In this document: positions 1 to 64,000 of the stretch, piece after piece
Layout of the letters: the number at the start of each line of letters is the position of its first letter
Position numbering within the stretch: the first letter of the stretch is position 1
Source: Leptodontidium sp. MPI-SDFR-AT-0119
Taxonomy: Eukaryota > Ascomycota > Leotiomycetes > Helotiales > Leptodontidiaceae
Assembly: GCA_020726505.1 (NCBI GenBank)
Contig: JAHLEZ010000004.1
Span: 3,224,001 to 3,288,000 of the forward strand
DNA: 64,000 nt
Reading direction: 5' to 3'
The notes under the pieces: generated by a model
Told to the model about the DNA's origin: nothing
Database searches by the model: none
The model's input: only the letters and a program-made list of their open reading frames with translations
Position numbers and translations under genes: made by a program

Positions 1-1617
1 TATATCCACTGCTATTATGGGATTTAGTATCTCTCTATTAGTCTTTTTAGTTTCTTATAACGAGAAATAGATTAAAGTATTGCTCCTTCTATTTAGGAGA
101 GTTCTACTTATATAATAAGTAAGAATCTATTTTTAGTCACAGACTATTTATTAACGAGACCTAGGCGGTATTTCTTTAGAGATTTCTTCGGGGAGTGCGC
201 ATTCGATTTACATTTCAGCCCGAATCATAGGCCAAAAAAGTAAACGCAATTCTCGGCCATCTTTACTAAATTGTCTTTTGTGTATCGGCTTGCTTCTTTA
301 GATTTACTATCTTTATTACCGAAGGATTGTTTCGGCACCAAAACCGCTGTCGTGTACTTAAAGTTAGCTCGATATTATTAGCTATTGAGTTTCTTAGTCT
401 CTCGAGTTTTTATGCGTGGTTGATCTGGCATTCCCGGCGTTAGAGCATAGGTTTATTAAGTTATTACTAGTTAGTTTTAGCACTTGTACTAAGCCTGTTA
501 GGATGTCTTAATACTACTATTCTTTCCTTCCTCGGGCCGCATCAAATCAATTGGGTTTTGGCTCTATAGGTTAGTCTCTCTTGGGTAAATATTATCTAAT
601 GTATACTAATAGACGTAGATACATTTTGGGACAGCTGCGCTCTGGCTTATTCGATCTATAGCCATTGGGGTAAACAATTTTCTAATTTATAGGCGAACTT
701 AGAGGGCACGGACTCCAAGTGTTAACAGAGAATTAAGAGTGTTTCGTCGGCCTTATAGTCAAGGATTTAATAAACTGGCAGATACTACTTAGGAGAACTT
801 ATATATATTATATTATACCCTGCTCGCATTATTTCACGGATATAACACAGGCAGGATTAAATAACTAATAGGCCCCCTTGTTTCTAAAGTTTCCTAGAGC
901 TATTGAAGATAGTTATGTCAGGCATTCTTTATAAGTCCTCGTGTGCTTGCTTCGATAATCTAAAGGCTAGCTGATTGTTCTAGCAGGGATTATTTGTTCC
1001 GTACCTCTCCTGTATGGATTCGTGGTAGCCTTAGCCTTACTTTTATGTATTATAGCTAGTAGAAAGTGGAATGTAGTCTCCTCTACCACTAAATTTGCCT
1101 CACTAACGGTGAAGAGTAGCATTATATATGTCCTTATCCCGGCTATTGTACCCGCTATCCCCTAGTACCACATGCCATGAATACGAGACAAATGCACACT
1201 CCTACTTCTTAGATACTCCTTTTAAAAGCGTCGGCGCTAACTATAGCTAGGCGCCCGGGCATGTCTTTAGTGACGTGGTCACAGTAAGTGGAAAGGAATC
1301 TAATTAGGTCTTCTTAATAAAAGCAGCAGATTTGGGATTGTGGCCCTAGAAGCGCTATATAACCCACGGAAGAAAGTCCCTGGTGTTGTAATAGTACATT
1401 CTATGCTTTATTATCTATGAGTAGACCTTTATGTTAGAACCGTTAATTATTATGAATTGACGAGGAACTACCGTTATTAAGGGGTATAACTGCCGGAAAA
1501 GTTCTATAATCTGTGGATAGGTAGAGATTACTAGGAGAATCAAGATTAGGTGGAAATTAGTCCTAGTACTCTTTCATAGCGAGCTAGTAGAGAGTTTAGT
1601 GTTATTTTATTACTAGA
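1..1617. other. RIP-type DNA without a recognised gene
   Basis: TpA-rich, CpA/TpG-poor DNA; the first 60 bases alone hold 11 TpA but 1 CpA and 2 TpG. I recognise no reading frame here. It lies downstream of the DUF3723 relic, so its 3' flank may be included. Confidence 0.6.
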
Positions 1618-3887
1618 TTATAACTCCTCCTCCTCGTCCTTATCCTCGTCCATCTCAAAGTCGAAAGTTTCCTTTATTACAGGTTATAACCGTTAAGGCA
1701 AGTCTTTACCCCGGCGTCTCTTTCCCGCCAGCGACTTAACAACCGTAGTTATAATAACAGCCGATTTTTTCGTCCTTGTGAGTATATTAAAACAATCTTA
1801 CTAAGTGAAGTACAGGCCTTATATTAACAATAATTTTCTGCCTTAATTCGCGTATTCTTTGGCTTAGTTATTAATATCTTCCTTTCTAAACGGAACTTCT
1901 CTAACAGTAGCACCCTTCTTAATAAATCTAACTATCCCTTCCTTGAATAAAACAACTTGGTTACTTTTAATACCTTTATTTAAGCTACGAGCTTAGCGAT
2001 TTGTAGTAGGGGTAGAACTAGTACTTTCCACGGTAGGTCGAGATACGTCTAGTTAATGGCGATACAAAGGTAAACTAGCCGGCACTAGATACATAGAAGG
2101 GCCTTCTTGACTTCTTGTGAGGTCTATTGTACTAAAGAACGTAATATGTCGTGAACGTTTAATATAAAACGAACTAATTTTATCTCTATCCCTTTTATAT
2201 TTAAAAAGGGGAACGTGTATTTTGTTTAAAAAAAGGTGTGCGAGGTCTTAAGTATCCATTAGGCCGTGGCCACATTTATAAGACAACGGAGCGCCTTTGC
2301 CAGTGACAGTAATTTAAGGGAATACTAAATCTATATAGATAGTATCTTAGCTATTAATATATTCCTTAAATAATATAATAAAAGGGCTTACTTTATAAGC
2401 ATCGAAATTGAATTTTTCGTTTAGCCGTAAGGTATAGAATACGTCCCGAAGTGCCTTCTTAATTATAGCTTGCGCAGGGTCCTGAGTTACTTCGAACTTG
2501 ATCTTTGGAGTCGAAAATCTTAAGCGGGACGCAAGCTCCACTAACTATAGCCGGCTATACGTATTTAGATATTTATATACCTTATATAAGCAAAGCCACA
2601 ACTGCTGATAGTAGATATTAAAAGTATCCTAGTGTTCTCTTAGGACAATTATATACGGACTCGACACCCCCTACTGTATTACGATCCCACCGCTATTTAA
2701 TCTAGTGCCGGTAAAGTAATGAAACCACTGCTAGCGAAGAGTTTTCTTACGAGACGTAAGTAGGAGTTTGGACAAGAATTCAGCTGGCTGCTTTAAGTAC
2801 CTGATGTCTTTGATTAACGTATATAGACTCGGCATTAATTCCTTATTAGCGAGTAGACGCTAGGCGATGTCAGCTCTCTCTAGGGGATCGACGATTTCAG
2901 GGAAAAGCTCGCTAGATCTTATGGTCTCGCTGATAAACTCATAATCTGACTTTGAAAGGGCAGGCGACTTCGACTGTATGGACTCTATGGAGGTAGGATC
3001 AGTTCGTATTATTGCGGCTATATTGCTATTGAAAATATAGGTGAAAATAACTTTAGTAGAGTTGATGTAATAAGCGATTTCCTGTACTAAGTTAGACTAG
3101 ATATTTCAGAGATTAAAGAAAACTAACTTCGTTACACTTCAGAAATAAGAAGACATTAAGAGATCTTATATAAAACTCTCTCCAGATACCCTAGATATAG
3201 AGAACGGAATCCAAAGCGGCAACTAATATAGGCCGCTTAAGGAGCTACGTTAAAAACTTGTCTTAAGAAGGGCTAAACCTTCCCCGCCAGCGTTATACTC
3301 CCACAGGGTTATTATTGTAGTAGTAGAGGCGCATGTGCCGAAACACTTCGCCGGATGTGTATTTTGCTAAATATAAATACCCCTCGCGAAGCGCTTGCTT
3401 AGTATCTTTGTTGAGATCTAAGTAGTAGTTAGCTTAGTTACACGTCCGAGTAGGTGCAGCTACTGGTCCCATAGATATTAACTACCTACTACTATTGCAA
3501 TGCGGCAAGATGCTCTTTCGCTGCCAGAATTCGATGTTAACCGTGAAGGCATTTTAGTTTTACTCCGCTTTTTAATTCTAAGAAGAGTGGATAGTTTGCT
3601 TTCGCTCTGAAAGTTTCGGTTGTGAGAGAGAATTTCTTAAGCGCAGCTTGTAGTATTGAATTATTAATAATGATAAGAATCCGGTGACTCGGTTCCTCTC
3701 GAATACATCCTTCGCCATCGAAATCTCTTATTAACTGCCGGATGGCCTTCCTATCGATTTAACGAGTTGGGTGTGGAAATTCTAGGTGTCGAATTAATAC
3801 TCGAGCTGCGCCCTTGAACTTGGCCAGCTTATCGCTTATAATCCTTTGGTTTATAGCGGCGAGAGTTTCTTGACTTGATGTTTTCAT
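1618..3887 (-). pseudogene. DUF3723 protein relic (Starship-type cargo family)
   Basis: Reading the minus strand through stops from an ATG at 3887 gives one frame of about 756 codons. The N-terminus carries the DUF3723 hallmark DFDGEGCIREEPSHRI, followed by the start of the conserved LHGQH motif (LKCLHG). The middle contains ADYYLDLN-like and RWRGRF-like blocks and SIESIQSKSPALSKSDYEF (about 3000-2940). The C-terminus has KLLLI..LYFT..DCFNIL and ends in an acidic run near 1620. Most interruptions are TAG or TAA in place of expected CAG, CAA or TGG, with almost no frame slips, as RIP would produce. DUF3723 proteins have no known biochemical role; they are known as frequent cargo of fungal Starship elements. 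It is divergent from the kinase relic to its right. The frame is certain; the exact 3' end is approximate. Confidence 0.8.
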
Positions 3888-4037
3888 GTCGAGTTAGCAG
3901 TATCGGTTTGGATACTATGAGGCAGAATAAATAGCAGTGATAGAGTTACAAACTTTGTAGTAGTAATAAGCAAGACGTTTATAGTAGTATCGCCCTTCTA
4001 TAATGAATACATAGTTCTTTCCTGAGTAATACTAGTT

Positions 4038-4182
4038 CTTCACTTTTGGCGGGTCTAAGGTAGTCAAAGTTAAGCGAGGTAGTGCATTGATTAACCTATT
4101 GTTTGTGGAGGGATAGTAGTTAATAGTTAAGCGAGGTGAAACCATTGCGGGGGTGTCAGAATCGGGCGAGGTGCTCACCACT
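4038..4182 (+). repeat. Degenerate GCGAGGT repeat cluster
   Basis: Several spaced copies of TTAAGCGAGGTAGT-like units occur, with decayed copies between them. The same core recurs at 13.4, 40.0 and 54.1 kb on the same strand. This copy lies between the divergent DUF3723 and kinase relics, where their promoters would have been. Confidence 0.6.
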
Positions 4183-4289
4183 TAAATATATACTGCAAAT
4201 ACTTATAGTACACTTCGCTAACTCTATCAACTATAGATTTGAAATTCAATCGGAAAACACGATTTCCAAGCAATGATTAGGGTCTGTTA

Positions 4290-5290
4290 GTAGAAGCTAA
4301 TGTTAGCAAGAAGAATGCTAACCTTAATCGACGTACCCGATTCCTAAGAGGCACTAATATTGAAAGAATCCGCTTATTAGAGAAAGAACAGCACTGAGTT
4401 GAATCTTCTTTAGAGAAAGAACAACCTACTTAACTTCTATTTTGACTACTAATAAGGGCTAATCCTCCCGATGTAGTCCTAGAGAAACCTGTGCCGAAAA
4501 CGAACATCGAAATCTCCGAAGTAGATTAGCTTCCTCCCGTTCGAGTAGAGAGTCCCTAGGACTTTTATATATCTCTTCGTCATCTAGAGCGCGGCGGCCA
4601 AGTCATAGTAGTATATAGTCGAGAGGTTCCTGTGCGTGTAGTCGTCATTAAAGAGCTTATGTCCCACGAGTTTCTAGAGCTAAGAAAATGCCAACACGAG
4701 AACTTACTAGCGATTATAAAGGTTTATCGCCTTTAAGGCGTCTTTTTCGTTATTACGGACTATACGGCCGCTACTTTCAAGCAAATTATCGCGATCCCAC
4801 TGCCTCTTGAAGAGCGGCACGTGTCCGCGACTTGCCGTTAAGTATATCCTTCATATGTTTCCGAAAATTCAATAACTAAAACGCGTAGATCTTCGAAGGC
4901 ATATAGCATTTATCTAGGTTTGGTATGTCTCATAAGAAACTAGATAGCTCCAGGGTATTATTCTCACCAAATAAGTATGTAAAAATAGGTGCGTTGTCCG
5001 GGATTATAACATATACACTAGTCTAATTAAAGCTCAAGCCCACTTTAATAAATGCAGAACTACGGAATCTACTGCTGTATGGTCTCTTGGGGTCATTGCT
5101 ATGGAAATGATGTAGAATAGTATCCCCCCGGAGGAGGACGGGAAGTTTGTTTTAAAGTACCCCGACCGCTAGTTATTAGAGGCATTGAACTTCCTTGGGG
5201 TCACCTCCTGGGGCACGTTATAGGAAATTCAGAAAGTGAGAGATCCCTTTGCTGCCTTAAGTCCACTTATCAATGTTGTTTTAGTATCGC
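4290..5290 (+). pseudogene. Eukaryotic protein-kinase relic
   Basis: The plus-strand frames contain a kinase N-lobe and hinge (VVVIKELMSHEFLELRKCQH, then VFFVITDYTAATFKQIIAI at about 4640-4800). After a degraded middle comes a C-lobe in another frame (SLGVIAMEMM, IPPEEDGKFVLKYPDR, ALNFLGVTSWGTL, about 5085-5230). The VIK lysine position and the hinge are readable; HRD and DFG motifs are not, so either they are destroyed or the protein was already a pseudokinase. Stops at glutamine and tryptophan positions match RIP. The family call is firm; substrate and role cannot be told. Confidence 0.7.
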
Positions 5291-5539
5291 TTCCTAACTT
5301 ATATATCACTAACTATTATAATTCTATTTATTTATTATATAGGCTGGGATATTATCGAAAGTCTAAGCTTAAAGACGTCGGATTTAGCTATAGTTTCTCT
5401 ATTAGTTAGCGGTTGAATATATAGCTTAGATTGTTAAATAAGAAGATTTCTACTAAACATTTAAAAAGAAACTACAGCTGCTGTAATTACTCCAAACCCT
5501 AACTCAAGCAACCCTACCCATATAATTTATAAAATAATT
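5291..5539. other. Intergenic RIP-type DNA
   Basis: Short AT-rich stretch between the kinase relic and the next minus-strand relic. Nothing is recognised. Confidence 0.5.
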
Positions 5540-6060
5540 ATCTACGTAGCCTCTTACTAATCTCTGATACCTAGCATTCCTATTCCTCCACGCAAGATGT
5601 TCATCTCTTAGATTACTAGAATCAATGTCATTAATAATCCTTGGGCATCAGCTTCACGCAAAAAGCGGTCTTTATGCCATTTTATACTATCCTTTATTGA
5701 CGTTTCTTGGTATTTAATCCGTAACTCTCCGTCCTCATTCCAAAGGAAGGATTTCTCGATTATTTCGATCTTGCCATCAACTTTGATCCAGTTCTAATCC
5801 TCCCTCTTGTCCCATAATAGATCGGCAGTTATTGCGCACAGCTCTTTTATCGCTAGAAACCTCGTAAGATTGCGCAGTATTAAGATCTCGTGAAGGAAAG
5901 AATAATTAACCGCGAGAAATTATAGTTCCTTAAAGGAAATTTCGGTGGCCATTCGATTAAGGCAATGGTTTGCTGATACTAGGTGTGGCGGAATGCTACT
6001 AATATATATCGTGTCGATTATAGGGTTAAAGTGCTAAACTGCTTTCGCCGTTGTCCTTTA
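5540..6060 (-). pseudogene. Small gene relic of unknown function
   Basis: One minus-strand frame stays readable for about 150 codons with few stops. It includes MATEISFKELQFLAVNYSFL, LAIKELCAITADLLWDKRED and DSIKWHKDRFLREADAQGLL. The leucine-rich start and tryptophan spacing recall small fungal F-box-like or accessory proteins, but I cannot assign a family. Stops fall at positions that fit C-to-T change. It is kept because an unbroken phase over about 450 bases is unlikely by chance in TA-rich DNA. Confidence 0.5.
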
Positions 6061-6572
6061 ATATATGTCGTTTAAGGTTAAAATGAGTAAGTCGACCTTC
6101 CGGTATAACTGGAGGAAGAGGGTTCGCGACTCTCTATTAACACTAAGGAGAGCAGAGGGCTGGTGCGAGCTCTCTAGTACCCCCAAAAACCCAGTTATTC
6201 TAAAATTCAAATTCAAGAATCCTGGGCGGTGGCAGTGCTTCAGACTAGATATATAGCCTGATTTCTAGGGCAAGCCTTTTAAAAGGGTGGAAAACCAGGG
6301 GATTGCTTTAGGAGGACGAAAGCTATTGAGTACTAGGCGCGTTAGAGATGTCTAGGCGTGGTGGGGGACTTGACATCTTGTCTTTTACTGATCTAGATGA
6401 TAGTTAATATGTGGGAAACGTTGAAACAAATAAGGCCCAGAGATATAAAGGGGAGCTAATCTCTAAGGTGTGAGGACGTTATATTTATAGTCGATATACC
6501 TACGGGTCAAGGGGGCTGTGTTAATAGGTAGTTACACGTCATCCTCGTTAAGTCACTGGTAATAAAAAAAGG
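6061..6572. other. RIP-type DNA, no supported gene
   Basis: An open frame at 6065-6256 (+, 63 codons) resembles nothing I know and is probably chance. The remainder holds no recognisable feature. Confidence 0.5.
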
Positions 6573-6912
6573 TTAGTACTGGAAAATCATTAGTACGAGG
6601 AAATGGTTGGCACAAAACTCATGTTGGCACCAAAGTCCAGTTAGTGCCATGAAACTATTAGTACAAATAATTTGGTGGTGCCAAAGTACCATTTATACTA
6701 GGAAATAGCTAGTGCAAACGGGTAGCTGGCATAAATAAATCATTAGTACTATCAAAATACTAGTGCCATTGAATTCCTGGTACAAACAAGCTGTTAGTAC
6801 TAACGAATTATTAGTACTACTAAATTGTTAGTACAAATAATGTGTTTGTACCATAAAGTAAAGGGTACTAGTAAGTGATTGGTGCAAGCAAGTTATTAGT
6901 GTAAGTGGTCGG
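6573..6912 (+). repeat. 17-bp degenerate tandem array, about 20 copies
   Basis: The 340 bp segment reads as about 20 consecutive units of 16-19 bp. Each begins with TTAGTAC, TTGGCAC, TTAGTGCC or TGGTACA and continues with an A-rich half. The core GTAC/GTGC is nearly self-complementary. Array length divided by copy number gives 17 bp. The C/T and G/A variation among copies is compatible with RIP acting on an originally more uniform minisatellite. Confidence 0.8.
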
Positions 6913-8814
6913 GACCCTCAGTATTTAGATAGTTATATACCACCTAAGACTACTCGTGCATCTTGTAGTTAGGTCACGTGTGCAAGGGCGGCTTGGCTTA
7001 GTGACGCAGCTTTGTAGAGACTCCTTACCTCACTTTCACATATTGATGTATAAAGGTGGCGCGAGTAAGACAGCAGAAAATTATGTTATAAAATTCAAGA
7101 GAGCTTTGGACTGCCCGAGAGCTCGAATTTTGTAAACAATATGCCTCTCTTATCTTATTCGGGCCCTCTTCTTGCCTCGGTCCACCTCGCTCGACTTAGT
7201 TTTATACTCAACCTCCACTTTAGTCGCATCTAGGTTAGACTTAAACAAACCTACTTCCCCTGAAATCTAACCATTGCCGTAGACTCCCGAACTGCCGTCG
7301 CTGCTGACGCTTCTGGCAAGTAGTCATTTTCGTTCCGTAGTATTATTGTCGCAATCTTTTCCTTAGTAATGTATTCCTCCTACTCGTCGTATTTGCCTTA
7401 ATAAGTTAAACTCATATAAGTGTGACTTAGGTCGTAGGACTAGCCTTTTGGGGACTCATTATTACCTAAGCTAGTAAGGTCTCGGCAGCCGAGATAAAAA
7501 AAGGGGAGAACTTACATTACATTACAGATACCTAGCCTCTAATTGACGGCTTTTACAGTACTGTTAGTCATAATCCCTCAGTAGTCGTCAGTTTACCCGT
7601 TTAAGTCTTTCGATATGTTTGTTAAGGTCTCTTATAAACTCTAGGGGAGGCATTGAGCGTTCGAATGCCTAGTAAACAAGTAAGGGACATATACGAATAG
7701 AACTTTGATTTACTAGCTGAAAATATTGCGTGGCCTTGTCTGAACTCTTAATTAGGGGTCGTGGCCTTTTCTACTTTACTTCGCATTTAAATCTAAAGAA
7801 GTCAGTTTATAATAGAGAGGAAACAGTACGTGTAGCCATACGTCGTAGTTCGGTGAATCGAATATCCTCTTCGATGTAAGGCGCTGTTACGAGTATCTAG
7901 AAATCTGTGTTAGCTTAAAAGGTTCAAGTATTACAGTTGAATACACGTATAACATACTGTCTCAGAGCTTTCTCTGTGCTAGTCAAAGAAGTTCGCGGGT
8001 TGTTTCCTTAGTACCTAAACTTACAGAGGGGAAGTTTTTATTTACAGTACGCCTTATTTTAGCTAGAATTTCGGAGCTTATATTACAGGCCAATAATATA
8101 ACATATAAAAGAGGGTAACTGACAGATAGGAGGAAGACCCTACACCACCCCTGTTATATATATAGGTCCGTTATAGTCTCCGCTAGTAAGTCTGCCTTAC
8201 TGTTTTAGCGACTGTTTATCCTTCTAGTAGCTCCACTTCGGCGGCCCCTTCGTTTCGCAGCTATCTTATTGCTATACTTACTTATATTATGACTGGTAGC
8301 TTATAACGAAGGAGAGATTACGTTTTGCCGAGGTGGCTTAGAGACACCGAGATCGATCAGCACTTACTTATTGTTTGTGTCTTAGGAGATCTTAAGGTGA
8401 CTTTCGCTTCTTATATTTGTAAACGAAACTCCTCGATTTTCAGTTATTCTCTATAATAGAGACGGGCTGGCATATCTAAAACAGTAAACTGGTTAAAAGG
8501 AAGGAAGTTCCTGAAGATACTAGCTCTACTTTAAAGCATCTTGCTGAAGGTGCAGCGTTAAACCCCTGACGAGCTAGTCGAGACACCTACTATATTACCT
8601 CGAACATAGTTTAAATAGTAGGCTAGATTAATAATTTCGGACACGTAGGCAGTCTAAAGCCGTGGCCTCCATGAGCTCCAAAGATATAAAGGGACGAGCT
8701 TCCCTCCCTCTATCAATTATCTTCTCCTTATTACTTCACATTTCTTCTTTATATTACACTTTTCCATCCTCTATTATAAACTAGACTTTATTTATAGAGC
8801 GCTGCTAACACGAC
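6913..8814. other. RIP-type DNA with a possible minus-strand relic
   Basis: Between about 7240 and 7850 on the minus strand there is a serine/threonine- and lysine-rich frame with repeated stop interruptions (for example NLDATKVEVEYKTKSSEVDR). I cannot identify it and would not call a gene. The remainder is featureless TpA-rich DNA. Confidence 0.4.
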
Positions 8815-9700
8815 TACGAATTCTTTCTTACGAATAGATCTCCTCTAGCATATAACTCTTCGCTTAAGGACATCAACCCTCCCGCGTATTACTACAGAAC
8901 ATTAATCAGTATATTAGATAAGATAAACACATAGATCGCTAGTAGAACTCCCTCCTACTACCTTAACTCCTGCGAGTAAGTCTATTATCTCACGAATACG
9001 GCGAGACGACATCGAAGAAAGCTCACGCAAGTACTATTAGTAATAGAGGCGGCCAAGTATGCGTTTAGTTACTATTAGCGACTACGGACGGTAGGGCTTA
9101 CCTCACTGCCTGCCGCCATTATTTATAATATTGTAGCGCCACTATACTATCTTACTCAAATGGTAATAGCTTTATTTCGGAGTAAATTTAAACGAATAAA
9201 GGCGGACACGGGAATTTTAGATAAGGTTCTGGAAAGTCTTCGACTTAGTCTAGTAATAGCTTTCAGAATAGTTACGAGACTCGGTCTTGAAACTCACGAA
9301 GCTATAAAGCGACAGATCTAGAATAGGGAAGGCCATATATTCTTGGCGATAGCGAGGCTCCTAGAAGCTTACAGGTCACGCTTTGCGCCTTCTAGTACGG
9401 TTTTCCTCGCCTTGTACAAAAGGTTACTAAAGGAGTATTACTTTAGTACTACACGGCTCCATTTTAAATAAATTTATAACTTAAAGGAAGTTTTAATATT
9501 TGTCGGTTTGTTTCCGGCATAAGATTTAGATACTTTCGCAGTGCTCGAACGCTGCCTGCGCAGAGTCTTCTTAGCCCTCAAAGAACTATTTGTAGATTCG
9601 GATGAGAAACCTAGCTTTTCTTATATCGTATAGAGATTACGCTATATTTAAGATAAGATATTAGGATTAATATCTTTCTGAACTAGAAAATAAGGCAGTT
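8815..9700 (+). pseudogene. Gene relic of unknown function with a long conserved frame
   Basis: A single plus-strand frame of about 290 codons has only a handful of stops and no frame slip. Readable parts include DINPPAYYYRTLISILD, LPAAIIYNIVAPLYYLTQMV, RLGLETHEAIKRQ and DLDTFAVLERCLRRVFLALK. It is arginine-, leucine- and tyrosine-rich and probably alpha-helical. I recognise no domain. It converges on the 3' end of the patatin-like relic at about 9.96 kb. The pattern of nonsense changes without indels fits a real gene killed by RIP. Confidence 0.6.
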
Positions 9701-9959
9701 AAGTCGTGTAAGGTTAGAGTGTTTAATAGCTAGACAAGCCTAGTATTTGTGTTTGTTATCGTTTTGTGTGGCGAGTTCTAGGGCTTGACGGGGCAGTAGG
9801 GCAGACGGAGAGCATGTTTACGAATGCCTGACGGGATGAGATAGAGCGAAAAATGTATTATATAATAAAGTCAAGTAATAAACAACTGATTTATTTAGGT
9901 TTAGCTTTTAAAAATGAGACTTATTATATCGCCTTCCCTTTATCTTAAGCGCCGCCTCT

Positions 9960-12744
9960 TATTCTATGTTCTTATTTAGACGCCTAAGGCCCGTTTGCTC
10001 TCTAAGAGCTTGACAGGTTTATTAAGGTAACATATGAGCTCACAACTGCAGGCCGGATTTTGAGCCCGCTCGTTTCTACTTTTATAGTTAGGCAGTCCAA
10101 ACTTCGCATTCAGTTTTAGCCGTTTAACGAACTATTCCATTAACTACGGAAACCCACTAATACTCCGACGGAACAATCTGTTAAATGAAAACTAAAGGTT
10201 GACTCAATCCGAGGGATAGCGTATATAGAACTTAATTAGCTTCTAGAATCGTCTATACAACTCGCAGAGATCGTTCGGGGCTAGGAACCTAAGCGAAGAT
10301 TCCTAATGAAGGAACTGTGTAAAGGGGTAGCTCGTTCTGAGACTCTACACAAAGGCACGACTGTCCGGACTCCGGGACAGAATCGAACCGTGGCATGTGT
10401 ACTGCCCACCCTCAAACACTAGAGGCCCGTTGAGCTTAAAGAAGAAGGACGCTACTTTGAAAGCCCTAGTAATACCCTCTATATCGCCTAAGTAATAATA
10501 GATTTACTTACGGAGATATTACATCTTATCAATATCGTCAATCTGAGGTTCCTGACTTATAAGGGGCAAATTGAGCCGGAAGTGCCGTTTCTTCTCTTCC
10601 TTATTAAGGCCATACTAGTGATCTTCCTAGCTAAGTTGGCCGTTAAGTAATAACGACTATATAAAAGCTCAATAAACGCGAGTTAAGGCGCTATCTTATA
10701 GCAAGTTCCGGACGTTAGAAGCTACTGGCGATAAGAGCTTCTGCTAATATCCCGTCCTAATTGAAAGCACTAGATCGCAACTTATATCACCCTAAATTCG
10801 GCGAACTTCACGTAGGCCGGGCTAAATAAGGTTGTTATATTTCAACCCGCCGTCTTAAAACGTACTAAATGACTCGAGATACTTTGGTATAAAGTAACTA
10901 GCCCGGTTAGCTTTAGTCTCAAATTGCTAAATATAACTCTTACGTTAAGGTAGCTGTTATATACCTCGCGCTGTCTATTATTAGCTAGCACGAAACAAAC
11001 AACTAAGGAAACTTACGCTTCCTAGAGTAGCATCTCATCTGTTATCTTCTTAACACAAAGATGTTTATATCTTGGGGTGTTAGTCTTAGTAAAATGTGAG
11101 AGGTGTTAACTTACTTGAATCTCTGCCAAGAGGGCCGTTATTATTATAATTTGAGATTAGGCATAATGTAGCATCTAATATCGTCGTCGCCGTAACTGCA
11201 AATTTCATTCTAAATGGCCTTGATTTTGCCGAATCAAATAGCCGGCCTAATCTAAATGTTTCCTTTAGAGCCTTTTCTAAAACAACTACATTATACCGGC
11301 CATCTACGAGATAGAAGGCAAAGATACGTCTGAGTATAGTATAAATTGAATACCTATAACCGCGCTTTAGTAGGAAGATGATCCTCGCAAACTTAAAAAA
11401 GAAAGCGAGGTATTACTTTGGCGTCCAGTACTTAGCAAAGAACCTAATAGTTATAATACTACTTATTGGCTGTTAGTTTAGAACTAGGTTACGAAGCCGG
11501 CCTTACTTGAACTCGTCCCGATACTATAATTAAAGTGCTCCTGTAGAGGATATAGTAGGTCTAGCGTCTTTTTCAGCTCTTCTATGAATACTAAGGAGAT
11601 AATACCTCTAGAACCGCCCCTATTTATACCAAGGAATCTTACTCGACAAGTGGGCGGCAAGAGTCTAGCCTAAAAATGAATCTCCTTCTAACAGAAAGGA
11701 CAAGTAGCGAGGTCGTACTAGTACTCCGCCCCCTTCATTAGCTTACTAAAGGCGACAAGACAATCGTCGTAAATAGTATATTCACACTCTAGATAGTGTT
11801 CTAAACTCCTCTGGAGATAAGTGAGGTAAATCGAGGTATACGATAATAATAACTAATGTTAGAAGTTTCGCCCTAAGCTTCTCTAGCGAAGTGCAACTGT
11901 TAACTGTCCACTGTACTTCATGTGTAAGAATATAGAGATTATATAGGCCTTAATATCGGCAGTAATTAAGTCGACATTTAAGTGCTGGGAATTTACGAAG
12001 TTATATATACCTAAGACGTAAGATTGACGGTATAAGTTTCGGAAGACGTCTAATGGGTTGAACACTTTTTTTAATTAGTTAGATTCTACTTATAGATGTT
12101 TAATATTAACACTTACTATGTATATCTAAAAAGAAGCTATTAAAAATGACCACTAAGGTAATAAAGTCCTAAATTATACTTACAGGAATATTATGCTCAG
12201 AATATAAGCCTATAAAGATACTTAAGTGATATTAGAAGCTGTAGGAAACAAGGTATAATTCTCTTAAGTATAGAATAAAATCAAAGGTCTGTGGCGATGT
12301 CGCGAACTGGCGCAGTGTTATATCAAAGAACTAGGTAATATGAATTATAGAGAAAAGTGTGTGGGCGTTAATTTTCTCAATACGAATTAGATGTATTTTA
12401 TATTATAGGGCCTTTACTAGACCTTTGAAATGCTCGCGCGAGGGGGTTCGACTTAGGCTTAACACGTTAACTATATTTAACGAAGAGAATAACTCTAAGA
12501 ACTTATGATTAGATAAAACCCTCAAACGAAATTAAAGGGCTTCGGATACGAAAATATCGCTAAGTATACTCGTAACAACGACTAATCGAGGACGGACAGC
12601 ATCAGGAAGGCTCGACGCCGAGCCGATTGCCGTCCACCCTACTAATATATCTACTACTCTGTTAAGGCCGCCGTAATCCGGAGTAAATATATATAATATA
12701 TTAATAAATAACGAGAATAGTCTAGCTAGGGCATAGTCAGCCAA
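9960..12744 (-). pseudogene. Patatin-like phospholipase (PLP) relic
   Basis: Several minus-strand blocks line up in the order of fungal patatin-like proteins. An N-terminal P-loop-type region includes YGGLNRVVDILVGW and RPRLVVVTSI (12,744-12,540). It is followed by the LFDSAKSRP..AVTATTI block (about 11,230-11,160). The patatin DGG motif is kept as DGGLKYNN at 10,854-10,831, then GDISCDLVLSIGTG-like and HFRLNLPL blocks, and a C-terminus with RRSISGFP near 10,150. Patatins are serine/aspartate acyl hydrolases; the catalytic Asp of DGG is visible, but the GxSxG serine region is not readable. Stops are mostly TAG/TAA, and there are several frame changes or intron remnants. Patatin-like genes are a known Starship cargo class. 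The 5' end may extend beyond 12,744. Confidence 0.75.
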
Positions 12745-13339
12745 GTGTTACTGCTTTTATTAGTCACCCTCGTCTAGCCAGCCCACCGGGTGATTAATTG
12801 TCTTATGGCAGGTGTCTTTGCCTCTTAACTTAGCTTGTGTATAATTAAGGCAGCTATCTACAATGAGAATTAGATGTTTATCGTTTTATGTGGCCGGATA
12901 GAGACAAATGTTTGCGATGTCGTACTTTCGATAGTTTAATATAGTGTTTCCGGGATATAGAGCTCTTAATACCCGTGTTTTGAACTACTTTCTATAAAAG
13001 AATAGTATTAATAGACGTTAGTTTACGGGGTCTGGAAGCGAGGTCGAAATATAGTGAAGTCGATTTATATATTATATTCTAATACCGTTTTTATCCTCAT
13101 ATATGCGGAGCTAATATTAGTGAGCACACAACGCTATATTAGCGGTACTAGATTGGAAGGGGATCGGCTCTAATAATAGTTTGTATATAAATCTGATTTT
13201 TATTAGTAACTTTAATTATTTTAGAGGATTATTAAGATATATACTTACTAGACGCGTGTGGGCAATACGTGTAGTGGAATAAGACAGCCGAATTATGAGG
13301 GTCGTAGGTGAGCGATTGAGATAGTGATCTATTTAGCAA
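12745..13339. other. RIP-type DNA upstream of the patatin relic
   Basis: This stretch probably holds the lost 5' end or promoter of the patatin-like gene. No readable block is seen. Confidence 0.4.
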
Positions 13340-13475
13340 TTAAGTAAGGTGGATGTGTAGGTCAGGTGGGGCAAGGGGTGGTCAAATTAGGCGAGGTAGT
13401 ATTATTAAACGCGGGCACTTGAATTAAGCGAGGTAGTATATAAATTAAGCGAGGTAGTTAAGGGGTCATTAACAC
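13340..13475 (+). repeat. Degenerate GCGAGGT repeat array
   Basis: Five to seven imperfect units share the cores TTAGGCGAGGTAGT, TTAAGCGAGGTAGT (twice) and more decayed forms, spaced about 17-21 bp. It has the same family and strand as the arrays at 4.1, 40.0 and 54.1 kb, and lies upstream of the patatin-like relic. Confidence 0.7.
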
Positions 13476-16400
13476 CAAGATGCCCTATAACTGCTAACCC
13501 TCTAATTATAACGCTGGCCTAAGAACTTAGTGGCGAGTGTAGGTATTACGTGATCTTAATCAAAGTATACAAGAAATTTATTTATAATAGAGTTGTTTAG
13601 AGATAATTGTAATTGTAATTTGTTTTATTTACTTAAAGAATGACCTTAGATACACCCTCTTAATTAGAGCGCAACTTAATATTATATACTCGGGTAATTC
13701 ACCTGCTAAAGAGCGTTTGCGATCTTCCATTAAAGACCTGTCCCTGATGATTCTCTGGACTAACTACTCCCTTTATAACTTGAGCGCCCATATACTTGCG
13801 GTAGCTGGCGTATATAAGAAGTGTAAGAGAGTCGGGTCTCTTGAAGATTGATTTTCGAGGAGTCTATTAGACGGAGGCTCCTTTTATATACGGGGGAGGA
13901 GATGTTTCTTGGGCGGAGGAAAACTTCGAAACTAGTCGGCGGCATACACGTCGAAGTCTTAACCTGTTAATCCTTTCTTACATCGCCTTAAACTGATCTT
14001 CGTTGAGATAGACGATAATATACATTGTTTTATTTGTTAGATTCGATGACTGTCAAAGTTATTAGGTTTTTACCTCTTATTGAGTTTTCCTCTCTAGGTA
14101 AACTTTGAATTTTGGGGCTAGTAGATGTGAGATTTCGACTTGACTGCGTCCACAGCCTTCAAGTATTCTCTATAGCCAGCTAACTTACCCCTCAATTATT
14201 AGACGGTAGTTTATACTATTTAACGTAGGTGTTTTATCTTTAGAGGTGGTTATTATTAATATAGCAGTAAGTTGATAGGCATTACTTATGATTTATCGTC
14301 TAACTACTTTAGGAGACCCAGAACTTTACTTTAACTACTTAATTAACGTCGCATAATAAATTATATACTTTTTAAAAAGTCTATAATATCTTAGTCTAGG
14401 ATTTACGAAAATATAATGTCGCAAACTATCCAGATGACTTCAGTAAGGCACCTTAGCCTACAAAAGCACATTTTTAACAAGTAGTAGGAAGAGTCTGTTT
14501 CTATTAACAACCTTAAATAATTGCCTCTCACGCTTATAACATAAAAAGTAAATGTTACTGACGCGTACGACGTATAGAGTCGTGTTAATAACGCCGAGCG
14601 AGAATTGTCGATTATACGTACTAAGCTCGCACGAGAGATTCGCAAGAACTGGCGGCTTTAGTAATAAAATTATGAGTATATGGAAGGGTTAGGGCGAGTA
14701 GTGCAGGACTGTAGCGTGATGAGGCACTACTTTAATCTTGTGTCGAGTTCGCATCTTACCCTCTCGCAGGAACTTTAGAAGGCAAAAGTGATAGTGGCGA
14801 CTTTAGAAGCTGTTATTTAGATACTTTCTATATCTTCCTTTGAAAGGTTAAGTAGCTTAGATATAATGGCCAGCAGAGAACAACTTATAGTGGACAAGAG
14901 GGATTGATAGTAATGTCGATATTTAGATCCAGTTATTCTGTGGCCTTTCTATCTATTCCACCTTCTACTCTTATATTGTCTTTCGCACTGTCCAAAATTG
15001 CCTGTGAATTTTTGAGGAGACTAACGAGATTATTAATTATAACACTATCTAGGTCATTTGACCCGTATGCTAACCCCATAACTAGACCTATCACAGCATT
15101 AATTCGATGAAGAGCTTTATTTATGTCGTTAATCTTGATAGTCATCTACTATAAATGATTATCCTTATAGTCGCAGTCTACTTTAGATCTCTTTAAACCC
15201 CGGGCACTGCTATTAGAGCCTTGAAAATGTGAGTATAAACTAATATAGTGGAGAGCGAGGCTTACTTTTATTAGTGTCTATAGCTAAGAGATTTAATGTC
15301 TGTTCCCGTCGACGCTTATTAAGACTAACACTGCCGAGTTTCCTGAGGACATTTCCGGTTCCGACTTAAGGCGCTTTGGCGCCACGGGTTGCCACGGCTT
15401 ATAACTAGGCTCCTAATAAGAGTAATAGGGGCGTCCCGGGTGACATTTTTGCATCTCTGACTAGTATCTCGACACTGGTCCTACTCTGAGTAGAGTTTTG
15501 TGTCTCTTTGAAGCTTTTAGAAAGTTTAGTAATACTATGCGAGCCAGCCTGCTGACAGGTTCCGGCCTCACGATTAGTAGACTTGTAATCTACTTCTGGA
15601 ATTTCATTATTCAAGGAGTAACTCCCTATTACATCCTCTTAAAAGGTCGCTCTTATATTGCGATTAGTATGTTATATATAACACGGAACAAACGTAACTA
15701 CCGTCACACTCATAGGCTATATTCTGTATATAGCAGAGCCTTACTATTGCGTGATAGAGGATGTTAAATGGAGCATCTCTATGGCCTTCTTGGCCCTCTC
15801 TAGCTATATCGCGGCCGGCTAAGTAGCTATTATTAGATAGTTGAGAAATTAGTGAGTTAAGATTGATGTTAGAAGATGTAAGGTGCTAAGTATCACATAC
15901 ACCGGATGAGGCTACGTATTGTCGACTAGCTGACATTTCTTATGCAAGTTCTTGACGTGGAAAGAAGTAATAAAAGTATAAGAGAATATTACAGACTATA
16001 GTTGAGACGTAGGAGGAGATGAAGGTTAGAGGAGGGCGAAGTGCTTCTTTTTACTTCAAGCAGTCGCTGAGCCCGGAGAGAACTCTCCGCGATCAGTCTA
16101 CTTGGAGGAGGTAGGCCGACTTCTCTATTAATATGTCTATAAAAGGTGTGCTAGAAATAGACGAGGCAGAGACGATTGTCATCGCTCGTCAGCTTTTAGG
16201 GCGGATTATGGATATGTTAGCTGTAGATAGGCGCTGGTCTTTATTACGTTGTCGAGCCTGTGCCTCTCTTGAATAGTATTTACTAATTATGAAGTTAAAA
16301 GGCATTTTATATTGTAGTTCTAGGCGTTATTCAAAAATATCTCTCGTATTTAAGGCGCTTAGGGGTGACGAAAAGACGCTTAAGGGATTATTAGTGGAGC

Positions 16401-17419
16401 ATTTATTAGTGAAAAGGGATATCTTCGTTAATAGCAGTTTAAGGAGTGTGGAAGGAGACCCGCTGAACCTTTCTATATTTGTGCAAGAATAGTTACTGGC
16501 TCTAATTAAGTTGCTTTTAAAGCTACTATGACGACACTATATGCCGATGGCACTTAGTCGGTCCCACACGAGAGGAGTCTTGTCTTGATTTATGCGTAGA
16601 ATCTAGTGATCCGGAGCTATTTTCGACAAGTCTGCCTTGCCATTAACAAATATTTGCTCCCGGGATATATTATAACTGCTACTGACTTAGTAAAGCACCG
16701 AGAATAATAGTAAAGTGGGATCTAATAGTAAGTCAATCTCTTGAAGGGAGAAGTATAAGAAGTCGTCTCCTTCTTAGCTCTGAGGACAGACTTTTGTCCT
16801 GTAGTTTTCATTTCATTGAACCCTCGGCCCTCTCCTTAATCCAGCATCTTTGATTAACATAAATCCAGAACCGCAGACCCACGACAACTAACTAAGTATA
16901 GAGATCGACTGGCCATTAGACACGGACTCATTAATCCTTTATGATCTCTAGACGTACGATTTAGATTATTACCAAGAAGCCGTACTATAGAACAGTGATA
17001 ACCTATCAGCCCTTCTTGGTCTCGATACCTGCGACTCAGATTTGACTACAAAGACTCTGTAATAGAGAATTGAGAGCTCGTGTTCTGAAACCCAATTTAC
17101 TGTAGAGGAAACGCAGACACGTCTTATTAGAGCCACCCAGCCGACAACGGGCGTTCTACTTCTTACGGCTAATGTCAATAATTCCACCCCTTATTTAATC
17201 TAATCTACTCCGGAATTGGCGATTTAGAAAGTATTAGAAACAAATACTAAGGGAGGCGACGATTAACTAAAACCGGAGGTTAAGTTAATGTAAGAGCTAG
17301 AGGTATATTTGGGCAGGAAACTCAGACTTGGCATATAAATACTAATAATAAGTAAGGCTTAACTTCGATTTTTGCGGCATAAGCTATAGAAAGGGTTTTT
17401 GCTAATTGCTGGACAGCCT
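13476..17419. other. RIP-type DNA with unassigned coding fragments
   Basis: Several short frames look gene-derived but cannot be named. On the minus strand, 15,145-14,933 includes NDINKALHRINAVIGLVMGL and 14,645-14,403 is hydrophobic; a serine/threonine-rich piece lies at 15,614-15,405. On the plus strand, 16,136-16,492 includes DEAETIVIARQLLGRIMDML and LVEHLLVKRDIFVNSSLR. On the minus strand, 17,187-16,969 is another piece. None shows a domain I can defend. Confidence 0.4.
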
Positions 17420-18567
17420 GAAGTAGATGAGATGAAAACTATGTCTGCTTACTTAAAGAAATTAGAGCACATTAGAGACCTACCGTAAAGTATCCTGCGC
17501 GTTACTAAGATTACTAAACTTCTTAAAAAGATTATAAATTTAGATGAGATCCCTAGAAACGGCAAATATTCTTTTAAGGACTAAGTAACTGTGTTATTCG
17601 AGAAGTAGGGAACGAGCTTAGAGAAAGAAGATTAGACCACATCCTTGACTAAGAAGCCAATTAAACATAATAGCACTGGACTCAGCGCTATTATAAACGA
17701 ATAGAGGCCTACTAACACGGCGGACTCACAAAAACTATTAGGCAATAAAGCACTAACTTTAGTAACTAGTTTGATAAAGGAACGGGCGCTGAATATAGTC
17801 GTTAGATTAAAGCGGTCAGCTAGCGATTATAACAATGAGTCTATTGGCACTCCGGCTAACGAGTATTCTAAGCTTACCCCGCCCCCTTCTCCCGCCCCTC
17901 ACGATTTATGCAAGCCAAACTAAGCGGTAATTAATTTAATAGACGACGATGAGGTAGATATAGCCACCGGATTAGAGCCACCCTGCCACCCTACTGATCC
18001 TCAAAGTCTTCGACTTAGCGTAGCCAAGAGCACGCAGGCATCCGGGTCACTATTACCCTTAAGTATAAGTGAGTGCTCCTTAGCACTACTTATGAATAGC
18101 CTAATATATAGTTGTAGATTCTGAACCGATTTTTATTACAACTTAGAAGATCTAAGCTAGCCCGAAGTCTACTTCGGCTAAGTCAGATATAAAGAAGTGA
18201 AAGCGCTCTAAGGCTATTAACGACGAGAGAGCTCCAGTGTTAGCTTCAAACTCCTGTAAGTTGTAACAGACTTTAATAAGATTCTCAAACTCACAATTGA
18301 GCAACAGGAAACTATAATATAGATAATACACTAAACCGCTAACGACTATAACGGAAGACTTCACCTAGGAAACACCTTACTAACGAAATCTTATAGATGA
18401 GCGGATCGGTTTTAAAGATTGAGAAGACAATTAAAGAGACAGAAGAAGAAATTAACATAATAAAAAAAAAGAGAGTCCAGTTACTCAAAGAAAATAAAGC
18501 GGAAATGCAGGCAGCCCAGAGGAGAATAAATGAGTTAATTAACTTGAAGGAGTATCTACTTACTTAG
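17420..18567 (+). pseudogene. TFIIS N-terminal (LW)-like protein relic
   Basis: From an ATG at 17,432, one frame reads MKTMSAYLKKLEHIRDLP, then SILRVTKITKLLKKIINLDE and LFEK.GTSLEKED. This resembles the helical bundle of TFIIS-N/LEDGF-type domains, including the 'LLKKI..LDEIP' stretch and the expected tryptophan position (a stop here). A proline-rich acidic linker follows. The 3' end at 18,397-18,567 is an open 56-codon coiled coil rich in K and E (KIEKTIKETEEEINIIKKKR). Such domains tether elongation or chromatin factors. The assignment rests on pattern only; the linkage of both parts into one gene is inferred from order and strand. Confidence 0.45.
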
Positions 18568-18979
18568 GGAGCCTAAGATAAGAAGGTCACAGAAGAATAG
18601 TCATCTTAGAGTAAGGTTAATGAGCCTTATTTAGATTATAGGCAGTAGCTAAGATATTCTAGTCTTAGCTATATAAATTGCTGTATATTTAGAATTCTAT
18701 TTATTTGCAAAAGTAACGCTAATATATGTATGTGAAGATATATGTAATGACAGACTATGAGCAAGGAAATCTAAGGTGAAAGAGAGGGGATGCGATTATA
18801 TATTGGTAAAGATTGACAAAAATGAAATTAACTCGTTAGTACAAGGAGGGCTAGACAAAAGGAAACGAGTAAGGGGCCAAAAGAAAGTCTATTTATCTGA
18901 GATCAAGAGTGAGTAGAGAGTAATACTCTAGCAGTGCCTATTTAGATACCAGACTCCGCCTCCTTAATTCCACAGCTTT
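18568..18979. other. Intergenic RIP-type DNA
   Basis: Between two convergent relics; no feature seen. Confidence 0.4.
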
Positions 18980-20270
18980 CACAATAAATCTTTGATCTCG
19001 TTTTAGGCCTTTAGGAACCTTCTCTTAGCGGCCGGCTCTATATTTTCTGGGTCTATGCCCTTAAGGTCGCACCACTGTTCACGGTACTGCAGCATTGTTA
19101 CTCGCTGGGATGCCTTTAACGATACTGTGCTATTAGTAGTAGCAGGCGGGTTGCCACTATTTCCACCCTTAATCTTGATCTCTGGCTGTTTTAGTTCGGG
19201 GGTGGGCGAAAGTCGGCTGTTCGGGGCTGGGGTCGGAGATTTGTCCTTTGCTTCACGCTGGCCGTTCTGCTATTCCTCGTGACGAGCCGCGTGCCACTTT
19301 GCCGCCTTATAGATATAAACATCGCATTTCTTGGCGTTACTGAAGAGGTGCCGAATCAAGGACCGGACCTCCCACTTCTTTTAGATGACACCACTAATCT
19401 CCCATTTAACTTAAATTTCAAGAGGAGTAACTCTTCGAGTTTCGCCCTTCTCCCTCGGTTCTAGGTCCTTTAAATCGCAGTTATAGGCCAAGCCCGCGAT
19501 CCCTAATAGCTCACGTCTCTTGCGCACGAATTTCTTCGCGACTTTTAGGTCTCCAAGTTTATAGTCTAGACTAAATTACTTAGTCTCCTCTTCGTTAAAG
19601 TCGTTGTCCTCTTTAACAGCCGTGGAACGTTCATATTTTACGGCGTTTTGGGGACTATATCTCACAATAACTAGCTTTAACTAATCTTACTGCCTTTATA
19701 CAACGATCTTTCCACTATAGCTCTGTCCTGTCGCCTCCCTTACTTAAGCTAGCGTGAACACAGCCTCCTCATCCTCGGAGGGTTCGACACTAATCAGTAG
19801 TGTAGATTTGCCATCGGGCTCAGTTAAGTCGACTAAGGGTGTCCCATTGGGCTTGTTGGACGAAGCACCCGGTTCCCGAGGCGGAACGAAGAGTCTCTCG
19901 CCGTCACTATCCTCTTAATGTTCTATATTAATATCCTTGTCTTCTTTATTCAACTTCTCTAGTTCTCCCTCCTACTCTATTAACTCTCCGTCTAACTTGG
20001 CGATCTCCGCCTTCAGATTGTCGTACCCTTCTCTCTCCCCGGGCTTAGAGTTATCGAGGGGAATTTTCGAGAGCTCTTTTAGCTTGGCTTTCTTTTCTAC
20101 GACGTCGTTACGATGTTTTTCGACATTGAGAGTAGTTTCCCGAATTTTCCCGCGAACTTCTTATTTACGTGTATTTCTGGCTATTAACGTGATAGGAGCT
20201 ACCCTATTGCTTGTACCTTTAGATTTCGTCTCTTTCGGTATCTTGATTGTTCCTGGAACTTATTAAAACA
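18980..20270 (-). pseudogene. Charged-protein gene relic of unknown function
   Basis: One minus-strand frame remains in phase over about 430 codons with roughly a dozen stops. Blocks include DNLKAEIAKLDGELIE, DGERLFVPPREPGASSNKP, LVDLTEPDGKSTLLISVEP, SLDYKLGDLKVAKKFVRKRR and YREQWCDLKGIDPENIEPA. It is strongly charged, with an acidic, coiled-coil-prone N-terminal half and a basic middle, which suggests a nuclear or nucleic-acid-binding protein, but no domain is identified. Absence of indels over 1.3 kb with many TAG/TAA changes is typical of RIP. Confidence 0.6.
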
Positions 20271-21429
20271 CGGGGTTAAATCTAAGAATATATATTACTT
20301 AATAAAGTTTCTAAAATCATTTCTCATTAGGATATTTCAATGATAGATTAACACCCCCCAAAACCGGATGGCCACACCACCCTAAATATATAGAGGTGAT
20401 TCACTACCAGTCGTAAAGTGGTCATCTAACAGTCCAATAATAGAGGGCTCCACCGGGAGCCATTAGTTAATAGTCTAATAGCACCTATAATCGGTTTGGT
20501 CTGGAATTAAACAAGATTCTCAGGGAGTATTTCACGAGATTAAATCTCCTCTTGTTATCTTATTTAACGTAACAGTTATTTAGCGACCTAGGAAACGATA
20601 TGCGAATTACCTGGAACGTAATAGTATTCTAGTAAGATAAAGAGCCTACTCGCTATAGCACTTGCACTAATCTTTATTTTATGTTTACTAAAATTTGCAG
20701 AGACAGGGCGGAATTATTGTGAGTATATTAAATCGACGAATCCTTAGTTGCTAACATATTAGCCTCTTGTCACAGAAGATCGCGAGCACTGTCGCTAAGG
20801 GGCAGGTCGAGAACCCGGGCTACACGCTAATTATCGAATACACATCTGCACTGCCCTTGAGCCTCCTCATCGATACAAGATTGCCGCCGTCTGGTTTTGC
20901 CCTTAGTAACATTCTAACGAGCACGAGTTTTAGCTTCGCGCTACTTACTAGCCTGCCTATAATTGCGGCTATCGTCTTATTAGCCGCTATAGTATTACCG
21001 CAGTTAAATAAATGAAAAAGATGCTGAGGATGGAGATTTGCTAGGTTAAAGGAATATATAAATAAGAAATGAAACTATTAAACAACTATACTTAGATTAA
21101 TTATATGTGATTAAATGAGCTATTATAGAATATACCCAAAACAATCGAGTGATGTCTAGACTTCCGACGAACTATACTTATCTTATCCTGCTAAAGCGGC
21201 TAAGAAAGACTACTCACATATCAGATGCCGAATACGATTCGTCAACGCACTATTTAAAAGCGACTTGTCAAATCTCACACGAATTAAACCTGAGTATAGT
21301 TTTTCATTCTTCTAAAACTCTTTGGTTTGTTTATTGAAACCCAAAATGACAAAGGTCAAGCTATTTCTACCCGAACCTCATTTAGCGAGTTAGGGATATT
21401 ATGAAGTCCTTCTAACCTCCCACCTTGTG
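20271..21429. other. RIP-type DNA with one possible coding fragment
   Basis: The minus strand of about 21,015-20,767 reads as a basic, leucine-rich piece (VRMLLRAKPDGGNLVSM); the plus strand of the same bases is hydrophobic. I cannot decide which, if either, was coding. Nothing else is recognised. Confidence 0.35.
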
Positions 21430-21837
21430 CTAGGATGATAAATCGAGTCGTGGTGATTCTGGGGTTTTAATTCCAAGTAAGGGTAAGGTAGACATATCCT
21501 CAGAAGCGTATGATGGGCATGAAGTGTTTACGTTTGCTTTAGAAGCTTTCTCCTTCGCCTGAGACGTAGTTTCGTAGTCCGCAGCTGTTTTAGAAATGAC
21601 TAGATTGCGTTGCTTACGAGGGTTAGGCATGGAGTTTCTCTTGGGGCATAGTTAACTCACGATATCTTCCTCGGTTGGCCATACTAGTTCCTCTGTATTT
21701 GCGAAAGTGTAGAATTTGCCGTTCCTCTTAAAGAGGATGAAAACCTCCGTGTCGCAGACTACTCTAATGTCGTAACCCTAATGAAAGAAGTTGTTCTTCC
21801 TCTTGCGAAATTGCTTTGATTTGGCCCGCTTGTCCAT
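21430..21837 (-). pseudogene. Small MADS-box-like transcription factor relic
   Basis: From an ATG at 21,837 the minus strand reads 135 codons in one phase with two nonsense codons. The N-terminus KSKQFRKRKNNFFH followed by GYDIRVVCDTEVFILFKRNG matches the MADS core (basic helix, then the 'LCDAEV..I' strand). The first stop lies inside the helix-strand junction, where a lysine- or alanine-type codon is usual; the second (TAA) is near the middle. The C-terminal half is serine-rich and low in complexity. MADS proteins bind CArG-like DNA as dimers. Its length is short, as in stand-alone fungal MADS-like proteins. The fold call is good; a target is unknown. Confidence 0.65.
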
Positions 21838-22204
21838 GATTAAAGTTGACGCCGATGAAGATTGGTTAGAGGTGGACTTACCCGTCATTATATTGGTGGG
21901 CACCTGTACCAAGCTGCAATATCATCGGTACCACTATGTCGAATGCCCACCTTTTGGACGACCACTTGAATGATCACTTCCATAATCTACTTGAATTATT
22001 ACTTGAGTGACCACTCGGTTCATAAACTCTTAGCCGATCACCCCTATAGTTGTGTAAGTTAATTACTGTGGGCCTCACAATGCTAATAGTTGTGATTACT
22101 AACAAGCGGCATAACGCTATCTCTAGGACTAAATCGGGATTCTCAATTTTCTAATATTAGAAGTTTGGATACTCACAGTACTGTCAATTATGTCGTTTTT
22201 ATTA
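21838..22204. other. Divergent intergenic region
   Basis: Separates the minus-strand MADS-like relic from the plus-strand ferric reductase relic. It contains several alternating CACTTGAAT/TGACCACTTG-type motifs at 21,958-22,015 but no gene. Confidence 0.4.
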
Positions 22205-23990
22205 TTTGTACGTTCAGGGGTTTCTAAACTCAGCGACATAAACATACTGTCGCGGTACTACTTTATTTTTGCCTGTATCTTTGCCATATAGCTTTTCCTT
22301 CGTGCCATTTATTGTGCGTTCACCTCTAAGTGGCTCTCGACTTCCTCCTTTTTCTTGAAACATACTGTATATTCACATGCCTTTCCAAGGATTCCCTTTG
22401 TAGGGACGGCAACGCGTCTCAAGGTTCTACTCGCATCCGCGTACGTTATCACGAATACCGTCCTCGTTACAGTCGTTGGGGTAGAGTCAAGGTCAGATAT
22501 AGGCGCCTGTGCTACTATAATGTCGATTATTAACCTCATTCCGCTCTTGTGCGGTCCGCGTTTGAGCCTTATGACAGAGATGCTCGGAATTTCGCTGCGG
22601 ACCAGTATTAGAAGCCACTAATAGTTGGGCCAAACGGCGGTCGCGGAGGTCTTGTTGCACACGATTATATTATTAACTGGTAATTAGTTATTTGTATGGA
22701 CGGGGATTAATACCTCTAGAGTTGTGGTGCGTCTGCGTTGGCTTTCCCCTAGGGGGATCTTCGGCTAACTTCAAGTCATAGGCGAGCTCCACTATTAGGT
22801 TTATTCTCCTTTTCTCGTTTCGTGTCGGGCAGAGGCTTTTCTACGAATGGTTTCTTAATTTATATTTGCTTCTCTCTATTACGGCGTCAATCGCTATTGG
22901 ATGTTATGTATTCTTAAAAAAGCCGGCGGAGATATTTTTATAGATTAGTATATGTTTGTGGCTTAGGATGACGACACTCCACTGGCTTATATTCGCATTC
23001 AGAAACTTTGCCATTGGCAGGCCATTTGCAAAAGCGGTAGCAACTCGCCTCTTAAATCCCTACCTATTTAATAAGTCGCTTACAGAGCCGTCGAACGTAT
23101 TGTAGGTCGATATAACCGTGCCTAGAAAGTAGAAGGTTAGGGCTAGTTAGCATGTCTTCCTTTTAATCCCTAAACTTAGGGTCTTAGTGGGACTACGAGG
23201 ACACCCTTTTATAATTTCGTGGTGGGATTGGAGCCAGAAAGGGTTAATAATCTCCCTCTTAGTGAAGTTAAGGACGGGGTTTACCGGGCAGTTAGATAGG
23301 TACACCAATAGAGAGCTCCTTACATTTATTGATAGACTATACGGGATATAGCATAAGTTTGGAGACTACGGAACAGTGATCATGTTTGCCACCGGGATCA
23401 GTATAGCGGGCCATATTCCATATATCAAGGACCTCATTAGCGGATATAACAATTGCGAAGTACGGACGCGTCGGATTCTCCTCGTCTAGTAAATAAACAA
23501 AGAAAGTGAGCTAAGGAAAAGAAAAATCTTCTTGCCGCTTTTAATTTTCTCTTAGGCCAAGAGTAGTGGGTCAAGAGTTAGATGGATGATCTCCTCGATA
23601 GTGATACCGGATATGTACGTATGTGTTATCTAAAATTGTCAGCTTGCTAACACTACGTGGATCCTCGAGGTCTGCCTTCATGTCTAGGACTACGGGAAGA
23701 AAGATTTAGAATATAGGAGTCATTCTAAGATTAAGAAGATATTTACCCCCCTAAATGTTATTAAAGTACTCGAGACTGAGTTCAAATCCCACCGAGGCAA
23801 GGTGATGGTCTCCCGTAGGCGTCGGTTCATTATATCCTTAGACCACCAACTAAAATCGTAATAGTGTGTGCTGACTGAATTATGACCGACAAAGTTCGTA
23901 AGGAGGTCGTGGGGAGAATAAATAAGAGGGTACGCCTAGTCGAGCTAGATTTCTAGCTATCCTTGCGAGAGACAGGGTGGCCGTCATCTA
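22205..23990 (+). pseudogene. Ferric reductase (FRE) relic (Starship-type cargo family)
   Basis: Plus-strand frames read a membrane segment set (INLIPLLCGPRLSLMTEMLG, then TAVAEVLLHTIILLTG at 22,630-22,675). After degraded helices comes the FAD-binding HPF motif as GHPFIISWWDWSQKG near 23,205. Next is the NADPH-binding ATGISIAGHIPYIKDLISGY at about 23,388, and a C-terminus reading EINKRVRLVEL..ETGWPSS. This order is that of fungal FRE-type metalloreductases, which move electrons from NADPH through FAD and haems to extracellular ferric iron. Haem-ligand histidines cannot all be placed. Many TAG/TAA codons and several frame changes (some may be intron remnants) make it dead. FRE genes are a known Starship cargo class. 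Confidence 0.8.
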
Positions 23991-24249
23991 ATAACATAGA
24001 ATTCAAGTGCAAGGGCTGAGAAATCAAGTGCTAATGCTCACGAGTCAAATAGTAAGCACACTAACCGGGGCTTTAGTAGAGTAGGTTATTAGACTAGGCT
24101 GAAAAACGATCCAATTTACTTGCCGTGCTACGAGTCCTGGTTAAAAAGAAAAAGGTGATTTAAAGTTTTTCGAGGTCATGGCCGACCGAGTCTCCTCCGC
24201 TTCCGTTGTTGTTATTAGAACTAATAGATCGTCGCAGCTGTTATTGGAA

Positions 24250-24765
24250 CTAACATGTTGTGCCGCAAATAAAACATCAGCCGACCTATACTACTAACAT
24301 TTTTAACACGAGTTTATACTTTCTAATGAGGTAATAACTAAGGTAATGATCACTTCTTTAAGAAAGTAATAGTTACTTCTAGATTTTCTGCGAGTTTCTA
24401 GTATACTGGCATCTTCACATCTCAACCGATGCTGTGCGCCACTAATATATTGGCCGACCCACACCACTAACATTTCCAACACGGGCTTATACGATGGAAA
24501 GCACTTGCCGTACGACCCGATGAGGTGGTAACCGACTTGATGGTCACCACCTCTAGATTTTCTGCGAGTTTCTAGTATGCTGGCACCTTCCCATCTCAAG
24601 CGATGTTGTGCGCCACTAACATATTGGCCGACCCCACACCACCAACATTTCCAACACGGGCTTATACGATGGAAAACATTTGCCGTACGATCCGATGAGT
24701 GGTAACGTGATGGTTACTTCTGGATTTTCTGCGAGTCTCTAGTATGCTAGCACCTCACATTTTAA
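24250..24765 (+). repeat. Three-copy tandem repeat, unit about 170 bp
   Basis: The anchor TCTAGATTTTCTGCGAG occurs at 24,378 and 24,552 and as a one-base variant (TCTGGATTTTCTGCGAG) at 24,719, giving spacings of 174 and 167 bp. Each unit also carries TTGGCCGACC or a variant, AACACGGGCTTATACGATGG, and TGCGCCACTAA. Copy 1 differs from copies 2 and 3 largely by C-to-T and G-to-A changes. A 98-codon minus-strand open frame across the array is a product of the repeat and not a supported gene. Confidence 0.9.
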
Positions 24766-25239
24766 TTAAAGCAAATCGCCTTCAATATATTATATAATTC
24801 GGAAAGTAGCTCTCTCACATCTATGAACCCATTCTCACGTATCCAAATCCACTACTAAGTCATAGACAGTAATGCCGTGGCGTTGGCGGTGCTGCCGCTG
24901 TAATAATTCTCAAACTGTCAGCTTTGATGTTAGCACCTGCAAGCTTCCCGAATGTCTTCACCTTCGATGCTTAGGTTGCGAAACCCGATTCGTTAATTTC
25001 TAATCAACGACTACTCCTCTGAACCAGATCGATTTTGGTTACACGCAGAATATTAGACAATATAAAGTAAGTAGGGGGATTGAAAGAAAGTTTGCTAATG
25101 TTCTTTAGGCCAGGCGGAGCGCTCCCGGCTCGTTAAAATTGGGTCTGTTATTATATTGGTTAACGAGGGTTATATTTTAGAGTAAGGGGTAGCCGAGTAA
25201 GCGATTAAAAAGGGAATGAAAAAGTAGTACTCTACTTTT
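24766..25239. other. Intergenic DNA, less mutated
   Basis: Contains more CpA than its surroundings and no recognisable gene. Confidence 0.4.
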
Positions 25240-25975
25240 TAACCTTCCCTAAAGTGTGAGGTCACTATGCCCTATGTTTAAATCACATTCCCTTTATGTT
25301 CTTGCGTAATGTGATTTATGCCCCAGAATTCCATTTAATCCCTCTTCGCCTTAAACTCGCGTCGCTTAAAGTCCTCTAACGTATTCTAAAGCTAGGCTAT
25401 CACGTCATTTAAACGGCTGATATTATGATCGAGGTAGTAGGCGAGAAAGAGCTACTGAGAGAGGTTATACACGGTTTCGCGGAACCGTTGCAGGTTCTCG
25501 AATACTTGCCAGTAAAATTGAATCTCTTGGCGTTAGTGGCCTAACTCCCTCGTGAGCTCTTCGACGTAGGCTGACAAGTTCAAGGGGGGGGCTTGTTTTG
25601 CAAGTTAGAGCCTTTGCCGAGAGAGTTCGAGTATTGAAGTTGACTTATTCTAGAGGCTAATTTAATGGTCTAGATTGTTAATACTTAGGGTCTTAGAGCA
25701 GGTTCGCATGGAGGGAAGGGGTGCTCTCGACCCGGAGTTATTACGTAGACCTGACAGCTGGGACATCCCTGATTAACCTGACTGAAGTGAATTTGTAATA
25801 TAGTAGGGAGTAGTAAATTAATCTCAGTCGGGGTTATTATACTCTTACCTAGACTAGTGGTTGCTCTGACTATTATATAGTGGACGCTAGTCGAAGGCTG
25901 CTGTGGACGACTCACGCTTGAAGCGAGGTGATTAAGAGGTGGGGTTAATAGTGGACTAAAACTGCCCGATAACAC
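25240..25975 (-). pseudogene. Coiled-coil protein relic of unknown function
   Basis: The minus strand reads an N-terminal serine-rich part, then HFSQVNQGCPSCQVYVITPG with a CxxC pair, then PLNLSAYVEELTRELGH, FYWQVFENLQRFRETVYNLS and LEDFKRREFKAKRD. The second half is a clear heptad-bearing helix. The CxxC-linker-coil order is seen in unnamed fungal proteins that accompany transposon cargo, but I cannot attach a function. Stops at about six glutamine- or tryptophan-like positions indicate RIP. Start and end are approximate. Confidence 0.5.
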
Positions 25976-26279
25976 GCTTGGGAGAAATTCTGCTGCGTGT
26001 TAATGCTAACCCGGTTTTAGAGCTCTTAGTAAGCCAGCATTAATAGGAATAAGGGGATGATAGTGGCGGTTGGGTGTTAGAGGAGGATTCACCGAGGAAT
26101 TTCTACGTAGAGATTAGGGTTAAAAGTTGCCTTGTTAGGGCAAATCCGGACATGAGAATACTAGCTATCGCACCCATTAATCTCAAATCGAAACTTTATT
26201 TCAAACTACTAGCGTTCTAAGACATACCTAAAAAATATTAAAACTAGAGTAATTCCTCCAACGAAAAAAGTCGCCCGCT

Positions 26280-26870
26280 TAAATCTAGCGATTCGTTTAG
26301 TATATATCGGCGAAGCGTGTTCTTCTTAAAGGTGACTCCCGTACGCTATTTTGCGCGATCTTCTTACTTTCAGTGACTTGTGTAGATTCCGTATAATCGT
26401 AGACATTTAGTATTTTACTTGTAATATATAAGCCGCTATGAGCAGATCTCGAACTGTTTTACTGATTTTAGTTCGACATTTTAGTGCTACAGATGCGAGT
26501 AACAGTCTGGCTCTCGTGCTCACCCAGCTAATGCGATCCGGGAACTAAGGAGGGCAAGGTTGGCTCGCTTTGTCGTTCTATAGAAGTTGATGCGCCGGTC
26601 TCTGTTAAGGTCTTTGCGAATAGGGTAGCCTCCGTTAGGGATCCCTTACAGGTTAGTGTCGTTTAATAGACTGCAGCTTTAGGCGCTGTGGTAAGCCGGC
26701 TACCGAGAATCTCTATAGCCTCGCTACTTAATATGGCCTCCTTGAGTATCCGTTTAAGTAATACTATTGTCTCTTTTTGTCTCTGGCTTTCAAACATAAG
26801 GGCCTCTTAGTATACTTAGTGATTTTGACGCTCCTCATTAAGAACCTCTTAGCTAGAGGATAGAGACGCT
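26280..26870 (-). pseudogene. Serine/threonine-rich relic of unknown function
   Basis: A minus-strand frame reads about 190 codons with scattered stops, including TIVLLKRILKEAILSSEAIE and LFAKTLTETGASTSIERQSE. It is polar and low in complexity, with no domain. It may be the C-terminal or regulatory part of a gene whose other parts are lost. Confidence 0.4.
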
Positions 26871-28564
26871 TCGTACTAAACGAGAGTATTTTAGCAATAA
26901 TATATAATTGTTTAAGCTTCACAAAGATCCTTCTTTAACCTTTGTGCGTGATTTTCCGCTGCTTTTACCCTCAGGTAGAAGTCTTGCAAGAAATCCCATA
27001 TTAACCTTCTTATATATATCTCACATTAAATAGCGAATACTTGACGGCTATTAATGGCTACCTTCGCCCACGTTTCTGGAAGAGCTTACTGAGGGGGCTT
27101 ATTGAGACATTAAGAAGTGTCTGCGTTCAAAGTATAGAACTAGACGATATATTTAGAAACTAATCACTTTAGTAGTGCTAGGTATACTCGACGGAATTTC
27201 GATTATCTTATACCCAAATTACCCTAGTGGGTATTATCGCTTAGTTTGGCCCGGGTTTAGTTGTACCTGATTATCTATTATTTTATTATGTGGGGCCTGG
27301 ATAACCCACTTACGTTCGAGCATAGCCATAGTGTTTGAACGTCCATGATTATATGAGATGACGTGTTACTACTTGTTGAGGGGCAGTGTGCACCATAAAT
27401 TACAAATTCATAGATTTAAAGATATATTTATAAGTAAGTTCACATTCTCTGTTTATATACCGGATCTTGTACGCCTTAACTTCCTTATCCTGTATTAGGT
27501 GAAAATCTCAGTACTGTCGATTTTGCTTTTTAACTTCTAAGGTACTTTATATACTGCTACAATACTAATTTGTCCTTTTCTCCACACTTCAGCTTTAATA
27601 TAGTATCCTTTCCAAGTGTTAATAGCCATAGAAGCGCTACGTATAAGTCTTCAGGATACCTAGGCGTCTGTGGCTTAGCTACGTGCTGTCGAGCCTCTGC
27701 AAGGAGGGGATGAAGTGGAAGGAAGACACCTAACTCAAGAACACCCTATTTATACCGTGCCTAATGAAGAATTAGTTTTGGAGACGGTTTGAAAAAGGGA
27801 TCTCCTACGAGCGGGCGGTCGCGTTAAAGTGGTTTCGCTAGCTTTATTAAAATCTTGAAACTGGCTGTTCTAATAGTTAGCTTAAGATTAAGGGGATAGA
27901 GTATTGCACGAGCCTTTTGATCTTTTTGGCGAGGCTAGATCCCTTAAAGTCGCCGGCATCGTCGGAAATGTAACGCTGACTTTTTATTATTAGCCTTTAT
28001 AAATATAAACAGGGATTTTACACAAACATTGCGGTCTGTGTAACATGCCTAGCATCCGTAACTTTGTTCTGACTGCAGTGGTGCTTCTCTTCCGGTGGTT
28101 GCTTATGTTGAAAACTTGCGTGAGATCCTTAACCGTGGCTATTGGCAGTCTATGTTAAAGGCTGACTAATAAGGATTTCTCTGAATCGGACTAGGTAAGT
28201 CGTTAATTAGACATGGCTTTAGTAGGAGATAATTAATACTACCTTAATCCGGGCAGTCTCGTGGACTTAATATAATAGCGCGGCAATCGCTTCCGGCCAG
28301 ACTAATGAAGATCCCTCGGAAAGAAAAAGAAAAAAAAAACCCCCCCCCTTACATTGAGTGGGGCTTGCTTAGCCGCTTAGACCATCACTCATCAGAGGGT
28401 ACAACCTTTAGCGGAGTAGTGGAGTGGCGTTAGCTAGATTTCGTCCCTGTCGCGGTAATACGTGGAAGACTAGTGTCATTTATTTTTAATAGGTTTAAAA
28501 GGGTACTTACGGACTGACCTAAATACGACGAGGTATATTTAGGGTCTATAGTTAACATTAATAC
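26871..28564. other. RIP-type DNA without a recognised gene
   Basis: No named relic is found. A homopolymer junction of ten A followed by nine C lies at about 28,331-28,349; it could be a true slippage tract or an assembly weak point. Confidence 0.5.
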
Positions 28565-29250
28565 AGTACATATCCTCACGACGCCATGGAGAACTCTACA
28601 GATGACGGTAGTTAGTGCGATAGTTTTAACGCTATACTATTAATTAACGTTCAAGCAGTCCCTTCAGATCTTGATTTCTAGAGCCAAATTCTTTTTTCGG
28701 ACCCAGAAACGCTAGCTCAAGACTCACAGGTCTTTGCGAGCTCTAGTATTAACAGCCTAATCATAGCACTTCAGGACGTCTAGAACAACGCCTCCTTTAA
28801 CCACGATTTGCCGTATTATTTGGATACTAAGATACTCTCGCTAAATCAGCTTACTCCCTAAAGTTACAATTTGCCTATCGAAGAGTCGAATGAAGCTATT
28901 AAGAAAGAGGTGAAAGAACTCCGGGACGCGTGAGTTACTACATCGTTTTGTTAACAATTACTTATACGTTATAGGCTACAGGAAGTAAAAAGGTAGTATA
29001 GCCTTTCCCGAGCTAGCGTACGGACTGACAATACCCAAGGAGCTAGTAACAGTGAAAGGCCAGTTTTAGACGGCAAATTCAGAGCTATATACAATCAAAT
29101 CCAACTATACGCAACTCCTGCGCTAGACGCTAGATATAGGCGAGACTGTGAAAGCACTTCTGAAATGGCTTGCGGAGAATATGGGCGCGCATATCGTGGG
29201 CCAGGAAGGGCATCGGGTAGAGGACTTAGGCTCGTGGCTAGATCCTGGTT
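28565..29250 (+). pseudogene. Gene relic of unknown function
   Basis: A plus-strand frame reads about 120 codons from near 28,585 with a few stops: FNAILLINVQAVPSDLDF, LFSDPETLAQDSQVFASSSI and NLPIEESNEAIKKEVKELRD. After an intron-like break it continues with a glycine/arginine-rich end near 29,200. An acidic, serine-rich start followed by a short helix could belong to a regulator. No family is assigned. Confidence 0.45.
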
Positions 29251-29599
29251 CTGAGAGCTGAAAGGGGGACATATAACACGGGTGGAGGAAGTAGAGGAAG
29301 TGGAAGAGAGAATCCTAGGCAGGCGAGGTTGAAGTTGTGTGACTCACATAGCTCACAACCAAGACTTCGCTCAGTTTCTTTCTTTGTCGCTGAAACCTAT
29401 TGTAATTAAAACTCATTCCACAAGAAGAGGGCGACACGGGTGGCCAGCAGGAAGTTGAGGTGATAACTTCAGTGTCTACCTCGCTTAGTCCACATCATCA
29501 ATGCATTTATACTATGATCTACCCTGAATAAAGTCGATTACACCCCACTTGTCTTGCCCACAATGTTTTAGACAAACTTTTTTATCTTATTCTCCTTAT

Positions 29600-31155
29600 G
29601 TTATAAGCTGGCCACCTACGGCACTACACCGGCCGCTGGCAACAGTACAACCTTTCGCTCAGTAGCATATTATACTAATTAATATATTTCATCGTCGATT
29701 ATTAGTGTTCTCGCTAAAGTCTCGATAGGGCGATCTATGATAGAAAGTTCAACCCGCAAGACCTCCTAGTAGACAATTTAACGCACATCCTCTATGCCTT
29801 TGCTAACATAAAGCCGGACACTGGGGAGGTGTGAGTCTAGCTAATAAGCTTCTTTTAAGATTCCTTTAATTATTAGAGATCCCGCTAATACTATAAGCTA
29901 AGTACTTGTCTGATGCTTGGGCCAATACGGACATCCCCTTTCCCGAGGATTCTCTAAGTGAGGCAGGAACTAATATTTATGGCTGCCTCAAGCAGTTATA
30001 TCTTATAAAGAAGAAGAACCGTTATCTCAAAGTACTTCTCTCCATTAGTAGCTCGAGCTACTTAGCAAATTTTGCCGCGCCAGTATCGACAGTATTAGGT
30101 CGCACAGCGTTTGCCTTAACTGCTGTCACACTGGTTAAAAATCTCGGACTCGACGGCCTCAACATCGATTAGGAATTCCCAGCAGATCATACTAAGGCTG
30201 GAAATATAGTTCTCCTCCTTCAAAACATCAGGGAGGCACTAGACGCTTATAGGCACTCGCTCAGCCCACTATATCACTTCCAACTAATAGTTACATGCCT
30301 AGCCAGGCCTACTAACTACCAGATAATATATATTGCCGACATGGACAAGTTCGTTAATTTTTGGAATCTTATAGCCTAGGACTATGCCGGTCCTTGGAGT
30401 ACTCTAGCTTCCCATCAAGCCAACCTCTTCAGATCCACAAGCGATCCAGCTGCGACCCCCTTTCGACACTTAGACAGCCATTAAATACTATCTGTCCCAA
30501 AATGTCAGCTCAAATAAACTTGTCCTTAGCGTTCCTATCTATAGTCGATCTTTCGGTGTAACTAATAGTCTCGGAAAACCATTTAATGGCGTTAGTAAAG
30601 GTACTTGGGAGGCTGGCATCTACGATTATAAAGACCTTCTATTAAGAGGAGCGGTTAAGAACTACGACAACGCGTCCGGCGCGAGCTATAGTTATGATAC
30701 TACGACAAGGGAGTTGATTAGTTACGACACTATTATGGCGGGGAAGTAAAAGGTTACCTAGATTCAGCAGATAAAACTTAGTAATATTATGTAATAGGAA
30801 GGTAGCGTAGATGGGCTAGGGGATAAGAGCTTAATTAAGAACACAGTTCGGGTTCTTAGTGACTTGCGGGTCGTCTCGAACCAATTGGTCTATTTTGATT
30901 CGGTCTATGACAATCTTCGGGCAAGTATGCCAAGAGAGGGTTATATCCCAGTTTCCTTAACAAAACCAATAGCTAACGCCATAGTATTACTAGCCAATTC
31001 GACTGGCGCACTTTCGTCTTCGACTTCAAAGAATAACCCGGCATTACTTACGGCGAGTGAAAACCTCGGCGATTCTATTCCCATATCATACACAACGATT
31101 ACTCTGCCAGCAATAACGCATTACGTAACGTCAGTGGTTATCGTGACCGGCTAGT
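29600..31155 (+). pseudogene. GH18 chitinase relic
   Basis: Plus-strand blocks follow the GH18 barrel. They are SVAYYTN (strand 1), [19 protein letters not shown] (about 29,775-29,832), NIYGCLKQLYLIKKKNRYLK, and the catalytic-strand region reading LGLDGLNID followed by a stop and EFP near 30,150-30,180. Then come MDKFVNFWNLIA.DYAGPW, INLSLAFLS, and a C-terminal linker FDSVYDNLRASM (30,888-30,925). In the DxxDxDxE motif the second Asp is Asn and the next residue is a stop, so the active site is destroyed. Chitinases of this subgroup resemble killer-toxin alpha/beta subunits. Upstream LysM or chitin-binding modules, usual in this group, are not seen. RIP-type nonsense codons recur throughout. 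Confidence 0.85.
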
Positions 31156-33159
31156 TAGCCAACAACTTTGAGTGGTCGTGTTCTTAACTATCTTAGCTAA
31201 TAATTTCAGTACACGAATTTCTGTTTTCGGGAGTGAGGTGGTCGAAATAGACATCAGGAGTCGTCCGTGAAGTATAGAATAAATTATAGAGGTTTTAATA
31301 TAAAAGATTAAGAAGACCTTTTATTAGCTAAATAATCTTCTAGTACCGTTGGCATAAACTATATACATGTCCTCTATAACCTTATAAAAGATACTTTAAC
31401 ATTTGTAACCTGAGCTCCAGAAAACACTAGTCTTGGCCGATTTTCGCAAGAAAATATGAATTGACTTTCAAAAGTCCGCCTTATAATAATGTTACGCTAA
31501 AGTTGCGACTTACCGGCGTAATTAACCTAATTCAACGGTCGTACCGAGACTAGCGAGGTGGTTGTTCGCTGACCCGCCTTGAGTTAAGGGCAGTGACGAC
31601 CCACCTAGTAGTAATCTTAAACGAGTCTTGCCTTACTCGAAAATTCAGGCCCTTGACGACTCGCTTGTAACACTTAGCGTTAAGCGCTAAGTTAACCGAC
31701 TGGAGTATTAGATATCCGATATAAAAATGCAAGACAATCCGAGATTCTCTTTACCTTCACTTAAAGCTAGTTGTGATTTGAATCCGAATAGAAACTGCCT
31801 AACCACTTGACAACATAGTACACGACAACGATACCCTCCACGACCTCGAAAGGTGGGCAGTGCGACAAGTCCTCCGGGTAGAGAATCTATCAAAGCAACA
31901 AGTGCTTCTTAAGCTACACGGTATTATGGAGGGACATAGCTACTTGTGGCATTACATTAATAAGCTTCTTCAAGCCTAATTCGACGAGGGCAGCCTTGAA
32001 TGCTCACTTGTCAATAGAGATGTTTTGTTTGAATAGAACAATCTCTGTGATAAGAAGCGAACGTGGGAGAAAAAGGGGCGTCTATTAGTTAACGATGTGG
32101 GGTTTAATATAGATTGCTTAATTAATTTTATGATATTACTAGTTCAAGTAAGGCTTAGTAACGAAGGTAAGCAGGCCCCTTAGTCCTTTTGGAGCATGCT
32201 AACAGAATAGTACTACGTCTTGTCACTAGTAATATAGATAAACCTAATGTTTCGACAGTAGACCTGTGGGTAAGTCCTAAGGATTCAGAGAGTCTCAGGT
32301 GTCGGGCAGCTTTATAGTTTATGACCGATGGCGACACTTCGTCATTAGAGTCTAAAGATAGCGAATATGTGGATGACGAAGTAGAGACAGATAATAAAGG
32401 GGTTAAGCACATAGACGTGGGTGTTAGGGATATTAACGGAGGCGAGTCTGATAAAGCGCGGAGCGAAGGCGAGGCCATAGGCATTGGCTATGAAAGTTTG
32501 AGTGAGAATGGATTTGACGAAGAGGAGAGTAAAGATTCTAATAACAGCTCTCTTTAGTCGGAGGTGGAAATCGACAATGAGGATATTAGAGGTCTTAGTG
32601 TGAAGATTATAGACATTAATGATAATGATGATATCTCTGACTTCCTGCTCTGAAATTCCGATTCAGGATCCTCGTTTAGGTATCACTTATATCTGAAGCT
32701 TACAATTTGACTAGCTTTCTTACGAACACTAAAGTTTTTTTAGGCGACTCAAAATTCATCCGTCTCAAGGCAGAGTAACAAGGCAGCGAAAAACACAGCC
32801 TATCTACACAATATACTATTGAGAGGTCGGCGGTCACGCCGAATCTACTATCGCTTGAAATTTCCTAAATTTGCAATAATTATGTGGGGTTATCAAGGAG
32901 GCAACATATATATGGTCTATAATTATTAGGGGCAGTAACAAGATGGCCTAATAACCGCTGCGTTTCAGCGTTAGCGAATTATGTAATATATCCTTAGGGT
33001 GGTCTCAGAAGGTTGGCTTTATGAGAACCATCATCCCTGGTCTCTCTATAAGTTACAGTCGACTCACGGGTTTCCTTCCCATTTACACTCCTATTCACTT
33101 TTAACTATAAGTAGTAGGGTTAACGATATTTTAGATTAAGCTACTGGGAAAGCGCAGAG
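31156..33159. other. RIP-type DNA with an acidic coding fragment
   Basis: A plus-strand open frame at 32,321-32,557 (78 codons) is strongly acidic (SSLESKDSEYVDDEVETDNK) and its phase continues for about 40 more codons past a stop. It may be the tail of an unidentified gene. A minus-strand set of short frames at 31,550-31,893 has no recognisable match. GCGAGGT-type single motifs occur at about 31,235 and 31,549. Confidence 0.4.
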
Positions 33160-35665
33160 TTCTTAGGGTGAGTCATTAGCCACCTTCCTTGCATCTCTTA
33201 TAACATCCGGAGCAATCCTTGCATTAGGGCTTATAGCGTATATACTTCTTAAATGGAAATGTCCCGAGTACTAGTAGGTTTTCTTAGTGAATGTTTAAGA
33301 CAACTATGTTAATCTAAAGTCACTAACGAGCACGTCAGGTCCTAGATACGAAATGGAAGCCAGTTCCGCTACAATTGCGGATGCTCCTCTCACTAATTCC
33401 GGACCCCGAGTTAAAACATACGTCGGGGTTTTAAAACTACCTCTTTGACCGATATTTATAAACTATATTGAAGATTTTTATTGTTCTTGGACTGGTAATA
33501 CTATTAGTGCTTCTTTTATTAAATATAGTTAATAGTAGGAATGAACTTGGAGGTGTTCGAGGATTAGATCGCTTAAGCTATTTCAATATTAGTCTTTCGC
33601 ATATAGGGAGGTACTGGGTTCACCTGGTACTTGCCATGTTTGTTATTATTTTAATCTGTTACATTATTCAGAGTGAACTCTTAGATTATATTAGACTCTA
33701 AAGTAACTTTAGATAGGACGGCTGCAAAGGATCATGTCTCCTCCTTACCTCCACTTCAGCAAAGTAGCTCTCTACTAACAAAATCAAGCGACGTTTTCGT
33801 AACATTAGTAGGGGCGTACATAGAGTAACGATAAATCAGGATTTTTCTAGTTTACGCACGAAACTGTGCCGTCGAGACACATTAATAAGGAAGCTGGAGG
33901 CTGTAGAGACCACGCTTATAATAAAGGCAAATCATCAAAGGAAGTTTCTTTAGCGAGTAGAGGGTAACAACCCTGACGATGATAGCACATCTTTGCATCC
34001 TTAGATGAAGTACCTATATCGCAATAATCGCCCGTTTATGCGACTCCCACTCTCCCTATGGCTGCCGGCCGTACCTCTTCTAGGGCCTCGCGTGGATGTT
34101 ATCCATTATCTCCGTACAGAAGTTGCGCGACACAATCTCGAGATTAATTAGTATCAACTCCACCCGAATGAGTTTCCTCTAATAAACTTAGCTTTAGTGT
34201 ATTTTAATAGAGCCCTCTTGATACCGCTTGCGGCTCTGGCACTTAAGGCTCGCGTTCCCCCTACATGGACGCTTAAGCAGGGAACTGTGGCAACTAATAC
34301 AATTTGGCGCAACATATTAATCAGTTAGTAGCAGCATTACATCTGAACGTCCGTTGTCTATTTCCTCGTCGCCTTGCTTACCCTTAGGTTCGCATTCCCT
34401 GTTACAATCATAGGGTCGATTTCTCAGATTAAATACCTAGTTAAGGTAGTACTATAGCTGCGATAGATCGATTCAATCCCAAGTTAGTTAGTAGCGGTCA
34501 TTCAAGGAGTTTTGCCTCCCGCAATGTTAGCCCTGATTACTGCCGCGGTCCTAGTCGTAATACGCCTACTTGCGAATGTACAAGGACACCATTCACGTCA
34601 AGTTGTCGAAAACTACATTCAGATCTATTATTATACGTTCTTATTTATGCAGGTTTTCCTCACTATTTCCCTCTCAACAAGTATCACAACTCTCGTTAGA
34701 GACTTAAAAGACAACATCACGTCGACCCCGGTAGTCCTTACTTAGAATCTGCCCAAGGCATGTAATTACTTCTTCTCTTACATCTTAATACATACATTCA
34801 CGGCCGTTGTCTCGACCCTCGTAGAAGTCAACAGGCTTCTGTCCGTATTCGTTCTCTCCCCTCTATTCGACAAGACGGCCAGAGAAAAGTAGGCAAGAGG
34901 CCAAAATGTAGGCCTACAGAACTAGGGAACGTTCATACTAGTACTCACGAATATTACATACATAGGTTCGTTTCTCAGTTTGTAAGTTAGAGTTCGACTA
35001 ATATTCCTCCAGGTATTATCTATTTAGTAATTGCCCCTCTTATTCTGGTCTTTAGTATCTTCTACTTTAGGGTTCTTTAGTTACTCTGTCGATCCTATCC
35101 ACCGATGCTCACGGAACCGGGTCTCACTCCTAGTAGTCTGTTTTACCCTACTACAATACGCCAGCTATTTACAGGCGTCTATTTTATAGAACTGTACTTG
35201 ATCAGATTGTTCTTTCTTGTGCGCGACACAGACGGCAAAGCTACATACACTACGCAAGTAATAATTATGATATTCGCCACATTGTTAACGGGGTTATTTC
35301 ATTACACCTTAAACCATAGACATAAGCTACACTAGCTGCCGTTTGCGAAGGTTATCAAGTAGCCAGGGGATCAAGTTAGCATTGAAGGTAAGGCATAGCG
35401 GACTTAAAGGTATCAAGGAATACTAAAGAGATTAGCAGTTTTGCCTGACATATTTTAATTAGAGCCTAAAGATGAAGCTCTGACTTCGGCTCGTCTCGTT
35501 ATTTGGATCCCAAAGGACGAGTTAAGCGTTGCTAATAATGAGATTAGCTATATAAGGAAAACCTACGATAGCATCTAGATAAGTAATAAAGGCGCATCTC
35601 TTAACACGTAAGGCAGGCTGAGGGTGTGGGGGGATCTTCCAGCTCTGTCAGAGGAAGACGATCGA
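33160..35665 (+). pseudogene. CSC1/OSCA (DUF221) channel relic
   Basis: An N-terminal membrane helix (SLATFLASLITSGAILALGL, about 33,173-33,232) is followed by NELGGVRGLDRLSYFNISLS and HLVLAMFVIILICYIIQSEL at 33,540-33,680. The cytosolic part is degraded. The pore half is clear: SIITTLVRDLKDN-like at 34,680, ACNYFFSYILIHTFTAVVST, FVLSPLFDKTA, then RQLFTGVYFIELYLIRLFFL (35,159-35,218). The soluble tail includes RRLAVLPDIF-like and ARLVIWIPKDELSVANNEIS near 35,490-35,545. This order is that of fungal CSC1/RSN1-type osmosensitive cation channels, which normally have 10-11 helices and 800-1000 residues. Numerous TAG/TAA codons inactivate it. Confidence 0.8.
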
Positions 35666-35794
35666 TTCTAGTATTGATTGGAAGCTCACGGTGGGGTGTG
35701 CACGGTCCACCGTAGGAAATTTTCCCATCATGGCTCGCGCACACAGCGAGTCTAAGTCTAATCGAATTTCTCTCTTATCTATACTAACGTCTAT

Positions 35795-37480
35795 CTATTA
35801 CATACACTGCAAGCACAGCTCTTTCCTTGCCCTCGTAGAAAATTCGTTTTATAGAAGGCAGTTACTTCCTTGTCGTGTAATATGTCCCTAACTGTAACAA
35901 TTATTTGTCTCTACATTTCAGATATCTTTATTACCTTGAACTCTACTAAAAGATTACACGAGTAGTTAACTTTCCAAACTTAATTTCCCATCTTTTTCGA
36001 ATAAATCTGCGCGACAGGCTCGTCGCTAAGATCAGGCCTTTTGAATTCTATAGTCCAGCTATTATTAAATATATCAAGAGGCACAAACTCTCTAAGAAGC
36101 TCCCCTAAGATTTGGTCTTTTCTGTATATACTAACCGCTCGAACGCCTTGGCCCTTTTTAGGCTCGTTACTAATTCGAGGTCGAGTCCGAGGCAAGTATA
36201 AAACAATGCAATTACAATCTCCTTCATCACAGAGATTACATTGAGTATCAGAAGGGGGAACCTAGCTAGGGGATCTAAGCCATTCCCAGGGCTAACAATT
36301 GGGTTTCGGCTATTCATATTTCGCGACCTCGTTCTTTTCTATTGAATAGAACTTCTTTATAAAGGGAACTAACTCCTTGGCGGATAACCGATCGAGTTCC
36401 AAGGGATCCTCGCTCTCCCATTCGAATTCTAGAACCTCTATATTTTGCCAAATCGACATTTAGAGGGTGTTTCCAATTTGAGATAGAGGCATAGACTAGT
36501 CGGAGCTTAATAACGAGTGGAACTGCTGTATATCGTACTGGCTTAGTTCGTAATATATACGGCCGGATATCCTTTAAGCGGCTCCCCTATCTTCTCGATT
36601 CGGTGGAATGAGACACAAGAGGCCGTCGAAATTGCCACACAGCCTTCTCTATCGCCGGCCTTCTTTAAAGTAATTATGTAAACGCGTGCGATTCCGTTTC
36701 GTTCGCGCCTACTTCAGCCCATCTATGAGCTCGTTAAGACTCTCTGGATCTGCAGAGCTACGGCTTGCCTTTCCGCTGTCTATCACATCGGCCAGTTTAA
36801 CTTTCGCGAAGCGGTTCAAGAATTCAATAAGCGGTGATCTTTCCTCTCCGAAGCTAATCACTCGCACAAGTTACACGGCAGGTTTGTTGTCCTTGTTGAC
36901 TTCAAATAACGGCGTCGACCGGTCTCTCTAACTACGAACTAAAGTGCGCAAGCGGTGGAATGCCTCCTTCCTACGTACTGCGTCCGAGAGGATACTAATT
37001 TAGGGCGCAACTTTGGGCTTACTTAGCTGGATCTCGGTCTGTGTGGCCTTCCTCTTTCTCTTAGTAACGGCTGAAGGCTCGTTTAGCGCTTCTGAGGCAG
37101 CTTTTGTGTTTGTTCGGGAGAGCCGATTGTGAGTAACTGTAGGCTTCTGTAGCGGACGTACCGCTTCACTAGATTGTGTTTTTGCAGGTGGTACTTGACC
37201 CTAGGCCTCTAAGTGAATTGTCGTTCTCACATGCGGATCGCGACCTTCCTTACAGAGCGAGTGTGCCTTCCCTCGGCTCTCCGTGACAGCTAGGGGCGTT
37301 AGTTTACACAGGATTTGTGTGGGAGTATTATGTTATGTTTCGATTTCCATCATAGCATTCGCCATGGTATTAGTCTACGAAAGGCCGTTGCCGCTTAGTA
37401 TACGTGTATTGAGCGTCGCCTTGACAATTCGCAAGTCTATAGAAATATCATCTAAGGACTTATAGAGTTATACTATTTAA
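35795..37480 (-). pseudogene. SET-domain methyltransferase relic
   Basis: The minus strand reads a basic, proline/serine/threonine-rich N-terminal half (about 37,450-36,700; for example EALNEPSAVTKRKRKATQTE). A cysteine cluster CNLCDEGDCNC near 36,230 follows, and then a SET domain. GQGVRAVSIYRKDQILGELL lies at about 36,150; VNYSCN corresponds to the NHSCxPN motif at about 35,960 (His is Tyr here); IVTVRDILHDKEVTAFY matches the 'GEExxxxY' end. A CACSVC sequence at about 35,800 matches the post-SET zinc triad. SET proteins transfer methyl groups from S-adenosylmethionine to lysines. The altered NHSC motif plus several stops make it dead. It converges with the channel relic. Confidence 0.75.
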
Positions 37481-39967
37481 CTCGGCTGCGTGTTCGTATA
37501 CGTTAAGCGGTAGTCTTTATTCCTACTACTAAATAATGTCTTGAAATTTTCGACTAGTCCATTGAGTCGTCTCTTAATACTTTTAACTTTCTCCGCCACG
37601 TCTTCTATTACTACGTAGCGATAAATATAAGCTGCGGCTAGGAGTATTTACTAATCGAAGTAAAATAGTATAGAGATCTCGTTCGTAAACCGAGGTGGGT
37701 TGACTTATGTGAGAAATCTAGTATATAGGAAGCCTTATGTAAGAAAACGAACACAAGAACTTACGAACCTGGGGTCAGTAGCGCTTATATAAGTACTAAA
37801 TTTCACATCACTGGTGCATCGCCCTTCGCTTAGGCACGACTCCACAGCTAGGTCCCTACTTACATCTCGGGAACCGCGTGGAGTATTTCTTAGACTGTAT
37901 CTACTAACTGCAATCTACGCTGCGAATCCTAACACAATAAGCCCGATAGTGAAAGATTTATTTTAATAGTCACAAACTGAGCTTAATACGAGAATAACGA
38001 GTATTACTACACGCTTCCTAGAGGATGTGTTAAGACAGGAACGGGCGACCCCTCTAAACAGTCTAATAATATAATAAACAAATAAGTCTAATTATCTTTT
38101 TTGTCCCTTAGTATTCAATAATTCCTTTGAGGGGTTTCTAGTATAGTAAAGTTCAAGTATGACCTATATTTAAGCAAAATATCACGATATTACTCGCACG
38201 CGAAGCAGTTAACTTAAAGAAAGGTATTATTCGTTGTTAAGGTTTTATTATTTACTTGAAACTTTAAGAGATTTGATCTTGATTAACGCCTTTGTGCTTA
38301 TTAATAGTTATTAGTCTCAGAAGTGGGAGGACATCCGAATGACTATTCTTTGGCTTGTAAGGAATCGGGTCTAGCAGTATAGCCAGATCGTCCTGTCTAG
38401 TAGCTAGTGCTTTTTTCCTAAAGAGAGAAGGTAAGGTTAGTAAGTATGCGCAGATAACACTGACATAAACCTCAATAGAGCTCTAATATCCTACAGGAAC
38501 ATAATCCCCTGCCTTTATAGTTAATCCCTGTATATTAACGTTTTAAAAGGAACTTACAAGTTATATTATGAGTGTTTGCGAACTTGACCAGCGATATTAG
38601 TCACAATGCGCTAATAATAGTGACTTTAGTTGTTCCTGTATTAGAGGCAAGTCTTAGAACTTTGATTCTTAAGTACTTACAGAAATCCGAGGCTAAACAT
38701 GACCAATATATGAATCTTTTGTTCCCATGACATCACGAGTCTTATCAACTCTAGTAATAGGAAAATAACAGTAACTACATCAAGAATAATGTTGATTGCG
38801 GCGCTTGTCTATCCGACTACATTTGTATTGATGCATTTAGCCGGAACCGTGCCATCTTAGCTCGTCCAAGCGGCGTGGACTAGAAATGCATTGGAATATT
38901 GAAGCAGTAATAAAAGCCGTGCCGTAGAGAAGATTTACTACCGTAGCGACATGCGTTATTTTTCTCAGTAGTCCCTGGGAGAAAATTCGAAGGTAAAGAC
39001 ATAGTATCGACACCTATATCATCGTCGAACTCCCAAGATACAACACCTCGCTAATATAAAATATCTAAACAAGTTTAGAATAATCACGAAGTTGATTTAG
39101 ACTTATATATAGAATATAAGTTATATTCTCAAAAGGCACAGACCAAATATCCTTTCCAAGTCTATAGTTCACAACTACGTTAATATATTAGCATTTTTTA
39201 ATTCGGGAACGTGTAATATCCTTATTGACATACGTATGATTGCTATTGTAGAGAGCGGAATCACAAATCCCTACTAGGAAAAAGTCATTACTAGTATATA
39301 TTTCGAACCTAGGCATTTAAACTATTGCAATAATTATAGTCTAGTCGTCTATTCCGGGTTTTCGACTTTTTATCCTCGACAAGAAGCGTAGCATTACGGC
39401 TAGCAAAGCAAGGGACACTCCAACGATTGCGGTGATGGAAACAATATTAGTTCTGTTTTGTAATAGCCAGTTACAGATGTTTTCCGTAATATATTTAGTC
39501 GCTAATGATATTAGTTATCCTCCTAAAGCTTTATGAAAACAGACCTACAAAGAGCCTCTTTGATCGTGTAGGTCCTATTCACGCAGAGTTCAAGACTATC
39601 ACCCATCTGTTGATCCGTATATATGTGCGGTTCAGTTGCCAGCATCCTAGGCAATTTGGTGGTTAACTCGGTTATATATTAGACCTATTCTCTTAATATA
39701 TAGAAATAAGATCAAGAATCCTAACTTATAGCACATATTAATAGGACTCTGTTAGCGAGGTTTATTTTTACGATAGGGGGCGCGATTGCTATAATATAAG
39801 TGTTAAAGACCTGGAACTGCTAGATCTAGTTTTCTTTGAAGATGTTTATAAATATCTAGGGACGAAAGCTAGGTTTAGATGTGCCTTAGAAAAAGGGCAG
39901 ATTTAATGAATTATATAGAATTACTTAGTATTGGAATATTTACAAATTTGTTTTGCCACTTAGTGTG
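37481..39967. other. RIP-type DNA without a recognised gene
   Basis: About 2.5 kb of TpA-rich DNA. Short gene-like fragments occur (for example a minus-strand piece near 39,650-39,550 and a plus-strand piece near 39,800-39,890), but none can be named. Confidence 0.5.
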
Positions 39968-40060
39968 AAGCGAGGTAGTCACTGCAGCGGGGTGGTCACT
40001 AAAGCGGGGTAGTCACTAAAGCGGGGTTTTGAGGCGCGGCACTAAAAGCGGGGTAGTGAG
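39968..40060 (+). repeat. 17-bp GCGGGGTAGTCACTAAA array
   Basis: Five units of 17 bp with the core GGTAGTCACTAAAGCGG, two of them almost identical, the last two decayed. The unit is related to the GCGAGGTAGT arrays elsewhere in the window. Confidence 0.85.
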
Positions 40061-40299
40061 CTCAGCCTAAAAGTATAAGTTGACGACTATTTATTAAAGT
40101 ATTAACTAGTGAATAATATTTCTAAAATAGCAATAAAAGTTTAATATAAACACGAGAACTTTAGTCCAAAACTAAGTGCGTACTACTGTCCTTAGATTAT
40201 TATATATATTTAATACTAATATTTGTTTATGTTTATTTCCTTTTGCAGCGGTTAAATATCTAAAATTTTACCGTCCCTTAAATCGTTAACTATAGTAAC

Positions 40300-40625
40300 C
40301 TTTTCTAACACAATCGAAGAGGTGGAAAATCGATTGACACGACTTGTCAATGAAGCTATTAAGTACAAGTTCGGCACTAATGGCGGACATCGCCGTATCC
40401 ACCCTGCCGATATTATTATAGATCCTTCCGCTAGCGTCTAAATATACTTTATCCGGGACGAGGCAGTATATAATAAAAGTCCTTAGAAAGAATTCGTTAA
40501 CTATAAAGTCAAAGGAAGGCTCCCGAAGAATAAAACACCGCGAAAGCTCTTCCAGGACGTCGACAAGGCAATTATTAATAGAGATATTATTGTAAAGCTT
40601 ATAGACACCCCGGGTCAATTAATTA
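40300..40625 (+). pseudogene. Gene relic of unknown function
   Basis: A plus-strand frame of about 108 codons carries only two stops (TAA and TAG). It reads SNTIEEVENRLTRLVNEAIK, GGHRRIHPADIIIDPSAS, EFVNYKVKGRLPKNKTPRKL and DVDKAIINRDIIVKLIDTPG. It is basic, mixed alpha/beta in character and starts just after the array at 40.0 kb. The opposite strand has a 110-codon open frame, but its composition is less protein-like. No family is recognised. Confidence 0.5.
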
Positions 40626-40929
40626 ATTAAGATAATCTGAGAGGTTAGCACTATCACTTACCTAGAGATAAATTCGATGATGAATTTCATCACCCCCTTT
40701 CTTCTAGAACCGGCGATGAGAATCTTAGTGTAAGATTTTGTGTTTGTATTTATATTAGTAAAGGGACGTTTTGAGGCGATGACGAGGTAAATCTCAAAGA
40801 TATCAAGGGAAACAATGTCTAATAAAGGTAATAACTTTAGAAAAAGAGAGGACGAACAACTTCTTAGTAATAGAAATAATAAACGATTCCTATAATCCTC
40901 AGTAGATTCTCGTGACTGTTATCTCTTTG

Positions 40930-40968
40930 CAATCACCGACACCTCGGCTCCTCGCCTCCTTTTGACAT
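40930..40968. repeat. 39-bp dispersed repeat, copy 1
   Basis: Starts CAATCACCGACACCTCGG. It matches 52,302-52,340 at 38 of 39 bases, the one difference being T here against C there. Weaker similarity extends about 10 bases upstream. Confidence 0.85.
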
Positions 40969-41394
40969 ATTGAATTATCCAAATCAAACTCACCCCTTAG
41001 ACCAACAGCCTAAGCCTCGGTTTTCGTAATCATAAGCACTTGTTGCTGTGTGCTTGCGTTCGACTGTGGTAAATAGGGCTAAGTAGCGCAGACTAAGACT
41101 AAGACGACTAGGTAGCAATTTTAGTAACTTGCCAGTGCCCCAGGGTCTTATAGACTATATGTGAGTGCCCTAGTTACCCACTATATAGTAGCGTTGAAAA
41201 ATTATGGCCCACAAATCCTTACTAAGTACGTGTAATAGGGCGACCCGTTTTTAACTTACCGGGTTAATGAGAGAAGCACTACTTAGCAAAGGGGAGATAA
41301 CTATAAGTATCGTGTTTCTATTATTAGAAAGAAAGCATTTCACCTTCTCCTCTTCCATACTTCCAAACTCAAAAGTCGCCTATTATAAATATAC

Positions 41395-42822
41395 CACAGA
41401 CTAAGCCTGAGATACCAACCGGCCTTGACGCTAAGGGGCGAAAGGTTTACGAAACTCTATTACAAGTCATGGCTCAACGAATCACGCACACGAAAGTATC
41501 GCCCAACGTGGTAGTTGTGACAGATCTCGTAGCGGATTTAGATAATTTATTAGCTATAGTTGAGCTTGACCCGTTACATAATATCGGCTTAATTAAGTAC
41601 GTCAGGATTTATCTTCTCATATCGCCCTGAACTTGTTTCTTACTTAATACACTTTACACTACCCTTGTTCTCACTCCGCTTCAGTATTAGAATTCATAAA
41701 CTAACTTAAACATAACATAGTATTATGAGTTACATTGCAAACCTAAAGCCAGCGAAAGAGCGAGCCCGCTTTAGACGAGGAGCGTTAGACTCTCTTGGGC
41801 GCCGGGATATACTAATAACTTGGGGCGAGGTGGCCACGACCAAGTCTCGTCTAGTACACCCTCACGAGTTTAATTGCGACTTCATAGCCGAAAACGTTGT
41901 TTTCACCCCATATAGACAGCCCAAAAGCGATCCGGGAAACCCTTTAGAAATCGAGTCGGGCATTAGTCTTCTTAGTAGACTTGTAAAGAGTAGAGTTGAG
42001 ACGCTAGAGGGACAACCTAGGGACCCTAAACCGGAGGAAAAGCTGACTTTCCTACTTATATCTTCATTCGCTAATATCTGGACATTTGCTTAACTTCAAC
42101 CCGAGAATTTTATAAAAGTCACTTTAAGGGTCATTCTCTAGGGTAGTTATACCGTGGAACCTAACCTTCCTAACTCTTATTACACCACAATTGCAGACCC
42201 GATGGCAAACAACAATAGAGGCTTCGACATGGATTCGGCAAATATATTCTATGAGTTTATGTGCCGCAATAAGATTCCCTCCGTCGTATTTACAAAAGTT
42301 ACTGCGACTGCTTCTACTATACTTACAAAAGTCCTCAAGGATATGGCTGCCACGGGACATGTGCTGGGCAAACACCTTTATAAGGTCCAAGTTGATTTAG
42401 ATCTTAAGTACTACGAAGCTTCGGGGGATAAGAAAAGACGCTTCAGAAGCCACATGGATGAGAAATGGTTTTTAGAAACTCGGACTAACTGGTTTCTAAG
42501 CCATACTGAAGACGAGCCCTACCCCAAAGGTTTGGAGGTACTCGAATACGTCTTGGTAGTGCCTTACGACCCTCTTGCAGCGTTAGAAGTCGCTGGTCCG
42601 GATGTCCGAGATGCTCTGAATGTTTTGAAGCCGTTTAAGGACCAGAGCATTCACAAGATAGTTGGGAGACGAGCTCCAAATCCGAAAACCAATGATTTGG
42701 GAGACATAGGAATCAATGTGGTAGAGACGCAAACGGTGCTCGAAGCCCTCTTTACGGGCTCGCTAATGGCATGTCAAGAAAGTTTGTCGTCTCAAACTTG
42801 TTCTGGACCCAAGGATCACTAG
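41395..42822 (+). pseudogene. Nucleoside-hydrolase-like protein relic
   Basis: A first block at 41,395-41,610 reads VVVVTDLVADLDNLLAIVEL, resembling the aspartate-rich N-terminal loop that binds calcium and ribose in nucleoside hydrolases. An intron-like gap of about 110 bases follows. The second block (41,740-42,090) has NLKPAKERARFRRGALDSLG and TWGEVATTKS. A third open stretch (42,154-42,822, 222 codons) includes FDMDSANIFYEFMCRNKIPS and VVPYDPLAALEVAGPDVRDA. Two in-frame stops separate blocks two and three. Base composition turns normal within the third block, so the RIP boundary passes through this gene. The hydrolase name is a fold-level guess; the gene relic itself is clear. Confidence 0.55.
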
Positions 42823-43266
42823 ACATCATCCGTCATGACTAGCTTCTTGAGAGAAAGAAATCGTCATTCTCACGCTTGTTGTTTTGGCAAAGAGCAGGGC
42901 AATATTCGAATGGCTAGGGGAGATCCTCCTATTTGCTGACGCAGCGTTATGTGGGTATCGAAGCGAGTGAGGGAACGTCTTTCGATGATAGCTATCTAAA
43001 CTTAAATATTTTAATATTACAGTGTATAATTACTGTATTAGTTCACAGCTATGAAGTATGGCTGATGAGCCCTTTTAGTTTTACAAAAGCTGGTCTACAC
43101 TGATTATAGATTCATCGAGTTTCGAGCATTGTGGGTAGAAAAGGAATATCATATATCGTGTGCACTACCTTGACGTTTAATTATCATATGCGAGTACTTG
43201 AAAGGTATAGAGGCTTTTCTTTCGAGCCGGTTTGAATGTGGATAACGGATCGCTTTACAGCTATAT
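42823..43266. other. Intergenic DNA left of the LINE
   Basis: Normal base composition; no gene recognised. It is the pre-insertion left flank and would join the sequence at 49,271. Confidence 0.5.
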
Positions 43267-43280
43267 ATCATCGTGGAATA
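43267..43280. repeat. Target-site duplication, left copy
   Basis: ATCATCGTGGAATA, repeated exactly at 49,257-49,270. Direct repeats of this length flanking a poly-triplet tail are the product of target-primed reverse transcription. Confidence 0.9.
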
Positions 43281-43389
43281 CAAAAGAGGCTCCAACATCT
43301 CTTTTTGCGGAGAATTTTTTCTTCGAAATTCGTCAAATTAGTTAACCCAAACCATTGACCGACGCTCACAGAGTCAATCGCAACTGTCC

Positions 43390-43434
43390 CCAGTTGTCTT
43401 GGACAACTGGTGGTTGAGTTAGTAAATACTCAAC
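43390..43434 (+). promoter_or_regulatory. Two adjacent hairpins in the LINE leader
   Basis: A perfect 9-bp stem CCAGTTGTC/GACAACTGG with a 3-base loop (43,390-43,410) is followed two bases later by a 7-bp stem GTTGAGT/ACTCAAC with an 8-base loop (43,413-43,434). They lie about 115 bases before the ORF1 start. Possible roles are RNA packaging, translation control or internal promoter folding; none is shown by the sequence. Confidence 0.7.
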
Positions 43435-43548
43435 TCACGTGAAAATCTTGCAAACCAGCCCTGAAGCCATCACACCTCCCCAAACATATATACGACCAAT
43501 CACAAACAGCAATCAGATCTCTAGAGACCTGTTAAGACCTCCCACAAC

Positions 43549-45081
43549 ATGTCAGACTCAATGGACACACAAACAGACCTCCCGGACGGAACCCAGGTGA
43601 TATTGGGAAGCTCCATCCCTAACACCCCAACACACAGCAACGGAGGCCTCCTACCTAACTCAGACGACCCAGCCCCTTCTAGCCCTACCTTAAGCAGACA
43701 GCAGAGAACTATTCAACCACAATTCAACCCCAACAGCTTCGGCAGAGGAGATCTAAACCTAAGCCCCTTTACAGGGGGAGTATCCACACCAAATCTGGAT
43801 TTTGCCTCCGCTCACCGCCCCCCAATACAGCCTACTAAGAGACCAAACGACACTCAACTCAACCCACGCAGCACCAAATACACCAAGAACGTGGCACCAA
43901 GAACAGTAAACGAAGCTCTGTTACAAGCTAGACAACTGTTATGCTGGGCCCTAGGAAGAGAAGAGAACGAAGACAGCAAAACCAGCATTATACACCTGAT
44001 CTCCCAATTTCAAGAACATATGGACGGAAACCCAGTGCAATCAGCGGCAAAACACATCATCAACACTGCCAACTACCTAGGGAACACGGCTCTGAAGCTT
44101 ACGAAGGCTAAAAGCGCTGAAAAACCGACAGCCCAGCAAAATCCCCCGCGAAACACCCCTCTAAACGGCCCCCAAAATGGCCCTGGCCTAATGTCCTCCA
44201 TGTTCAGTCCTGAATCACGTGGAACCACCATACACCTGCAAAGAACACCAAAACCCACTCCACAACAAGCCGCAGAGAAGAGAAGAGAAGCCAAAAGGCA
44301 GAAACGACTGATTCTGACTAAAACTACACTTGAAGGCTTTAACGAAATCGACTCTCTCGACCTACGCAACAAAATCAACCAAGAAATCAAAGCCAGGACC
44401 CATCTAGGACCCGTAGTTAGCACGGTCACTAGGTCTCTTCAAAAGAATCTGATTATTACAACCACGGACGACTTCAAAGCAGAAATGCTCCAGGCCCATG
44501 AAGACCTCTTAAGACAACTCATCACTTACCAAACCGCAAAGGTAGACACCCAATACTACAAAGTAGTCGCCCATAGTATTCCACTAAGAGTATTCAACAC
44601 CGATGGAGGCATGGCGGTTATCAAAGACGAGATCCTAACCTTCAACAAAGGATTGGACCTAGAACTCGTCGGAGAACCATACTGGCTGACTTCCCGGGAA
44701 AAACGAATGGACCCCAATCAACTCCACGGCTCAGTCATAATCTCCTTTCGGAAAGAAGAGGACGCCAGGAAAGCAATCCGAAACAGGCTCCAAATAGCTG
44801 GAATCAGCGCTAGGGTGGAAAAACTCCATTCTACCTCCCCTCTTATACAATGTACAAACTGCTGGGGATTCGGCCACTTGCAACAATACTGCAAAAGAAC
44901 CCCAATATGCAGAATATGTGCAAAGGAACATGCAACACAGCAGCACCACTGCTCGAACTGCCAAACCGCTGGGAAATCATGCCAACACACCACATTCAAA
45001 TGCGCTAACTGCGGAGGCAGCCATTCAGCGGACAGTAAAAGATGCGAACTCTCCCCCTCTCACCCTACGGAGAAAGCATGA
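43549..45081 (+). CDS. LINE ORF1, gag-like zinc-knuckle protein
   Basis: 510 residues. The first 130 are rich in N, P, S and T and probably disordered. The middle (about residues 250-430) is a basic mixed region likely to contain an RNA-recognition-type fold. The C-terminus holds cysteine knuckles: CTNCWGFGHLQQYC (CX2CX4HX4C, residues 435-448), a CRICAKEH..C knuckle beginning at 454, and CANCGGSHSADSKRC (residues 485-499). Such proteins coat the element RNA and act as nucleic-acid chaperones in the ribonucleoprotein. The start ATG at 43,549 follows an A-rich context and is the first long-frame ATG. The stop TGA overlaps the internal ATG of ORF2. No frame damage is seen. Confidence 0.92.
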   Translation: MSDSMDTQTDLPDGTQVILGSSIPNTPTHSNGGLLPNSDDPAPSSPTLSRQQRTIQPQFNPNSFGRGDLNLSPFTGGVSTPNLDFASAHRPPIQPTKRPNDTQLNPRSTKYTKNVAPRTVNEALLQARQLLCWALGREENEDSKTSIIHLISQFQEHMDGNPVQSAAKHIINTANYLGNTALKLTKAKSAEKPTAQQNPPRNTPLNGPQNGPGLMSSMFSPESRGTTIHLQRTPKPTPQQAAEKRREAKRQKRLILTKTTLEGFNEIDSLDLRNKINQEIKARTHLGPVVSTVTRSLQKNLIITTTDDFKAEMLQAHEDLLRQLITYQTAKVDTQYYKVVAHSIPLRVFNTDGGMAVIKDEILTFNKGLDLELVGEPYWLTSREKRMDPNQLHGSVIISFRKEEDARKAIRNRLQIAGISARVEKLHSTSPLIQCTNCWGFGHLQQYCKRTPICRICAKEHATQQHHCSNCQTAGKSCQHTTFKCANCGGSHSADSKRCELSPSHPTEKA

Positions 45082-48000
45082 TAGACACCGCTGTCAAGAT
45101 TATATCTATCAACTGCAACATCAACAACAAACCTACAGAGAACGCGCTACAGATAGCTGTAGAGTGCAAAGCAGACATAATCTTGATTCAAGAGCCATGG
45201 TTCGGCAGAGAGAGAGTCAGAAACGAATGGACGAACCTCAGCTCTACCGGCCACCCAGGCTACACGCAAATCCTCCCAAACTACGATACCAACCATCGCC
45301 CAAGAACGTTGACATACGTCTCCAAAACGTTTTCTCCTTCCGTCAACCTTGCCACCGACTCGCCTAATGACACAGACATTCAAGTATTAGACGTGACAGA
45401 AGGCTCTAACAAACTCCAAATCATCAACATATACAACCAAAGAGACCAAGGAGAATCAAATCAACGCACCTTCCAGAGATGCCTCAAGAACCGCCAATTA
45501 CACCCACACACAATCTTAGCAGGAGACTTCAACACACACCACCCATGGTGGAACCCACTCATCGGAAACCCTAGCAAAGAAGCTGAAGACCTCGTGGAAT
45601 GGCTAGAAGGGAACAACTTAAGCTTGCTAAATAAGCCTGGGAGAATCACCTTCATCAGAGAAAACGTCACTCCTTCAGTACTAGACTTAGCCTTCTCCTC
45701 TCCATTAGTCTCTGAGAGATGCGATAACTTCAAACTCAACGCCGAGCTTGCCTCTGACCATATTGGTCTCCAAATCAACATCACTGCCAAGGACGACGAC
45801 ACAGTAGGAAACCCTGCCTTACAGGCTAGGTATAACATCAAAAAGGCGGATTGGGAGCTCTTTCAGAGAGAACTCATATATATCACAACTCAAACAAGAG
45901 ACCTCCACAACCCAGATTTCGGCCCACACCTTATTACAATAAGCAACGCTCGGTCAATCGTCAGAGAGGACAACACCACACTCACGGAGCTCTTGGACAG
46001 CACAGCAGAGGCATTAACCGACGCTATAAGCAAAGCCGCCAAAATCGCCATCCCCCTGATCAAGCCAAGCGCTCATGCAAAAGCGTGGTGGACGCCAAAG
46101 CTCACCGAACTACGCAAAGACATGTCGGCAAAACACAGACACGTGACAGCAGAAGACCACTCTACCACAGCCGCATGGTGCTCAGCTAGAAACACATATT
46201 TCACGGCAGTTAAGCAAGCCAAAACAGACCACTGGAACCAATTTCTAGAGAAGGAAGACCCCCGCTCCATCTTTACAGCCATGAAATACACCAAGGGAAA
46301 CCTTGTACGCCGTATTCCACACATCAAAAACAGACAAAATCAACTACAAACCACATTCCAAGGCAAATGCGACGCCTTTAAGCAAGCCCTGTTTCCTCTA
46401 CCACCGGACGCAGAAGAACCGGAATGGGAGAACTACACAGGAAACGGCACGAGATGGGAATGGCCAAGACTTACTGTAGAAGAGCTCAAGACTGTATGTT
46501 CAGCTAAAGTCAAATCCAAATCACCAGGACCGGACGGCATTACCCAGGATATTATCACACACGCCTACGAAGCTATCCCAGACACATTCTATAACGTATA
46601 CTCTGTCCTTATTAACCTCGGATACCATCCAAAGAGCTGGAAACAAGCAACCGGAGCTATCCTCCAGAAGCCAAACAAAGAGGACTACGCAATTCCCAAA
46701 TCATACCGAATCATAACGCTACTTAACTGCCTTGGAAAAGTAGCCGAACGAATCATAGCGCACAGACTGAGCTATTGGGCAGAAACAACGAACCTCTTAC
46801 ACAAGTCTCAAATGGGTGGAAGACTCAAAAAATCAGCAATCGACGCTGCTCTCTTGTTGACCAACGAGGTCGAACGGAACAAAAAGACAGGGTGGAAGTC
46901 GTCTACTCTCTTCATGGACGTAAAGGGGGCATACGACCACGTGGCAAGACACAGACTATACCGCATCTTACAAGAGCTAGACTTCCCTCTCTACATAATC
47001 GCCTGGATTGCATCTTTCTTAATCGACAGACAACTGAGACTAGCCTTTGACGGACAAATCCAAAGCTTCGCGGCCATTAAATCAGGGGTCCCGCAAGGAA
47101 GCCCTGTCTCTCCAATCCTATTCTTGATCTATATCAGAGACTTATTCAAATCCACAGGCGTCACGTGGATCTCGTACGTAGACGACGTCTCAATCACTAC
47201 AGCCTCTCCATCAATCAAAAAGAACGTCAGGCGACTAGAACAAGAAGCAAGGAAGATCTTCCAACTTGCTGAACACAACCAAATCGCATTCGACCTCGCA
47301 AAAACAGAGCTCTTGCACTGGAACACATCACATGACGCCCTCTCAGCTTCCATTAAGCTCCCAAACAATGAGACAATCATGCCCAAAAGCTCTGTTAAAT
47401 GGCTAGGCATATACTTCGACCCGTCGCTCTCCTTTAAACACCACGTAGCAACAAAAGTAGCAAAAGCCAGAGGAGCATTCCACAGGATGGCCAGACTAGC
47501 TAACATAGGCAAAGGCCTAACTCCCTTCGCTCTGAGACAACTATATACAGCATGCGTTACGAGTATTGCAGACTACGGATCCGTGATCTGGTGGAGAGGT
47601 CAACAACAATTCATCAAGCTCTTACAAAGCCTGCAGAACATGGCGATCAGGAAAATCCTAGGAGTGTTTCGTACAGCACCAATACTACCAATGGAAGTAG
47701 AAGCAGCTACCCCACCTCCCAAAATCCGCTTAAACCATAGCAACAGAATGTACGCCTTTCGTATGCTCAAACTGTCACCTGACCACCCAATCAACAAAGC
47801 TACACAAGCGATTGTAGCGCCGGTAGAGCCCCCTCCTAGAGAGAAAACAAAAGCGCCCTTACAACTTAAGCGCATCTATGATTCCATACGGCACCTGTAC
47901 GACAATAACTCTTTGGAAAAACTCTCCCACCATCACTTCCCTCCGTGGAAGCGGCAAACCTACTTTAACGTAGAGATCAGCAAGCTCCCAAAGGAAGAAG

Positions 48001-49043
48001 AGGCCAAAGTACATGAGGAACGTACCCTGAACAACCCCGCAAAGGATATATTTGTATATACCGACGCTTCACAGACTACCGAGAGAACAACTACTGGAAT
48101 AGGTGTCGGACTGGTCGTACTCGTACCTCCTTCTACACTTATTCAACATCAAAAAACCCACAACCTAGGCAAAGATCAACTGGTTTACAACGGAGAGCTC
48201 GAAGGCGTCACGCAAGCCGTTGAATACGCAAACAGAACTGCCAAACCAGGCCTCACTTTCAACATATACTCAGACAACCAAGCCGGCCTCTGGCGGCTCA
48301 AAACACCGTCCGACAACCCCGGCCAGAGCTGCCAAATCAGAGCTATTAGCGCAGCAAAACAAGCGACAGCAAAAGGCGCAAAAATCAACCTGAAATGGGT
48401 TCCAGGCCATGCAGACATCAACGGCAACGACAAAGCTGACGAACTGGCAAAGCTAGCCACCTCCCAACATCCAAACTCACACGACACGAGCTTCGCCATG
48501 CTGGGGATGAAAATCAAAGGCATGAGATCAACGGAATGGAAGCAAGCCATAGCTACGGACCGCAGAAGTAGCCTTTTGTACAACAACTCACACTCCTACC
48601 GCAAGATCTTCCCATGGAGCATATCAGGCAAGCTCAGAATAACCCCCGGTACTCCGCGAGAGATTGCCAGCGCCTTCTACCAGCTCAAAATCGGCCACGG
48701 CTACATCAAATCATACCTCCACAAGCTCGGCCATGCGTCCAACGACAGGTGCAGATGCGGTGCGAAAGAGACTGCTGAACACCTACTACTCAGCTGCCCA
48801 GAAACGGGTCTAGCCAGGAAGTACGTAAGAGACACCTTACGGCTCAAAACGCCCCTCTCTCAACGAATTCTCATGCATACAACGAAAGGAATCGCTGCCA
48901 CAGTTGAATTCCTAAAGACCACGAAGGTAGCCACGAGAGCGTGGCACCTGGGGAGGGGGGAAGAAGTAGAGGAGGAGGAGGAGGAGGAGGAGGAGGAGGA
49001 GGAGGAGGAGGAGGAGGAGGAGGAGGAGGAGGATGGCGACTAG
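45042..49043 (+). CDS. LINE ORF2, endonuclease-reverse transcriptase-RNase H
   Basis: 1333 residues from 45,042; a second start at 45,078 (Met13) overlaps the ORF1 stop as ATGA and is the likelier start by reinitiation. The apurinic-like endonuclease has N24, E51 (QEPWF), D162/N164 (GDFN) and D239/H240 (SDH). The reverse transcriptase has D626 (FMDVKGAYD), SGVPQGSPVSP at 681-691 and the active-site YVDD at 712-715 (YADD is commoner in LINEs). RNase H has D1008, E1052, D1078 and D1133. A C-terminal CXCX7HX4C finger uses C1237, C1239, H1247 and C1252. The last 24 residues are 21 glutamates plus DGD. The protein nicks DNA and copies the element RNA at the nick. Confidence 0.95.
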   Translation: MRTLPLSPYGESMIDTAVKIISINCNINNKPTENALQIAVECKADIILIQEPWFGRERVRNEWTNLSSTGHPGYTQILPNYDTNHRPRTLTYVSKTFSPSVNLATDSPNDTDIQVLDVTEGSNKLQIINIYNQRDQGESNQRTFQRCLKNRQLHPHTILAGDFNTHHPWWNPLIGNPSKEAEDLVEWLEGNNLSLLNKPGRITFIRENVTPSVLDLAFSSPLVSERCDNFKLNAELASDHIGLQINITAKDDDTVGNPALQARYNIKKADWELFQRELIYITTQTRDLHNPDFGPHLITISNARSIVREDNTTLTELLDSTAEALTDAISKAAKIAIPLIKPSAHAKAWWTPKLTELRKDMSAKHRHVTAEDHSTTAAWCSARNTYFTAVKQAKTDHWNQFLEKEDPRSIFTAMKYTKGNLVRRIPHIKNRQNQLQTTFQGKCDAFKQALFPLPPDAEEPEWENYTGNGTRWEWPRLTVEELKTVCSAKVKSKSPGPDGITQDIITHAYEAIPDTFYNVYSVLINLGYHPKSWKQATGAILQKPNKEDYAIPKSYRIITLLNCLGKVAERIIAHRLSYWAETTNLLHKSQMGGRLKKSAIDAALLLTNEVERNKKTGWKSSTLFMDVKGAYDHVARHRLYRILQELDFPLYIIAWIASFLIDRQLRLAFDGQIQSFAAIKSGVPQGSPVSPILFLIYIRDLFKSTGVTWISYVDDVSITTASPSIKKNVRRLEQEARKIFQLAEHNQIAFDLAKTELLHWNTSHDALSASIKLPNNETIMPKSSVKWLGIYFDPSLSFKHHVATKVAKARGAFHRMARLANIGKGLTPFALRQLYTACVTSIADYGSVIWWRGQQQFIKLLQSLQNMAIRKILGVFRTAPILPMEVEAATPPPKIRLNHSNRMYAFRMLKLSPDHPINKATQAIVAPVEPPPREKTKAPLQLKRIYDSIRHLYDNNSLEKLSHHHFPPWKRQTYFNVEISKLPKEEEAKVHEERTLNNPAKDIFVYTDASQTTERTTTGIGVGLVVLVPPSTLIQHQKTHNLGKDQLVYNGELEGVTQAVEYANRTAKPGLTFNIYSDNQAGLWRLKTPSDNPGQSCQIRAISAAKQATAKGAKINLKWVPGHADINGNDKADELAKLATSQHPNSHDTSFAMLGMKIKGMRSTEWKQAIATDRRSSLLYNNSHSYRKIFPWSISGKLRITPGTPREIASAFYQLKIGHGYIKSYLHKLGHASNDRCRCGAKETAEHLLLSCPETGLARKYVRDTLRLKTPLSQRILMHTTKGIAATVEFLKTTKVATRAWHLGRGEEVEEEEEEEEEEEEEEEEEEEEEDGD
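48969..49031 (+). repeat. (GAG)21 microsatellite encoding poly-glutamate
   Basis: Twenty-one GAG codons in frame at the extreme C-terminus of ORF2 (residues 1310-1330). It lies after the last folded finger, so length changes should be tolerated. Confidence 0.95.
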
Positions 49044-49055
49044 TCACATGACTAG
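49040..49055. terminator. Palindrome over the ORF2 stop codon
   Basis: CTAGTCA-CA-TGACTAG, a 7-bp stem with a 2-base spacer, covers the stop TAG at 49,041-49,043. It may fold in the RNA and influence termination or template recognition. Function is not shown. Confidence 0.6.
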
Positions 49056-49237
49056 AGACTGTTAAAACACCTTTCTTTTGTACAAATAGGGCAAGACCCT
49101 CACCAGCGCTTAGAACACATCAGACAGAGCCCCCAACCCTGTATCACAGCTTTCTTTTGTATTAGAATCAGCTCAAACAGCTAGGGAGAAATCCCGCCAT
49201 GCTGCATAGTCATAGACTCACATAGCATGTAAAAAGG

Positions 49238-49256
49238 AATAATAATAATAATAATA
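49238..49256 (+). repeat. (AAT)n tail of the LINE
   Basis: Six or more AAT units after AAAAAGG end the element directly before the right target-site copy. This replaces a poly-A tail and marks the 3' end. Confidence 0.9.
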
Positions 49257-49270
49257 ATCATCGTGGAATA
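49257..49270. repeat. Target-site duplication, right copy
   Basis: ATCATCGTGGAATA, identical to 43,267-43,280. The first AAT-like bases are shared with the tail, so the true duplication could be 2-3 bases shorter. Confidence 0.9.
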
Positions 49271-49552
49271 AAGCAGTGCATGAGATTCCTGATTACCACT
49301 ACGGACAGCTCAATCACTTAATCCTAGATCGCGCAGGCTAAATTCGCCTGACAAGTTTGATTGGTACTTCCAGATGAGAACATAAGTCTTGCTTCTACGT
49401 CATTGTATGGAGATCTGGTGGTGCTGCCAGTCAACATCTGATTTGTAGTCTACGCTTAATATATCGATATTAACCCCCGACTCTGCAGTCCCGTGCCTCA
49501 GCTTGTGATACCACACCTACTCTGTATGCTCAGTTCGTAAAGGAGGAGTAGG
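49271..49552. other. Right flank of the LINE; decayed upstream part of the P450
   Basis: Scattered short frames such as YAQFVKEE just before 49,550 may be remains of P450 coding sequence, but stops occur in all frames. The LINE therefore landed upstream of, not inside, the readable P450 part. Confidence 0.45.
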
Positions 49553-50249
49553 GTGCGAGAGCGTTCACCGACGTGGAATGATATTGAGACCTCGTTGATT
49601 TCACCAAGTAGTGACATGACTAAAACGAAACTTCCTGACTGCGCAGCTCTGGTGAAAGAGACACTAAGCTGGCGTACTGTTACGGTACTAGCTGGGATCC
49701 CACATGTGAATACAAAGGCGTTCACGTATCGTGGATATAAGTTTCATGCTCGCACGAATTTCACTGGGGATATGTGGGCGATTCATAGGCATGAGAGAAA
49801 TTTTCCGCAGCCGGATGTATTTCGTCCTGAGATGTTCCTAGATGAAGAGAGTGCGGAGGGGTGGAAAAGACCGTATCTGAATAAGAATGGGATGAGCCCT
49901 TCTGGGTGGGGAAGAAGAGTGTGTTGTGGACAATCGTTGGTGGAGCAAGGGCTGTTGTACTCGCTTACGAGACTGCTTTGGGCTTTCGAGATGAGACCAG
50001 GTGTGGATGAGAAGGTGAGACTTTTTCCATCTGAATGTTTCTTCACAAAATTGGATTTAACAATGGTTGAAGCAGTGTTGCAGAATTGACTAATGGTATT
50101 CGTTCCAGGGCAAAGAAATCCCACATGACATCTTCGCTTATATGGACTGCGAAAACACGCGTCCCATGCCTTTTGAAGCTCGCTTTATTCCTAGATCTGA
50201 AGATATCAGGAAGATTATCTTGGAGGAGGCGGACGTGGCCAGAGAATAG
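49553..50249 (+). pseudogene. Cytochrome P450 C-terminal remnant, 5' truncated
   Basis: The first exon ends at 50,014 and contains the K-helix ExxR as KETLSWR, the PERF-like FRPEMFLDE, and the haem loop SGWGRRVCCGQSLVEQG with the axial Cys in place. The GTGAGA..CTAAT..CAG intron 50,015-50,108 (94 bases) keeps phase and joins GVDEK to GKEIPHDIFAYMDCENTRP, ending at the TAG at 50,247-50,249. Everything upstream of the J/K region is missing or stop-ridden (stop at 49,538), including the I-helix oxygen-binding motif. P450s of this type are microsomal monooxygenases of secondary or detoxification metabolism. The remnant cannot make an active enzyme. Confidence 0.85.
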
Positions 50250-50637
50250 TTGAGGATCTATGATGGAGAGACTAAACTTACGATGGCAGATGCTATCGAG
50301 TGAGGAGATTGCAGGTGTCGTGATCATGAACTAGAAATCTTTTGTAAGGAAACTCACTTTTGAGCCTTTGGTCACATATTTTATCGTATTTGTATAGCGG
50401 TGCCCATGCTAAAGAATGTAAGTTTAAAAACTTATAATAATGATAAGAAGCTTATTACTCCACTTGGCATTGTCCGACGAGTCCATCCGAGCGTCATTGA
50501 GTATGTTTACTTCACATACACAACTGAAGACCCCCTCCCCTAAGTAATCTGAAAACTTCCACCTCACCACATTTCCAAAAGCACCTCATCCTCTCTCTCA
50601 AACTTCCAGCTTCGCCTGAAAGACAAGACAGGCTACG
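50250..50637. other. Intergenic, convergent genes
   Basis: 3' flanks of the P450 remnant (+) and the 2EXR gene (-). Nothing else is seen. Confidence 0.5.
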
Positions 50638-51309
50638 CTACGGGTAGTCCAAAGCGATGCGAGGTCTCGGCATCTCCAGCTTCTTGATATCCTCCAACCT
50701 CTCCTCCAACGTCTCCTCTGCAATCCTCGTCATGCCCCCTAGGTCCGTACCGCCCTGAGACTCGATATAATCCCAGTATGGCGCACAAGTTTTCTCATCA
50801 ATCCACTCTCCCGTCTCAATACTCACAACCCTTACATTCTCCTTCTTGCAGTTTCCAAAATACGTCTCGTCGATATGCTCTGCGTAGAAGCGCAACTCTT
50901 CGGGTACCAGGAGATCGACACTTTCCAGCCTTGGGAAGTTGGAGAACTCATGCTTGTAGTCGAACATCCATTGTTCGTTGACTTCTTTCCCCTCATTGTC
51001 TACTAATTCAATGCGCAAATGCTTGATCGATTCTCTTGGAGCAAGAAAAAGTCGTGAAATTTACACGTGAATAATGTCGTGATCAAAATTCACCCAGATA
51101 TGGCGGCCATTTGAGCCAATGTTGAAGTCCTTGTGGTAGGCGCAACACGAGCGGGACTCGCGACAAACACGGGTAACGGCTGGTACTGGACTAGTTGAAT
51201 AAGCTCCTTTGCCTAGCTTGACTCTGACAACTCGATTCTCGACTGCGAGAGCCCAGATCTCAGCGCGAAGTTCTGGGATGAGACGTGGGAAGGGGTGGAA
51301 AGTTGCCAT
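50638..51309 (-). pseudogene. 2EXR-domain protein with one nonsense codon
   Basis: From the ATG at 51,309 the frame begins MATFHPFPRLIPELRAEIWA, the diagnostic F..FP.L..ELR..IW pattern of 2EXR proteins. It continues through SRSCCAYHKDFNIGSNGRHI to FDHDIIHV. There a TAA at 51,061-51,063 interrupts. The same phase continues directly with ISRLFLAPRESIKHLRIEL and runs to 50,638, 223 codons in all with no second stop. GT..AG removal of the stop would need an intron of only about 32 bases, which is improbable. The biochemical role of 2EXR proteins is unknown; they are expanded in leotiomycetes and related fungi. This is a very young pseudogene or a read-through candidate. Confidence 0.8.
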
Positions 51310-51828
51310 ATTGATTCGTTCTGTCGGTTTGGATACTGTAATGAGGGGTGAGAAAGGTGTTTCAATATTTGCCCAAAGGCATATTATATCAGTCGGTCGG
51401 TTCTTCCGTCGGGAATAGACCTTTCATTGATAACTATCAAAGTTACGTTTCAGAATCGATCAGTGAAGAGATTTTCATACCCCTGGAAGATAATCGATAC
51501 TGACGTCACTGCCAAGATATTCTTGACTCATCGTAATTGGCCAGATGATAGTCATTGTTCTATTGGCGCGCTTACCGCAGTTTCATTTACACTCTTCTGG
51601 ATCGCTTATTCATGTTATGCTTATCGGATTCAAGTACTGAAACTTGCTCAAACATTGATAGTAAAAGAATACTGAAATTGAGATTTGTGTGCTATGTTTC
51701 GAAATTTTTACAAGAATGGAAAATACATAAAGTGCTGCTCTATAACATGATCCTGGTCATATTGCCATAAATAGCACCGGAGATTTCTCCCTCTATCCAA
51801 CTACACTGTCTACTCAAGGATTGGCAAT
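51310..51828. other. Intergenic DNA
   Basis: Short chance frames only; no feature supported. Confidence 0.5.
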
Positions 51829-52230
51829 CTATCTTATCCCGCATGATGGGGCCTTTCCCTTTGCTTTCAGAGTGTCAATCCTATCCAAATCCTTCTTGAT
51901 TGGGCCCAATTGATTCAAGTCTTCGCTCTTGATGTTCCGCCTGTACGTTGCGATTTCCTTGAAAGGACGTACATTCACGCCCCCCAACAGCATACCAAAG
52001 ATCGTTACCAAAGCATTACCTGGCTCATCAACCACGCTGTAAATGCCGACAGCAAGATTTCCAAGCTCGCCACCGATGTTAATGATAGTGCGTAGCAGAC
52101 CACCACCAATACTGCCAGCGGCTCCACCTGCTAGCGGAATGAACATCAGGAAAGCTGTGACGAAGCTCAGAATCATGTTTTTTCGTTCTTGTTCAAGGAT
52201 TTTGTTGGCAGTTTCAATGACTTGGTTCAT
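51829..52230 (-). pseudogene. C-terminal fragment of a killer-toxin-like GH18 chitinase
   Basis: 133 codons are open. The hydrophobic, glycine-rich part FVTAFLMFIPLAGGAAGSIG followed by YSVVDEPGNALVTIFGMLLG is characteristic of the segment after the catalytic barrel in fungal chitinases resembling killer-toxin alpha/beta subunits. The amphipathic helix before it (VIETANKILEQERKN) also fits. No catalytic barrel lies upstream within 500 bases, so this is a detached tail. An acceptor-like TCTAATCAG at about 52,250 suggests it was once a last exon. It does not come from the relic at 29.6-31.2 kb, whose own tail is elsewhere; both belong to the same family. No catalytic activity is expected. Confidence 0.7.
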
Positions 52231-52301
52231 GTTCGTGATTGCGACTTGGCCTGATTAGAATTGGATATGCTTATGGTCCTCAGTTCTTTCTCATCTCTCT
52301 A

Positions 52302-52340
52302 CAATCACCGACACCTCGGCTCCTCGCCTCCTTTCGACAT
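52302..52340. repeat. 39-bp dispersed repeat, copy 2
   Basis: Matches 40,930-40,968 at 38 of 39 bases. It lies about 70 bp upstream of the chitinase-tail reading frame. Confidence 0.85.
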
Positions 52341-52748
52341 GATAAACTATCTAACTAGGAATCTTTCCATATACGTCTTTCTACAACAAGACCGTGATGG
52401 AAAAGGCAAATGGTAAGGCGAGCGACATGACCTAATCTCTTTTCTCATAGCTAACATGAATGTAGTGGACCTACTTGTCACTGACACTTAAGAGATTGAC
52501 TGGAATCAAGTGGCCTTAGATGATCTGCACATAGAGTGCAAAATCAGAATTTGAGATTTGCGCAGATAGAGGCCAGTACGGCGTAGGAGCGGGAGCGAGA
52601 TTTGGTGCGGTGGATGCGAATGGTAGATAGTTAAGTATGATGTAAAAGATGCCATTGAAGATAAGATGATTGCTAGAAAGCTCCATATCGCACATAACAG
52701 TTGTTTAGGAATAATGCCACTGTGAGCAGCTGCAATAGATCCCTTATC
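52341..52748. other. Intergenic DNA
   Basis: No gene or repeat recognised between the 39-bp repeat and the coiled-coil gene. Confidence 0.5.
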
Positions 52749-53828
52749 TTAACCTTGACGACAGCATTTCTTGCTCGAGCCCTCCGTGCTAAAGTCCAAA
52801 ATAGCTCCAAACCCAAGCTGCTCGAGTTCTGCCTTCAAACTGTCCCTTTGCGCCTTGATGTTCTTGTATGATTGCTCCACCTCGCGCATCTCCCGCCTTA
52901 ACTCATTAATTTTGACTAAATCATATCAATATAACTAGCAGACCAAAGAAGCACGCAAGACTCACATTCCAACTTCATTTTCGCGTCTTTATTGTATCAG
53001 TTAGCCTTATCGAACTCGCGGGCTTGTTGTTCATACCTTTGATCAATTCAATTTCTCCCTGGAGAACACCTATATCAGCTTTGGGTTTTGTTAGTCCGGG
53101 GACTAAAGGGCGATAAATAGTCATCTTGCCTTCCATTTGCTGCTCTCTGGCCTGGCCGTTTTCCTGACTCGCCTGGAACCGTGCATTGCTCATATGAAGT
53201 TGGCTATTATTAGCTTGGAGCTCGCTAACGAATTCTAATGTGGGAGGTAAGCGGAGAAATAGCTATTGCAAGGACAATACTGACGGATCAGAGTTCGTAG
53301 TATGCTGGGTAGAAGCCTGAGTGTTTCTTGCGGAAGAGAAGCACTGGAGCCAAAAGATTTGGCTGCTATATCTCGAAAGAGAGTTTCGATTACTCTTAGG
53401 TTAGCTGGATGTAACATAGCAGATCCAAAGGAACTTACCACAGAGGAGACTAAACCGACTATCTTCACCAATGTACGAGGGCTCTGGGGTGTCCTGAGGT
53501 GATTGTCAGGCATGGAAGTAAAAGTAGAGAGTCGAATGAATCGCTCACCACGTCTGCACCTATTTCGAAATGGATATCTAGTAGACCCGGTGTAGTGTCA
53601 CTAGGCATGGTTATTACCCTCTCAACGTCTTTGGTACCATGAACTCACCTGTTCAAAGGTGGAGCCATACCTTCCGCTATTTCGGGCGTAGTCTCATGGG
53701 GAAAGTATGTCGCATCAGTGGGATTCTTCCCCGTTAGTAGATATTTGTTTCTAGCTTGGTTTCGGACTTACGTAGAAAGAGGCACCCACTGAATTTGGGC
53801 TTGCTTCGCCGAGGGGTGGTGCGCTCAT
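52749..53828 (-). CDS. Eight-exon coiled-coil protein, 244 aa
   Basis: From the ATG at 53,828 (MSAPPLGEASPNSVGASFY) a fully open model can be built. Its exons are 53,772-53,828, 53,649-53,725, 53,549-53,600, 53,439-53,493, 53,285-53,392, 53,037-53,234, 52,966-52,986 and 52,749-52,915. All seven introns are GT..AG and 46-55 bases long, several with CTAAC-like branch sites. Phases agree at every junction, and the exon sum of 735 is exactly 245 codons including TAA. The N-terminal third is polar and proline/threonine-rich. From about residue 115 on the protein is helical, with a strong coiled coil near the end (KINELRREMREVEQSYKNIK). It ends in KKCCRQG. No catalytic domain is seen. Exons 4-5 are the least certain. 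It appears intact among decayed neighbours. Confidence 0.7.
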
Positions 53829-54103
53829 ATTGTTCGTGTAGGTGAGTGGGGTTGAGCGTAGGAGCTATCGTAATGGGGGTTAAGGACGGGGAGGAAAGTG
53901 TAGATCGAACTGGCAGGTACTATTTATAATCTTCAAGTCCTTGCATTGCCCTTGCGAAGGCTGCTGTGTCGTTCTAGGTATGGTGTTCTGATTCGTACCT
54001 CCTTTATAATACCACTCACGGGTTCCCTATTGCCTCAGCCTTGATTGTTGCAGATAGTGGTCAGTAAGGTGTCGAATTTGGATTAGACATCTTCCGTTTT
54101 TTA

Positions 54104-54246
54104 GGTGGTCTCTTTTGCGGGGTGGTCTCTTTGGCGAGGTTGTCTCTTTAGCGAGGTTGTCTCTTTAGCGAGGTTGTCTCTTTAGCGAGGTTGTCTCTTT
54201 AGGGTGGTCTCTTTAGCGAGGTGGTCTCTTTAGCCAGGTGGTCTCC
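54104..54246 (+). repeat. 17-bp GGTTGTCTCTTTAGCGA array, about 8.5 copies
   Basis: Four consecutive units are near-identical (GGTTGTCTCTTTAGCGA) and the flanking ones vary (GGTGGTCTCTTTAGCCA). One unit lacks two bases. The array sits between the divergent starts of the coiled-coil gene (-, 53,828) and the Zn2Cys6-like gene (+, 54,538). Confidence 0.95.
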
Positions 54247-54537
54247 TTCAACAACACAAGTTATCTGCTCCTGCAAACGCCTCTCATTCTCGGCCTCGTA
54301 TTCTTTGAATGCTTGCTTCTCCACAGGCCTGTCATTCTTCGCCTCCCATGGTCCCAATATCTGTCCCTACAAACGCCTCTCGTCGAGATGACGTCGTCTA
54401 TTGTCAGCATGGTAATTATCTACAAGGGCACGGTTCATACCTAGCTACAAGTATAAAAGCGTCACCTAGAATCCCTTTCCTTCGTTTTCTCAGATAATTT
54501 CTTCATCCTAATATCATCACTTTCACTATTCTACTCA

Positions 54538-55053
54538 ATGTCTTCGAATGCGGTCAAAAGGCCATCTCTTCCCAGCGACAAATGGCTAGACACTTTCGAT
54601 TTCTCTCCTTACCTCAACGATAATCTACGTGATGATCAATATTCACCTGTTAACACCCTCTTCTCCATCGACAGTATACCGCTTATACCTGGCGGCACAT
54701 GGCCTGGCAATGTCATGTCTCCTATCTATCTCAACCATAGCTTACCACCAGCACAAACTATCAACTCGAAGACTGACGGCATCTCGATGATGAACCACTT
54801 CACTAACTCTGCATATCTGGAAGAAAATCAGTCGGGCTTACCTCCTCGTGCTAAAAAGGCTTGTAATCAGTGCCGCAAGAAGAAAACCCGATGCAATCGA
54901 AAAGGTGAAGAGGAATGTGTTCCATCGAGTAAAGCCAGGAAATCAGTATATCGCCAAAGTGCACTACGGAAGATTCAAGGCTCTACGGCAATATCTCCAT
55001 CGCTCGGGCCTCAAGTAATTCAGTTGGAACTGCCGGATGTAAGCCTCATGTAG
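54538..55053 (+). CDS. Zn2Cys6-like protein lacking the last two cysteines
   Basis: 171 residues if unspliced. Residues about 107-123 read KACNQCRKKKTRCNRKG, the first three ligands and basic helix of a Zn(II)2Cys6 DNA-binding domain. CX7C then gives the fourth, as EEECVP. Where the fifth and sixth cysteines should be, the sequence is SSKARKSVYRQ, so a binuclear zinc cluster cannot form. An intron GTAAGC..ACTAAT..CAG at 55,039-55,094 is possible and would give a 180-residue product ending at 55,136. The regulatory middle-homology region normally following is absent; only decayed frames occur to 55.4 kb. It may be a truncated pseudogene or a modified small DNA-binding protein. The promoter is preceded by the 17-bp array. 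Confidence 0.6.
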   Translation: MSSNAVKRPSLPSDKWLDTFDFSPYLNDNLRDDQYSPVNTLFSIDSIPLIPGGTWPGNVMSPIYLNHSLPPAQTINSKTDGISMMNHFTNSAYLEENQSGLPPRAKKACNQCRKKKTRCNRKGEEECVPSSKARKSVYRQSALRKIQGSTAISPSLGPQVIQLELPDVSLM

Positions 55054-55136
55054 TATTCTAGGCTATGCTACGTCAGTTACTAATGTCTTGTCAGATAGCT
55101 CTTGAACGTCCACCAAAGCCTAAAACGTGCATGTAG

Positions 55137-55959
55137 AGGCTTCCTTCGTAGCGACAATCGGGCGATTCGAGAATCCCTTCTGGCCACGTCGTACAACTTA
55201 ATCTATCTATACCGTCTCTGATTCCACTGGATGGCGATGAGAGAACGTCAATCGTTGTCCTACTGCGTTTGGAGTATCTTACTGGTCTTGGGTCTGGTCG
55301 CTACTCTTCTTGTCTGTTAGACTGGAATATTCATTTTGGGATAATAAAGGAAATGTAGAGTTTGTATGGACAGCACTAAATTTCTCCAGATTCTCACTTG
55401 GTCTTGAATCGTGGTACAATTTGTGAACTCCGTCTCAAGTGAATTTATAGGGCATTCAAAATGAAGCCAGCTACAATATCCCTGAGTCCATCATGGCGTT
55501 TCCTGCTAATTCACTGCCGCTGGTTGTCAGCCCATGTCGACCAAACTCTGCATACATCTGGAACCTACTACGAATACTCAAATGGGTCTTATACAGATCG
55601 TACGCCGAAGAAGTAGTTTAGGATGCAGCAATATCCTACGGCTTATTTCGCATTGAGACCTGCGCTTGAAAGAATTGACCTGGAGGCGCTTTGCCAACGA
55701 TACTGCCTCTATTTAAGGCCTGTATCCATAGTGAGCCTAAGATATGGGCCTTGCAATCAACGTGGCTGAGATTGCTTGGGGAGAGAATGAAACCCCGCGC
55801 TGTATTTATCTTCCTAGAGGGTGGCGGGGAACGTTCAAGCGACTTTGGACTCCTCGTCCTTCCTTCTCCGATTGAGCGGTGCCAGACTAGTCTGGTAAGA
55901 GTCGCCTAGGTCAGCCGGACACGAAATCAAAGAATTCCCGGATGGCAATATCCTTCCGA
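55137..55959. other. Decayed downstream part of the Zn2Cys6-like gene
   Basis: Two overlapping frames stay open for 60-90 codons with single stops (for example LDGDERTSIVVLLRLEYLTG at about 55,230-55,290). They could be the former C-terminal half of the regulator. No motif is secure. Confidence 0.35.
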
Positions 55960-56205
55960 TATGACCGTATAACGACAATAGCCGCACTCAAACTCGACTT
56001 GTGTGTAGTTGCATATTCTCTGCTTGTGAATGAAGGATGAAACTCGAACCTGGGGGAATTTAAGTACGTTGCAGGAGGGGCATATACGATCTCCCATTGA
56101 TACCGGAGTGAAAAGGGGTCTGAATGTGGGAGGATCTGGGCAAAGGGAATTGATTGGAGCCTCGAATCACGGAAACGATCAAATTGCGCCACGCCAGGGT
56201 ACATT
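55960..56205. repeat. Source copy of a deleted duplication (pairs with 61,575-61,815)
   Basis: Shared stretches include CTCGACTTGTGTGTA, TGAATGAAGGATGAAACTCG, GTTGCAGGAGGGGCATAT and GAGCCTCGAATCACGGAAAC. Differences are largely transitions plus small indels. Confidence 0.85.
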
Positions 56206-56424
56206 AATATGGAGCATTGGTTGCGTTTGGACCTGGATACAATTGAAGCAAGTCTCATGTTTTATTAGCATTCTCTCGGTTTGTGAATGTATTGGCCTAG
56301 GACATATTGATATGAAAAGCTGATGAATTATTTAAAGCTTAGGATATTCCCAGAAGGAGCACCACCTCCACATCTAAGTCCTCATCTTTATCCATCCAAT
56401 TTCACTCCACTCGGTCGACCCGCC

Positions 56425-57129
56425 TCAAGCCCCGTGAACATCGACATCCCTTGTTTGTGGCTCATATGGATCCCAAATCATAGTGCTTTGAATATATATT
56501 CCTTCCTTCCCAAATTCCTTCAGATCAACACTTGCTTCTGCTTTTAACCCAAATCCAAGCTTCAAGTATAGAGGTCTACCCTCAGGAGTAGCCTGTAAAA
56601 ACACTCTCTTCTGTCTTTGCTCTGCTTGGTTCAATACATATTTCCCTATCATCTAGCCGATCCCCTTTCTCTGATGCTCCGGTAATACACCCGTAAGGTG
56701 TAACACTTTACGATCTATTAGCTGCAATTCTAGATGTGGGTTACAAAACTAACTAATATCCTCATTTTTACGATAAAACTTTTCCGTATGTCGCTTTGTC
56801 TGCTCTCTGAGCTTATTTAGGAACCCGAAATCCGCATCGTCGGGAAGCCTTAGCTCTTTCTTTAGCGGTTTTAGCCCATAGAAAAGGATTCCTAAAGCTA
56901 CAGTTGGCTTGCCAGGTAAGTTGTTTGCTACAACTTTAATCAACTCGACCTCTTCTTCTTTAGTGAACTGGATATGGCTTTTGTGATGGAAGTTTATCAC
57001 TTCTTTGGAAACGCCTTGAGGATATATAAGGTAAACAAGAGGATTGTTTTCGAAAGATTTGAGAGAATTTTCAGCAAGCTTAAGATCATCGAAGTTAGTA
57101 GAAGTAGATAACAGATACGGAGACTCCAT
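56425..57129 (-). pseudogene. GNAT acetyltransferase with two TAG codons
   Basis: The 234-codon frame from the ATG at 57,129 carries an N-terminal substrate region (LSTSTNFDDLKLAENSLKSF). Motif A follows as LHLTGVLPEHQRKGIG, then an in-frame TAG, then MIGKYVLNQAEQRQKRVFLQ. Motif B reads ATPEGRPLYLKLGFG. The QRKGIG loop would bind the acetyl-CoA pyrophosphate. The first TAG (about 56,749) is just before FCNPHLELQL; the second follows the GIG of motif A. Both sit where CAG or TGG would be natural and are preceded or followed by normal sequence, so two C-to-T-type changes killed it. Acyl acceptor unknown. Confidence 0.8.
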
Positions 57130-57327
57130 TGTGAGACTCAGGGAGATTTTGAGCGACTCTTCGACTCTTTATGCCGACTTATCAAGCACATAAGACTCGA
57201 CCGAGCCTTTCGCGAGAGAATGGGACAACAGGGGATTGACCTACTATCATCATCCAACGAGCACGACCCAGAGCTACAATGTTCAGGAGCCACAACGCGA
57301 TTCATGCTATTGGGCAAAAAGAATGAG

Positions 57328-57365
57328 GCACTCATCTTGTGGGTGGATTCCTTTTCGAACTTCGG
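57328..57365. repeat. 38-bp exact repeat of 61,859-61,896
   Basis: Identical 38 bases beginning GCACTCATCTTGTGGGTGG. It marks the far end of the segment that was copied with internal deletion to 61.6-61.9 kb. Confidence 0.95.
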
Positions 57366-57471
57366 TAATATTAGTGTGCGAATAAACGTTGTATTAAATC
57401 TTTGATAAGAACGAGTAGTAAATCTCTAATGAAAACTAGGCTAGCGCCCACATATATGGAACCCTCAGTAT

Positions 57472-57537
57472 CCTCCACACCCGTACTCCACACCCGTACT
57501 CCACACCCGTACTCCACACCCGTACCCTCCACACCCA
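57472..57537. repeat. 13-bp tandem repeat (CCACACCCGTACT)n
   Basis: About five units, the last one altered by an inserted C and a substitution. It sits about 350 bp upstream of the GNAT start. Confidence 0.9.
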
Positions 57538-57728
57538 GTTTCATGACATAGATTCTCACGTCTCTCGATCATATCACTCACTGACATCTATACCTTGTCT
57601 AAGAGCTAGAGATCAATCTTCGTTTACCCCTAAATTTGAACGGCTAATTAGCCTCTTTCTCGGTCTTCCCCGAAACCTGGTTACTGAGGACTCCATGATT
57701 CCCCACGCACATATCCTACAAACTGCCC

Positions 57729-58116
57729 TCATAAGCCGTATATAATGAGCCGTTGCCCACTCCGCTCTATCTCATCTATCCAATCTACCGAGTTCGAATT
57801 GCCTGTCTACATGACTGCAAAGTGCTACTTCTCATAAATTGTTTACAAGAGCTTCCGCACATTGTCGGTACTTCCTCCATACCCGTGCTTCTCGACTTCG
57901 ATCATAAACCTCAGAGCCGTCTCTTTCTCCGCTACATTTCGTGTACAAAAGCCCACTATAAAAAGTAGGAATACGATAAACCGCATATCGAACCGTTCCT
58001 TGGAGAGGATTATACTAGCCGCGTGGAGGATTTCCGCGCAGCAGGCATTGATCTGGGCTTTAGTATCGGGCTCTGGGTCGTTCAACTGCCCTGAGTACAT
58101 ACTGGTATGTATATAG
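57729..58116 (-). pseudogene. Fungal-specific transcription factor C-terminus relic
   Basis: The minus strand reads MRFIVFLLFIVGFCTRNVAE, EVEKHGYGGSTDNVRKLL, then TIYEK, HFAVM, TGNSNSVDWIDEIERSGQRL and a natural end IIYGL at 57,729. Three TAG codons interrupt the stretch after KLL exactly where glutamine is expected (CAG to TAG). This is the conserved end of Fungal_trans_2-type regulators, usually the last 120 of 450-600 residues; the zinc-cluster N-terminus is not found. The TAG triplet with an otherwise perfect reading frame is clean evidence of RIP-type mutation in this part of the window. Confidence 0.7.
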
Positions 58117-58120
58117 AGTA

Positions 58121-59178
58121 TACATACTCGGAATAGAAGGTATAACTATAAAGTTTTAGCAGCATTTTCTAGCTGAGAATAATACAACGCACATACTCTA
58201 CCTATTCAAAGACCCTAGGAAGGAGTGTTTCTGGAGTTCTTAACCACGTCCAATAGTCCGGAAATTGAGACCTCCATTTCATCCTAGAATCAAGAATCAG
58301 TCTTTGTAGACTCTGGATGCGGTTGTGTCAGTCCACAATCCGTGGGTTATCGAGAATAGCACTCCCAAAATATTAGTAACTAGTCTCTACTCTTAAGGCT
58401 TTGCTTAGACGACTAACTTGTAGTGCAATTAAGATGATCTCTTAGTTAATATTTATTACTATCGGGAAGTATGCCTGTTCTTTAGGGTAAATTAGTAGCG
58501 GTTGATCGGCCCCGGTTAGTAGCAAGCGTCGTTCTGGTGAAAGTAATATATTTTACTTAAGGACGACTCCGACAAACATACTAGTTCCACTTGCACTCAA
58601 AACCGTATAGACATCTATATAGTAGATTATTTATACAATAAAGTCGTAGTAGTCGACATTACGCAATTATCGTCGCATAGAAATTATTTGTAAAAGCGCA
58701 TTGCAGTAATACTGCCACATGTTTGATTCACGTGTAGCAATTTCATAGAGCAATAAGATTAGATGCGTCAACAAGGCGCCGTCAGACTAGAGTAAAATTA
58801 ACATTAGTCGCGTTTCGCCGCTTGAAATTGAGGAGTTATGATTTTAACGTAAAGCCGCCGATGAATTCCAAGAGTAGTAAAAGGCAAGTGTACGTACGTA
58901 AGAATCTTGGGAGCTTTGCACTGTTATCTACAAAGCTGGAATAACTTGCTGATAATGCTCCAAGGTATTTACATTGTGGGAGCCTTTCTTGTGTACTATA
59001 CTCAGAGCAGAAAGTGCTATTATTGCGTGAAAAAGCTGCTTTGTATTAGTAAGTTACCCCTAGACAGGATGTTCTGACTAACTAGTGGGTACTATCGAGC
59101 TTGGATTTCAAACATATCCTCATCTCCCTGTGACTTCTTAATCCTTATAATTTGTGGCGAAATAGTCGTTCGGTAATG
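58121..59178. other. Second RIP-type patch, no recognised gene
   Basis: TpA-rich, CpA-poor DNA resembling the left island; probably holds the rest of the transcription-factor relic. No block is readable. Confidence 0.5.
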
Positions 59179-60010
59179 TTACAGTAAATCTACATCTTTT
59201 CCTCCCCGACGAGCAGCATCTAGAAGAGACACCGTATTAGAATCAGAATGTGAACTGTCTTGTCTTAGTAGCTGTTGTCGGTAGCTAGGCAAATTCGGCT
59301 TTGTAGGTGCTATTAGTATTACAGCCGATCGAAAAGGGACTTGCGTGGGTGCAGTCCGAAAGGGATCTTCAAAAGTCTTGAGAATTACCACCTATCAGTT
59401 AGAATGTCAGTACGAGTTACTTATTCGAAGTATTTGAGAATCCACAAGATATTGCATGCCCAGAGTGCAGGTAAGACTCACATTAGGATCATCTACCTCT
59501 TCGACTAGGCTGCTAGATGGCGAATTTTGTTTGTTATTATCGCTATTATGTTCCGAATACCTAGATCCTCCTCGTATACTCTCTATACTTTCATCTTGAT
59601 ATTCAGGCAAATCCGCGAAGCTTGTTAAGTTTACAATAACCACGAATGTTCCAAGATCTTGCGACTTTGCTTTTCTCTTTCGCTTATTATCGGTTGTTAG
59701 TGTTAAAAATAGAGGCAGCGTATCTTCTAGTGCTTGGGCTTTTGGTTCCTAGTCTTGTACATTTACTACGTTAATTAGCTTTGGCGTGTTTATAAAGTAA
59801 AGAAGAAATTACGTACGATCCTAAACATGACTGCCGGTAGTAGAAACTTGTTGTGTTCGTTTTAGAATTTTGGGCGTATTGTCTTTGAAAGAAACTCTTG
59901 GGTTGTAGTCACTTATAAATCTGTTAGCGTCTTTGAAGACGTGTAAAAACACGAGAGGGTTACCAGGTGTGACTAAGGCGCACGTATTACTATGACCTAG
60001 TCAGCTCAAA
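59179..60010 (-). pseudogene. Two-to-three-exon relic of unknown function
   Basis: The minus strand reads PGNPLVFLHVFKDANRFISD and FKDNTPKILKRTQQVSTTGS, then after an intron-like gap FINTPKLINVVNVQD, a TAG, and QALEDTLPLFLTLTTDNKRK, VVIVNLTSFADLPEYQDESI. A GTGAGT..TTCTAACTGATAG intron (59,392-59,481, 90 bases) joins in phase to VVILKTFEDPFRTAPTQVPF, ending at 59,179. At least three nonsense codons are of the CAG/CAA-to-TAG/TAA type. The well-preserved splice sites suggest a young relic. I recognise no domain. Confidence 0.6.
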
Positions 60011-60855
60011 CACCCATATGTTAATCGAATATCGACGTACTCCATATACTGGTCTTGTTTCGTCGCATTTCACCTCTACTAGTAGTGTTAGTCATTTTGG
60101 AAGTTTAAAGGAGGACGGGAGGGAAGTACTGCGAGTTTAACAGGTCCTAGAAATTTCCAGTCAGCAGAAGTGTCAAACCGGGTGGCACTAGCACATACTA
60201 GCAACCACTTTTAGATCGTGGAGGGATCCTACTTCTTTGGTTTTCTAGAGGAGGATTACTTAATAATGCAAGCCCAGGCTGAAGAGAGGATGGCGGAACC
60301 TGCTGCCTTGGAGCTATAAAAGGCAAACGAGGTTCGGCTCGCCGACGACCTCCTTGTATTGCATCTGTAGAATGCATCGACATCAAGGAGGCTGAGGGGG
60401 GCTAGTAACAAATGTTTGGTGATTTAACGTAAGAAAGATAAAAGAGCCGAAGGTTATATAGAAGGTGGGCAACGTAAATACTGGCGCGGGCTCCAGTCGC
60501 TCGGATGCACGTTGAAAAAGCTAGATGGACGACAATGTGAGCGAGTGGTGGTTCTTGGTGAGGTTTATGTGCAGATTCCCGCGCCCGTCTCTAGCTTCTA
60601 GAAGGAAAACATTCTAGAGCTATTGCACGTTATTGACTTTGAAGAAGCAGGAAAATTTTTCTGGTGAGACACGGGTTGAACGAAATCTCAATTAACTTGT
60701 ACAGATCAGGACACCATTCCAGGCACTGCAGGGTCGTCAAGATGGATGTGGGTTAGCCTCATAGGGAGAGGGGTGGGGGAATCTGGAGTCGCAAGGTGAT
60801 CGCATCGACTTCTGGAGTTTCCACCGAAGCCTCCTTGTCCGAGTCATTTGACAGA
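60011..60855. other. Intergenic DNA
   Basis: A 62-codon minus-strand frame at 60,198-60,386 (basic and proline-rich) has nothing to support it. No other feature. Confidence 0.45.
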
Positions 60856-61215
60856 AGCTTAAAGGACACGAGCAAAAATGCCCAATTATTATGTCGAATG
60901 CGATTAAGGGGCGAGGAAAGGTGTTTAATTACATTAACGTATGGGAGATTTTGGCAATCCCCGAAGCTCCACATGCAACTCCGTGCGGCTTCTGGTTTCT
61001 AATGACCTCCCTGGATGACATGACATCACGTGATCGTCCCTAGACTATCACCGTCACGAAGCAGCAAGGTCGCAGAAGACTGTATTGGCTACATCAGATG
61101 GTACCGCATATGTAGATGCTATATACAACTTAGATATCGATCACCCATTTTCTACCCTCTCAGATGCCACTTGACGATAATTCGAGATCCTTCTTTTCTC
61201 CATCTCCTCTTCAGC
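60856..61215. repeat. Longer copy of a duplicated gene 3' end (pairs with 62,252-62,430)
   Basis: Begins AGCTTAAAGGACACGAGCAA and ends CTCCATCTCCTCTTCAGC. It holds about 180 bp (60,970-61,150) that are missing from the other copy. The right end corresponds to the last codons of the gene at 62,386-64,000; here the stop codon is changed to TCA and no coding sequence precedes it. Confidence 0.85.
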
Positions 61216-61574
61216 GTAACTGGAGGGGAGAAATATGTAAATAGAAACCAGCCCATGACTGTTCCCCCCCTCGCAAAATTCTCCCCACATTCGGTATTGT
61301 AAGTCAAGCCTTCTTGGCCTAGTTCTGGGTCTGGTCGTTCATCCATGTCGGTTCTACTGCTAGGCCCCGACAGTCCCCTACGGCAGAAAGAATCAGCAAG
61401 CGATAAAAACAAGTTTGCCAAAAGTGAACCCACCACATCTTTCATCGAGTCTAGGAAGATCGTTAGTATATATAGGTCACTAGCGTTCTTGAATAACCTG
61501 CCTGTATTCGACGGCTACTACTAATAGTGGACACCGCCGATGTGTCGTTTCGTAATTAGTGCACCATGCTCTAA

Positions 61575-61896
61575 CTGTATAACGACGATGGCCGCACCGA
61601 TACTCGACTTGTGTGTAATCGCACATTTCGCTTGTGAATGAAGGATGAAACTCGGACCTTGGGGAGACGGTGAGGTTCTTTAAGTACGTTGCAGGAGGGG
61701 CATATGTGATCTCCCATTAATACCAGTGTAAAAAGAGATCTGAATGTGGGAGGACCTTGGCAAGGGGAATTGATTGGAGCCTCGAATCACGGAAACGATC
61801 AAATTGATACGGAGCATTGACCATTCGATCGACCCGCCTAAAACCCCGTCAATACCGGGCACTCATCTTGTGGGTGGATTCCTTTTCGAACTTCGG
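61575..61896. repeat. Deleted copy of 55,960-57,365
   Basis: Segments matching 55,960-56,205, then about 56,412-56,440 (CGATCGACCCGCCTAAAACC against CGGTCGACCCGCCTCAAGCC), then 57,328-57,365 are joined directly. The GNAT gene body and most of the intervening 1.1 kb are lost. Reads as a duplicated pseudogene collapsed by deletion. Confidence 0.85.
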
Positions 61897-62183
61897 GTCC
61901 TCGAAATCCTCAACAAATTCGAAGAGCGTAGCTGTGCATATCTACTCTCTGCAAGTGTCTGTGTCTGCTACCGAGAAGAGCGCGTGTTGAACCGCGTTTT
62001 CCGCCACCTGTAGAGGAAGCATTCGGATTTCTTAGAGTTAAAGATGGCGAGTTCAAGAATCTTAAACGAAGTGTGCTGGGAATAAACATATGCGCATGCC
62101 CCCAAGTTCAATTTCACACGGTCTCTGTATCCTAGAAATAATATGAAGCGGAAAGTAGTTTGACTTCACCCGGGGGAGTGGGA
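61897..62183. other. Intergenic DNA
   Basis: No feature recognised between the deleted copy and the poly-G tract. Confidence 0.45.
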
Positions 62184-62222
62184 GGGGGGGGGGGGGGGGG
62201 GGGGGGGGCGGGGGGGGGGGGG
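62184..62222. repeat. Poly-G tract
   Basis: 25 consecutive G, one C, then 13 G. On the minus strand it creates an artificial polyproline frame that is not a gene. A tract like this can form G-quadruplexes and is prone to sequencing-length error. Confidence 0.95.
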
Positions 62223-62251
62223 CCTTTTGGAAAAGGTCGACTGAAAGAGCT

Positions 62252-62430
62252 AGCTTAAAGGACACGAACAAAAATCCCTAATTATTATCTCGAATGCAAT
62301 TAAGGGGCGAGGAAAGGTATTCAATTGTATTAACGTATGGGAGATTTTGGTAATCCCCGAAGCTCTTTTACCCTCTCAGATGCACTTAACGATAATTCGA
62401 GACCCTTCTTTTCTCCATCTCCTCTTCAGC
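62252..62430. repeat. Shorter copy of the duplicated 3' end
   Basis: Pairs with 60,856-61,215 but lacks about 180 internal bases. It covers the last 15 codons and 3' flank of the gene at 62,386-64,000, so the gene sits in this copy. Confidence 0.85.
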
Positions 62431-64000
62431 AATGCGGCCCTGATACTGGTGGCTCATCAAGCCCAAACTTAATAAATAATTGTCATGGCCTGACCTAACA
62501 TCCGGGGTTTCACCTAGAAGCTTTCCCTCAGTCGATGGCTCCCATTCAACGCCTTTGGGAAGTTTTTCGCACGGAAGCTGTCTTTGCAGAGTTTGGATAT
62601 ATACCTTCAGATACATTGGGATATCTTCTCCAGATGCGGCTCGAAGGGCTTTCCTCTCAGAGAGAATTTGTAAACAATCAAGCAAAGACTGTAGTTTCTG
62701 GTTTTCTCTGTGACTGGCTGGCAGTCTTTCTTGTATGACGAGACCGCAATATGCCACAGTCGCAAGTCCGAAAGCTCGCTGGAAGCTAGCAGGCGTGATG
62801 AGATGCTTAGACTTTGCCGTTATTTCCTCTAGCTCGATAATGCTGTGATGCATGCTTTCTAGAGTCAGCCGCTGTTAAATTGAAGAGAAACAAGACCCTT
62901 ACTCGGACCATCCAACCTTTTTTTCATACCAATGTCGTACCAGAGGACTGTCAAGATCGCAGTTTGGATCCTTCAGGCATGCAAAGCAGAAGTTGTAGAC
63001 TTGGTTGTAAAGGTACTCGATATACCCCGCATCTGATTGTAATAAAGTCCCGAGCTGGACGAATGTTCGAGCAACGTCCATGGAGTACCGGTACTTCTCA
63101 TATAATCGGGCTTCGGATACTTCCTATCCGGAATCAGCATGTTTGCCTACAAACGGACACTTCGTGCATACCTTTATCCGGGTAAAACACGAAGATGCGA
63201 ACTCGGTGGTTATCTGGTCCCCTGTTTGTGCATTGTATCGTTGTACTGGGTTTGAAAAATCTTGATCTCTTTGTCCAAAGTAGAACGCCCATGACCGATC
63301 GATGTCCGGATTTGCATTAAATTCCCACTTGATATAGCAGAGAAGAAGGCAATCTTGGTAACTGAGCTGGGCAGCAATATCACAAAGGAGCTTTCGGGCA
63401 GCGTGAGAAAGGGTGATAGACGAATCGACGAAGATATCTGGCTGGATTTCTACCGCCCAGAGTTCTTCTAGTGCGGTACAGGTAACTTTAAAGATATACT
63501 CTGAGAGTGGAGTTGATATTCGTTTGATTTCCTGGATGTGTCAGCACGTCGTCACGAGCATAATGAGTTAGAGTTGCTCACCAACATCTCTGAAACCTGT
63601 TCAGGATTGGTGAAGTCGGATGTATACGCTGTTTCGAGGCGCAAATGATCATGACGAAGGTGACGAATGGGAAATTGAGATGTAGATGACTTTACTGTGC
63701 TGTAGTCCACATCTCCTGATTGAATCCCAGCCTGACGGCATAGGCGTCTGGCTCGGTGCTCTGCGGTCTTGTTATGTTGTTGGTAGTATTCAGGGTCAGG
63801 ATACATGTTGGCGTTGCTTTGCGATAGTGATTGATATCCCGCACTATTCATGTAAAGGCTACTAACGGTGCTGCCTAGTCGACGGTCTAAGTTTGTAGGA
63901 GGCTCCAGAATCGAAGGTGGTCCGTATACCGTAGCGTGTGAAGTTGGTCTCATACCATTTGAGTAGGATGCCGTGGTGGTGGGCTGTTGACCTTGCATAT
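62386..64000 (-). CDS. Four-exon (or longer) gene of unknown function, 5' end outside window
   Basis: Exons 63,582->64,000, 63,172-63,531, 62,903-63,123 and 62,386-62,854 join in phase by GT..AG introns of 50, 48 and 48 bases, giving at least 488 residues with no internal stop. The N-terminal part is rich in S, P, N, Q and Y (ILEPPTNLDRRLGSTVSSLY). From about residue 145 the protein is helical and leucine-rich: KRISTPLSEYIFKVTCTALE, DCLLLCYIKWEFNANPDIDR, YIEYLYNQVYNFCFACLKDP, LITPASFQRAFGLATVAYCG. The layout of a disordered start plus helical domain is common in fungal regulators, but no DNA-binding motif lies inside the window. It ends RRVSNYR at a TAA. Intact and with normal base composition. 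Confidence 0.7.

Follow-up and report, generated by a model that had tools for sequence, protein, structure and literature searches.

The gene relics in the window, the 64,000-nucleotide stretch of Leptodontidium sp. MPI-SDFR-AT-0119 DNA analysed here, are almost certainly part of the cargo of a 253,563-bp Starship that has been mutated by RIP and whose insertion site on contig C34 is a subtelomeric repeat. The window lies wholly in the interior of this one element of about a quarter of a megabase, which is now fully bounded (Table 1). A sequence-only reading had proposed Starship cargo here, and that proposal is borne out: the element has a captain, direct repeats flank it, empty sites exist, and other insertions share its ends. 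The same reading had the island ending near 24 kb, and in this it was wrong, as the element extends past the window on either side.

Boundaries, target and empty sites

We drew copies, ends and empty sites from the window's own 77-Mb genome, whose contigs carry C-numbers. The left, captain-distal (3') end of the element lies 19.4 kb left of window base 1: matches on C13, C17, C4, C18, C24 and C69 all begin at C34:3204573 (query base 570-573), and leftward of this position is a repeat present near many contig ends. The right end is the 5' end, on the captain side. With C34:3454801-3459300 as query, copies on C13, C19, C4, C17, C5, C67 and others end at about C34:3458143 (query base 3343-3354), and the target repeat resumes from query base 3340, exactly where the left flank left off, with four bases shared. 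This end was also aligned on C8 and found on C27 as a search match only. In the end alignments, flanking DNA outside the ends differs between copies, and the target sequence is TAAT within AT-rich or TAA-repeat DNA. For C34 the target was a subtelomeric repeat, and 38.5 kb further right is the (TTAGGG)n contig end.

When joined by script, the left and right flanks on C34 form an uninterrupted repeat that matches 7/7 fetched copies over 395-396 bp, gapless, at 98.5-99.7% identity (400 bases fetched per empty repeat, for seven of the loci with the flanks side by side). These empty repeats carry one TAAT and the C34 insertion carries two. By our own count of the matches listed in two genome searches, both flanks adjoin with a 4-bp overlap at at least 12 loci, which are paralogous repeats in one genome rather than the allelic site of a sister strain. 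This places the insertion at C34:3204577-3458139, between two copies of TAAT, which supply the short direct repeats that had been suggested as a check of both ends. We found no significant terminal inverted repeat; the best inverted stretch is 6 bp, equalled in 688 of 1000 shuffles. Such repeats are common in Starships but not obligatory.

Table 1. Features of the element and of the window. Positions are those of the window unless prefixed with the contig.
Feature	Position	Strand	Basis or remarks
Starship body	C34:3204577-3458139 = window -19423 to 234139		253,563 bp
Direct repeats TAAT	C34:3204573-3204576 and 3458140-3458143 = window -19427..-19424 and 234140..234143		flank comparison
Starship interior	1..64000	.	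ends, repeats, captain
DUF3723 relic	2131-3707 (pieces 3465-3707, 3125-3427, 2563-3093, 2131-2547)	-	PF12520
2EXR-like fragment, below curated cut-off	6194-6292	-	21.2 bits, cut-off 24.8
Patatin-like phospholipase relic	10372-12071	-	tblastn with own-genome C27 patatin ORFs, three ordered pieces
MADS and ferric-reductase block, recurrent	20688-24224	+	genome search and captain positions
MADS-box (SRF-TF) fragment, weak	21703-21840	-	Pfam 24.5 bits, cut-off 26
Ferric reductase relic	22358-23519	+	tblastn with own-genome C27 ferric-reductase ORFs, two ordered pieces
GH18 (chitinase family) relic	29960-30782	+	six-frame Pfam scan
RSN1/PHM7 calcium-dependent channel-like relic	33396-35626	+	six-frame Pfam scan
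Fungal rhodopsin-like domain relic	38674-39391	-	six-frame Pfam scan
LINE, non-LTR retrotransposon	43281-49256	+	endonuclease, reverse transcriptase, RNase H; 14-bp target-site duplication
2,681-bp insert (2.7-kb)	49559-52239	.	5-bp target-site duplication; P450 3' exon inside
ORF, possible Zn2Cys6 domain, below cut-off	54457-55053	+	17 bits, cut-off 21
DUF3435 captain, RIP-damaged	C34:3455451-3456729 = window 231451-232729	-	PF11917

The captain and the other copies

C34 has two PF11917 matches (3456046-3456729 and 3455451-3455948, both minus), which make up a DUF3435 captain 1.4 kb inside the right end. This putative outermost gene reads inward and lies about 167 kb beyond the right edge of the window; a position left of base 1, offered earlier as one possibility, is wrong. 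In C34:3204001-3298000 (94 kb, fully read), a home-made model of eight captain loci gave nothing credible (best E 0.81); this model found the C19 captain, outside its training set, at E 2e-72, and its C-terminal-half version was run without a positive control. Genome-wide there are at least 115 PF11917 matches, and among the 100 of 144 candidates scored, none falls in the window and no second DUF3435 match falls inside the C34 element. The captain stretch has stops in all three frames. Compared with the homologous pieces on C13, which are DUF3435 at 143 and 100.5 bits, 111 of 115 differences pair a T or A on C34 with a C or G on C13, and 3 are the reverse.

All five large copies that have a captain match (C34, C19, C4, C13 and C17) have it at the right end, reading inward, and its strand relative to the orientation of the element is identical in each. 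Both ends occur in the same relative orientation on C4 (about 292 kb apart), C13 (about 305 kb) and C17 (about 402 kb); the left end on C19 was not found in a genome search. More DUF3435 matches lie between the two ends on C4, C13 and C17, so these copies probably contain nested elements, which their end-to-end sizes may include. Over the parts that were read, C4 follows the window colinearly, though with breaks, from -14 kb to about 61.9 kb. BLAST gives 91% identity to the C4 copy over 10 kb, though this copy is unlisted in the whole-genome DNA search; because that search overlooks true copies such as C4, we did not count absence from it as evidence. The earlier expectation that a RIP-dead copy implies related copies was right, as large blocks are shared with C4, C17 and C19.

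Cargo relics

The sequence-only reading had recognised relics of DUF3723, patatin-like and ferric-reductase genes within 22 kb, and PF12520 and tblastn with genes of the same genome agree with it on all three. Together with NLRs, these families are frequent in Starship cargo. The DUF3723 relic consists of four PF12520 pieces in order (best E 4.8e-29), its DNA is 90-91% identical in 4/4 other copies tested (C4, C13, C17 and C19), and Pseudogymnoascus, Halenospora, Leptodophora, Rhynchosporium and Hymenoscyphus are among the best named matches to its homologues. Of 39 DUF3723 loci in the genome, 23 have one of the 58 captain loci within 150 kb, against 5.3 expected, counting loci merged by hand among the matches listed (at least 39 and at least 58), with loci and copies not independent of one another.

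For the other two families, profile searches were of no help. PF01734 (Patatin) and PF08030 do not match the window, six-frame Pfam scans of 1-25 kb gave no patatin or ferric-reductase match either, and a scan of window 1-43 kb for canonical motifs of both families gave nothing usable. Because these approaches failed, we used genes on C27 of the same genome as queries. The patatin query has a first ORF piece with a Pfam Patatin match at E 4e-6 (27.5 bits, just below the cut-off of 27.7) and two further ORFs without a Pfam match of their own; it aligns at 12071-11502 (E 7e-15), 11313-11119 (E 3e-8) and 10905-10372 (E 1e-11), all on one strand. The ferric-reductase query, which carries FAD_binding_8 (E 6e-9), NAD_binding_6 (E 2e-6) and a weak Ferric_reduct match, aligns at 22358-22603 (E 3e-6) and 23193-23519 (E 3e-11). 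The block that contains this relic and a MADS fragment is found again on C4 and C5, with identical ends and about 10 kb inward of the captain end. A MADS-like gene had been read here, of which only the weak fragment in Table 1 can be recognised; the kinase, SET and TFIIS-N genes of the same reading did not appear when window 1-40000 was scanned with Pfam in six frames at E<=0.05. This genome also has genes of both the patatin and the ferric reductase family far from captains.

RIP and the order of events

The composite RIP index is positive in 21/21 2-kb windows across window positions 1-42000, negative in 8/8 at 42001-58000, positive once more at 58001-60000 and negative in the final two. A RIP signature is thus absent from 42-58 and 60-64 kb of the window, and also from C34:3288-3298 kb and from 7/8 probes between C34 3310 and 3451 kb. 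RIP has acted in patches along the element, and the description of the island as RIP-killed holds regionally, for window 1-42 kb and the captain.

Differences between copies are dominated by transitions. Leaving out sites adjoining gaps, C34 and C4 differ by 4217 transitions and 176 transversions over 48,104 sites (24 per transversion), C34 and C17 by 1534 and 71 over 21,567 sites (22 per transversion), and C34 and C19 by 1246 and 113 over 11,528 sites. C-to-T type differences fall mostly at CpA (4,194 of 6,291, 67%), followed by CpT (1,211), CpG (649) and CpC (237), as classified in 15 aligned blocks of at least 1 kb from differences whose neighbouring base is shared, and summed by hand. Such changes occur in both partners, and RIP was therefore later than the duplication. 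In window 52240-53452 all 39 CpA-type differences are on the C17 side and 0/39 on the C34 side.

Two nested insertions are younger still. The LINE has 12 full-length copies including that in the window, at a rounded 100% identity and without a RIP signature; older copies exist at 84-87% identity. A Helitron-like element, nested in the part left of the window, does not look RIP-mutated either. As both lack RIP, RIP came before these insertions; it may since have ceased, or it may merely have spared nested transposons. The 2,681-bp insert is missing from the C17 and C4 copies. The suggestion that the region is a nested accumulation holds in part, since the element contains these three insertions.

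Discussion

In Starships, a captain recombinase excises the element and inserts it at a short target while passenger genes travel along, and the captain is both needed and enough for transposition. By analogy, the tyrosine recombinase encoded at the right (5') end would have excised the C34 element and joined it at TAAT-containing AT-rich targets. Everything from the captain to the left (3') end would have moved together, and DUF3723, patatin, ferric reductase and other genes would have been passengers. Spread to several loci would have come first, followed by RIP of the duplicated DNA, which would have placed the stops in the captain and the three cargo genes, and then by insertion of RIP-untouched transposons, the LINE among them, into the element.

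A single insertion is not the only way to assemble such a region. Two Starships could lie side by side, with the left end of one and the captain and right end of the other. The middle of the element has largely been sampled by probes (eight of 600 bp over C34:3298001-3454800), so that its continuity rests on its ends, and the cargo is mosaic, with parts of one stretch (L045) matching only C19 and C4. However, the joined flanks make one unbroken target, C4, C13 and C17 carry this pair of ends in matching relative orientation, and a second captain match is lacking among the candidates scored within the element, and we regard such a composite as very unlikely. Even less probable is a subtelomeric segmental duplication or an accessory region spread by ectopic recombination, in which captains would be mere bystanders. 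Its appeal lies in the large blocks that C4, C17, C19 and C34 have in common and in an insertion inside a subtelomeric repeat 38.5 kb from a telomere-like contig end, yet recombination of this kind is at odds with exact shared ends on many contigs with unrelated flanks, with a 4-bp direct repeat and with gapless empty sites, the last of which refute it for C34 unless the junctions are misassembled.

We give practically no credence to chance company, that is, to three common fungal families that happen to share an old, RIP-mutated block of heterochromatin. The patatin and ferric reductase genes far from captains would suit it, but the block is bounded as a single insertion, DUF3723 is conserved in every other copy tested and its loci are enriched near captains; the shared ends and empty sites refute this explanation.

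Read as one Starship, the C34 element belongs to a known kind by the features tested, terminal inverted repeats excepted. Like members of the Starship superfamily of the Pezizomycotina, it carries at one end a DUF3435 captain that reads inward, and it also has short direct repeats, empty sites, accessory genes and a fitting size. The mechanism outlined above draws on passages of PMC12153272, PMC12506042, PMC12134995, PMC12289983, PMC12257634 and PMC11623301. Starships range from about 20 to 700 kb in a passage of PMC12153272, and a passage of PMC12506042 places DUF3723, patatin and ferric reductase among their accessory families. What is new is a fully bounded case that is unusually large and unusually multi-copy: unlike the superfamily as described, this one genome holds at least four large same-ended, RIP-mutated copies. 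According to a passage of PMC12153272, with few exceptions no Starship exceeds one copy in Aspergillus fumigatus, whereas several build up in some other species. Prometheus-family Starships also target AT-rich sites, according to a passage of PMC11623301; this likeness is only a lead.

RIP-mutated Starships are known as well. Passages of PMC12257634, PMC12134995 and PMC11623301 describe the Limos copy in Fusarium falciforme, Frontier, the Gaeumannomyces GtA elements and the Prometheus copies of P. variotii and Spiromastigoides, with 813 transitions and 26 transversions for Limos. They share with the C34 element a transition-dominated decay at CpA and an inactivated captain. In those accounts strains or species are compared, whereas here the copies are compared within one genome, and RIP can therefore be placed after duplication.

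Whether and how Starships multiply within one genome, and whether RIP sets a limit to this, is under discussion, as a passage of PMC12153272 has it. The present set bears on this in a less usual way, with several very large same-ended copies in which copying, RIP and later insertions can be dated against each other. Copy by copy, transversions, which stand at about 0.3% between C34, C4 and C17, give the time since copying and CpA transitions the dose of RIP, and a clean set of paralogous empty sites defines the target. Tentatively, and with somewhat more doubt than belief, we suggest that a single lineage of Starships, a quarter to 0.4 Mb in size, gave rise in one genome to at least four large copies while these were still nearly identical, that the copies then underwent RIP, and that RIP has ceased since, for which the 12 near-identical full-length LINE copies would speak. 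If this reading is true, these copies would date an amplification, a genome defence and the loss of that defence in order.

Elements nested in the Starship

The Starship that spans the window hosts a nested Helitron-like element just left of it, and within the window it carries a LINE that is one of 12 full-length, near-identical copies genome-wide (the window copy included). We saw no RIP signature in either the Helitron-like element or the LINE. A 62-bp repeat occurs twice in the window, again about 1 kb upstream of a different captain on another contig (C19:560896), and at other places; the motif TGTCGGTGATT is common to this repeat and the left end of the window's Starship.

Features in and around the window, with flanking stretches L044 (left) and L045 (right), and on contig C27
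Feature	Location	Details
Helitron-like element	L044 (C34:3214001-3224000), about window -9.1 to -0.7 kb	Helitron_like_N, PIF1 helicase
62-bp repeat	window 40921-40982, 52293-52354	two copies
LINE	window 43281-49256	14-bp target duplication
LINE ORF1	window 43525-45081
LINE ORF2	window 45039-49043
2,681-bp insert	window 49559-52239	5-bp target duplication
APH/choline-kinase-like ORF	L045:7841-8695 (C34:3295841-3296695)	open, 284 aa; beyond window
Open frame	L041 (C27:279501-287500), 2830-5280	817 aa; minus strand; adjoins patatin ORFs

Candidate cargo genes outside the window

The kinase that the sequence-only reading placed around the three cargo relics may correspond to the APH/choline-kinase-like ORF, but this ORF is outside the window, in a part of the Starship without a RIP signature. 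On C27, the 817-aa frame is a possible NLR of a separate cargo cluster; by eye, its product resembles an NB-ARC/repeat protein.

Differences between Starship copies

The 2,681-bp insert, which carries a cytochrome P450 3' exon and has no evident terminal inverted repeat, is absent from the related Starship copies on contigs C17 and C4. Inspection by eye also picked out a 2EXR-like gene on its minus strand. The C4 copy has an additional 12 kb (C4:729466/741524) at window 21188-21192, with a 5-base overlap, and this is probably a nested insertion there. Across the duplicated stretch at window 52240-53452, CpA-type changes number 0 in the window's contig, C34, versus 39 in C17, and RIP is therefore uneven between copies of the element.
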